From: Labia minor
Lineage: Eukaryota; Arthropoda; Insecta; Dermaptera; Spongiphoridae
Direction of reading: 5' to 3'
NCBI GenBank assembly: GCA_963082975.1
Contig: OY720350.1
Span: forward strand, 19,996,910-20,060,909
Length of the DNA: 64,000 bases
Positions 1 to 64,000 of this stretch are shown in pieces. Both the position numbers and the translations under genes were made by a program. How positions within the stretch are numbered: the stretch's first letter is position 1; the number at the start of each line of letters is the position of its first letter. The notes below the pieces were generated by a model. The model searched no databases and had not been told where the DNA came from. It saw only the letters and a list, made by a program, of their open reading frames with translations.

Positions 1-790
1 AAATAAAAAAAAACAAAACTTAATTGGCTGCAGATACAATAGGCATTTAAATTTTGTTTTACCAGCATTATTAATGAGTAGATGGATGGCAGGTTCACTG
101 TCAAGCAGATAACTGGCGCATTGTCTAACACTTTGAAGGGAAGCCAGGTCCAGAGCCACTAGGACTGTTTCCCCGAGGGGCATGTCAGGGTCGTGGTTTT
201 CTTGGGCGGCGCGGGTGGCTACGTCCTCCGCGGCAACCTTGGCTTTCGATAAGTCCCGACAAGCCATTATCACTCGACAGCCTAACACATAAATCAAGAT
301 TATTAATTTACTTGACATCATAAAGGCTTATATATGTATATTCAGTATACATAGTACATACTCATGCAAATATTGTAGATATATAAAGCAATTTTTATAT
401 TATTTTAAATTTATTAAATATCTGTATTTCAATTTGGCTATAATTAAAAAAAAAACGAAGAAAAAATATTCCTATTAAAATTAATACCATAGAAATTTAA
501 TTAAATCAAAAATAATAATTAAATGATTAATACATATAAAAAACAAATTAAAAACAATACTTCCCTTCCTATCGTCGGTCGGTAAAAATTGATTAAAAAA
601 TTTAATTAATTAATGTTGAATTTATTATACATATTAAATTATACTAAATGAATATCATTATATATATTCTTATAACTACGCAAATAAAATATTCTCATTT
701 TATTATATTTTTATTTCGTTAAATAGTCATATGAAAATATAATACAATATAATACAATTTGTTAAAAATTCATTGTTAAATTACATTAGG
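1..790. repeat. Segmental duplication, block 1 copy A
   Basis: Near-identical in direct orientation to 54915-55733, including SDR exon 3 and its flanking intron. Identity stops after the shared string aggtgggtata. Confidence 0.85.
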
Positions 791-3700
791 TGGGTATACA
801 TATTTAATAAAAATAATACCTGTATTTATTTATTTATTTATTCTTGGCTTTCATGGATCTATATCCTTTTAAATAGTATTAAATTTATTTTATATTTATA
901 TCACTTATAAAGTATATATATTAATTTTTTTTAACTTGCACCTTCCTAACATGTTATATAACTCACAGTGCTACACATGACATGCCTGTAATTTATAAAT
1001 AAATATATATATTTAAATATGTAGTATAAAATTTTTTATTATTTTGAACTTTATAAAATAATAAAAAACAAATTATAAATATATCTTTAATTAAAAAAAT
1101 TCTATTATATAAAAAATTTACCTCTCTTGACAAAATCCAAAGCAGTCTCTTTGCCAAGTCCAGTATTACATCCTGTAATGACAGCAGTTTTTCCATCTAA
1201 ACGAGCTTTGGAGTGACATCGACCACTTAATACTTGCATGATTATACTCGTACTATACATAAATAAGATAGATATTCAACTATTAATTATTATTAATACA
1301 TTTATAATAATACTTTATAAAAAAAAAATTTAAAAAACCACGTTTTACTAACGGACTAAAAAGGAGAAAATAATTTTTTTCTAAAAATCCATACTGACAT
1401 TACATACAAGAGATCTGATTTGAATCAAACTGTCCATAACGTAAAACGTGGGGCGCAACAAATAATAATTTTTCTATTCAAATATGATTTCCTTTATTAA
1501 TTTTTATTTAGCATCAATCGTTGTATTTTTTAAGGCTTAAGTTTTCACCAAAATTCTTGTAGAAGGGAATATTATTAGTAATACGATAGGATAAGTTTCG
1601 TGATATAATTTTTACCGACCGACGATAGTAAGGGAGGTATTGTTATAAATATTACCTATTAAGTATTTAACAGACTTTTTGTAAAAGAGAATATTATTAG
1701 TTAATCATTAGAAGATTTATCGTATATTTAATATATTTAAAAATTGTTTAAGATACTAACTTATACTATCAAACTTTTCAAATATCAAATTTTTTATCAG
1801 ACCACTTGTAAAAGGGAATAATATTAGTAGTCCAATAGATTTTTTCTAATTTAAATTCTTTCGAGCATTAAATTTAATATTTTTGATAAAGATCAATATT
1901 CATTCATCAAATTATATTATGCGTGGTTTTAATGTTTATTTTGAGATTTATATATTTTCTATATTTTTATTAGAAACAGGATATTTTAGACATATTTGCG
2001 CCCCACGTTTTACGTTATGGACAGTTTGATTCAAATCAGATCTCTTGTATGTAATGTCAGTATGGATTTTTAGAAAAAAATTATTTTCTCCTTTTTAGTC
2101 CGTTAGTAAAACGTGGTTTTTTAAAATTTTTTTTTATAAAGTATTATTTTCTACTTTTTAGTCTTCAAATTTTGCAATCGATTTTAGTTTACTCATATTA
2201 ATTAAATTTATGAAGATAATTTAAGAAATGAATGTGTACTAAATATTTATATTTATAAAGTTGGGGATTTTATGTTTTTTTGTTTACATCCGACATTTTG
2301 AATTTTTATATATAGGAATAATTTTGGATTATTTCATTCAAATTGTAGCAATTAGAAGCTCATAGAAATGATAATATTGTATTGTCATCGAGAGCAAAGC
2401 TGTTGGTGAAGTTTCAAGAAAATCCGATGATTGGAAGTCGTCGAAAAATCGATTGCAAGATTTGACGCATACACACAGACAAGAATACAAGTTAAGTAAA
2501 ACGTGATAAAAAATAAAATACAACTACATCTATTTTAAGGTATCAGTTATTTTTATATTATACATTTTATATACTTATATAACAATTTAAAGTTATTAGA
2601 TGCTTGATTTTTCAATTTTATATTAATTTATATTTTATAAATAATATAAATATTGCGTTTGAAAATATACCATAAAATTTGAAGGATAAACTTTAAAATC
2701 ATGATTTTCTTATAAAATAGAATTAATAATTTTTCATATGAATTAATAATAGACATAAAAAAATAATTTAAATATTCAAATGCAAATTTATATATAATAA
2801 TTTAATATAGATTGATTGATTGATTTCATATTTATATAATTAAAATAATCATAATAAACAGCAGTAGGATTTGACTAGCCGCTCCACCTTCCTTTGGCGG
2901 GGTTTCCCCCCCCCCCTCCTGGGCTCTCTCAAAGACAAATTTTCATTAAGATTTTTTTTTTAAATTTAAATATTTAAAAAAGTTTTGTAAATGAAACATT
3001 GATTTTACAAAATCTGGCAAAACAATTTATTTTTGTATTTTATTTACTCGTATTCACAGTTTTAGAAAGAATATATTTTTTTCCAGCTATAAGTAAAGTA
3101 GATCATTTTAGCTTTCCTCATAGAATGAAGATAGCTTATACGATGGTCGGAAAATTTTTAAAAATTTTGCTCCGAGATGTTTTCAGATCTCCACTTTTCA
3201 GACGGTTCTGAATCAAACCTGCAAAAAAAATTTTTTGATCCGGCCGGCCGTTCGTTACCGAGATTACGTCTAAACGAAATGAGATATTGTCTTGAAATTT
3301 GATATTGAGATGTTTTTTTTTTTGAAATGATGGGCGGGGATTTGATTTTTTTTGGACAAGATCGGACCATAAGTAAGGGTAGTTTAAAGAAGTGTCAAAA
3401 CACATTTTATTGATTTTTCTCAATAAATACCGATTTTTATGAGAATTATACTATCGTATTAAATTTATAGGGAATCGAATTTACTAAAAGTTTCATTATA
3501 TTCATTTTTACGTAAACTTAATAATAAAGGAGAGATATTTTTAAAAAAAACTACTCTAAGATGTGGGAAGCTTATCGTCTACCCGTAGTGGCAGGATATT
3601 TTGAAAAAAAAATCTGGAGTGTCTCCACTCGACTATCTCGCAAATTTGAATTTGATTAAATAACATATATTAATTTAAATTAAATTAAATCAATTAAATT

Positions 3701-4482
3701 ATAAATTAAAATTAATAAATAATATTTATTAAATCAGCGCATGTTTGGCTCTTTGTTGATGGCACCACGTCACGTGTTGGCACGTGAGTTTTGCAGTGTT
3801 AAAAAGAAAATTTAGCAAAAAAATAGATTTTATGTGATGTAATCTGTAATTAGTCTTCGCTTCATAATTTTTTTATGAAATTAACATTTAATATATTAAT
3901 AATAAAAAGCATTTAGAATTTAAGTAATATTTTTATTATTCCCCATGAAGCCGTGGCCTACTGGGAATCACTGTACTAAGTTATACTTTAAGAAGTTTTT
4001 TTGCAAATAAAAATAAGGATTATATTTTTTCTTTTTTATTTGTAATATAATAAATTATGTACTGTACATAATATATTGCAATTTGAATTTTTTTTTCTCT
4101 TCTGGGGGGGGGAGGGTTAAAACCCTAAAAAACCTCTGGTTGCGCCACTGTAAACTGTAAATATAATATATATACCGAAATGGTAGAATAATATAAAATG
4201 AAATGTAATATATATTTTAATAATATTGAACAAACGAAACCTTCCCAAGTTCATATGAATTATAATATATAGTTTTTAATATTTAATGTGTTAAATCAGG
4301 GGTGGCCAACCCGCGGCCCGCGGGCCGCATGTGGCCCGCCGTAAACATTTTTGCGGCCCGCGAGATTCATCACACTTTTATATTCTGCACCCTCATGAAA
4401 CAAATATCGCACTAGTGAAATATATATGATTTCATTTTTTTTTATTTTAGTATTATATATATTTTACAATGTGCATTCAGTA

Positions 4483-4529
<47 letters not shown>

Positions 4530-5629
4530 GTTTATATGTAAAAATAATAGTAAACATAATAAAAATTCATTATTTTTCAATTTGTCACGCCAAACAATAT
4601 CTATAATGGGTGTAAATCTAATATGGGTATGTATAATTTTATATGCGGCCCGCGAAGTTATGATGCATTTCCAAAGTGGCCCGCAAGATCATTTGGGTTG
4701 GCCACCTCTGTGTTAAATAAAGTAAAGATTTCGTGGGTAATAAAAAAAAATTTAATTAAAACATAAGAATTTATTGATAGTTACACGAATCAAATAAAAA
4801 ACCCATTATTATAGATGAAAAAAAAAAGAAATTTCAAGAATGATATATTGGATAAATTGATAAATATATATATATATATAATATATTTATATATGTACTC
4901 GTATATAACTATATATATATTATTCACCTAATATTTTAAGTTAAAATTAAAAATGTTATTAATATAAAATTAATTAAAAATTTAATTAATATTTAAAAAT
5001 AAATAATTTTCATTTATAATAGATTAATGAATTTATTTATTTACCTTGTTAGAAAATACTTAAATAATTATATTATAATGTAACTAAATTTAATTTCAAG
5101 AATTTAGTTCATAATTTATTTTGAAATAAAAATTAACGTTGTTTTTAATACATATCCATGATTATATGATTGAATGAAATGTAATTTAAAAAGAAAATTA
5201 AATAATATATATATATATATATATATACTTATGTTATAATATTACAATATAAGTATTTATTATAAAAATAAAAGTTCTCTTCAATAATTTAACTTCTAAG
5301 TCATATAATAAAAAATATATTAAATATAAATTAAATGACGAGGCCAGGTTCGATACAATAAATAAGTAAGAAGAAATCTAGAAATTATAAAAAAGATATT
5401 TTTTTTATTTAATACAAACTAATACTATAGGTAAAAAAAACTATGGAACTATTTTTTTTTTGTATTATATCTTAATAGGAGGGCATTAATCAAGAGTTTA
5501 CCTTCTAGTATTCGTGGATTTATTCCGTCTGAAAAAGAATCGTATTCCTGTGCCTGTTAGGATGGTCGTAAATGCGAAGATCCCCATGGCTGATGGATTC
5601 AGCCACTGCTTAAGCCAGCCATCCGTCAT
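63..5629 (-). CDS. SDR family retinol-dehydrogenase-like gene, 5' part (copy A)
   Basis: Three exons join in phase: 5502-5629, 1122-1225 and 63-281; the gene runs off the left edge. The start ATG at 5629 has an in-frame TGA four codons upstream. Residues 1-42 hold a hydrophobic stretch (about 14-31) followed by RR, a likely N-terminal ER or mitochondrial anchor. Exon 2 gives SGRCHSKARLDGKT and the cofactor motif TGCNTGLG (TGxxxGxG, about residues 60-67). Exon 3 gives VIMACRD and ends at LINNAG. The order matches microsomal NAD(P)-dependent retinol dehydrogenases (RDH11/12/13 type), which interconvert retinal and retinol or reduce other lipid carbonyls. The catalytic YxxxK would lie in exons outside the window. 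Donors and acceptors are all GT/AG. The 4.3-kb intron between exons 1 and 2 carries several transposons. Substrate is not inferable. Confidence 0.8.
544..586 (+). repeat. R2 family, 3' end fragment
   Basis: The string ending cctatcgtcggtcggtaaaaa is the R2 3' terminus seen in full at 12104. It also sits at the matching position in copy B (about 55478-55505), so it predates the duplication. Confidence 0.5.
1309..2145. mobile_element. Foldback element with 150-bp terminal inverted repeats
   Basis: Arms 1309-1458 and 1996-2145 are near-perfect reverse complements, both containing the motif CCACGTTTTACTAACGGAC and ending inward at GGGGCGCAA. The spacer of about 540 bp has no ORF. It contains an R2 end (1609-1640, minus) and three degraded tandem units starting gtaaaagggaatattattag, about 120 bp apart (about 1559, 1680 and 1808). 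It lies in the SDR intron and is absent from copy B. The class is unassigned. Confidence 0.75.
2146..2861. other. AT-rich intronic stretch, no gene seen
   Basis: Low-complexity AT sequence. A slightly richer patch at 2380-2490 resembles the 'gaagtttcaagaaaatccgatgattgga' style of degraded arthropod repeats, but no boundaries are visible. Confidence 0.4.
2862..4150 (+). mobile_element. Degraded relative of the 8789-11097 MULE-like element
   Basis: Both ends match the 8.8-kb element: the left end reads cagtaggatttgactagccgctcc, and the right end reads tggttgcgccactg at 4137-4150. About 740 bp of left arm (2862-3600) and 300 bp of right arm (3850-4150) are shared. The transposase-bearing centre is gone, and an R1 fragment (3614-3805) sits at the junction. 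Flanks share only taaac, so the target duplication is unclear. Confidence 0.7.
3614..3805 (+). repeat. R1 family, 5' fragment
   Basis: Begins ctggagtgtctccactcgac and runs through the cgcatgtttggctctttgtt and cacgtcacgtgttgg core to gcagtgttaaaaa. The 3' half with the hairpin is missing. Confidence 0.75.
4297..4710. mobile_element. hAT-type MITE with perfect 8-bp TSD
   Basis: Terminal inverted repeats CAGGGGTGGCCAACCC and GGGTTGGCCACCTCTG differ at one base. Target duplication TGTTAAAT is perfect at 4289-4296 and 4711-4718. It is 414 bp, with repeated gcggcccgc motifs and an internal (TTA)n run near 4481-4525. No transposase. It lies in the SDR intron. Confidence 0.85.
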
Positions 5630-5870
5630 GAATGAAGGTCCTCAACTAAGGTGTACGTATAAGAGAGAGAGAGTTAAAATTTTTTACTTCAGAACGTTGT
5701 TAACGGGATTTTCGCTCGACCTACTATACCAAATAACAATACCACCATGAACTTAACATCGATCTTCACAAAATAAATCAAATGTATATTTTGTTTTAAT
5801 TTCTACCAACAATATATATATATATACTGGACACTGCTTCGAATCCACACGGTCTCAACGAATAATTAAT
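4985..5870. repeat. Segmental duplication, block 2 copy A
   Basis: Matches 56330-57228 and contains SDR exon 1. Outside exon 1 it is AT-rich intron and upstream sequence with (TA)n runs. Confidence 0.85.
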
Positions 5871-5879
5871 TCCTACGGT

Positions 5880-5975
5880 ACTGCAGAATAAGAAGCCGAA
5901 ACGTTAAATGTTTATCTAATTCAATAAATAAATTATACAGATATGTTGTCTTTTAATAAAAATTCATTTAATAAT
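5880..5975 (+). repeat. Short 'GAAACGTT…GTCTTTTAATAAAA' module
   Basis: Reads actgcagaataagaagccg, then aaacgtt, then tgttgtcttttaataaaaatt. Recurs at 28850-28985 and 61684-61810. It resembles 3' parts of arthropod Penelope-like elements, but no reverse transcriptase is nearby. Confidence 0.45.
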
Positions 5976-6250
5976 TATGAAAAAAAATGACAAAAGTTTT
6001 AATTAAATTTATTTTTAAAATATTTGCACCTGCGTGATATAAATTGATAATTAAAATGAAAAAATAATTAGAATTGGTTATTTTAATAGGTGATATAAAA
6101 AAAAAGTTTGTTTTTAATAAAATGATAAAAAATTAATTTCTAGCTTTTTTTAAACTAAAAATTAATAAAATCTATAGAATAGGAGTAACTACCAATATAC
6201 TTAAGTAGATGAAACCTTCTCTATTCTTTTCTATTCTTTTATTTTAAGTA

Positions 6251-7334
6251 CGAGGGCAGGTCAATTAGTGCGTGACTTTTTGTATGAGGTTTTTGGATAA
6301 AAAATTGTTTTATTTTTCAAGGTAGAGTCTCCTTTGAGCTTTATCACTTCGTCCAACGTTTCTTGGAATTTTTTTTATCCCTTCCAAAAAATAAGATTTG
6401 TCGAGGACATCAAAATACGTATTTGTTTATGATTTCATCGTTGGAGTCAAATCTCTTTACACCGAGCCATTTCTTCAGGTTTGGAAATAAGAAATAGTCC
6501 TTCGGGATTAATGCCGAACAATAGGGCGGGTGAGGGGGCAATTCTTATTCCAATTCATGGATTTTCTTGGAAATTCACTTTTTACTATCTCGTAAGAGAT
6601 AGTATTGCGATCACGAAAATTTTCGATGTTGAGATTTTGATGTTTTTATACGTTTTGAAGGTTCCTGAATCATTTTCACTAAGGTTCAAAAATGTCTGTG
6701 TGTGTGTATGTGTGTGTGTGTTATGTACATACATATGTAGGCAAGTTTACGCAAAAACGGTTTGAGCTAGAATGATGAAATTTGGTACATGAGCATAATT
6801 CAAAATTCATAGTTTTCTATCAACTTGGAGAAAGAGGGTCATTACTTGCAACGTTTTGATTTTTTTTCCTCTAAAGTGACCGTAAAAATAAAGATATATG
6901 TTTGATAATTTTTCACATGATTAATAATTGTATAAAACTGCTATATATAGAATTTCAGCTTGATTGAATCGCTGAAAGTACCAAAACACTGCAAATCTCA
7001 CGCGCCAACACGTGACGTGGTGCTATCAACAAAAAGCCAAACATGCGCTGGTTTAAAATTTATTATTTATAATTTATAATTAATTAAATTCAATTTAAAT
7101 ATAATATATTATGTTATTTAATCCAATTCAAATTGCGAGATAGTCGAGTGGAGACACTCCAGGTAATTTCCATTTTCTTCTCAAATCACGAGGTAGTTGC
7201 TATTAATGGATGTCAAAAAAAACTAAAAGACCCAGCTGGTTCAAATTTCGACAGGAGTCAGCTGATAGTAGTGTTGCCATTTCTTTTAAGAGTCGAGAAA
7301 TTCAAAAAGTCACAAACTTATTGACCTGCCCTCA
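6251..7334 (-). mobile_element. Mariner remnant, interrupted by R1 (copy A)
   Basis: Ends CGAGGGCAGGTCAAT and ATTGACCTGCCCTCA are flanked by TA. The minus strand near 6340-6480 reads as a mariner transposase tail (KKWLGVKRFDSNDE, then SYFLEGIKK). Most of the transposase is deleted. An R1 copy is inserted at 6584-7162. The copy at 62081-62613 lacks that insertion. Confidence 0.75.
6584..7162 (-). repeat. R1 family, near-complete copy with a matching empty site
   Basis: Starts with the hairpin actatctcgtaagagatagt, contains a (TG)n tract, and ends gcgagatagtcgagtggaga then cactccag. The duplicate mariner at 62 kb reads straight through as aaattcacttttttccattt, so both ends of this insertion are exposed. 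Confidence 0.85.
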
Positions 7335-8187
7335 TAAATCTCCAAATTGAAAATAAAAACAAACTTGTGTTTATCAATTTTAAATATAACTAGCTCAATC
7401 ATTTGAATTTCTCTTAGCAACGAATGGATTGTTTTAATATTTTTTAGAAATAAAAGTATAGTTTGAAGAAAACTCTATAAAATAATAAAGTTTTTTATAA
7501 TAAAACATCGAACCTCTAATAATTGGAGTTTACGGTATCTATGATATAGCCGCCTTATAGGACTATATAAAAATATTTTGGTGAATTTTGTAACAATTTA
7601 ACAATCCGCCCAGCTAATTTTGATTCTCTAACCTTATCAGTAATATCCCAGGCAGGCAGAAAGATATAAAAAAATTCTAAACCTATATTTTGATTCTTGG
7701 GTATATGAATTTAAAGATTTTCATGTTTTGATTTTTATATTTATAAGATTTATTGTCATCTTGAACTGTTAGAAGTTTCAATATATATACCTACACATAA
7801 ATATATAGATTATATAATAAATATAATTTTTTTTTAATATATATTAAGATTAGATAGTAAGGTTAAGATTTTTTATATCTAATTCCAATTATTTAATTAT
7901 ACATAGAAATAAAAATAAAAGAATTGTATTGATCTTTTTAACGTGTAAATCTCATGAAGAGTTCACTGCTATCCAGGCAGATAATCATTTTACTCAATTA
8001 AACTTCGAACGAAATAAATGGTATAGTGTCATATCCAGACCATTACTTTGTCTGGTTTTAACGAAGATATATATACTGCCGATTTTGAAATATCCTTGAA
8101 TTGAACAAACCTTTATTTATGAGTATCTATGTATAAAGTATAGTTTTAACAAAAATAAATAAATAAATAAAATTTTCTATATTATTA

Positions 8188-8490
8188 TTACCGACCGACG
8201 ATAGTAAGAAAGGAATTGTTTTCACACCAAATTTCACATGTGGAGATTTTTACATATCTCCACAAATCAAGCATTTTCTTAAGAGAAAAAACTAATTTTA
8301 GCATGATGTCTGTCCGTCCGTCCGTCAGTATAGATGTGTACAGCCTGAAGGGCTCAACGGATTTTGATGAAATTTGGTATATATAATGCAACAGTATGAT
8401 GGATTGTTCAACTTTTGGTGCAAATCCGGAAACCGGAAGTGGTAGTATTAGCGATCGACGATAGGAAGGGAAGGGTTATTTTCACACCAA
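8188..8490 (-). repeat. R2 family copy
   Basis: Begins ttaccgaccgacgatagtaag, has the hairpin gtggagatttttacatatct followed by ccac, a gtccgtccgtcc microsatellite, the gattttgatgaaatttggta motif, and ends gcgatcgacgataggaaggg. Nearly identical to 63463-63760. Confidence 0.8.
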
Positions 8491-8788
8491 AATTCAGAAT
8501 TACAGAAATTATTTTCTCCTTTTTAGTGCATTTAAATAAAAGCTGCTTTTAAAAAGTTTTTTATATTTTTTTTTTTAATTTTAATTATTATTAATATTCT
8601 TAAAGGATGATTTATCTATTTTCATTGTAAATATTCTGTTTAGAAAAATTTAAAAAAAAAAATTTAATAAAGAATAAATAAATTTTAATTTAGAATAAAA
8701 AATATTTTTTCTGAAATTAAAATTAATTATATAAAATTTAAATATATAAATCAGATTGATTATTTTATTATCATATGTCACAGTGGGA

Positions 8789-11097
8789 CAGTGGCGCAAC
8801 CAGGATTTGATCCTGGGGGGGGGTTTTGACTAGCCGCTCCACCTTCCTATGGCGCCCCCCCCCCCCCCCGGGCTCTCTCAAAGACAAATTTTCATTAAGA
8901 TTTTTTTTTTATATTAAATATTTAAAAAAGTTTTGTAAATGAAACACTGATTTTACAAAATCTGGCAATAAAATTTAATTTTGTATTTTATTTACTCGTA
9001 TTCACAGTTTTAGAAAGAAAATATTTTTTTCCAGCTATAAGTAAATCATTTTAGCTTTCCAAATGAAATAAGGATAGCTTATACGATGATCGGAAAATTT
9101 TGAAAATTTTTGCTCCGAGATTCTTCGAGAATTCCACTTTTCAAACGGTTCTGAATCCAAAACTGCAAAAAAATTTTTTGAACCGGCTTGTTACCGAGAT
9201 TACGTCTAAACAAAATGAGATATTGTCTTGAAATTTGATATTTAGATGTTTTTTTTTTGGGAATGATGGACGGGGATTGGATTGTTTTTGGACAAGATCG
9301 GACCATAAGTAAGGGTAGTTTAAAGAGGTGTCAAAGCACATTTTATTGATTTTCTCAATAAATACCGATTTTTATGAGAATTATCATACTATCGTATTAA
9401 ATTTATAGGGAATCGAATTTACTAAAAGTTTCATTATATTCATTTTTACCTAAACTTAATAATAAAGGAGTTATTTATAAAAAACTACTTAGAGATTTCG
9501 AAAGCTTTTCGTCCGCCCGTAGTGGCAGGATATTTTGAAAGAAATCATGTAAAAATCCCTAAGAAAAAATTCCTAAATAAAAAATTTCCCTAATTTTTTT
9601 TACTTATTTAATAATGAATAGCCGAAGAGACTTAAATGAGGTAGTTGGTGTCATCCCATCTGTTCCATCTGGTTTTTTAGCGTCCCATTTTTCATGGTTT
9701 GCCTTCATTATAGTCAGAAGCTTATCATGCGAGTCGCTGAATCGTTTCCTTGGTGAACCAGGCTTCTTACCACGAACTTCACGACAGATTTCCAAAGAGA
9801 TAAGGTTATGCTCAATATGGATTTGCTTAATCAGGTTCCATACTGATGTCTTGTAACCTCCTAAGCGTGAACGAAGAGCATTGTTGTAACCTTCCAATGC
9901 ATTATTTGTTCGAGGCAAACCCATCAAAGTGGCATCGGAGATGTTCCAATGTTCCAATGTCGAATTCGGGGTCATAAAAGCCAGCCAAAAATTGTTCACC
10001 TAGCCAAGTGCGCTCGAAGTAAGAAAAAAGATCACGAAGTTTTACCCTGTTGGTCGTCCAGCTAATGCTTGGTAGGCTACAATGACTTTTGATGGTGGTA
10101 CCAAAACCAAAGCTACAAGAGTTCGTAAATGAGTGGAGTTGTCAGGATTATCTATATCATTATAGAGCTTCAAAACTTCTGGCATTGATTTGATGTTTCT
10201 ATAAATGCATTGAGCAAAATGAAAAAGACAACCTCTGATGATAGTAAATTTCACAAATTGCGTTATATACTGGTGAAATATACGGTGCAAATGGTGTATT
10301 TTGTATTTGGAATCATTAAGCTATTAAAACGTATGATAATAAACTGAATTTGAGTAAATTCCCTTTATTTTACATACGAATTTTTTTGGAAAAATCACGT
10401 GTGTGGGCCCTATGTATGTATTTTTTGACCTATTTTTCCCTACTTTCGGTCCAGGCCCGATTACCTCCTTGGGAGGTCGTGTCTCAGGCAACTGGGTGTC
10501 ATGCTCACCTTGTGATTTAATTTTCACAATTAAAATTAATACAAAAATGAAAAAAATTGTTTTTAGGGATTTTTTCAGTCAGCGATATTTTTATTTAGGG
10601 GTTTTCGGTTTTAGGGATTTTTGACTTTTATGGATTTTTTCCTTTAGGGATTTTTACCCGTTTCCATTTTGAAAATATTTGTCTTCGCTTCATAATTTTT
10701 ATGAAATTAGCAATTAATGTATTATTAATAAAAAATATTTAGAATTTGCGTAATATTTTAATTTATTTTATATTTAAATAATAGTCAAATTGGAAAATTT
10801 CAGAATCATCTAGTAATCTTATATTAAGTCTTTTGTTTTTTATGATTTAGGAGAAATAATAAAAAAAAATTTTATTTCTTATATTTAATTCTGTACGAAA
10901 AAATAAGCAATTTTTTTGTGTTGAAATTTGTTTAAAATAAAATAAACTTACTTATTATAAACTAAGTTATACTTTAAGAATTATTTTTTTTTTCTTTTCT
11001 ATTTGTAATATAGTACATAATATACAGCAATTTATATTTTTTTCAATCCTGGGGAGGGTTTTAACCCCCAAACCCCCCCCCCCTGGTTGCGCCACTG
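8789..11097 (-). mobile_element. MULE-like DNA transposon, 2.3 kb, with 8-bp TSD
   Basis: Terminal inverted repeats CAGTGGCGCAACCAGG and CCTGGTTGCGCCACTG match perfectly. Target duplication CAGTGGGA is perfect at 8781-8788 and 11098-11105. The interior carries a decayed MULE-type transposase on the minus strand (9604-10290). The flanking arms (8810-9535 and 10680-11080) recur at 2862-4150. The CAGTGGCG ends and 8-bp duplication look hAT-like, while the protein looks MULE-like. A perfect TSD suggests fairly recent insertion, despite the broken transposase. Confidence 0.85.
9604..10290 (-). pseudogene. Broken MULE transposase
   Basis: The minus strand reads GCLFHFAQCIYR and ALVLVPPSKVIVAYQALA, then in a second frame VKLRDLFSYFERTWLGEQFL, then in a third frame LPRTNNALEGYNNALRSRLG. 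These follow one another in MULE-domain transposases (the GC-FHF-Q, FERT-(Y/W)-IG and RTNN-EG blocks). Frame changes lie near 10050 and near 9950; the second coincides with a doubled ttccaatg. The upstream catalytic part is not readable. It probably derives from a donor that supplied transposase to related elements, and is now inactive. Confidence 0.75.
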
Positions 11098-11289
11098 CAG
11101 TGGGATGTTATAATATCCAATTTATTAATGGTTAATTGATAAAGATGAAGTTTTTAAATATTTGGAACAAAATAGTTTTTAAAAATGAGCAAAAAATAAA
11201 AATTTAATATGTGTAAAACGTACCTTAAAATTCAATTAAAAGATTAAAATCAAATTTAATAAATAATTATAATTATTTCATGAATTTGC

Positions 11290-11440
11290 AAATAATTCTG
11301 TTTTTGAATGCGCGCGCACCTTTCCACTACCCCGAGCTCCCTTCGCTTTCTTACTCCTTCGCCCGCCTCAGCAGTGCATTCATACGCAGAGCTGATTCCG
11401 GCTAAAATCAACCCTTAATCACTCGATAATAAAATAAGTT
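11290..11440. other. GC-richer patch of unknown nature
   Basis: Contains gcgcgcgcacc, a pyrimidine-rich ttcgctttcttactccttcg and several CG dinucleotides, unlike its AT-rich surroundings. No ORF or element end was recognised. Confidence 0.3.
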
Positions 11441-12104
11441 GAGCTGTGGCCAGGTCCGAACCGACCGACGGTTTGAAGTAAATTAATTTCCAGCTATAGA
11501 AACAATTTCAAATAATTTTAATATATCTATTAATGTAATAAAAAACATATATGCATATAACATAAATATTTTTAATTTTATTTTATTTATAATATATGTA
11601 TATATTTATATGTAAGACCAGGCTGTGACGTCATGAATGGCTGGATGACGTCATATAATTTTAAATCAAGAAAAAACTAATAAATATGATTTTCCCGAGG
11701 ATAAAACCAATACAAAGTGCATGATTCGTGGTGATATATAAAAAAATCTCCTCATGTGAAATTTGGTGTGAAAATAACCCATCCCTTCCTATCGTCGATC
11801 GCTAATACTACCACTTCCGGTTCACGGATTTGCACCAAAAGTTGATCAATTCATCCCACTGATGCATTAAGTAAATATACCAAATTTCATCAAAATCGGT
11901 TGAGCCGTTCAGGCTGTACACATCTATAATATATTACAGACAGACGGACGGACAGACGGACAGACGGACGGACAGACATCATGCTAAAAATACTTTTTTC
12001 TGTTTAGAAAATGCATGATTCGTGGAGATATGTAAAAATCTCCACATGTGAAATTTGGTGTGAAAACAATACCTCCCTTACTATCGTCGGTCGGTAAAAA
12101 TATA
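11441..12104 (+). repeat. R2 family, longest copy
   Basis: Starts gagctgtggccaggtccgaa. The R2 3' module (gcatgattcgtgg..gat, aaatctcc hairpin, tgtgaaaa, then ccttcctatcgtcgatcg) occurs twice, ending near 11810 and at 12104. Between them lie the aaccgattttgatgaaattt-type motif and a (GGAC)n microsatellite. It looks like a dimer or composite of two R2 units. Confidence 0.75.
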
Positions 12105-12540
12105 TTGAAAATTAATTTCTTTTTATTAATTACTTATTAATTGAACCCAGAAATTATTATTGATCGTTAGAAAAAAAAAATTAAATCATACTTAAATGAT
12201 ATTAAATATATTTATAATGATTCGATAATAATTTTAATAAATTATCATTAAATGCTTATTGATACAAGATACAATCAATTTAATTGTTTCAAAATTTCAC
12301 ATTTTATAAATTCAATAAATTAAAAAAAAAAATCCAAAAATTATTATAAAATAAATTATATATTTAATTTAATTTCCCTTCAATATATAATAAATTTTTA
12401 ATTAATTTCCTATTATACAAAAACTAACTATATTAAAAATTCTTACAGACCTAAAAATAATTTATATTTTATTAATTTTAAAAATATTTTTAGTAATCTT
12501 TTATAACTTATTTAAATACATATTTTCTCCCCTTTTTACC

Positions 12541-12715
12541 TACCGACGATAGTATGGGAGGTATTGTTTTCACACCAAATTTCACATGAGGAGATTTTTC
12601 CATATCTCCACGAATCATGAACTTTGTATTGGTTTTATCCTCGTGAAAAATCATTTTCTATTATTTTTTTCTTAATTTAAAATTATATGACGTCATCCAG
12701 CCATTCAAATCTTTG
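12541..12715 (-). repeat. R2 family fragment
   Basis: Begins taccgacgatagtatgggag, includes the hairpin module and the tgacgtcatccagcc motif, then breaks off next to an R1 fragment. Confidence 0.65.
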
Positions 12716-12730
12716 AAAAGAATTAATCTT

Positions 12731-13038
12731 AAAGTGTCCGTAAAAATAAAAATATGTTTGATAGTTTTTTTCCATGATTAAAAATTGTATAAAACTGCTA
12801 TATATAGAATTTCAGCTTGATTGAATCACTGAAAGTACCGGAATTAATTTTTTAACACTGCAAATCACGAGCCAACATTTGACGTGGTGCCATCAACAAA
12901 GAGCCAAACATGCGCTGGTTTTATAAATATTTATTAATTTTAATTTATAATTTATAATTAATTAAATTTAATTTAACTATAATATATGTTATTTAATCTA
13001 ATTCCAATTTGCGAGATAGTCGAGTGGAGACCCTGCAG
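12731..13038 (-). repeat. R1 family, 5' half
   Basis: Runs from aaagtgtccgtaaaaataaa through the ctatatatag and tgacgtggtgccatc core to gcgagatagtcgagtggaga. The hairpin end is missing. Confidence 0.75.
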
Positions 13039-13309
13039 CTAATTTAATTTAAAAATCCATTAATATTTGAATTTGATAAAAATCTGCTTTCAAGATCAAG
13101 AAAACATTCCTATATATATAGACTATTTATGTATATAATATCTAATCAAAAACATACCTGTTAAAAAGGGGGCCAAGTTCCTATCGGCTATTTGTTTGCC
13201 TAAAAAAGGGTTCAAATCCATCCCAATGCCAAGTTTAGATGCACTTCAAAATCATTCATAATCATTTTTATCAACAGCCTGATTCACTGGTAAACATTTG
13301 GCATTCCAA

Positions 13310-13700
13310 AGAATCGCCACCACACCCAGTCCTCCGCCACCTGCATCCAGGCACGCGACATTATTCACGTCAACGGTCCATCTGGCCGAAATTCACTTTA
13401 CCATACACACAACTTAAAATATGGTATAGTTGTTAAAATACGTAGGTACATGGTTTAAAATATCTAAAATTATAATACTTAGAAATTTGAACTTGGCAGG
13501 TTTTCGTGCTGTACAAAACACTCAGTCCCACACCAAGTCCTCCGCCTCCTGCATCCAAGCACACTACACGCCACTTTATTCACGTCAACGGTTCATCTGG
13601 CCGAAATTCACTTTACCATATACCCAACGTAAAATATAGTATAGTGTTAAAATACGTAGGTACTTGGTTTAAAATATCTACAATTTTAATACTTAGAATT
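13310..13700. repeat. Tandem duplication of about 219 bp
   Basis: Two diverged units share cccagtcctccgcc.cctgca, attcacgtcaacggt, ctggccgaaattcacttta and aaaatacgtaggtac. Overlapping short ORFs here are repeat artefacts. Confidence 0.65.
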
Positions 13701-13756
13701 AGCAGATTAATTTATATATTTAAATAATAAATACAATTATACAATTAATCTATTGT

Positions 13757-14010
13757 TACGTCCCTTTAGAGGAAAAAAATCAAAACGTTGTGGGTAATGA
13801 ACCTCTTCCGGTTGAGCTACATTTCTCAAAAGTTGATAGAAAAGTACGAATTTTGAATAATGCCCGTATACCAAATTTCATTATTTTAGCAGACAGACAT
13901 TTTTTCAACCTTAGTCAAAATGATTCAGGAACCTTCAAAACGTATAAAAACATCAAAATCTCGACATTGAAAATTTTCGTGATCGCAATACTATCTCTGA
14001 CGAGATAGTA
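13757..14010 (+). repeat. R1 family, 3' half
   Basis: Starts in the middle of the family at ctttagaggaaaaaaatc and ends with the hairpin actatctctgacgagatagt. Together with 12731-13038 it could represent one copy broken by rearrangement, but the two are in opposite orientation. Confidence 0.75.
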
Positions 14011-14930
14011 AAAAATGTATTCAATTAAAACAAAATAAACTATTCAATTAATTTATGAAAAATAAAATTAAAATTAATCACTGTCTGTTGTCGTAAGTCG
14101 GTTTTCTTTGACAAAAAATTGGTCCAATGTTTGCTGAACATATTATTATTGAATTTACACATCTAAATGAAACGAGCAATCAATATATAATTCATATCTA
14201 TTTAAAAATAAATTCAAAATTCAAAATATTATTTACAAAATTTGCGATGATCTCATTAGAAAACATCAATTTTTTAAATCTTGTTTTGTTACACATTGTA
14301 TTTATTATTTCATTTAACATTCCAATTAATTTTCCACAAAAACATATCAAGTTGATTTACATTCTTTAATATCCTTCCAATGAACAAAAAGAAAATTTAA
14401 AAAAAAATTAAAGATTCGAACCCAAAACAACGCACCCTCGAAAATCTAACGAACTACAGTGAAAATTAGTACTAATTAAGCACCCCCACAACTTCGAAAA
14501 AAACGCAAAACAGAACGAGGTATTGGTGTATAAAACCACCCACCCTGGTATATAAAATAACAAATTATGGATTGTAATGGATTGCCTTTGAATATTGATA
14601 AAAATAAATAATTTAAATCATTTTAAATACTATACTATATTGAAAAAGTAAATCTTTCCTATTTTTCAGGAATTATTTTGGAAAATATAAGAAATGTCCC
14701 CGAATCAAAATTAAAAAAAATAAAACAAGAACTTTTGTCAATATTGTATAGAAATTTTTTTTTTCCAATCCAAAATAACCGATCAACTTTATTTGGATAG
14801 GGATTTTTTTTTTAAAGAAGGATTTCTTTATGCAACGTTTGATAAACAACACGAAAAGAATATTTTATATTTTTTTAAATTTTATTTTTGAATAATTTGG
14901 CCTTGTTTTCGTTTTTTAAACATTCATTAG
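14011..14930. other. AT-rich intergenic stretch, no gene seen
   Basis: Low-complexity sequence. Short ORFs rich in Ile, Asn and Lys have no recognisable motif. Confidence 0.4.
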
Positions 14931-15358
14931 TTAGTGAAAGCGTTTAGTGCTGGTTGTCTGGTTGCTTTTTCCTTCCCATGGTTTACTCATCGTTGACTTT
15001 CATCCAGGTATGAAATGGTGCGATTGTATCGATGGAAAAGATGATTTCAACTTTGGTCGGCGGGGAAAGCGATCGGGAGTGGAGGGAAGGATGCGTTTTT
15101 TCACGAGACAAACATCAAAAGAGGTGAAGGACATCGAACAGACCGCACCGGTTCCTCGGAGATGAACCACCGCTCTCTGTTCGTCTACCCTTAGAAGAGC
15201 TGTGTTCTTCTCCATCGAGCTCGAAGCCAGTAAACTGGAGAATGGTGTGCATTCCAATTGGGTGTTGGTTCTTCTTTTTCATTCCATGGACGGGCGCCGT
15301 CTTGCTTCCCGGAAGGTCCAACAGCTGTTAGATGAGGTAATCGCCTTTCTTGTAATCC

Positions 15359-15403
<45 letters not shown>

Positions 15404-15545
15404 CATCCCAAGGATTGTGCCATTACAGTGGTCAAATTCAGAAAAAAAGCGATTTCCGAAAAGAAAGTATCGAAAAGAAGAACAGGTCGCTTTCGAATGG
15501 CTCGAGTGCACTCACTCACTCTCATCGACAAAGTCAAGTTCACTC
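14930..15545 (+). other. GC-richer block with (CAA)15; possible first exon
   Basis: About 600 bp with clearly higher GC than its surroundings. On the plus strand, an ATG in good context at 15287 reads MDGRRLASRKVQQLLDE and meets a GAG|GTAATC donor-like site at 15332. A (CAA)n run follows at 15358-15403, in the putative intron; it produces a polyglutamine ORF that I do not accept as protein. No homologous family was recognised. It could be a promoter or 5'UTR plus a short first exon, or unrelated sequence. Confidence 0.25.
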
Positions 15546-16232
15546 GTTATTTTTATTTATTTATTTATTTATTTTTTTTTTTTTATTTTTTTCATCTATA
15601 AATCAACAACATTCAATCACAACTCTTATTAATTTCCCTCTTTTTTTGCTTTAATAAATGTTATTAAATAATTTATAGAATTGGAATTAAAATAATAAAT
15701 AAATAAAAACAAAACACAAACATTCATATATATCAGTAATTTTGGTCAAACGTTAGCAAAATCGGCACCCACGTTGCACACAGCTTTCCATGTTCAAATG
15801 GTTGTGCAAAATATTTCGCACACGTTCAGCTGACATCGTACAGGTCTCAGCTATCTTGAATGTTGAAAAATAAAGCAAAAAAAAAAAAATTTATAAACAT
15901 CGTTTTTCTTGGTCAGGCCTGAAAGTTTTCACCCCAACCTCGCATATATATTAATTTTTATTTATATATTTATAAAAAAAAGTTAAAAACGATTAATATT
16001 ATTGCAAATAGAATATTTTCTTTTTATATTTATTCAATTTTATGAAATAAATAATGGCAAATAATTTATTATTTTTTTTTTTTTTTGTGAATTTATGTTA
16101 CTTTAACGATTCATTAATTCCTTTTATTATAAAATCTTATTAAAAAAGTTTTTTTTAAATTCCAAAAAAAAATCCACTATTCTAATTTTATGTTAATCTT
16201 AAGCTAAATTATATTATATAAAATTTCCTTAC

Positions 16233-16445
16233 TCATTTTTACAATGAGCAGCTGTGATAACATATTGGGAACTTATTAATGTAGATCCACATATTAGTTT
16301 ATTCTTTTTATATAAAATACCATACCATGGAAGGGTATTTTGTATTTTGATACCCCCAACAATTCGATATTCTTGATTATATATTCGCCCACATTCTATT
16401 AAATTCAAAATCAAAAATAGCATTATTTTTTCTATATCTATATTA

Positions 16446-16486
<41 letters not shown>

Positions 16487-16559
16487 TTATTTATTTACCT
16501 TGAGCAAATGAAATAGAAAATATTGCAAAACATCCCAAAAGAGGAGTTAAGAAAAACAT
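16233..16559 (-). CDS. Trypsin-like serine protease, 5' two exons only
   Basis: Exon 1 (16499-16559) encodes the signal peptide [20 protein letters not shown] and ends in phase 1 at CAAG|GTAAAT. Exon 2 (16233-16395) starts AG|AA TGT GG, giving ECG, then the activation site YRIVGG and the catalytic histidine block VITAAHC, ending at GA|GTAAGG. Phases match the corresponding exons of the other two trypsin-like loci here. The 103-bp intron is mostly (TA)n. No exon with the catalytic Asp or Ser was found downstream (11-16.2 kb), so this is probably a truncated copy; more distant exons beyond 15 kb are possible. Secreted S1 protease family by homology. Confidence 0.65.
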
Positions 16560-16689
16560 TATGTGTTATACATGAGTGAAAGCTCTAATCGGTGTAAATG
16601 AAAATATATCTACTTGCTTCCAGGTAGATAACGTCATTGTGATAAAGGGAATAAATATATATGCTTAAATTTATAGGTTTATTTTTACA

Positions 16690-16734
<45 letters not shown>

Positions 16735-16745
16735 TATATCAGCGG

Positions 16746-16870
16746 TCGGGGAACCGGGGTGAATTACCCCAAATGAGGGGTATAAATGAAACTTTTGTGA
16801 GTAAAAAGTCGGGGAGCCGGTGTAAATTACCCCAAATGGCGTATAAATGAAACTTTTATGAGTAAAAAGT
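16746..16870. repeat. Two tandem 62-bp units
   Basis: Unit gtcggggaaccggggtgaat, ttaccccaaatg, tataaatgaaactttt.tga, gtaaaaa, repeated twice. Starts just after a (TA)n run with cagcggtcgg, which resembles a hAT terminus, but no partner end was found. Confidence 0.55.
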
Positions 16871-17370
16871 ATATATTTTTAATTTGCTATTTTATAAACC
16901 TGTTAGTATTTTACAAATTAAATTTTTAGTTATTTCATATTGGAACACCCTATATATATGTTAGGAGAGAGGAAAGTAGGCTTATCAAAAGAATAGTAAA
17001 ACATTCAATGGTAGTGAAGAATATAAAAAAACTTATTTATTTCATATCAATTGTGTATGATAAAAAAAATTATCCCCATAAAATTAGATTATGATGAAAG
17101 GTATATGTAGGTATATGTAAATTCCAAAAATTATTATACAGTGAGGAAAGTTTTATAAAAATATACCCATTCATATTGAATCTTTTATTATTTTTATTAA
17201 TTAAAGGGAGTTCAGGAAATAATGACGCATATTAAAGTGTTCTAGAACATATAAAATTTATATTAAACACTAAAATAATCCCTGGGATGCCTACTTTAAT
17301 GTTCCAAAATTTCATAACATTCAGGTGAATTGTTGAGACAGACATAGAGGACAAATAGACTAACAGACAA

Positions 17371-17407
<37 letters not shown>

Positions 17408-17418
17408 TAATAATGATA

Positions 17419-17555
17419 GACTCTTCAGTGGTTTAGTGGTTAGCATGACAGTCTACCACACTGAAGATTCGAGTTTGGGAAATTCAATAATTAATAATTT
17501 ATCTTTAAAGCTCTGGGTGATCCTCAGGGTCTATCCGAAAATAATATAAATAAAA
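17419..17555 (+). repeat. tRNA-derived SINE (family S1)
   Basis: The head reads ttcagtggtttagtggttagca (box A-like TAGTGGTTAGC) and gaagattcgagtt (box B-like), followed by a shared body with gggtctatccg and an (AAT)-rich tail. Other copies lie at 25540-25668 and 38939-39086. Confidence 0.7.
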
Positions 17556-17605
17556 TTGAAATGTATACAAAATAGAAATAGAAGAAAAGGAAAAAAATAA
17601 CTTAC

Positions 17606-20253
17606 TTATTATAAGGTTTCATGCCGTATAAATATGCTAGGCTATTAACAAACCATGTCAAATGTAATATTAAAACATATCTATAGCAGAAACAGAGACA
17701 AAATGAATCCCATGCATTTTCACTCCAAAAGTAAACAGGAACAAAAACGGGAATTAGAATTGAAAACAACAAATAGAGTGGAAAATAATATCTAAAAATA
17801 AAAATTCTTCGATTAATTGATTTGATTTTCAAATTAGAATATAAAATAAATGCTTAATTTAGATGAAGGAGAAAATTTTGGGGATAGGATCATAAAAAGA
17901 CGTTAATTGGTAGATGAATGAAGGGCCAAAACTGCTCTAGGAGGGAAAAACAGAATGAGTGTTGCTCAATCTTAACAATTTTTACTAGTTAATTAATCTG
18001 GATGAAATGGAGAATAGAGCGGGAAAGAAATAATGAATGATAGTGTTTTATTACTTGGTTTGGAATCGAATGAAAGGATCAGCTTCAAGGTCCGACATAT
18101 CAATGGTGAGTCCCTTTTCCTTGACTTGAGGATGTTTTCGCATGAAAAGCCATCCCATGTGGGAGAAGAAGAAGCCACGATTTGAATTATGAGGGTCTGC
18201 ATCTGTATCACTGTATTTATGATGTTGACGATGATCGCGGCACCATGTAATCATTGCATTCTGTCCAGCTATCGTATGACACATCACCAAAAACAAGCGT
18301 AAAGGCCATTTAGCTTTGTAAGTTTTATGCGCGAACAATCGATGCCCACCAGCAGTGACTCCCATTCCCGATAAATGACCAATTAAGGTTGCTAAAAAAT
18401 TAATTATATTCTTTGTTATTCATTATTTTAATTTTAGTAATTATTTAGTCTAACCGATGGATCATGGATTTGGATAAAACTTTACCACGGGGTTCTTTTT
18501 TTTTTTTGATTCAAAACAAACTTTCCTTATGCAGTATGTGGTGGTCGTTTCTAGTTTACGAGATAAAAATTATTAAAGTTTGCGTATCGATATATTTAAT
18601 TAATTTATTTATTTAATTAATTAATTTTTTAATCTTCTTATATCCAAACCGAACTTATAAAAATCAGAAAAATAGTGGAGCCCTCTGTTGGTCAAATAAT
18701 AAAAGATGGTAATTAAATAGAATATCAATGGATTTATATGCAAACTTTAATAATTTGTATTTCGTAAACTTGAAGCGACCGCCACGTACTGCTTAAGGAA
18801 AGTTTTTTTTTAATCAAAATTAGCTGGAGTGTCACCACTCGGCTATCTCGCAATTTGAATTGGATTAAATAATATAATATATTATATTTAAATTAAATTT
18901 AATTAATTATAAATTATAAATTAAAATTAAAAGATAATATTTATTAAACCAGCGTATGTTTGGCTCTTTGTTGATGGCACCACATCACGTGTTGGCGCGT
19001 GAGATTTGCAGTGTTAAAAAATTAATTCTGGTACTTTCAGCGATTCAATCAAGCTGAAATTCTATATATAGCAGTTTTATACAATTTTTAATCATATGAA
19101 AAACTAACAAACATATATCTTTATTATTTAGAGGAAAAAAAATGAAAACGCGCGCGCGCGTGGTAGGTAATGACCCTCTTCCGGTTGAGCTACATTTCTC
19201 AAAAGTTGATAGAAAACTACGAATTTTGAATAATGCCCAAATTTCATGATTCTAGCTCAAACCGTTTTAGCGTAATCTTGTCTACATACACACACACACA
19301 GAGAGAGACATTTTTCTCAAACTTAGTGAAAATGACTCAGGAACCTTCAAAACGTATAAAAACATAAAAATCTCAACATCGAAAATTTTCGTGATCGCAA
19401 TACTATCTCTGGCGAGATAGTAAAAAGGAATCCAGAGGTAAAGTTTTATCCAAATCCATGATACATCGGTTAGACTAAACAATACTTACCATATAACCAT
19501 GTTTGCCATCTAATTTTAAAACAATAATAAACATAGATACCACGAAAACTTAAAAGATGTAAAATAATTGCAATAAAAATATTTGGCCATACTAATTCAT
19601 TTTTAAAAAAACTTAGTAGACGTTAGAAAATTATTACCATATTTTTTTTCATCATATTTCGATATTTCCTTTTCATTTGCATCGTTTTCACTAAAAAAAA
19701 ATTAATAAACGAAAATTATACTAAATTATTCTATTATAGAAAATAGATCAAAATTGCTTATTCTTAGACAAAACGAAAGAAACAAAGAATAGAATAGAAG
19801 ACAGTTTGAGACCTTTTGTTGCTCTCTATCAATCTGTCTAATCTGCATTAATTATTAATTAAAATAATTTTTCAAAATTTATTTTTTAATTCATTTTAAC
19901 ACTAAAAAAATAAATATCATAATTAAACATGCATTTAAAAAAAATGATGTTGATGGTTATTCATTGTTGCTTAACTATTAGATAAATCATTGTTTGAAAA
20001 CGTTCAAAATCAAAACGACAATTCAATGCAACTTGGAAGATATTAAAGTTAAAGGATCAATTTAATAAGGTAAATCAAGTTCCAAAATCCATAAAAAAAA
20101 CTCTTTATAATTTTAAATGAAATACATCAATAAAAAATATTCAAATAATAACTATAAAAATATCACAATTTAATTATTTTATGATTCGATGGTAAAGAAG
20201 AACATTTGTTTAATTTACCTTCTTATAGTGGGATGTTCTTCGTATAATTTCAT
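17606..20253 (-). CDS. Acyl-CoA Delta9 desaturase-like gene, 3' exon not found
   Basis: Five exons join in phase: 20219-20253 (start ATG), 19638-19690, 19490-19591, 18055-18391 and 17606-17791, giving about 238 residues. Histidine box 1 is HRLFAH (about residues 80-85) and box 2 is HRQHH (117-121). They are followed by DADPHN and GFFFSHMGWL, then a hydrophobic pair and WFVNSLAYLYG. Membrane di-iron desaturases of the ER use these boxes to bind iron and insert a Delta9 double bond into fatty acyl-CoA. Two oddities: the His of the NSxxH iron-binding site is Tyr here (NSLAY, residue 229), and box 3 (HNYHH) was not found between the last donor and the next gene or beyond. The N-terminus is also short. 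It may be a decayed paralogue. An R1 repeat sits in the 18391-19490 intron. Confidence 0.75.
18822..19422 (+). repeat. R1 family, complete copy in desaturase intron
   Basis: Starts agctggagtgtcaccactcg, with core cgtatgtttggctctttgtt and ctatatatagcag, contains a (CA)n/(GA)n tract, and ends with the hairpin actatctctggcgagatagt. At 601 bp it is among the best copies. Confidence 0.85.
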
Positions 20254-20524
20254 TATAAATATAAATAATTTGATTGAATCCTTTATACTCGGGCATTATA
20301 TATACAAATGATTTAATTATATTCAGTCTGATGACCCATTGATAATCAATCATTTGAGGTTAATTTCCTGTTTTGTTCTCTCATCGTAATTAATTAATTT
20401 TAAAAATAGTTTATTAAATATTTAGTATAAACATAAATTAAAATGGATATTAAATGAAAACACGAGTATTGATTAAATACATACTTTAATATACTTTGTG
20501 AAATAAATTATTGAAGATGTACTC

Positions 20525-20745
20525 TTAGTTCTAGGACACGTGGCTAGAATGGGAGAGGAAAGAATGGCGAAGGGTATATTTGTGGGATTGAGAAGACTAA
20601 AGACGCGAAGGGTAGACAATGAAGGAAGGGACGTGAGAGAGATGGGAGAGGGTCTGAGTTGGATGGTTATGGATAGGGACACTTGGAGAAATGAGGTTAC
20701 TGCGGAGAAGAACTTTCGAGTTCAGTAGAGCCAAAAAGATAGATT
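20525..20745 (+). repeat. LINE 3' fragment (GHVARM family)
   Basis: Plus-strand reading HVARMGEERMAKG, then VREMGEGLSWMVMDRDTW: the C-terminal region common after the reverse transcriptase in many arthropod LINEs. Related pieces lie at 25062-25145, 53283-53830 and, more diverged, 54340-54500. Confidence 0.65.
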
Positions 20746-20754
20746 ATTTACTTA

Positions 20755-21178
20755 TTATTATTATTATATTTATTATTACAAGTATTATTAATAAATATTA
20801 TAATAATTAATAATTAATAATAATAATATTAAGAATATTATGAATTATAAATTAATTTCAATTTTTGAATATTTTCATATTTCTGATAAAACAAAAATAT
20901 ATAAAAAATATCAAAAAACCAATTTAATAATAATAATAATATTAATAATTTATAAATAAAAAATTATTGGATGTTCAATTAAGAAACTTTTGAACTATAT
21001 GACAGGTTTGCAGCAAAATTGCTCTTTGGCCTATTCTCAGTACGTTGTTGGGGATCGAAAGTATATTATTAAAGTATTATATTTATTATTACAAGTATTA
21101 TTAATAAATATTATAATAATTAATAATAATAATATTAAGAATATTATGAATTATAAATTGAATTCAATTTTTGTATGT
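20755..21178. repeat. Local duplication of about 110 bp
   Basis: The string tatttattattacaagtattattaataaat through aagaatattatgaattataaatt occurs at 20760-20870 and again at 21075-21175. Confidence 0.65.
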
Positions 21179-21480
21179 TCTTCTTTGTTTTGCCAGATCT
21201 TCTTGAAGACAATTATCTGGATTTACTGCCGATCGAGTTCCATTAATTAGATGATGATAATGTAACTTTCCGGCTTTTTTAATAAGGGTATTGATGTTCA
21301 GTGTGCCCATATACACATATGAATGTTCTTTGGGTGTTAACTTCATTTTTCTTTTTAGGTGTTCGTGAAGATCTGTGTCCTCCAGAACGAGTGGATTGAG
21401 TACCACCTGGAGTATTCTTCTCATCACGATCCATTGTTGCGTGTGGTTGCTTATTTTGAAGTAATCCTGCTAGAGCAGGG
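21164..21480 (-). other. Possible retroelement-derived reading frame
   Basis: A minus-strand frame reads KLTPKEHSYVYMGTLNINTL and LINGTRSAVNPDNCLQEDLA, with composition unlike AT-rich noise. I could not assign it. A tRNA-like head lies 80 bp beyond, which suggests retroelement debris. Confidence 0.3.
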
Positions 21481-21561
21481 TTATATAGATCCAGGCTTGT
21501 CAGTTCCTGGAGCGGGAGGCAGGTGATGTTAAATTGAATTTATTAGAAAAATTTGTTTTTA

Positions 21562-21627
21562 GTTGGAATCGAACGCCGACTTCATGTGTAGAAAGTTGCC
21601 ACTATACACGCACGGCCCAGCTGCCTT
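21562..21627 (-). repeat. tRNA-like sequence, probable SINE head
   Basis: The minus strand reads gggccgtgcgtgtatagtgg (box A-like), then gtcggcgttcgattcca (box B-like). Anticodon and T stems pair poorly, so I do not call it a functional tRNA. Confidence 0.45.
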
Positions 21628-22143
21628 CTAAAGGTATATTATTATAATGCTATAATTTTTTAATAAAAAACGAATCCCTCAGTCAGAGAAACTGTCCCTA
21701 AAATATCAACGCTAAAAAATTCTGCAATTTTTAAATGATATAAAATTAAATTTTAATTTAAATATTATAATAATATTGCTCAAATATCATATTCAATTTT
21801 AGATTTTTAAAAATATTTTTTTTCTTTTTCTAATAATTTCTATTTAATATTTATTATTATTATTACAATATTATAGTTATTATTAATATTGGAAATAATA
21901 TTAATGTATGATAATGAGAAAGTCAAATTATTTGAAAAATTAATATTATTATTACTAATAAATAAAATTAAAAAAAAGAAAAAAAATTTTCTTAATAATT
22001 TCTATTTAATATTTATTATTATTAATAATAATATTTAATTGTGTTAATGTGTGGAAGGAGTGATTTAGTAAATAATTTTACGAAAAAAAATCGAATTCAA
22101 ATCCTTAATGTTAATTATATTCAATCAATTTTTCTTTTTTTTA

Positions 22144-22318
22144 AATAATTTTTATTTGAATGTTTAATCTTAGTATTAAAAATATAAATAATATTGATGC
22201 CTTTTAGCGGGGAGAAGTGAAAAGGGCATCGACAGCACAATCCAAGGATTATTTTTCCATTGAACATCAAGCGATAAGCAATTTGGCCAATTCTTTGAAA
22301 AAAAATAATTTTATTGAT
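22144..22318 (+). repeat. Short A-tailed dispersed repeat (family S3)
   Basis: Reads tgatgcc.tttagcggggagaagtg, then gcacaatccaaggattattt, then agcgataagcaatttggcca followed by an A-rich run. A second copy at 23215-23428 ends in about 50 A residues. A diverged third copy lies at 59112-59210. Confidence 0.6.
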
Positions 22319-22336
22319 AAGCAATTTCTTTGGAAA

Positions 22337-22373
<37 letters not shown>

Positions 22374-22590
22374 ATAAAAAATAAATCTTTTTGTAATATT
22401 TAGTATGCATTGATCAGTGAATATGACAAGACGCCAGGTAACCTGAATCTGCGTTGTTAGGTAATTAATAACTATTTTAATTATTCACTTTAATTAATGG
22501 AATAACTATCTATGGCTGTTAAATCACTCGCCTATAAATTGTAATTATAGAGGTATAATCTTACTATATACATAAATTTATAAATTAATT

Positions 22591-23007
22591 ATGTGTATGT
22601 AGATAAGATTACGCAAAAACGGTTTGAGCTAGAATGATGAAATTTGGTACATGAGCATTATTCAAAATTCGTAGTTTTCTATCAACTTTTGAGAAATGTA
22701 GCTCAACCGGAAGAGGGTCATTACCTACCACGTGTTTTCATACTTTTTCCTCTAAACTAACCGTAAAAATAAAGAGACATGTTTGATAGTTTTTAACATG
22801 ACAAAAATTTTTATAAAACTGCTATATATAGAATTTCAGCTTGATTGAATCGCTGAAAGTACCGGAATTAATTTTTTAACACTGCAAATGACGTGGTGCC
22901 ATCAACAAAGAGCCAAATATGCGTTGGTTTCATAAATATTATTTATTAATTTATAATTTATAATTAATTAAATTAAATTTAAATATAATATATGTTAATT
23001 AATCCAG
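22591..23007 (-). repeat. R1 family, lacking both extreme ends
   Basis: Contains acggtttgagctagaatgat, gctcaaccggaagagggtca and ctatatatagaatttcagct, ending near the taattaatcc segment. The hairpin and the ctccag end are absent. Confidence 0.75.
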
Positions 23008-23214
23008 TAATTATTCCGTTGACTCCCGCAGCTAGCTGGGTTCATGAAACTTACCTTGACGGATTCCTTGTATGATTCTAAACAACTTTTTCTTATGACT
23101 TTTTGCATGATTTTAGTTTAATTAATAAAAATTAATTAATTTCCCCATGTATTCTATATGTCGCCTATACATTTTGACTGTTTTCTTTTATGCCGTGGTG
23201 TTGCCACCTACAGC

Positions 23215-23377
23215 CATTTTTAAATAATTTTTATTTGAATGTTTAATCTTAGCATTAAAAATATAAATAATATTGATGCCTGTTAGCGGGGAGAAGTGAA
23301 AAGGCCACCGTTAGCACAATTCCAATGATTATTTTTCCATTGAACATCAAGCGATAAGCAATTTGGCCAATTCTTTG

Positions 23378-23428
<51 letters not shown>
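23215..23428 (+). repeat. A-tailed dispersed repeat S3, with about 50-nt poly(A)
   Basis: Near-identical to 22144-22318 up to gccaattctttg and followed by an uninterrupted A run. The long A tail indicates retroposition. Confidence 0.6.
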
Positions 23429-23430
<2 letters not shown>

Positions 23431-23619
23431 ATAATTTTATAAATAATAAACAAAAGACAAGAGATTTTATCTTTTAAAAATAAATTCTATTTCATATTTT
23501 CATCGAACTTTTAGTTTGTTTATAAAATCTATATGTCTGTGGGTCTGTCGCCAAAAATTTTCGATTTTTTAAATTTTGATTTTGGATTCGAGTAGAGCTT
23601 AAAAAAGTGTATAAATTTT

Positions 23620-24076
23620 ACTATCTCGCTAGAGATGGTATTGGGATCACGAAAATTTTCGATGTCGAGATTTTGATGTTTTTATACGTTTTGATGGTCC
23701 CTGAATCATTTTCACTAAGGTTGAGAAAAATGTCTCTCTCTCTCTGTGTGTGTGTGTATGTAGACAAGATTACGCTAAAACGGTGTGAGCTAGAATCATG
23801 AAATTTGGTATACGGGCATTATTCAAAATTCGTATTTTTTTTATCAATTTTTGAGAAATGTAGCTCAACCGGAATAGGGTCAACCTACAACGTTTTCATT
23901 TTTTTTCCTCTAAATAATAAAGATATATGTTTGATAGTTTTTCACATGAGTAAAAATTGTATAAAACTGCTATATATAGAATTTCAGCTTGATTGAAGTA
24001 CCGGAATTAATTTTTTAACACGTTGACTGGCAATCACGCGCTATCACGTGACATGGTGCCATCAACAAAGAGCCAA
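23620..24076 (-). repeat. R1 family, hairpin end plus core
   Basis: Starts with the hairpin actatctcgctagagatggt, has (CT)n then (GT)n, and ends at gccatcaacaaagagccaa. The ctccag end is missing. Confidence 0.8.
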
Positions 24077-24112
24077 TTAAGTTTTATTTAACTTGCTTGG
24101 TTGTCTGTATGG

Positions 24113-24660
24113 TTCAAATCTAGTAACTTATTTTTAATACAGTTGCAATTGACCAATCGAACTAAAACTTTGCACACTTTTCAGATTTGGATGATAATTC
24201 ATGAATATGAAATAAACTTTTCATTTTCTTAATTAATTAATTAATTAATTAATTAATCCTTCTGTATTTTTCAAATCTGCTAACTCATTTTTAATACAGT
24301 TGCAGTTGACCAATCGAACTAAAGCTTTGCACACTTTTCAGATTTGCATGACAATACATGAATATGAAATAAACTTTTCATTTTCTTAATTAATTAATTA
24401 ATTAATCCTTCTGTATTGTTCAAATCTGATAACTCATTTTTAACATAGTTGCAGTTGACCAATCGAACTAAAATTATGCACACTTTTCAGATTTGGATGA
24501 GAAAACATGAATATGAAATAAAGTTTTCATTTTCTTAATTAATTAATTAATTAATTATTTAAAGTTGACCAATCGAACTAAAACTTTGCACACTGAAATA
24601 AAGATTTCATTTTCTTAATTAATTAATTAATTAATCCTTCTGTATTGTTCAAAGATTTCA
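24113..24660. repeat. Tandem repeat, unit about 145 bp, 3 full copies plus remnants
   Basis: Each unit carries gttgca.ttgaccaatcgaac, ctttgcacacttttcagatt, catgaatatgaaataaactt and an (ATTA)n run of varying length. Later units are shortened. Confidence 0.8.
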
Positions 24661-25061
24661 TTTTCTTAATAAATAAATTTATTAATAATTTATCATTATC
24701 GTCATTAAATATCATTTATACCTTCAAAATATATTCAAATAAAACTTGAAACCTTAAAAATTTATTTACTAAAAAATTAAAAATAAGATAAATAATTTAA
24801 AAAAAAATTAAGTTACAGTGTTTTAATTATAAATGCACTAAAAACTAGAAAATAATTTTTCTCTTAATTATATTCTTCTTCATAATGGGGTTGAACAATG
24901 GTCCGCCTACTTATCACTTCAACAACAATGGTCTAGATTCTAGATACATACTTTGAATAAAGAAACTAATTAAAATGAATTAGTTAATTAATTTTCTAGG
25001 GATCTTTCAAATAAAACGCATGCAATTAATTTTTAATTTTTGCCACCATTTTTAATCTAGG

Positions 25062-25145
25062 ATAGGGACACTTGGAGAAATGAGGTTGCTGCGGACAAGA
25101 ACTTTCGAGTCCAGTCGAGCCACAGAGATAGATACTCGCAGTTCT
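25062..25145 (+). repeat. LINE 3' fragment (GHVARM family)
   Basis: Matches the end of 20525-20745: gatagggacacttggagaaa, then gaactttcgagtccagtcga. Confidence 0.6.
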
Positions 25146-25539
25146 AAGCATATCATCTCTAACATCAAAATAAATAATAATTATATTAATAATAACTGAT
25201 CTATTGTAGTTTAATTTTTCAAGGATTATTTAAAATAATTATTTTATTAAATGTTGATAATTTTATGAATTATTTTTTATTTTATTTTTTGCACCGTCCA
25301 AAAATTTTTATATAAGTATTTCCTTCGATTCTATACTTAGGATAGTATATTTATTTGTAAATTAAAACTTTAAAAATTTCCAACAATTTGAAATTAAATA
25401 TTAGATTGATAAATACATATTCAATTTTATTTTCCAATAATTGTTATTAAGATTATTTATTTATTATTAGTTTTAGTTTGAATTATCGAAGATTCTTTAT
25501 AAGCTCATTAAAGATGTAAACTATGATATAATTGTTATC

Positions 25540-25668
25540 ATTATTATTATTATTTGCGGATAGACCCTAAGCATCACGCAGAGCTTTCAATAGAAATTAT
25601 TAATTATTGAATTCGATTTTTCAGTGTGGTAGACTGTCGTGCTAACCACTAAACCACTGAAGGGTCAA
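25540..25668 (-). repeat. tRNA-derived SINE S1
   Basis: Reverse copy of 17419-17555. The tail is (AAT)n at the low-coordinate end; the head is gctaaccactaaaccactga. Confidence 0.7.
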
Positions 25669-25787
25669 TTATATATATATATTTTATTATAAAAAAAATT
25701 ATTTCTAGAGGGTGCTGAGTAATACTTTTTCTGAAAAAAGGATGGTAGCCAAAAATAAGTTAAAGAACGACTGATCTATAAGATTGA

Positions 25788-26061
25788 CAGTGCCGGTTTA
25801 AGGAATTTTTGGGCCATAGGCAAGGACAGAATTCCGGGCCCCCAACCATAAAATAACATAAAATCTATTATTTATTTTATTTTTCATTTAAAGAAATTAT
25901 TATTGAAGAGTACTTTGTTGAAATAATATAGCAGGGGTGGGCACACTTGGTGATACTTAGAGCCTGAAAAATCGTGATCGAAAAATCATTTTATCCCCTG
26001 AAATTACGGGCCCTAGGCCCTAGGCTGTTTCCTATTCTGCCTAGGCCTAAATCCGCCCCTG
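25788..26061. mobile_element. hAT-type MITE, 274 bp
   Basis: Ends cagtgccggtttaagg and cctaaatccgcccctg are diverged inverted repeats (12 of 16). The 8-bp flanks aagattga and atgattga match at 7 of 8. Interior rich in gggccc-type motifs. No ORF. Confidence 0.65.
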
Positions 26062-27064
26062 ATGATTGAACATTTATTTTTGTAAAAAGAGTAAATAATA
26101 TTTATTTAATAAAAAAAAAAAAAGAAAAAATCGATATTATATTATGTATTTTAATAAACATTTTTGTGCATAATATATTTTTATAATAAATAAAAGATTT
26201 GTCATTTTAAGAATCAATAAATACAATTTAAGACACGTATAATGAAATTTTCCAAATAAATATAAAAAAAATCTTCATTATATAAATAAGAAAATAATTG
26301 AGAATATTTTTTTTTTTTTTATAAAAAATATTTTTTGATGGTATATAATAGAAATATATTGTGCGCAATCCAAAATTGGTACAAAGGCAAGAAACAGTTT
26401 TTTGTCAAAACACTTGGGTATATAAAAAAAATATTGTTTTTTCCCTTTGTACCAATTTTAGACTACGCCCATATTACATATGCAGAAACATCCATCAGAA
26501 GCATATTTTTATATATCTATCTATCTATGTATATATATATATATACTCGTATATTCCATTGTTAAAATTATAGAGTTCTGTTAATATTCTCATTTTAATT
26601 TATTTATATAATATTTAAATAAAATTTATATTTATTTCATTACCAATATCCAAATTACAGTTATTCTTACTTTAAAAATAATTTATCTGGAAGAAATAAG
26701 ATATTGTTTTTGAAATAAATACAAAAAAATAAAAATAAATAAACAATAAATAAACTTTGACTAATCATATAATATCGTTGTGTGTGATGACAATAACCAC
26801 ATTTCTTCCCCATAAGAAATAGCACACAAAAAAAAAGAATAAATAAATAAATGAAATTAATAAATTAATCAAGTAGAACAATTTGGTTACAAGTTCGGAA
26901 ACGAAAACATTCCATATAAATTGAATATAAATAAATATAAATAAAATTATTTAATGTTTATTTGTTTTTATATATTGCACGGGAATCGGTAGCAAACTCA
27001 ACAGCATCAATATAAACCACTCTAAAATCAGGATAGTTTGAAATTTATCGGTTATCGCATATAT

Positions 27065-27308
27065 CAGTGATTCTCAACCTTTTTTTTTTACCGCGGCACA
27101 CTTTTAACGTTTTAAAAATTTGGCGGCACACAAAGAAAAGGATTAAGTGTAAAAGTTTACCATATTGAAAAAAGTGGTCCCAAAAACTGTTTACCTTTTT
27201 TTTTTTAGAACCATATTGTAAAAATTTAGAAAAAAAGTCGGAAATGTAATATCGCGCGGCATACTTTTGAAAATCTAAGTGCCGCGGCACAGTGGTTGAG
27301 AATCACTG
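27065..27308. mobile_element. hAT-type MITE with perfect 8-bp TSD, 244 bp
   Basis: Perfect 15-bp inverted repeats CAGTGATTCTCAACC and GGTTGAGAATCACTG. Target duplication GCATATAT is perfect at 27057-27064 and 27309-27316. Inner gcggcaca motifs are inverted too. Lies just downstream of the trypsin-like gene. Confidence 0.9.
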
Positions 27309-27472
27309 GCATATATATTCAAGTAATGATGCAATGTTTCAAACGATTTACCGAGGTTATGTATGACAGTCTCATTTTATGACTGGTAGTTTTCCACTTT
27401 ATCTGAATCAATGTTTGAGATCTTCAGATATGTTCAAGTTCTAAATTAAAAATAAAAAAAAAAACATTTCAC

Positions 27473-32787
<5,315 letters not shown>

Positions 32788-33261
32788 CTGAAATATAAAA
32801 AAAAAGAATACAATACAATTAGTTTAGAGAAAATTGAACAATAAACAACAACAACCAATATGTAGTTTCTAATCAATTACCCCTTTCTCCTCTCTTGGAT
32901 GAGAAAAGACAAAAAAAGAAAAACAAAATTTAGATTATTTTTAAATCATTTTATTTTTCATTATTTAAAAAATAATTATTAAAAAAAACCGCTAAATTCA
33001 AATCAAATTATTTAAGATTGTTATAAAATCTCTCATTTTTTTAATATTTCTATACTTAAGAGTATTCTATATAATTAATTTTTCCAATATATTTATTAAT
33101 ATATATTCCGATTTAATTTAGTTAACATTGAATTACTACGATTAATTTGAATCGACATTCTAATTTTATCCCTTTATGATTTCGGTTTTGACAGAAATAT
33201 GTAATATATTCTTTGTATAATTAAATATCATCGAAATACTTTCATTTTTAATTTTCACCGG

Positions 33262-33728
33262 CCGAAGTGAAGGTATTGTTTTCACACCAAATTTCACATG
33301 TGGAGATTTTTACATATCTACACGAATCATGCATTTTCCTAACCGAAAAAAGTATTTTTAGCTTGATGTCTGTCCGTCTGTATAGCTCGAACAGGACACT
33401 GGATTTTGATAAAATTTGGTATATTTACTTAATTCATCATTAACAGAGTTCATCAATTTTTGGTGTATATCAGGAAACCGAAAGTGATAGTTTACAAAGT
33501 ATTAATTTTATTTTCAGTGTCGGAAAATATTTCACTTAAAATATAGTAGTAATTATTAATGGAGTAATTAAACTAAAAATAAAAACCAAGTTAATATAAT
33601 TTAATCATTTTAATTCAATTTAAAAAAAAAAAAAAATTTTGATACTTTATATATATATAAAAATATAATATTGATTGGAAATTAATTTATTTCAAATCGT
33701 TTGTCGGTTCTGTGCCTGGCCACAACTC
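33262..33728 (-). repeat. R2 family, both ends present
   Basis: From gaaggtattgttttcacacc with the gtggagatttttacatatct hairpin and tgtctgtccgtctg, through aaaccgaaagtgatag, to gtcggttctgtgcctggcca at the high end. The middle is AT-rich. Confidence 0.65.
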
Positions 33729-34222
33729 ATTTTTATAAATGTTATATTATTTCGATGTATAGTATTTTCTATTAAAAGAGAAGAATGTCAAGTTTGAATA
33801 AACAGTTGAAATTATTTTTAAGATGTTAAACCATTTAAAATTTTGTACAGAAAATAATATTATATTTTAAATTTACATTAAATTGTAATGTAATTAAAAT
33901 ATGTACCAAAATAAATACAATAATATATATATATATATATTATTATTAATTAATTAATAAGAATAAGTAAACCAACAATGAATTTGACAAGTTATATTTA
34001 AAAATAAATTTATAAATTAACTTTTAATATCAATCATATAATAATAGAAATAAAAAAAGTAAAAAAATAAAAAAATAAATAAATAAATAAATAGAAAATA
34101 TTTCTAATTTATCAATGAAAATATCTAAAAAAATTTTAGTAGAAGATTAATTATAAATCAATCGATATAAAGATATCCATTTTTCGAAAATAGAATTTTT
34201 ACTTGAATCTATTTTTGTTAGT

Positions 34223-34340
34223 GTTTGTGTCGACTGACCTGTGAGTGTTGCGCGCGCGCGCGCGTAGTGCCTGACTCGATCACGACGACGATGAGCACAA
34301 GAAAACCGGCTGACACCGAGCACCTCATGCTTCTCCTAAG
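34223..34340 (-). other. Candidate signal-peptide first exon
   Basis: The minus strand has an ATG at 34329 reading MRCSVSAGFLVLIVVVIESG, a textbook signal sequence, then a Thr/Arg/Ala tail over a (GC)n run and a CACAG|GTCAGT donor near 34238. It lies in an isolated GC-rich patch (34220-34520) upstream of the protease at 27.5-32.8 kb and on the same strand. Its phase-1 end does not fit the phase-0 start of exon 32787, so a small missing exon or another gene is needed. The plus-strand ORF over the same patch is a shadow. Confidence 0.35.
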
Positions 34341-34559
34341 CGACAGGGCCTGTTCAACTGTCCAGAGGCTTTACTTTCCAGGCCCTCAACACCTGATATG
34401 TGACCTGAAGAAAGTTAGAGCAACCCTCGACAGGATTTCTCTCCGGGCGGCGACCGCCGGCTCTCTGACGTGGCGCTGCCGCTTTTTTTGCCCACACGGG
34501 GCTCAAATCTTCTTCCAACAATCGTTAATGATGTTTATATTTTTTCCTCAATTTCCTCT

Positions 34560-35600
34560 AAACTCTGATAAGGCATAGATAAGCAAATTCTTTTTATTTA
34601 TTTTCTAGACTCACGTAACAATCGGGTATGGCATCAAGACGCCCTTCAATCGAACCATTCATTCAATTCAAATTCTATCCATGCAATGAATATAAAAACA
34701 TCCATTCAAATTGACAATCAAAGAATAAACTAAAATATTATCCCAATATTTATAATTCTTTTGAATATAACCAAAAAATACTTTTATTTCAACTAATTAA
34801 AGGTATGACAACAATTTATTGATTAAATTTAATATATATATATAATTATCATTTTACTTCCAATCATAATATGAATAATTAAAAATATAAGTTCAATTTA
34901 CAATATACAATTGTATGAAATACTAAATATAAAGAAAATTAAAAAAAAATATTACAAAATGTATAGCATTATACATAGTATACATATATGTAAAACATAA
35001 TTGAATATTACCTTATTTAACATAAAAAAAAATTATAATAAATCATATAATTTATTTATTTTTTTAATTTAAAATAAATTCAAATTCCAAATATAAAAAT
35101 CGGTTCATTTCATTAAATAAATATTCTATTATAGATAAGTCTATCCAATAATTCTACCACAGTATATTACTATAGTTACTAGTATATTTACTATTAAACG
35201 ATATTAGCATAGTACAGATTTTAATAACTTTATTCTTATACATGCATTAATTAAAAATAATAATATCAAATGATTAAATCGTATAAATAATAAATAAATT
35301 AGAAAAAAATTTTAAATATATAATATATATATATATATATATACTTATTTATATTTTTAGATATATATATATATATATATTTAAATCGAAAATGGAAGAT
35401 ATGAAACGAAATTCTTTCAATATTCGCATTCATTAGAAAGTTAAGTAAATATAGGAACCGTTATTCTTTATATAAATTTTTATTTAACATTTATCGAAAC
35501 AAAGATCATGTGAACATTTTAAGAGGAGAAACGAATTATTATCCTGTATTCTTTACAAAATAAAAAAATAATGATTATTTCACATGGTTTATTAAGACAA
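34560..35600. other. AT-rich stretch, no gene seen
   Basis: Low-complexity sequence with long (TA)n at 35323-35381. Nothing else recognised. Confidence 0.4.
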
Positions 35601-35604
35601 AATA

Positions 35605-36186
35605 AGCTGGAGTGTCCCCACTCGACTATCTCGCAATTCGAATTGGATTAAATAACATAATATATTATATTTAAATTAAATTTAATTAATTATAAAAATA
35701 TAAATTAATAAATAATATTTATTAAACCAGCGCGTGTTTGGCTCTTTGTTGATGGCACCACGTCACGTATTGGCGCGTGGTTTACAGTGTTAAGAAATTA
35801 ATTCCGGTATTTTTAGCTGAAATTCTATATATAGCAGTTTTATACAATTTTTAATCATGTGAAAAATTATCAAACATATATCTTTATTTTTATGGTCACT
35901 TTAGAGGAAAAAAATCAAAACGTGTAAGTAATGACCATCTTCCGGTTAAGTTACATTTCTCAAAAGTTGCTAGAAAACTACGAATTTTGAATAATTCCCG
36001 TATACCAAATTTCATTATTGTAGCTCAAACCGTTTTTGCGTAATCTTTTCTACATACACACACACGTACAGCTATTTTTCTCAAACTTATTGAAAATGAC
36101 TCAGGGACCTTCAAAACGTATAAAAACATCAAAATCTCGACATCGAAAATTTTCATGATCGCAATACTATCTCTGGCTAGATAGTA
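35605..36186 (+). repeat. R1 family, complete copy
   Basis: Starts agctggagtgtccccactcg, has gcgcgtgtttggctctttgt and a (CA)n tract, and ends with the hairpin actatctctggctagatagt. Confidence 0.85.
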
Positions 36187-36539
36187 AAAATTGAATCTCT
36201 CACTTATGAAATTTATGATTTAAATACTACACCCTTGACTTAACGAAAAAATTATCAATTGAATCATTAATATTTTAATATTCTAAATTTTTATTTAATT
36301 TTAATTAGGTATATTGTGATTTTTATTTTTAAATTAATAATAATATAATAATGATAATAATAATAATAAAATAAACATAATATTTATTTATTATTTATTT
36401 TTATTATTAATTTCAATTGATTGATTGTAGATTGTAGAATACGTTTTACACATATTCGTCCCACCTTTTACTCCTCTTCTACTTCACTGGTCAGAAATTA
36501 TTATTATTATTTTCAATTCCGCCGTTCTATTTTGATCTC

Positions 36540-36780
36540 TTGTGTACTAACTAATTTATTTTCAATTGCAAGGCATTGGGAGATGAGAGTGTGACATGAA
36601 TGTGACACTTTCTCCCTATTCGCTTCTGGTCTTTTACGACTTATGATTGCCCCGATTCTTTGGACGGGAAATCGGGAACGCTGGCTAAGATCAAGGTTAT
36701 TCGGCCAAATGCAGGAGACGAGGAGAGATTACCTAATTACTCATATTTAAAAAAAAATCATAAACAAACTATTGAGATTT
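36540..36780. other. GC-richer patch, unassigned
   Basis: About 200 bp (36560-36730) with balanced composition and one open frame of about 58 codons (plus strand, 36602-36778, contains SLDGKSGTLAKIKVI). No family recognised and no clear splice sites. Confidence 0.2.
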
Positions 36781-37580
36781 GAACATTCATGAAATCAGAT
36801 CGAAGTTGATCACTAATTTATAATTACAGTAATTAATGGATGAATGTGTCCTAAAAGTGAAAGTAAAAAGTGACATTCTACAACAGATCCTCTCTCGTTG
36901 AATGTGACCAGAGTGCAAAGAGATTAAAAATATCTTAGAAATTCCATAGAAATGAGTCAATAAGGAATGTCTGTCTGTCTTAATTGAAAATTTTAAATAC
37001 TGAAATATATAGATCCATCAATCTAACATCAAATTAACTTAATATCAATCATCATGAAATATCCCTTGTGCCTTATGTTTATGCAACCAGCCTATATGCT
37101 TGGTTTATTGATGATTTTTAAATATTGATATTTGGCGATATCAACCGAATGTATATTTAAAATCTTTGATATATAATATAAAATAATAGTATAATTTTCT
37201 AATTTCCTGAATTTGAATTAATAAAATTAATGAAAAAATCATCTTTTTAATGTTTATCATGATTATAAGAGTCGAAAAAATTTTTCAACTAATTATAAAG
37301 TCCTTTAAGATAGTATATATATCAGTTGCATAAAATAACGTCTCTTAAAAATGTTTTAGTTCATCTAAACATACAGGTTTCTTGTTACTTTCTCCTTCTC
37401 AAGGTCTCCGAAAGCCATCTATCTCCATTTCATTGTCCAATAAATTTTGGTTTTTAATTGAAACATAATTTAAATGTTGCCGCCTAGATTTATGTTTACA
37501 AATCATTTCAATAGTAATTTGTATATTAATATATATATATATATATGTTGGTTTAGATTTCCGTGAATGTTATTGTTATT

Positions 37581-38006
37581 ATTACTATGAGATTTATCAG
37601 GGATATAATCACGTATTTTTGTGAGATTGTTTTGTTGACGTTTTTGGCGCCATTTGCAAGAGATTATTTAGGTGGGAATATTTTTGGGATTCTGGGTCTT
37701 AGTCTGTATGACCAAGGGTTAATATCGGGATTTTGGGTCAGCCTCGGGCTGTTGTCCAGTGCGGACGTGTGCCAGTCTTAGGATTGCCCAGGAGCTCCAC
37801 AGCAACGCAGTGAGTATAAAACCACCCAACCTATCAACCCAAAATTCCGATATTAACCTTTGGTCACACAGACTAAGACCCAAAATCCCAAAAATATTCC
37901 CACCTAAATGATCTCTTGAAAATGGCGCTAAAATGGGTGCCGAAACGTCAACTAAACAATCTCACACAAATACGTGATTATATCGATGATTAAATCTGAT
38001 AGTAAT
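37581..38006. mobile_element. Foldback repeat with arms of about 160 bp
   Basis: Left arm 37581-37738 and right arm 37837-38006 are reverse complements sharing aatcacgtatttttgtgaga, agatt.tttaggtgggaata and cttagtctgt. The right arm holds gtgccgaaacgtcaac, which the left arm lacks in part. Spacer about 98 bp, GC-rich. Confidence 0.7.
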
Positions 38007-38125
38007 ATATACTCTTAATTATATGATTTTTATTTCATCCCTATATAATTATCATTCGATATGTATATTTATAACTTGAAGAGGGCGTTAGTATCGAAAT
38101 TTTAACAATGACTTCTTTATACACA

Positions 38126-38394
38126 GTAGTGGCGTATTGGGAGGGGAACGCGGGGAAACGACGTTCCCTTACCTTTTTTCAGATCCGGAACGCGTTCCAG
38201 TACTTTTTCATGCCCCCACAACTCCCACTTAAATCTACTGTTAGAATTTATTTGTTTGTGTTGGTAAATATTTTGTATAGTAAGAATAAAAGAAAAAAGA
38301 AAAACTTATAGAGAGAAAAATAGTTTGCAGTAAATAGGACTTTTTTTTGCTCCCACTATGCGTTCCCTTACTTTTTATTTACCAATACATTACT
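38126..38394. mobile_element. Probable hAT-type MITE, 269 bp
   Basis: Ends gtagtggcgtattgg and ccaatacattac are inverted repeats, with flanks tatacaca and gatacaca (7 of 8). Internal gcgttcccttac occurs in both orientations. Confidence 0.6.
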
Positions 38395-38938
38395 GATACA
38401 CAGTCTATAGAATTATTATCTCACCGAATTAAAATCATTAAAAATATTATTATAATAATATTTAATTTTCAAATATGAAAAAATTACCAATTTCAGTTAT
38501 GAATTATTTATTTTATACCAGCTGCTCAGACTGCCTTCGTCGTTCTTTGCGCGTAGAGAGAGTTCTGCCCTGTGTACACCTGAAGTGATTTTATTCAATT
38601 AAAATAAATTAAAATTGCTATATTAGAATATTTCTCCTGTTCTTAATTAATTTAATCAGTAAATTAATTATATATATTATAATTGAATATAATATTTCTT
38701 AATATATATTCATTATAATTATTATTATTATTTTACAAATTTGTACTTTCTCAGAATTTTTTTTTTTGCTGGAAACTATTCACCTATTGCATAGATGTTA
38801 GGGGCTTAGGCTAGGTCTAAATGGGAAAGGAATTCACCTTGGCCCATTTGACTCTTTAGTTCTTTAGCCTCTGTGTATAGGAAGTATCTATATCCTGGTA
38901 ATGGATTACCTTCTTATTGGTTTACACGTTAGAAGATT

Positions 38939-39086
38939 CTCATTATTATTATTATTATTATTATTTGCGGGTAGACCCTGAGGATAAATCATTTAAAGTG
39001 AAATTATTAATTATTGAATTTCTCTAGGCACGGACTCGAGTTAATGTGGTAGACTGTCGTGCTAACCACTAAACCACTGAAGAATC
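38939..39086 (-). repeat. tRNA-derived SINE S1
   Basis: Reverse copy with (ATT)n tail at 38941-38965 and the gctaaccactaaaccactga head. Confidence 0.7.
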
Positions 39087-40032
39087 TATATATTCATTAT
39101 AATATATGTTTTTTATTATCATTGATTTATTGAATAATTTTTATTATAATGAAATATAAGGAAATATAGTGTTACAGTCAACCAAGATACTTGCTTGTTT
39201 TTCCCACTTTTCTAATCAGGTGATCCGTCAAAACTATTTTTTTCATTGACATTCTGATTGATTCATCAATTAAAATTTAAACAAATAAAAATTTCTATTT
39301 TTTTTTAATTTAAACTTAGTCATACGATTTGTCAAATCTCCGAATTGTTGGTGTATAGAAATATTGAATGTTCTTAGTTTGATTAAATTTGATCTAATGT
39401 TATCAGATTTGGCCTGGATCTGCATTGATCTTCTCCTAAAATTAGAAGAAACTTTTAAGTTCTCTCCTCTACTGTCCAATTTTTTACCCATTCAATTAGA
39501 ATGAGGAACCTAAATTTCTAAATTTGGCCAGAAGACTTTCTGTTTTTTTAAAATTTAAAATAGAGAGAGAGAGAGAGATTCTAATTATAAATAAAGTTTA
39601 GTATTAATTAATAATTGAGTAATTAATCTAAAAACAAAATTAATGTTAATGGAATTTAGTCAATTTAATTGTCATTTTAAAAATATATTTGACTTCATAA
39701 AAAAACTAAAACAATTAATTTCTGTTTTTTTAGATATTGATATTTTTAAATTGAAAAGGAGAAAAATTCAAATAAAATAAGAATAATTTAATATAAATAA
39801 TCATTTAAGATAAATATGATCTAGATACGAGATCTGTTAAAAAGAAAAGGTGAATTTTGAATTTTCGATTATCGAATTTTTTTTTTTTTTTTGTTATGTT
39901 GTAACACATATGTTTCTTATATGTTGACATTATCAGCCATTTTGAATTAGTATTTTGTTTTTGACAACTGAAAATGTTAGTCACGTTTTTGTGTGTTCTT
40001 CGATTTTTTAATATTTAATATTATTTAATATA

Positions 40033-40391
40033 TCACTATTTTATGTATGAAGTATCATGACATTTCCTCCATTCGTTTACAAGCTGCAGACGCTTGAGTG
40101 ACGTCACTTTCGCCTTCATAAGAAAAATGGAAAAACAGGAATATCCCCTCTTGATAAACTGTTGTTCTTGAAGGAGCAGATGTGGGATAACATTCCTGCA
40201 ACCACTGCAATGATTGTGTGTGTGTGTGTGTGTGTTCCTAAGTTTTTCCCATTATAAAACAATGTTTAATCAAGACGCGATATTCCTGTTTTTCCATTTT
40301 TCTTATGGAGGCGAAAGTAATGTCACTCAAACGACGATAGCTTGTAAACGAATGGACGAAATGTCATGATACTTCATACATAAACTAGTGA
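40033..40391. mobile_element. Foldback repeat with 112-bp arms
   Basis: Left arm 40033-40144 and right arm 40280-40391 are reverse complements with few mismatches, sharing atgtatgaagtatcatgaca and ttcctgtttttccatttttc (reversed). The spacer contains a (GT)n run. No ORF. Confidence 0.75.
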
Positions 40392-41081
40392 CAGATGAGC
40401 CTCTCGAAATGAGTAATGTTCATTTTCTAGTGGCGTCACCTATTGAAAAATCCCAGGACTTTTCAGCCCATGTAGTATCATTGATTATTTTTTTTATAAA
40501 TAATTAAAATAAAAAAAAAATGAATAATGAAGATTAATTGCAAATATGAAACTCTCATTTAAAATAATGTTACTAGACAGGTGATACATTTTTATAATCT
40601 GAATATTAATTTAATCAGTTGATTTCTCAAATAAAAATGTACATTTTTTTATTAGTTCATAAAATATAAATTTAAAAAAATCACTTTTTTTAAATAATAT
40701 CAATGGATTATCAATATAATCTTTAATTATTAAATTAATTATAATGTTAAGGAGAAATAATTTAACTACTCTAATTTTCAGATATACTTAAAAATTATAT
40801 ATATATAAATTAAAATTAATTAAATCACTTAAATTTCCTAAAACTCTATTTAAAATATTAAAAATTATTTGAAAATCAAATAAAAAAAAAATGTAAAATT
40901 CGACGAGATTAAAAAAACGAATAAAGATTTTAAGTCGACGCTTTACCAATTGCAGCCATTGCAAGACAAATTTATATCCTGCTAAATATCTTATATCTTA
41001 TATATAAAACTAAAATTAATTAATATTTATAAAAAAAAAGTATATTAACATCAATCGTCATCCAATACAATTTTAAAAAAT

Positions 41082-41128
41082 CTGGAGTGTCTCCACTCGA
41101 CATTCTCGCAAATTTGAATTGGATAATC
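41082..41128 (+). repeat. R1 family, 5' tip
   Basis: tctggagtgtctccactcga and attctcgcaaatttgaattg, then unrelated sequence until the rest of the family resumes at 41610. A 480-bp insertion or rearrangement separates them. Confidence 0.65.
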
Positions 41129-41609
41129 AAGTTTTTTTCTATATTTGAAAATTAATTAAAATTTTATTCTATTCGATCAAAGGATTTAAGGTTTTTAACA
41201 TAATTTTTACTGATAACATTTTATTAAAATAAGAAGACTTGGGCTTAATACTATATTTTTGTGAGTTGCGTAAATTAGCATTTGTTTTCAAATGCCTTTA
41301 GCTGTATTTAACTTTTATTATAGTTTTGATAAAAATTAAATACATTACCAGGTATTTGACGGGGACGTAGCAATGGATGTACTCATTACATCTCTTATAT
41401 GCGATGTTCAATGTGTATACAATTCAATTACATACATCGTATATTTAGATGGATAGTGTAATTTGAATATGAATTAAACAGGGATATTATTTTATAATCG
41501 TATACACATTTATATTATCATTATTAGATTATATTAACTTCCTTCAATACTTTGAAAAAGAAATCGAGAAATTTAATTTTTTTTTTTTGGCTTCTGAGAT
41601 AGAACTCCT

Positions 41610-42360
41610 CAGCGCGTGTTTGGCTCTTTGTTGATGACACCACGTCACGTAGTGGCGCGTGATTGGCAGTCAACTTGTTAAAAAATTTAAAAAATTAATT
41701 CCGGTACTTTTAGCGATTCAATCAAGCTGAATATAGCAGTTTTATACAATTTTTAATCATGTGGAAAAACTATCAAACATATATCTTTATTTTTACGGTC
41801 AGTTTAGTGGAAATAAGTTGACTTGTCGCCAGGCACAGAACCGACGGACCGTTTGAAATAAATTAATTTTCAGCTACAGAAACAATTTCATAATAATTTA
41901 AATGTATCTATTAATGTAATAAAAAACAGATATGGATATAACATAAATATTTTTAATTTTATTTTATTTATAATATATAAGGATGCGCTGGCTGTGACGT
42001 CATGAGGGGCTGGGTGACGTCATATGATTTTAAATTAAGAAAAAACGAATGAAGATGATTTTTCCCGAGGATAAAACCAATACATAGTGCATGATTCGTG
42101 GAGATTTGTAAAAAATCTCCTCATGTAAAATTTGATGTGAAAATAACCCTTCCCTTCCTATTGTCGATCTGTAAAAAAATGAAAATGTGGTAGGTAAAAT
42201 AATGGTTCTCTTCTGAATGAGCTACATTTCTCAAAAGTTGATAGAAAACTACGAATTTTGAATAATGCCCATGTACTAAATTACATTATTCTAGCTCAAT
42301 CCGTTAATTCGTAATCTTGTCTACACACCCACACCCGCACACCCTCTGGCGAGATAGTAA
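41610..42360 (+). repeat. R1 family copy, split by an R2 insertion
   Basis: R1 sequence from cagcgcgtgtttggctcttt to acggtcagtttagtgg (41818), then R2 (41822-42178), then R1 resumes at gctacatttctcaaaagttg and ends ctggcgagatagtaaaa. This gives the order of insertion: R2 entered R1. Confidence 0.8.
41822..42178 (+). repeat. R2 family, nested copy
   Basis: Starts gccaggcacagaaccgacgg, has the two tgacgtcat motifs, the gatttttcccgaggataaaa segment and the gtggagatttgtaaaaaatc hairpin, and ends ttcctattgtcgatc. Matches the first half of 11441-12104. Confidence 0.75.
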
Positions 42361-42989
42361 AAAATGTATTTTAACTTGACAGGATCAATTAAAAATATTT
42401 TATAAACGGTTGAAAATCTGTGCAAGAGTAATAAGTCAAAAATAACACTAAATACCAATATTCAAATATTTAAATTTAAAATAAAATACTAATAATATTA
42501 AACTTATAAAAATTATATATATATATTAAACAAATAATCTTATCAAAATAATAAAATAAAAGAAAGAAATTTATAAAATTCAACATAAATGATCTTTAAT
42601 GAAAATTATAATATAAAAATATTTAATTTAATAAATAAAAAATTATTATAAATATTGATATTAAAATTATTTTTTAAAAAAAAGGCTGGCATATTTTATT
42701 TAATAAAAAAATATCACAGAAAGTAGTTTTGTTGGGTAACGTCTTGTTTCGTTTGACGATTTCATGCATTCGGTGTATGTTGGTTTTGAGTGTTTCAGCC
42801 TCTTTCTTTTTTCATGCTGAAATTGATTGGATTTGAAACATACATTTGGTAATATGTTTCATGCATTAAGTGAGTGCAAATTTCAACAGAGAATAGTATT
42901 AACGGCGTTCTCGTTCATTGAGGCAATCTGTGATCTCAGAAGGCTTGAATGACAATGCCTCTTTGGAGAATATGTTGGCATGACATATG

Positions 42990-43274
42990 AACTGGATTTT
43001 TTTCCGAGGCTCCCTTAATACATCCGATTTTTATATAAATTTTTACTTTCTTGAAAAATTAAAAAACTTTTCTTCTCTCCATCGGAAATGTTTCAGAGCA
43101 TCGCAAAATCATCTGACCTTTTTTTTAGAACCATATTGAAAAAAATTTAAAAATAATCGAAAATGTTCAAAAGTTTGTCCACAAAAATCATCTTACCTAT
43201 TTTTAGAACCAAAATTTTCAAGTATTAGAAAATTTTTTCGCGGCTCCCCAGAGGCTCACAGTTTGGGAATCACT
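42990..43274. mobile_element. hAT-like remnant, right end only
   Basis: Repeated gcggctcccc/gaggctccc motifs and a terminus tttgggaatcactg, typical of hAT ends. The left terminus was not found. Confidence 0.4.
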
Positions 43275-45110
43275 GAGTTAGATCATCATAGTCAGTAACT
43301 TCTGATTATGACGTAACTTTTGAAATGATCATAAAGTTTAATAAATAAATCTTGAAACTTAAAACCGTGTGTTTTTAATAACTTACCTTTAACTTTTATT
43401 ATTAATTTTCAGTTCCATTTATAAATTGCAAATTGTTAATAAAACAAAATGCAGGTTAAATTTCCAAATTGATTTTTTTGTTTATAGAAAAACCATTCAA
43501 GAATCCACCGGCTAGTATATAAAAAGTGAAATAAGGAAAGAATAGAAATATTGGATGGAGGTATCACTGGATTGAATGAGATAATTGATGCAGTCAAGAA
43601 CTTTGAGTGGAATAGCGCTAACGATATTATCAATCTTCCTTTTATAATTATAAGAAAATTTAAATTATATGAGGGTTCTACTGTCTTAGTCTAATCACCA
43701 TTGAATGGTGATAATTAAATAATCGAGTAAATAAATCAATAAAAGATTCACTATTGTTCTAAACTTAAATATTTAACAAGTCGGATTCATTTTTCGATTT
43801 ATAAAATTATAATAAACAGTTGTGAATATATAGAATAAAATTTGTCATATAAATTAAATATTAATTATACTTTATACTAAACGACTAGAAGGTTTAGTTT
43901 CAATCTTTTCATTGTTTCTTTTTGTTCTATTAATATATTAGATAATGTAATTCTTATTTCGATCAAGACCTGATTAATATTTTTGTATTTCTATTCTCGT
44001 TTTCATGAATATTTCATAGGCTTTACCCACCTACGATCTCATGTCGATCGGCATCCGTGCTTAGAATTAATAACGGTCCGCCACTGTCACCCTAGAACAA
44101 AAAATCATTGAAATTAATTAAAAAATTAAGAAGAAAAAAATATTTATTGAATTATTGAGCTATGTAAGAGAAAAAACATCAATTTTCAAATCATTTTAAG
44201 ATTCATCAGATTTTGAAAACAATTAAAAATTTCTAATTTCTAAATTTCTATTTAAAATGTGATTATGTATTTGATATACCATTTCAAATCTATTATAAAT
44301 TCATTCTGCGGACATAATTCTTATTCTTACAGTGAAATTTCTTTTTTTTTCTTTAATTCAAATATACATAATGAAAATTTACTTTACAGAAAGTACCTAC
44401 ATTCATATACTATATATAAGATATAAAAGGTGGTCAATGGGGATGTATGAGTCCACGATAAGACTTCCTATAAATTAAAATTAATTTTTTTATCTTTGTT
44501 ATTTTATATCTAATCAATTTGAAGATATAACTTTTTTAAGCATCATTTTATTATTATTACAACCTATTCAATTTAATATAAAAAAAGAATCATTAATAAA
44601 AACACACGGTTTTAAGTTTCAAGATAATTATTGGCAACAAACAGAATTTTAAGGAAGTTTAATTAACAATTGAAAAAAAATTAACTTTAACAACAAACAT
44701 AGAATGGTTTTTTGAGCCTGTAACGCGCGTTCATGAACATGTTTTAAATATTCAGTCAGCTCTGATATAAATTCTATATAAAATACCTGACAAGAATCCT
44801 GAGAACCTTTTCCTGCACAAACCATATTATTGGTAATTCGGGAGGCCCTGTATTTGGACTGACGACACTGTTGTAAACTCAAAATTGGCACCTGGACCTC
44901 TTGAACGATGCCTGGGAGTTGCCCAACCAACGACGGTGCCAGTGCGACCTGCCGGGTCCAGACTAGCTGAGCACAAAAAACAGACCACATCAAATACTCC
45001 ACTCTCCTCAAATCTTCCTACTCCCATCCTTCATTCTTTAATATTAATTAACTATTGATTTTTAGAACTTAATAATTTGGACTAAAACAATATTTATAGA
45101 ATAATCTTAT

Positions 45111-45282
45111 CAGCGCCGGATATAGGGACAAATTAGTCGAGCGACTGCCCGGGCGCCAAATTTTGAGGGGCGCCGATATAAAAATAAAATATTTTTTTAC
45201 ATTCATTATTAAAAATTAATTTGTATGAAAGAGCGCTATATTTTGTTTTGGTCGGGCGCTCAGAACCCTAGAACCGGCCCTG
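45111..45282. mobile_element. hAT-type MITE, 172 bp, in pseudogene intron
   Basis: Ends cagcgccggatataggg and ccctagaaccggccctg are inverted. Flanks aatcttat and gatctaat match at 6 of 8. Inner gggcgcc/gggcgct motifs. Confidence 0.6.
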
Positions 45283-45823
45283 GATCTAATAATAAAAAAA
45301 AAAAAAATTTAATATTATAAACTGAATGATAAAGTATATACAGACCAGATGGTGGGAGACAAACTGGACGTATTTGTTTCGTAAATGTAACTGGTTTTCT
45401 CAGTTTTAGTAGAGCAATATGAGTTGACATCAAAGTTTCTATGACGTATAATTGAAGATACCGCTCTCATAATAGCAGGAGTTTCATTTGTTTGATACTG
45501 ATCATGATCACCAAGAAAAACTCGAATTTTAGAACGCTTTAGTCTGAAAAAATAAAATTAAAATGTCAAAATAATAATAATAATAATAATATTAATATAT
45601 AATTAAAATAATTTAATAATTAATATATAGTATCCGAAAAGTAACTAATAATAGAAAAATTGCAATTTTAAATTTTTTTATAAATAGACAATACACGTTA
45701 CAATATTCTCTAAATATTTAATTTAATTTAAATTGATTCCAATTTTCTTTACTAAATTTAATTAAAAATGTGCAAGTAAAACTTCTGAATGGATAGAGCT
45801 TATTGGAGTAGAGGTGTTATATG

Positions 45824-46035
45824 ATTAGTACAACAGATTCTCTCAAACATTATCTTGATTTTCTTGATGAGAGGCCACTACTTTTTATTTTAAGTAGCTT
45901 CCCAATCTAGATTACGTAGTCTGGGTAGACATCGTTTCCATAGACCCCAGCTAAAAACAAATTCCCTTGCCAGGTCTGGGATTTGAACCCGAGATCATGA
46001 GGCTAGGAATCAAGCATGTTATGAGTCCAATTCAA
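45824..46035 (-). repeat. tRNA-derived SINE (family S2)
   Basis: The minus strand reads gactcataacatgcttgatt and a strong box B cgggttcaaatccca, then a body with gctggggtctatgg. Not the same family as S1. Confidence 0.6.
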
Positions 46036-46632
46036 GTAAAATCAAATAAATTTTAGATTTATTTAACTAATAATACTATATTTTAATTATATTTTGATTT
46101 GTTTATGAAATAATTTTGTTATTTTTTTAGATAAAAATAAATAATTTTTATTATTTTTTAATAAATATAACATTTAATATATTGATTTATTATTTTTATT
46201 AAAAAAAATATATCTGTCCCTTAAGCCTTAATAATAAAATGTTGTCTTTATGGATAAATGACTAACAGAATGAAATGAATAATTATTGAATTGAATAAAT
46301 GTTGATAAATTATTATTGAATATATCACCAAGCAGATAAAGAAGATCTATTCAAGCTTAAGAAATAAAGAAAATATAATTTTCTAATTAATTATACACGT
46401 AAGCATGTTTTTCAATTTCCTCTTTATTATTATTCAAACGATTGTTTATTTGCTTTAGTTTTTCTAGTCTATTGTTCCTTGTTAGATCAATAAATAAATG
46501 ACTATAAATATTATTAAATAATAACCTATATATTAAATATGATTATGTATACTTTATGATTAAATATGTATATTTTTATTTATTAAGTATTGAATTATTA
46601 TTTATTCATATTAAGCTCTCTTGTTTTTTTTT

Positions 46633-47045
46633 AAATCCACAATAATCAATATATGCAAAGAATAATTATTCTCTTTTTTTAAATAATTTCAAAGAACGAT
46701 TATTCATTTATTATTTGGTTAAAATTATATATAATAATAATTTATATATTTATAATATTTTAGAAAGTGCATTGAAAAATTTTAATAAAATTAACTAGGA
46801 TTGATGCATCTTCTGTTAGAATCATGGGTATATTGTGTATTTTTTTAAAATCCACAATAATCAATATATGCAAAGAATAATTATTCTCTTTTTTTAAATA
46901 ATTTCAAAGAACGATTATTCATTTATTATTTGGTTAAAATTATATATAATAATTTATATATTTATATTTTAGAAAGTGCATTGAAAAATTTTAATAAAAT
47001 TAATTAGGATCTTCTGTTTAGAATCATTGGTATATTGTATATAGG
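46633..47045. repeat. Tandem duplication of about 213 bp
   Basis: aaatccacaataatcaatat through aaaattttaataaaattaa, and the following tcttctgtt.agaatcat, occur twice in direct order (46633-46845 and 46848-47045) with small AT indels. Lies in the pseudogene intron. Confidence 0.8.
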
Positions 47046-47774
47046 TATGTTATATTATTGTTTTTAAGTTTGCCCTAAGACATCCATCAGTCCTTGTATA
47101 AATCTCAGATCAAATTGATAATTATATCAAATTCATTTAATTATAATCTCTTTGAATAATTTGTTTTCAATAGATAATACCAAGATTAAATACATATAAA
47201 TAAATATTTCATTTCAAAATTGTTATAATCTTAAAAAGATAACTTATTTCAATATTAATCTATGTAATTATATACCTATATTTCTATATTATTCTATTAA
47301 ATATTTATCTATTTTACTGAATTAAATTGAAATGAATAAAACATAAAAAATTAAAAAGTATCACATAATTATTTTTGAAGTAATATAAATTTCCATCCAA
47401 GACTAATTGCTGCCTTTTCTGTCTCTAGGAATATATATAAAAAAAAATAATAATAAAAAAATTGAGATAAATTATTTGGATTGCCGATGGGGATGAACCT
47501 TCGAACGCAGTGAGCCGCTGTGAGAACGTAATCGCCGTTGAGAAGAGAACTGCCGCAATGGAACTGGCCGTCGAAGACCAATCTAACAATCCATGGATAA
47601 CGATTTACTCCGGTGGGTCGACCCCCAACAATACGAATTTCCTGATTGGCCACGCCTCATTCTGCACATAATTGTAAATAAAATTGAATTTCATAAATAA
47701 TTAAAAAAGAAAAACAAAGTTGAAAATTAATTTATATTCATCTTCCTATTGGAAATTTTTTTGAACTACTATGA

Positions 47775-48130
47775 TCAAAAAGTAAGGAGACTTTGTAAAT
47801 TAATCACATAATATTTATTTATTCATTTAAATTTATTTTGTCTCCTTCAAAAAAATGCCCTCTTACTTGTACGTTTTCTCTTATCTTTGAAATAGTTTTT
47901 ATACTCGAATTTTGGTATTTCCTTTAAAGCGGCCAGCGAACTCTCTTGGATGGCTTCTATGGAATCTTATCGGTGTTTTTTTCACTCAAGGAACAGGAAA
48001 AAATCACAGGATGCCAAATCTGGTGAATATGGGGTTTGTGGAAAGGTATTTGTTGAATTTTTAGCGAAAAATTGCCAAATAATTATTACCGCGTGCGATG
48101 CATAAACCATGAATGATTTTGTCATTCAAA
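47775..48130 (-). mobile_element. Mariner-type transposase fragment
   Basis: The minus strand reads TPYSPDLASCDFFLF, with the last catalytic Asp, then SIEAIQESSLAALKEIPK. The terminal sequence agtaaggagactttgt near 47780 may be the 3' end. The 5' part is missing. Confidence 0.65.
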
Positions 48131-48529
48131 TTATAGTAGACCAAATTATATTTTGTTTTAAATTAAATTAATTAGTATTAAAAAAATCTTATGATTAAGT
48201 TACATATCATTTATAGAAAAAATAACATAAATTTTAATTTACATTTATTGCATATAATGTGTGTACTATAACAAAAGTTATATCTATGATATTGCAAATC
48301 AGATAATCTATTCTATATTAATTAATGTTTTCAATTGACCAAAAAGTCCTGAATTTTAGAATGACTAGACGCACATAATAAAATTTGGAAAATTTCATCG
48401 GTCTTTTATTTAACACTAGGACATAATTATGTAAGTATGCACTCAAAATTTAGAAAGATGAATAGTTTAATGGAGCAGTAGCATAGTGAACATAACTGAC
48501 CGACAGTTCCCACCTCAAATTAATACAGT

Positions 48530-49281
48530 CAGTCCTCGTAGTTAAGGCAGGTTAGGTTCCGAAAATATGTGACGTAAATCGAAACGACTTAACTCGAAGC
48601 ACCATTTTCCATATGTTTCCATACAAAATGAAAGGTTACGTTCCGCAAGAAATTTTAATGACAAATGAAACTGATTTTTAATAATATATTATCTTTATTA
48701 ATTGTAGGTCTATTAATAACTAAACTAAACTTTTGGTTTGAAAAAACTATCAATTTTAGTTTGTTTTGCTTCTTTTTTCTTTGCTTCATACATGTCTCTC
48801 TAACACTGATATGCCGTTTTAATTTGCGAATTAATACTAACACTTCTTTCTAAATTTGGATCATTTTCTTCAAAAATAATTATTGCATGCTGTAAACTTG
48901 AAAAAGCTTCTGATAAGTTTTTCAAAGTAAGCCCCGGTTCTATAGTAGCTACAGACGATAACTGAGACTCCTCTGTGTTTTTGTCAATAAGATCATTATC
49001 AGTAAGTTCTTCTGCATGAGAATCTAACAAATCTTCAATATCGTCAGTAGAGACTTCAATATTGGGTAAGGCATTGGCTAAATCAACTATGTCAGAAGTA
49101 ATATTATCCATATCTTGTCACATGCATAGTACTAATTAAAAGAAAAAACCGTTAAAAAAACGGGTTTCTGTGCCTTGGATGTACTAAACCTTTGACCGTA
49201 CTCGAAACTTATGACTTAAGTTTGAGGAATGGTATCAAAATATTGTTTGACGTAACTCGGAACGACGTAACTCGAGGACTG
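48530..49281 (-). mobile_element. pogo/Tigger-like remnant
   Basis: Inverted ends cagtcctcg(t)agttaagg and cgtaactcgaggactg, with further gacttaac/gacgtaactcg motifs inside. The minus-strand ORF 48800-49111 reads DIEDLLDSHAEELTDNDLID and LSEAFSSLQHAIIIFEENDP, the C-terminal tail of Tigger/Jerky-type transposases. The DNA-binding and catalytic parts are gone. Confidence 0.75.
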
Positions 49282-49289
49282 CCTTTATT

Positions 49290-50205
49290 TTAAATTTTGT
49301 AGATTATTTTATTGGACTTCAAGATATCAATGGCTATTTAAACGCCAATGTAATGGAGAAAAAATATTATTTATTTTGTATATAATATTCACAAATTAAA
49401 AGATAAACTTATAAATGAAGTATTATAAATAAATGCCGCATATTAACTAGCAGAAATTTAAAAAAAAAAAACTTAAACTAAACTTTTCAACTTAATTTTT
49501 GTTAATTAACTATTTAAATTATTTTTATCATTCAATTATCTAATATTTGAATTCCTAATTTAATCTCTTTTTTTAAATAATTAAATTAAAAATAATTGAA
49601 TTGCATTAAACTAAAGAGAATACAAAAATTAATTAATATTTTTTTCCAAGTTTATATCTTGTAACATACAATTTTTAGATTCAAGATAACTCAAAATATG
49701 AAATCTCAAAACAGAACGATCGTTACTTTCATTACTTTAAGCAATACCTACTATATAATATATCTACTTATGTATGAAGATAAAAAGAAGATTATAACCT
49801 AATTCAACTTTCATTTTCTATTTATCGTGGTAGTTCTCACTTTTTCTCTTTACTTTCGAAGAATCATTCTTAGATAATATACATTAATATTTTGCAGATA
49901 AAATGACGTGTTAATCACAAATTTGACAGTAAAACATTATTATGCACTTTCATTTCATTAAGCATATAAAAGTTGTATTTTAATTAAATGACTCGTAATC
50001 TTTATAAATTCCACTTAATTAAAGGAAATATCCAACCGAAACCAGAGGACCCCTTGAAAGTATAATATATAACCACCCGCACAACCGGACACAGGTACAG
50101 TTCTAAAAAAATTATATTTATATAATGTGATATCATATTATTAGCTTTAATTTATTGAATATATTGATTATTTATTTTATATTTATATAGGAATGAATGT
50201 TTATA
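49290..50205. other. AT-rich intron or intergenic stretch, nothing recognised
   Basis: Low complexity. Should contain intron sequence of the protease pseudogene. Confidence 0.4.
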
Positions 50206-51144
50206 GTACCGCAAGTGCAATTTCGTAGACTGGCTGTATCAGAATCCGAGTTGCTACTGGATCCAAAAGTAGGCGTGGGGTACTTGAAGAGCGAGAGGAG
50301 TTCGATCTTGCATCGATACCAACTTGATTTTCGCCCTGAAATAACAAATTAATCAGTAAATTCTTTTTAGTCTGCAAAGAAAGTCATTGGATACATTTAT
50401 TATATATAATATCTGGTTCACCAAGCCGCCGCTCTGTACTTTAAAAATTTTATTCCTTATGAACTATGAATATTTAAGATTAAGATTATTATTTAAAATA
50501 AATAAATGACAAAATATATGAAACAATATCAAACGATTTAAAAGAGCAACATACACCTCTTAAACGTACGTATTAATGCACTGAAAGACAGAAAAGTATG
50601 GCCTGAGGATATAACATAATATATATTTCGTAATTTGGTTACAAAATACTATTAAAATAATTATTTTTAATTGTCTTTTATTTATATATTTTGTAATTAA
50701 GAAAAACCTAACAAAGATGATTTTTCCCCAGGCTGAAAACAATACAGATCGAATTTTCTTTATAAATATTATCTATGGTGTGAATTTCAAAAAAATCCTT
50801 TGAGCGGTTTAATATTTGAAAAAAACAAATATATATACAATTTTTGCTAGTATAATAAGATAAGATATATATGTAAATATGTCTAACTAAATATTATTAT
50901 TATTAATAATGATTAGAGAGAATAGTTTTAACCTAGAAGATAGACCACCTGAAGCACATCTCAAGTGATAATTTCTCCCTCTCATTGAAATGCACTTTCA
51001 ATTAAATCTTATTATAAAAATATGAAATATAATTTTAAAATACAAGTAGTATACCTGGTAAATGAAGAATAAATAGATTCTACACATTAACATTTTATAT
51101 GAATTGAGATTTTATTTAGTTTTTTAAAACATAAATCATAAATA

Positions 51145-52141
51145 TATTAATAAAGATCCTTTAGAAATTCAGAAGGAACTTCAATCACTTTTCGAAAAAA
51201 TCCACTCATTTTATGATACTTGGAAATTCAAAATTAATACAAATAAATGCGAAACCATATTATTTAGATCAACACTCGACAAAGGAAACAAAAGTCTCAA
51301 AAAAAACTGGAAAAAATTCCAAATAAATTTTAATAACGTTGCCATCCCAAATAAATCCCAGGTAAAATACCTAGGATTGCATTTGGACAATTATTTATAT
51401 TTTAATAACCACATACACAATCAATTATCGAAAGCAAAGGCTTCGTTTATGAAACATATAAATCACTATTTTACAATAAATTTCTTAACCCAAAAATAAA
51501 AATTATCTGTTATCAGCTACTCATCCGCCCAATCATTACATATGGATGTAACATTTTCTTTAATATAAATGCTTCATTAATGGAGTCAATTAGGATATTT
51601 GAAAGGAAGTGCATCAGATCATGTCTGGGGAAATACCGCTCAAGCAAATCTGATTATCTCCATTATATTAGTAATAGAGAAATATACGAGGAAGCCAATA
51701 TTAATCGAATAGATAACTTTATTATTGGACTAATTAGGAATCACTACCTCCAAATACCTAATTCAGTCAACAATAGTCTGATATATAGCTCAATATTTCA
51801 AAATAATAAATATTTTGAAAAATCATTAATAACGGGATTCATACCCCCAGAAGCATTTATATACTTAAATGGAAAAGGTTACATTCAGAACAAAAATGCT
51901 GTTCCCTTAATTTACCATATCAACAGGAGAAAAAACGACAAATCAATAATTTATGAACCTTATTTAAATGAAAATGTCAATTATGAAACGTTGAAGTATA
52001 GCATATCAGTACCAAATAGAGATAAAATTGATAGAAACAAAATGTACAGCAAATGCTGGTGGTTGGCGGGTTAGCAAATTGCGTGTCACTTTACTGAAAC
52101 AATGAATTTATTATAAAATAAATTAAATTAAAAAAAAAAAA
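51145..52141 (+). mobile_element. Non-LTR retrotransposon 3' end (Jockey/CR1-like RT tail)
   Basis: Plus-strand reading: FYDTWKFKINTNKCETILFR, then VKYLGLHLDNYLYFNNHI, a one-base frame change near 51455, then IICYQLLIRPIITYGCNIF and a 164-codon open frame (51580-52074) ending CWWLAG. This is the palm/thumb-to-C-terminal part of a LINE reverse transcriptase. A poly(A) run at 52131-52141 marks the 3' end. The catalytic YADD region and 5' part are absent: a 5'-truncated copy. Confidence 0.8.
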
Positions 52142-52144
52142 TTT

Positions 52145-53280
52145 TATTATAATAAGATAAATAAATTTGTATGGATAATATTCCACTCCAAACCCCCTCC
52201 TCTCTATATATAGTCTAGGTTTTTATTTTATATAGCCTTTTCCTAGATAAAGAAAAAATAATAATAATTAATTTACACTTTGAAATTGTAATATTAAATA
52301 TAGTTATTAGCGTAATAATAAAAAAGAAACATTATATAGATAATTACGACCTTGGAGTCACCAATTAGCTGTAAGAAAAAGTCATGTAATCCCTTTTATA
52401 TGTTATGGGAAAAAACATATATTTGTATATTTTTGGCTAATAAACATACTATTTAAACCAGCTGGAGCGCCATCTTATGACTTTGCACCCTCAGTTCGAA
52501 ACTCGCAAAGGCACATTTTTTTCTTTAAGTATTATATATTTTTTTACAAATTTATTAATTTTTATTATTATTATTTTAATATTTTATTAAATTATTTTAT
52601 TTTATTAAATTAATTTTATTAAATTAAATTTTATTATTAAATTGTATTTTATTAAATTAATAATTATGTCAATTAATTTTTTCTGCATAAATAAACATAT
52701 ATAAAAAACTATATGATTAATTGAAATATTGTAAATATTAGAAAAATAAAAATAAAAATATAAATATTAAAAACATCTTTTTTATTGTATACTTTGCGCT
52801 GCTAAATGACAACATGTTTATATCAAATTTTTAAAAATTAATTTCTGAGGTTATTGATTAGATATTATTAAAATTTATAGTCTATGAACAGAAATGAAAA
52901 ATTCTAGTCACTTTTGGATTCTAGAGTTCATGAAACGCGAATATACGCAAAAAAATTTAAATTCTGAGCAATGTGCAGATAAAATTTATATTTATATATA
53001 TTGATATTTACTATATTTTCAATTGATTTTATTGGTCTTTTAAACTTTGAAAACATTCACATTACGGCTATAATTTAATACGATTAATTTTTAAGATTAT
53101 GTGAGTAAATCATTTTAATTAAGAAAATTTGATCTCATAATTGGATTTTCACGTAAGATTTTAATATATATTTTTTAATATTATTTTTATAGTTGTTTAG
53201 TGTTATGCTATTTTCTTTATATTTTATTTTTATTTTGTTTACTTTGTTTTTTTTTAAATAAATTAATAACATTTAAAGTA
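52145..53280. other. AT-rich stretch, no gene seen
   Basis: Low-complexity sequence rich in att/tta arrays. Only lysine/isoleucine-rich noise ORFs. Confidence 0.4.
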
Positions 53281-53282
53281 GC

Positions 53283-53830
53283 ATAAAAAAATTAATCGAA
53301 GCAGGAAAAGTGATGGGGTTTGAAATTAATAGTGATAAGACAAAATAATTAGTATCAGAGAGAATAATATTTACAAAGAATTTAAATCGAGGTTGCAATA
53401 GGAAAATTATTATCAAAGGGGATCAAAATTGAAATATATAAAACAATTATTTTTTCTGTTGTATTATATGGGTGGGAGGCATGGTCTATAACCCTGGGAG
53501 ATGAGAGTAGATTCAGAGTATTTGAGAATAGGATTCTTCCCAGCATTTATGGGCCAAAGAAAGATGAGGACACTGGGGAATGGCGGAGACTGTATAACAA
53601 GGAATTGGATGACCTCTATGCATCTCTAGATATAGGTCATAAAATAGGGAAGGCTGGGATCGGCAGGGCATATGGCTAGAATGGGAGAGGAAAAATATAT
53701 TGGTGGGGAGTTCGATTGGAAAACGTCCGTTTGGAAGACCAATTGTGAACAAGGTGGACAATGTAGGAAGGAACGTGAGAGAGATGGGACAGGGTTGGAG
53801 TTAGATGGTTATAGCTCAGAATAGGGACAC
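53283..53830 (+). repeat. LINE fragment (GHVARM family), longer copy
   Basis: Plus-strand pieces: LIEAGKVMGFEINSDKTK, then YGWEAWS, LGDESRFRVFENRILPSIYG, KKDEDTGEWRRLYNKELDDL. Several frame changes. Same family as 20525-20745. Confidence 0.65.
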
Positions 53831-53899
53831 TCGGGGGGGTACAGGGGGCGGAGCCCCCGTCTAGGTGTGGAGAGCGCCGAAGGCGCTCGGAGCAGCTAG
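53831..53899 (+). mobile_element. Helitron-type 3' terminus
   Basis: Perfect hairpin GAGCGCC-gaa-GGCGCTC (53872-53888) sits 11 nt before the end of CTAG (53896-53899), which is followed by T. A second palindrome ggggcggagcccc lies upstream. This is the canonical Helitron 3' end. The 5' TC end was not identified. Confidence 0.6.
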
Positions 53900-54339
53900 T
53901 ATATATATATATATATAATGTTTTTGTCTGCACATTACTCAGAATTTAAAATTTGTCACATATCTTCACGTTTAATAACCTGTAGAATCCAAAAGTGACT
54001 TTAGAAATTTCATTCTTATTTTCGGGAAATAGTGACGCCAATTCAAAATTTATTTGGTGGATTACTATGAAATTACATCCATTCTTATTTACCTCTATTT
54101 GAATATAGATAACAGTAATTAAGAAATTTAGATGCCTCATGCAACATGGATGAGTAAATACATTAGACTGGATGTGGAGATAATTTATAAGTTTCTTCTA
54201 TTGTTAGAAAAATATCATATCGGATATTCAGAGTTTTGGCAAAGTAAAAATTAAAAGGTATATAAATAAACAATATGAAAATTTGTATTTCTTTAAATTT
54301 TAATACAATGAATGAATCAATTGTAAATCAAATAAATAA

Positions 54340-54500
54340 TTTGACATTGGCGGGTGAGAAAGACAAGCAAGAAAATTAGTTGGTTGTGGGGAGATCAATT
54401 GAGAAACCATCAGTTTGTAGAACAATGGTAAAGGAGAACTTGAAGAAGTTGGGAAAGCATAGGAGTTGGATGGAGGTGGATCAGAATAAAGATTGGTATA
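54340..54500 (+). repeat. Diverged LINE-like fragment
   Basis: Reads like gtgagaaagacaagcaagaa to tggatggaggtggatcagaa, which resembles the end of the GHVARM family at low identity. Confidence 0.35.
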
Positions 54501-54710
54501 TGAGTGTATTTGCTGTGCTAATAATTTATTAATCCTTTGGCGCCACATAATTTCTTCTAATGGAGGAGGATTACTATGGTCTAGAAAAATTAATAAAAGA
54601 ACTTAATAGAAAAACAATTAATTAATTAATTGAAATTAATACTATCAAAGAATGTATATACGTATATATTATCTATAGTTTTATAACGTTAAATGAAAAC
54701 CTACTATAAA

Positions 54711-54772
54711 TTAGAGGGGTCGGAGCACTCTGTCTTGATGTAAAGAGCTCCGAAGGTTGTCTGAGCAGCTAG
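54711..54772 (+). mobile_element. Second, decayed Helitron-type 3' terminus
   Basis: Aligns with 53831-53899 (ggtcggagcac..tgtc, then gagctccgaagg, then tgagcagCTAGT). The hairpin is broken by substitutions. Confidence 0.5.
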
Positions 54773-54914
54773 TATTAATAAAAATTAATTTATTGAAATA
54801 TTTAATGATTACAAAAAAAAAACACTACAATATATTCAATCAAATGTAAAATGTATGTTTTTTTAATTTCGTTCTATTTTTATTTCTAAATTATAATTAT
54901 ATATTAATATTTTG

Positions 54915-55733
54915 TCATTGAAATAAAAAAAAAACAACTTAATTGGCTGCAGTTACAATAGGCATTTAAATTTTGTTTTACCAGCATTATTAATGAGTAG
55001 ATGGATGGCAGGTTCACTGTCAAGCAGATAACTGGCGCATTGTCTAACACTTTGAAGGGAAGCCAGGTCCAGAGCCACCAGGACAGTTTCCCCGAGGGGC
55101 ATGTCAGGATCGTGGTTTTCTTGGGCGGCGCGGGTGGCTACGTCCTCCGCGGCAACCTTGGCTTTCGATAAGTCCCGACAAGCCATTATCACTCGACAGC
55201 CTAACACATAAATCAAGATTATTAATTTACTTGACATCATAAAGGCTTATATATGTATAATCAGTATACATAGTACATACTCATGCAAATATTGTAGATA
55301 TATAAAGCAATTTTTATATTATTTTAAATTTATTAAATATCTGTAATTCAATTTGGCTATAATTAAAAAAAAAACAAAGAAAAAATATTCCTATTAAAAT
55401 TAATACCATAGAAATTTAATTAAATCAAAAATAATAATTAAATTATTAATACATATAAAAAACAAATTAAAAACAATACTTCCCTTCCTATCGTCGGTCG
55501 GTAAAAATTGATTAAAAAATTTAATTAATTAATGTTGAATTTATTATACATATTAAATTATACTAAATGAATATCATTATATATATTCTTATAACTACGC
55601 AAATATAATTTTAATAAAATATTCTCATTTTATTATATTTATATTTCGTTAAATAATCATATGAAAATATAATACAATATAATGCAATTTGTTAAAAATT
55701 CATTGTTAAATTAGATTAGGTGGGTATAGCGGG
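54915..55733. repeat. Segmental duplication, block 1 copy B
   Basis: Counterpart of 1-790. Small differences include an added taattttaata near 55606. After the shared aggtgggtata the sequence changes to a GC-rich hairpin stretch. Confidence 0.85.
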
Positions 55734-55860
55734 ACCCCGAGCCTCGGCTCGGTACTTAAGTTAAAAAGAATGATTCATTATTATTGGGTTTGGCTGGTAA
55801 TATTAATACCTGGGACACCGAGCTCTCGCTCGACCCTTTAAAAAATATTAATATACAATT
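55733..55860. other. GC-rich hairpin pair specific to copy B
   Basis: Palindrome ccgagcctcggctcgg near 55738-55755 and a related accgagctctcgctcgacc near 55816-55835. They begin exactly where copy B departs from copy A. Confidence 0.45.
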
Positions 55861-55954
55861 CTTTAATAATTTATTACAATTATTAAATGTTGCATGATTG
55901 CATCATTCTGATTAAAATGAATTGAACTGGGGTCCTCAATAATACAAACAAATT

Positions 55955-56144
55955 AAGATTAATGAATTTATTTATTTACCTTGTTAGAAAATACTTAAAT
56001 AATTATATTATAATGTAACTAAATTTAAATAAAATGATTTCAGGAATTTAGTTCATAATTTATTTTGAAATAAAAATTAACGTTGTTTTTAATACATATC
56101 CATGATTATATGATTGAATGAAATGTAATTTAAAAAGAAAATTA

Positions 56145-56180
<36 letters not shown>

Positions 56181-56600
56181 TTATGTTATAATATTACAAC
56201 GATTAAGCTAAATATAAGTATTATAAAAATAAAAATTCTGTTCAATAATTTGACTTCTAAGTCATAGAAAATATAAAAAAAAATATATAAAATATAAATC
56301 TATTTGGATATTAAATGACCTTTAATTAATATTTAAAAATAAATAATTTTCATTTATAATAGATTAATGAATTTATTTATTTACCTTGTTAGAAAATACT
56401 TAAATAATTATATTATAATGTAACTAAATTTAATTTCAAGAATTTAGTTCATAATTTATTTTGAAATAAAAATTAACGTTGTTTTTAATACATATCCATG
56501 ATTATATGATTGAATGAAATGTAATTTAAAAAGAAAATTAAATAATATATATATATATATATATATACTTATGTTATAATATTACAATATAAGTATTTAT
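55955..56600. repeat. Local tandem duplication of about 375 bp in copy B
   Basis: aatgaatttatttatttacc through atacttatgttataatatta is present at 55955-56215 and again at 56365-56590. Copy A has it once (5027-5250). Confidence 0.75.
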
Positions 56601-57228
56601 TATAAAAATAAAAGTTCTCTTCAATAATTTAACTTCTAAGTCATATAATAAAAAATATATTAAATATAAATTAAATGACGAGGCCAGGTTCGATACAATA
56701 AATAAGTAAGAAGAAATCTAGAAATTATAAAAAAGATATTTTTTTTATTTAATACAAACTAATACTATAGGTAAAAAAAACTATGGAACTATTTTTTTTT
56801 TGTATTATATCTTAATAGGAGGGCATTAATCAAGAGCTTACCTTCTAGTATTCGTGGATTTATTCCGTCTAAAAAAGAATCGTATTCCTGTGCCTGTTAG
56901 GATGGTTGTAAATGCGAAGATCCCCATGGCTGATGGATTCAGCCACTGCTTAAGCCAGCCATCCGTCATGAATGAAGGTCCTCAACTAAGGTGTACGTAT
57001 AAGAGAGAGAGAGAGTTAAAATTTTACTTCAGAACGTTGTTAACGGGATTTTCGCTCGACCTACTATATACCAAATAACAATACCACCATGAACTTAACA
57101 TCGATCTTCACAAAATAAATCAAATGTATATTTTGTTTTTTTATTTTGTTTTAATTTCTACCAACAATATATATATATATATACTGGACACTGCTACGAA
57201 TCCACACGGTCTCAACGAATAATTAATT
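56330..57228. repeat. Segmental duplication, block 2 copy B
   Basis: Counterpart of 4985-5870. Contains the duplicated SDR first exon. Confidence 0.85.
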
Positions 57229-57293
57229 GAATTGAATGTTATGTTAATGTTTTTTATGTATTTGTGTTTATGTCATTAAAATTGTTTTATATA

Positions 57294-58209
57294 CACCCTC
57301 CATTCCAAAAGAAACCGAACTTTTTAAAAAAACAAAAAAACGAATGTATATTTTGGAACAAATCATTTTTATTAATCAATGTATTCCCCTTCTGCATCGA
57401 TACACAAATTTTCAAGCTCCAACAAGTTGTCAAACGACTTCTCCATGTCCTTTATTGGAATGGTCTTTAGGACGTCGGTCGTCGCCTTCTCAATGGCGCT
57501 TGAATCGTTGAGTGCCACTTTCCTTTCATCGCCAAATGCAGTTTAGGGAACAGATAGAAGTCGCCCGGAGCCAGATCTGGTGAATAGGGCGAATGATGCA
57601 AAGGAATAACGTGATTTTTTACCAAAAATTCAGTTATAAGTCGCGAACGATGTGATGGTGCATTATCTTGCAAAAGACTCCAACTGCCGATTTCTCGATA
57701 TTCTGACCGAATACGACGAATTCTTGCCAGAAAACGCTTCATGATACCCAAGTAAAACTCTCCAGTGACTGTCTGGCCGGGTGGAACAAATTCTTTGTGG
57801 ATAATTCCTTTTGAATCGTAAAAATCCGGTTCTGGGACGGCCTGATCTTTCATCATCATCCAGCGTCTCTCTACCCGATTTGAATCGCCCGAACCACTCG
57901 TAAACTTTCGTACGGGATAGACAATCATCACCATATGCATTTTGTAGTAGTTGGTGCGTTTCAGTAAAAGTTTTACCAAGTTTAACACAAAAATCAAATG
58001 CAGCTCTTTGTTTGAAACTCATTTTCCGACCGATGTACAAAACACACTGACATTTGAGCAGCAATAACTTTTGTTGTATGCATCCAAATGTGATGAAATT
58101 TATACCAGTTGTCAATGAGGGACTAAGCCATCTACGGGTAAAATATTACAATAGATGGCATTAGTGGTACTATTTTTTTTAGGTTCGGTTTCTTTTGGAA
58201 TGGAGGGTG
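57294..58209 (-). mobile_element. Mariner DD34D element, internally deleted
   Basis: Perfect 27-bp terminal inverted repeats CACCCTCCATTCCAAAAGAA(ACCGAAC), TA on both sides, 916 bp. The minus strand starts MSFKQRAAFDFCVKLGKTF with the helix-turn-helix and SGRPRT linker (58023 downward). In another frame it then has all three catalytic acidic residues: FYDSKG, LLQDNAPSH and YSPDLAPGDFYLFP, with 34 residues between the last two. The frame switch near 57835 marks an internal deletion between linker and catalytic core; a full element would be about 1.3 kb. The perfect repeats suggest recent mobilisation in trans. Confidence 0.9.
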
Positions 58210-58454
58210 TATATTGTGTTGTTGTCGTAATAAATAAATCATTTCTTCTCTTGAAACATCCTTTATCAAGAATCCACATAATTATATATATATAAGTGAA
58301 GAATCAAATTTAATTTTAGTCAATAATTCTATTGATCCAAATGTGTGAATAATTAAAAGAACAATATTTATTTATTAAGAATATATTTTTGTTTAGAAAT
58401 AATTTTCTTTAAAATGTATATTTATGACTAAAATAGGGATTTTAATAAAAAAAA

Positions 58455-58570
58455 AGCTGGAGATTCTCCACTCGACTATCTCGCAAATTTGAATTGATTT
58501 CATTAACATATATTAATTTAAATTAAATTAAATTAATTATAAATTAAATTTAATAAATAATATTTATTAA
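58455..58570 (+). repeat. R1 family, 5' fragment
   Basis: agctggagattctccactcg to the aataatatttatta segment, then replaced by (TA)n and a hairpin gagggtccgaggccctc near 58597. Confidence 0.7.
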
Positions 58571-58599
58571 TATATATATATATATATGGAGAGGGTCCG

Positions 58600-59560
58600 A
58601 GGCCCTCATGACTTTATCACTTATAAATAATTAAATTTAATATATTGTAATGATATTTTAAAAATATCATTAATCCTTAAAATTTAATAAAATATAATAA
58701 ATCTTATAATAAATTTTTATTCTTAATGATAAATTTAATTTTTTTCTCTTTTTTTAGTCCAAATCTCCAGGTCAGTTCACGCCGATTCAAAGTCCACCCT
58801 TGCCCAATACACATTTGTGTGACCAAATTCTTTCTTAAAATTTTCCCCTGCCAAATCCTCCCACATATAAAAAATCATTACAATATATAATTAAAAACTT
58901 AGGCTATAAAATATCATAATATATAATCTATAACAACATAAAATAAAATAAAAAATTGTTTCTAATGTAATTATAAAAGAAAATATGTATACATTTATAA
59001 ATTATATATAGATTTTCTTTTTTCTAATGAAAAACATTCCTTAAATTATTTTCTTTATCAATTTAATTATTAATATATAAAAAATCAATGATATTATTTA
59101 TTTTATAAATGCAGGAGGCAAACGGGCACAGCCAGAATAATTCGATTGTTTATATGATTGCATTGAAAAGCGATAAGCGACTCGGCCAATTCTTTGAAAA
59201 AGAATATTAAAATATTAAAATAAAATATAAAAGAATTTTAGTATACAATGAACAGTGAATAGAAAAAGACGCCAACATTGCTGAGAGAACATTCTAACAG
59301 GTAATTAGCATCTATTATATTGTATATAGCCACTAATAATCCCATTTTAATTATAAATATATTATTAATTAATCATAGTTATTCGTTTAATAAACTTTCT
59401 CTATGAATATATTTTTTAATTATGATTGTAATATTATTTTTCATATTTATAAACTCGTATAATTATATAAATACTTTATATACTTCAATAACTTTTTACT
59501 AGGTGAATTAAAAATGTTCTGTATTTAATATTCTTTGAATAATGAAGTAAAAACTAAAAT
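58600..59560. other. AT-rich stretch with one S3 copy
   Basis: Apart from the S3-like repeat at 59112-59210 (gcgataagcgactcggccaa then ttctttgaaaaa) and a short pyrimidine-rich patch near 58758-58860, nothing is recognised. Confidence 0.4.
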
Positions 59561-59569
59561 AAAAAAAAT

Positions 59570-60024
59570 GTGGAATGTCTCCACTCGACTATCCCCCAAT
59601 TTGATTTGAATTAAATGACATATATTATATTTAAATTAAATTTAATTAATTCTAAATTATAAATTAAAATTAATAAATAATATTTATTAAACTAGCGCAT
59701 GTTTGACTCTTTGTTGATGGCACCACGTCACGTGTTGGCGCGTGAGATTTGCAGTGTTTAAAAATTAATTCTGGTACTTTCAGGGTTTCAATCAAGCTGA
59801 AATTCTATATATAGCAGTTGTATACAATTATTAATCATGTGAAAAATTATCAAACATATATCTTTATTTTTACGGTCATTTTAGAAGAAAAAAAATCAAA
59901 ACGTTGTAGGTAATGACCCTCTTCCGGTTGAGCTACATTTCTCAAAAGTGGATAGAAAACTATGAATTTTGAATAAAGCCCAAATTTCATCATTCTAGCT
60001 CAAACCGTTTTTGCATAATCTTGG

Positions 60025-60060
<36 letters not shown>

Positions 60061-60071
60061 GCGAGATAGTA
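59570..60071 (+). repeat. R1 family, complete copy with decayed tip
   Basis: tggaatgtctccactcgact start, gcatgtttgactctttgttg core, (AC)n of about 28 nt, end ctggcgagatagta. One half of the terminal hairpin is replaced by the (AC)n tract. Confidence 0.8.
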
Positions 60072-60074
60072 ATA

Positions 60075-61225
60075 AAAGATAAATAATAAACAAGCTTTCT
60101 TTTATATATATATATTTATATATTTAAATATATTAAATGACTTGTAAATAAATTTCTTCATTTAAAAATTAAAAATAATAGCCATTACTTTAAAAACTCT
60201 ATAAAAATAATTTTTAATAAAAAATAATAAAAAAGAAGCAATCATTATTAGCATAATTTTACTAGACTATAAAAATTAATAAAAAAACTTTTTAATATAC
60301 ACGAGTTTTTAATAAAAAATGCCCTAAAAAATAGAAAAATAAAATATTAAATAAACCTTGAATATTATCCTTTACATATGCCCAACAAAAAAGCGTGGGC
60401 GCATATGAACATAAGTAGTAGGTAGGTTTTCTTATTTAGTTTGCTTTTAATTGTGAATAACATAAAATTCCAAGTAATTCAAATCCATTATATATATATA
60501 TACATTAAATAATACACATTTCATCACTTATTAAAATGAGACTTATTTTTTTACATCACTTTACTGTTCTTACCCTTTATTGTTATTTTATAAAATTAAT
60601 AACATTGTTTGAGCATATTCTATAAGCTATAGTCAATGTCAATATACTTACATATATATTATACAAATTTTAGAAATTAATTTTGAATATAAAACCCTTA
60701 AGGATTAATATGTAAAGCTTCAAGTTGTTTACATTCAATGAATTCCACGGTTCAGAGAATCTCTCCAAACCCGTTCAATAATAAATGAAAGCAAAATTAC
60801 AACTGAATTCTTAAACTTCATTATGTATAATATAATTTGATTTTTGGAGAACTACAAATGAAAATAAGGAAACCTATACAAAATATCTCTTTTAAGTCAA
60901 ATTTCGCAAAATCGTCTTTGTTTTTTGTGAGGATGTTAGTGACGTAGTTTAAAAACAAAAAGTTGTTCGAAACTGATATTCAGTATTTAATGTATGTACG
61001 TGGAGAATACGCGGAATGTTACAAAAACTTTTTCGCTAAAACATTTACAGAATATATCATTGATTTGACACTTTGTTTTTGCAATTTTCTCAAAACAGGC
61101 TTTAACAATTTTGATTATCTTGCTTCATCAATATTAAATGAAATTATTTTTATTTTTATACACTTTGAATTAATCAGAGTTTAGTTTAAATATTCAAAAT
61201 GACTTTCTCATACCTACCTTTCACA
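60075..61225. other. AT-rich stretch, no gene seen
   Basis: Contains a 73-codon open frame (60963-61184) with Cys-rich and hydrophobic residues but no recognisable motif. I see no splice or family support. Confidence 0.3.
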
Positions 61226-61230
61226 TTTTT

Positions 61231-61525
61231 ACTATCTCTTAAGAGATAGTATTGCGATCATGAAAATTTTCGATGTTGAGATTTTGATGTTTTTATACGT
61301 TTTGAAGGTTCCTGAATCATTTTCACTAAGGTTGAGAAAAATGTCTGTGGGTGTGTATGTATGTATATATATATATGTGTGTGTGTATGTAACCAAGATT
61401 ACGGAAAAACGGTTTGAGCTAGAATGATGAAATTTGGTACATGAGCATTATTCAAAATTCGTAGTTTTCTATCAACTTTTAAGAAATGTAGCTCAACCCG
61501 AAGAGGGTCATTACCTACAACGTTT
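61231..61525 (-). repeat. R1 family, 3' half
   Basis: Hairpin actatctcttaagagatagt, (TG)n/(TA)n, then gagctagaatgatgaaattt to cattacctacaacg. Truncated before the core. Confidence 0.8.
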
Positions 61526-61683
61526 TTTTTTATTAAGGTTAAATTTTTTTATTGAAGTAAATCCTGACTCAATGATATAGAAATTAAACATGTATATATT
61601 TAAACTATGATCGAATTTGATAATAATCACCAGATAGTTCATGGAAGGGTAGTAAGTGGTAGTCATATTACAAAAAATCTTGT

Positions 61684-61810
61684 CTTGAGTCGGAGCAAGC
61701 CTACGGTACTGCAGAATAAGAAGCTGAAACGTTAAAAGTTGATCTAATTCAATAAATAAATTATACAGATATGTTGTCTTTTAATAAAAATTAATTTAAT
61801 AATTATGAAA
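61684..61810 (+). repeat. 'GAAACGTT…GTCTTTTAATAAAA' module, copy B
   Basis: gagtcggagcaagcctacgg, actgcagaataagaagctg, aaacgtt, tgttgtcttttaataaaaat. Copy A lacks the upstream gagcaagc part. Confidence 0.45.
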
Positions 61811-62080
61811 AAAAATCACAAAAGTTTTAATTAAATTCATTTTTAAAACATTTGCACCTGCGTGATATAAATTGATAATTAAAATGAAAAATTAATTAGA
61901 ATTGGTTATTTTAATAGGTGATATAAAAAAAAAGTTTTTGATTTTAATAAAATGATAAAAAATTAATTTCTAGCTTTTTTTTAACTAAAAATTAATAAAA
62001 TCTATAGAATAGGAGTAACTACCAATATACTTAAGTAGATTAAACCTTCTCTATTCTTTTCTATTCTTTTATTTTAAGTA

Positions 62081-62613
62081 CGAGGGCAGGTCAATTAGTG
62101 CGTGACTTTTTGAATGAGGTTTTTGGATAAAAAATTGTCTTATTTTTCAAGGTAGTCTCCTTTGAGCTTTATCACTTCGTCCAACGTATCTTGGAATTTT
62201 TTTATCCCTTCCAAAAAATAAGATTTGTCGAGGACATCAAAATACGTATTTGTTTATGATTTCATCGTTGGAGTCAAATCTCTTTACACCGAGCCATTTC
62301 TTCAGGTTTGGAAATAAGAAATAGTCTTTCGGGATTAATGCCGAACTATAGGGCGGGTGAGGGGGCAATTCTTATTAATTAATTAATTAATTCTTATTAT
62401 TATTCCAATTCATGGATTTTCTTGGAAATTCACTTTTTTCCATTTTCTTCTCAAATCACGAGGTAGTTTGCTATTAATGGATGTCAAAAAAAACCAGCTG
62501 GTTCAAATTTCGACAGGAGTCAGCTGATAGTTGCCTGCTAACAAGAGTAGTGTTGCCATTTCTTTTAAGAGTCAAGAAATTCAAAAAGACACGGACTTAT
62601 TGACCTGCCCTCA
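62081..62613 (-). mobile_element. Mariner remnant, uninterrupted copy B
   Basis: Same TA-flanked ends as 6251-7334 but without the R1 element: 533 bp. Reads cleanly across the R1 target as ggaaattcacttttttccat. Confidence 0.75.
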
Positions 62614-63462
62614 TAAATCTCCAAATTGAAAATAAAAACAAACTTGTGTTTACCAATTTTAAATATAACTAGCTCAATCATTTGAATTTCTCTTAGCAAC
62701 GAATGAATTGTTTTAATATTTTTTAGAAATAAGTATAGTCTGAAGAAAACTCGATAAAATAATAAAGTTTTTTTTTTAATAAAACATCGAACCTCTAATA
62801 ATTGGAGTTTAGGGTATCAATGATATAGCCGCCTTATAGGACTATATAAAAATATTTTGGTGAATTTTGTAACAATTTAACAATCCGCCCAGCCAATTTT
62901 GAGTCTCTAACCTTATCAGTAATATCCCAGGCAGGCAGACAGGTATAAAAATATTCTAAAGCTATATTTTGATTCTTGGGTATATGAATTTAAAGATTTT
63001 CATGTTTTGATTTTTATATTTATAACATTTATTGTCATCTTGAACTGTTAGAAGTTTCAATATATACCTACATATAAATATATAAAGTATATAATAAATA
63101 TAATTTTTTTTAATATATATTAAGATTAGATAGTAAGGTTAAGATTTTTTCTTTCTAATTCTAATTATTTAATTACATAGAAATAAAAATAAAAGAATTG
63201 TATTGATCCTTTTAACGTGTAAATCTCATGAAGAGTTCACTGCTATCCAGGCAGATAATCATTTTACTCAATTAAACTTTGAACGAAATAAATGGTATAG
63301 TGTCATATCCAGACCATTACTTTGTCTGGTTTTAACGAAGATATATATACTGCCGATTTTGAAATATCCTTGAATTGAACAAACCTTTATTTATGAGTAT
63401 CTATGTATAAAGTATAGTATTAACAAAAATAAATAAATAAATAAAATTTTCTATATTATTAT

Positions 63463-63760
63463 TACCGACCGACGATAGTAAGAAAGGTATTGTTTTCACA
63501 CCAAATTTCACATGTGGAGATTTTTGCATATCTCCACAAATCAAGCATTTTCTTAAGAGAAAAAACTAATTTTAGCATGATGTCTGTCCGTCCGTCCGTC
63601 CGTATAGATGTGTACAGCCTGAAGGGCTCAACGGATTTTGATGAAATTTGGTATATATAATGCAACAGTATGATGGATTGTTCAACTTTTGGTGCAAATC
63701 CGGAAACCGGAAGTGGTAGTATAAGCGTTCGACGATAGGAAGGGAAGGGTTATTTTCACA
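63463..63760 (-). repeat. R2 family copy in duplication
   Basis: Counterpart of 8188-8490 with a slightly different gtccgtccgtccgtccg repeat count. Confidence 0.8.
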
Positions 63761-64000
63761 CCAAAATTCAGAATTACAGAAATTATTTTCTCCTTTTTAG
63801 TGCATTTAAATAAAAGCTGTTTTTAAAAAGTTTTTTATATTTTTTTTAATTTTAATTATTGTTATAATATTTTTAAAGGATGATTTATCAATTTTCATTG
63901 TGTTTAGAAAAATCAAAAAAAAAAAAAAAATTTAATAAAGAATAAATAAATTTTAATTTAGAATAAAAAATATTTTTTCTGAAATTAAAATTAATTATAT

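Follow-up and report, generated by a model that had tools for sequence, protein, structure and literature searches.

The 64-kb stretch of DNA analysed here (the window) contains a dispersed repeat family, R1, which makes up 8.4% of its length. A blastn search with positions 18823-19425, in which pieces were merged and ends inspected, recovered 13 R1 fragments. The 'at least 13 loci' of the preliminary description therefore hold if fragments are counted, while both ends are kept in only six of them. Copy 2 (6582-7166, plus strand; 585 bp running from TT to GTAA, 89% identical to the 614-bp consensus), copy 4 (18820-19423, minus), copy 7 (31738-32314, plus) and copy 8 (35603-36187, minus) are full length; copy 9 (41078-42360, minus) keeps both ends around an insertion of a second family, R2 (41811-42174), and other sequence, and copy 11 (59566-60072, minus) keeps both ends with a deletion behind the first arm of its 5' hairpin. 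All other fragments are truncated: copy 1 (3610-3812, minus) at its 5' end, copy 3a (12730-13042, plus) to a 3' half, copies 3b (13751-14011, minus) and 12 (61229-61534, plus) to 5' halves, copy 5 (22592-23006, plus) to an internal fragment, copy 6 (23618-24076, plus) to a 5' part, and copy 10 (58453-58570, minus) to a 3' end.

Open reading frames near R1 in the window match a fatty acid desaturase, a trypsin and a Mos1 HTH domain above the Pfam cut-offs, and a reverse transcriptase below them; as a set, these frames would suit an insect or some other arthropod. The window also contains a ~9-kb segmental duplication that pairs 1-8732 with 54921-64000 and so reaches both window ends. Its pieces are 92-97% identical, and several insertions are present in one of its arms only. 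One such difference is a 4.5-kb stretch (57229-61699) with mariner-like frames and three R1 pieces, showing no obvious target duplication. Elsewhere, inspection by eye revealed a MULE-like insertion at 9545-10673 with imperfect terminal inverted repeats (GAAATCATGTAAAAATCCCTAA and GGAAACGGGTAAAAATCCCTAA) and a 9-bp duplication (ATTTTGAAA), within which two frames gave no Pfam matches. A 149-bp tandem array (24104-24653), which recalls the central repeats of DINE-1, lies directly behind the truncated R1 copy 6.

Anatomy, direction and abundance of R1

The architecture of tip and hairpin that had been described for this family is real: the tip CTGGAGTGTCTCCACTCG occurs at nine places in the window with at most three mismatches, and so does the hairpin ACTATCTCTGGCGAGATAGT (ten rows, one palindromic site being read on both strands), while 100 dinucleotide shuffles yielded neither. 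The 5' and 3' labels originally given to the ends, on the other hand, were most likely swapped, since that direction puts the stem-loop at the wrong end. We therefore read the element in reverse, taking the nested hairpin ACTATCTC-NNNN-GAGATAGT to mark what is most likely the 5' end, and CTGGAGTG..., read backwards, to mark the 3' end. In this direction the layout of R1 is TT-ACTATCTCGC-CA-GAGATAGT ... (TG)n ... GCGAGATAGT-C-GAGTG-GAGA-CACTC-CAG-CTWA/TT. In copy 2, on the plus strand, the 5' subterminal inverted repeat (subTIR), ACTATCTCG, and the 5' hairpin made by its nested inverted repeat occupy 6584-6603; then come a (TG)n microsatellite at 6697-6721, the 3' subTIR GCGAGATAGT, inverse of the 5' one, at 7135-7144, and the 3' stem-loop GAGTG-GAGA-CACTC at 7146-7159, followed by CAG-GTAA/TTT.

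The inverted repeat is subterminal, starting 3 nt from the 5' end and stopping 22 nt before the 3' end in four of the six two-ended copies, with the other two within 1-4 nt. Its inversion at the hairpin had been noted before and is indeed present, although the consensus gives it 10 bp and copy 2, the copy that had been named, 9 bp; across the six two-ended copies the exact match spans 6-10 bp. The extreme ends themselves are not inverted repeats, matching at 1-4 of 16 positions in six copies. The 5' nested hairpin is more stable than its shuffles in three copies (z of -4.0 for copy 2, and -8.0 and -4.2), and 98.4% of 63 cells are paired across seven copies. At the 3' end, 86.7% of 45 cells are paired in the stem-loop and 91.7% of 36 cells in an overlapping form, GGAG-ACA-CTCC, with modest stability relative to shuffles (z of -0.3 to -2.2). 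Among the aligned copies no pair has changed on both sides in either hairpin, so their support is conservation, not covariation. The TG-rich tract is present in seven window copies (2, 4, 6, 7, 8, 11 and 12), is lost from copy 3b, and varies in length among copies.

An exact search with the R1 tip in the 604,477,936-base assembly (71 contigs) returned 21,671 matches (10,945 + 10,726), against none for the reversed control, placing the copy number in the host genome in the tens of thousands. For the study of ends we combined the window, which was not selected by the R1 tip, with twenty 10-kb stretches selected for holding the 3' tip, giving 264 kb in total. This sample contains 58 R1 3' ends (at most four mismatches) and 23 5' ends kept from 43 raw matches; most of the 20 discarded were taken as the palindromic hairpin read from the opposite strand, and A-rich letters follow 19 of the 43. 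Because the 10-kb stretches were picked by the 3' tip, both the R1 coverage (13%) and the excess of 3' over 5' ends (58:23) are biased. The four bases after the 3' CCAG are CTAA in 25 of 58 ends and CTTA in 10, with ATTT or CTTT in others, and T occupies position 2 in 58, position 5 in 55 and position 6 in 57 of the 58.

Sixteen end pairs in the 264 kb lie at most 760 bp apart; measured from subTIR to CCAG, fifteen of them span 571-638 bp and the remaining one 131 bp. The fifteen full-length copies, four of which lie in the window, were used to build a consensus of 614 bp; they share 86.8-99.1% pairwise identity (median 92.3%), and this near-identity points to recent movement. In the consensus and the alignment of ends, as had been proposed as a check on the family, we found no terminal inverted repeats and no fixed target-site duplication (TSD) beyond Ts. 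The 131-bp pair, in L018 (plus strand, 6827-6958), is an R1 derivative of which the initial ~109 bp and the 3' terminus remain. In L037 (minus strand, 200-880), two R1 copies can be seen by eye to stand head to tail with only a T run between them; an automatic scan for such R1-R1 tandems gave 0 of 58 at its threshold.

No frame longer than 110 aa overlaps any R1 copy in the window (among stop-to-stop frames of at least 90 aa there are two short overlapping ones). Outside its own genome, searches for R1 gave nothing convincing: a single match in viral contigs, none in phages or plasmids, and eight in prokaryote genomes, where we estimate that about seven would be expected by chance. String searches of a paper library found no transposon paper, judged by title, among the matches listed.

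Insertion into T runs and the R2 family

Both ends of R1 adjoin Ts. TT precedes 22 of the 23 5' ends in the 264 kb, where the chance of TT at the base composition of the window is 0.15 per site. Unoccupied sites were sought by blast with joined flanks, which produced many AT-rich chance matches; among the matches listed, only those spanning the junction were used. One filled and empty pair is that of copy 2, for which an empty site had been reported within a duplicated mariner. The site stands, as six Ts at 62434-62439, but the duplication is not just of the mariner: the site lies in the second arm of the ~9-kb segmental duplication described above. The empty arm reads CACTTTTTTCC and the filled one CACTTTTT [R1] ...GTAATTTCC, with five Ts before and three after the element. 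Among the matches listed, a second paralogue of this site, in L018, also has six Ts, and a paralogous empty site of copy 4 (18440-18615) has twelve, against five and four at the filled site. For copy 1, which offers its 3' end only, the junction lies in nine Ts, and the paralogue near 10.67 kb, across a MULE-like insertion of its own, has four.

We found no evidence of a TSD beyond these Ts. When the two flanks of one copy are compared, the longest match that includes a base other than T has a mean length of 3.7 nt (16 copies), as against 4.2 nt between copies; it reaches 6 nt or more in 2 of the 16 copies, and in 27.5% of the comparisons between copies. As for the TT itself, a 2-bp duplication cannot be told from Ts belonging to the element, and the same ambiguity appears in the cited papers.

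These sites bear on an alternative in which R1 would be MITE-like, moving non-autonomously by cut-and-paste, with its inverted repeats subterminal and TT duplicated at the target site. The two extra Ts at copy 2 (six when empty, five plus three when filled) can be read as just such a duplication, and DINE-1 itself was formerly classed as a cut-and-paste type, as available parts of PMC2374699 recount. Nevertheless, the mismatched extreme ends and the lack of a TSD beyond Ts speak against it, and the element that carries the R1 3' end, described below, encodes Rep-PIF1; we consider a cut-and-paste origin very unlikely.

A second family, R2, follows the same plan. Its copy at 11435-12097 (minus strand) has an 11-bp subTIR, ACCGACCGACG, after TT, a GTCY-like microsatellite, CGTCGGTCGGT, a 3' stem-loop and the end CTTA/TT; further pieces lie at 41811-42174, 12536-12707, 8190-8496, 63464-63770 and 1614-1644. 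The stem-loop GACCTG-GCCA-CAGGTC, with a 6-bp stem, is found at four of five R2 3' ends, the window copy having one mismatch, and CTTA/TT at all five. Besides the plan and the terminus, R1 and R2 share a related core of 125 bp (score 26.9, against 21.8 for the best of 500 shuffles; 0 of 500 as good). The R2 copy within R1 copy 9 sits in a T run of R1, with seven and three Ts, where five other R1 copies have 5-8 Ts. In L023 (5467-6740), an R2 copy finishes in CTTA-TT and an R1 copy starts from that TT, leaving the two families end to end.

A candidate autonomous partner

The genome contains 104 matches to Pfam Helitron_like_N, two of which were looked at more closely. The first, at C1:47,862,609-47,874,779, combines an uninterrupted Rep-PIF1 frame of 2,181 aa with the R1 3' terminus. 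Within the frame, Rep lies at 650-776 (Helitron_like_N, 1.3e-23) and PIF1 at 1249-1468 (1.9e-31). A match to Exo_endo_phos_2 stays under the Pfam cut-off of 27.4 bits, both in the whole protein (E 0.0013, 19.0 bits) and in a C-terminal piece (E 0.00024, 21.4 bits), and no endonuclease appears among the PDB sequence matches to the protein. The C-terminus additionally shows a weak match to a Ulp1-like protease. Other repeats, R2 included, lie inside the 12.2-kb locus.

About 1.25 kb past the frame, the final 41 bp of the R1 consensus recur without a mismatch, followed by TTTT. A 92-nt query from this tail finds three genomic places, its own locus included. The second is a 249-bp copy at 99.2% identity that runs up to the same CTAATTTT and then passes into different flanking DNA; the same boundary before a different flank indicates that the R1 end is the partner element's own 3' end. 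At the third (83%), the match breaks off at the expected start of the R1 end, with R1 fragments behind it, so this place neither adds to nor removes support for the boundary.

The 5' side is less clear. Only the first copy has positions 1-522 of the R1 consensus, with an internal duplication, 3.6 kb in front of its frame. The second partner copy is 5'-truncated relative to an older relative and lacks the R1 5' part, so that one copy speaks for a shared 5' end. Given nine R1 5' ends in 64 kb, we estimate the chance of an unrelated R1 piece upstream of the frame at about one in four. If the upstream part in this one copy were the partner's own 5' end, as we infer, the whole would form a 12.2-kb element of which R1 is a deletion form. 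An autonomous Helentron with the same ends, which the preliminary description had suggested looking for, is thus found in part: a Rep-PIF1 frame and the R1 3' boundary at two sites, with the 5' end in one copy only and the endonuclease match below the cut-off.

The Rep motif of the partner, VEFQMRGSPHEH, is of the RGSPH form, which Thomas et al. 2014 (PMC4067079, in the portion available) assign to Helentrons, with RGL assigned to Helitrons. This weighs on a second alternative, that R1 is a non-autonomous canonical Helitron with a 5' TC, a 3' CTRR and insertion between A and T. The CTAA that precedes the Ts in 25 of 58 3' ends and the hairpin immediately upstream of the 3' end would suit such an element. 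However, the R1 5' end is TTAC, not TC, and the empty sites place the 5' boundary in the T run; the 10 ends in CTTA, and others in ATTT or CTTT, depart from CTRR; and subTIRs are a Helentron/Helitron2 trait. Together with the RGSPH motif, these features leave a canonical Helitron highly improbable. A SINE or other retroposed repeat with terminal Ts or As, which the T-rich flanks and high copy number might recall, has next to no probability, as both R1 ends are defined and conserved, there is no TSD beyond Ts, and the window contains no tRNA (ARAGORN, bacterial code) and no Rfam match at the gathering threshold.

The other of these two places, L039, has a frame of 1,785 aa with no endonuclease match up to E 0.01 and no R1 ends. 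A regular expression for the Rep motif gave only chance-like matches, both in the window and in the window together with a 200-kb sample. Seven of the Helitron_like_N matches have identical scores, in frames of 1,537-1,652 aa (five of them of 1,652 aa; for example at C9:43365333, C9:45506044, C10:14925745, C1:82181971 and C5:81088381), and perhaps reflect a recent Helitron-type burst. At C5:46740114-46771612 a decayed Helitron-like element probably stands in tandem, as five broken but equal Rep matches follow one another there at intervals of 5.7-9.8 kb.

R1 as a non-autonomous Helentron and its relatives

We conclude, at a probability of roughly 0.92, that R1 belongs to the rolling-circle transposons of the Helentron/HINE (DINE-1-like) kind as a non-autonomous member; it is about 614 bp in length and carries no genes. 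The name of non-autonomous Helentron is well supported by structure, by insertion and by the common 3' end. The absence of terminal inverted repeats and of a fixed TSD, the empty sites in T runs and the Rep-PIF1 element with the R1 3' end likewise uphold the Helentron-associated (DINE-1/HINE) assignment first proposed. Some points count against it: the subTIR of 10 bp is just under the 11-15 bp published for HINE/DINE-1 (PMC4067079, PMC2374699 and PMC7492417, as far as their available text goes), compensatory changes are absent from both hairpins and the stability of the 3' stem-loop against shuffles is only modest, the partner's endonuclease match falls below the Pfam cut-off with none in the PDB matches, and the R1 5' part stands upstream of the partner frame in one copy only.

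R1 was most likely mobilised by the copying machinery of a larger Helentron bearing an identical end, and the partner protein may be what moves it. By analogy with published Helitron models, from which the biochemical steps are taken, a Helentron enzyme (Rep nuclease and PIF1 helicase) of the same genome would recognise the ends it has in common with R1, nick one of them and, in rolling-circle replication, displace a single strand. Replication would halt at the 3' stem-loop, and the strand would then be inserted between two Ts of a T run, with no target-site duplication.

The correct name matters for annotation, as a family that takes up such a share of the window may, by inference, form a large part of the 604-Mb genome. 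R1 is a very abundant, recently active family alongside a long uninterrupted Rep-PIF1 frame with the same 3' terminus, and this pairing permits testing of the end-sequence needs of a Helentron enzyme. More tentatively, R1, R2 and the partner could form a distinct Helentron lineage, in which CTWA and a T run come a few bases after a 3' stem-loop, Helentron subTIRs are joined to a relaxed form of the canonical Helitron CTRR end, and the transposase has an additional domain, a Ulp1-like protease, after the endonuclease. We regard this as doubtful; if true, the rise of R1 to tens of thousands of copies and ~8% of the window would be the work of such a lineage.

Wider Helitron types are treated in PMC5148889 and PMC4344730, from which we draw on parts. 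The partner resembles autonomous Helentrons in its Rep, PIF1 and RGSPH motif, and differs in its sub-cut-off endonuclease match and in the weak Ulp1-like match at its C-terminus, where some Helentrons carry an OTU protease (PMC4067079, in part). The Drosophila DINE-1, in the sections of Yang and Barbash 2008 (PMC2374699) used here, resembles R1 in the partial inverted repeat beside the 5' subTIR, the microsatellite in the 5' block, the stem-loop a few nucleotides past the 3' subTIR, TT insertion and an ambiguous boundary in T runs; its subTIR is 13 bp long and of another sequence, and the microsatellite is (TG)n in R1 and GTCY-like in R2. The Cg_HINE of the Pacific oyster share the plan of a subTIR (11-12 bp there, 10 bp in R1), a complementary inverted repeat after a 1-12 bp spacer, a microsatellite, a 3' palindrome and a TT target, and carry satellite-like arrays that full-length R1 copies lack (PMC7492417, as excerpted). 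The HINE of mite and Culex (PMC4067079, within its available passages), like R1, have a palindromic subTIR lying 2-4 nt in from the 5' end, a 3' subTIR followed by a stem-loop, variable terminal Ts, a T-rich target without TSD, and an autonomous Helentron with common ends (for R1 the 3' end, and the 5' end in one copy). The mite subTIRs measure 12-15 bp, against 10 bp in R1, and, compared by structure, the 3' subTIR and stem-loop lie 38-60 and 8-35 nt from the 3' end, against 22 and 7 nt in R1. As far as we can tell, R1 is a good example of the known HINE type, not a new type.
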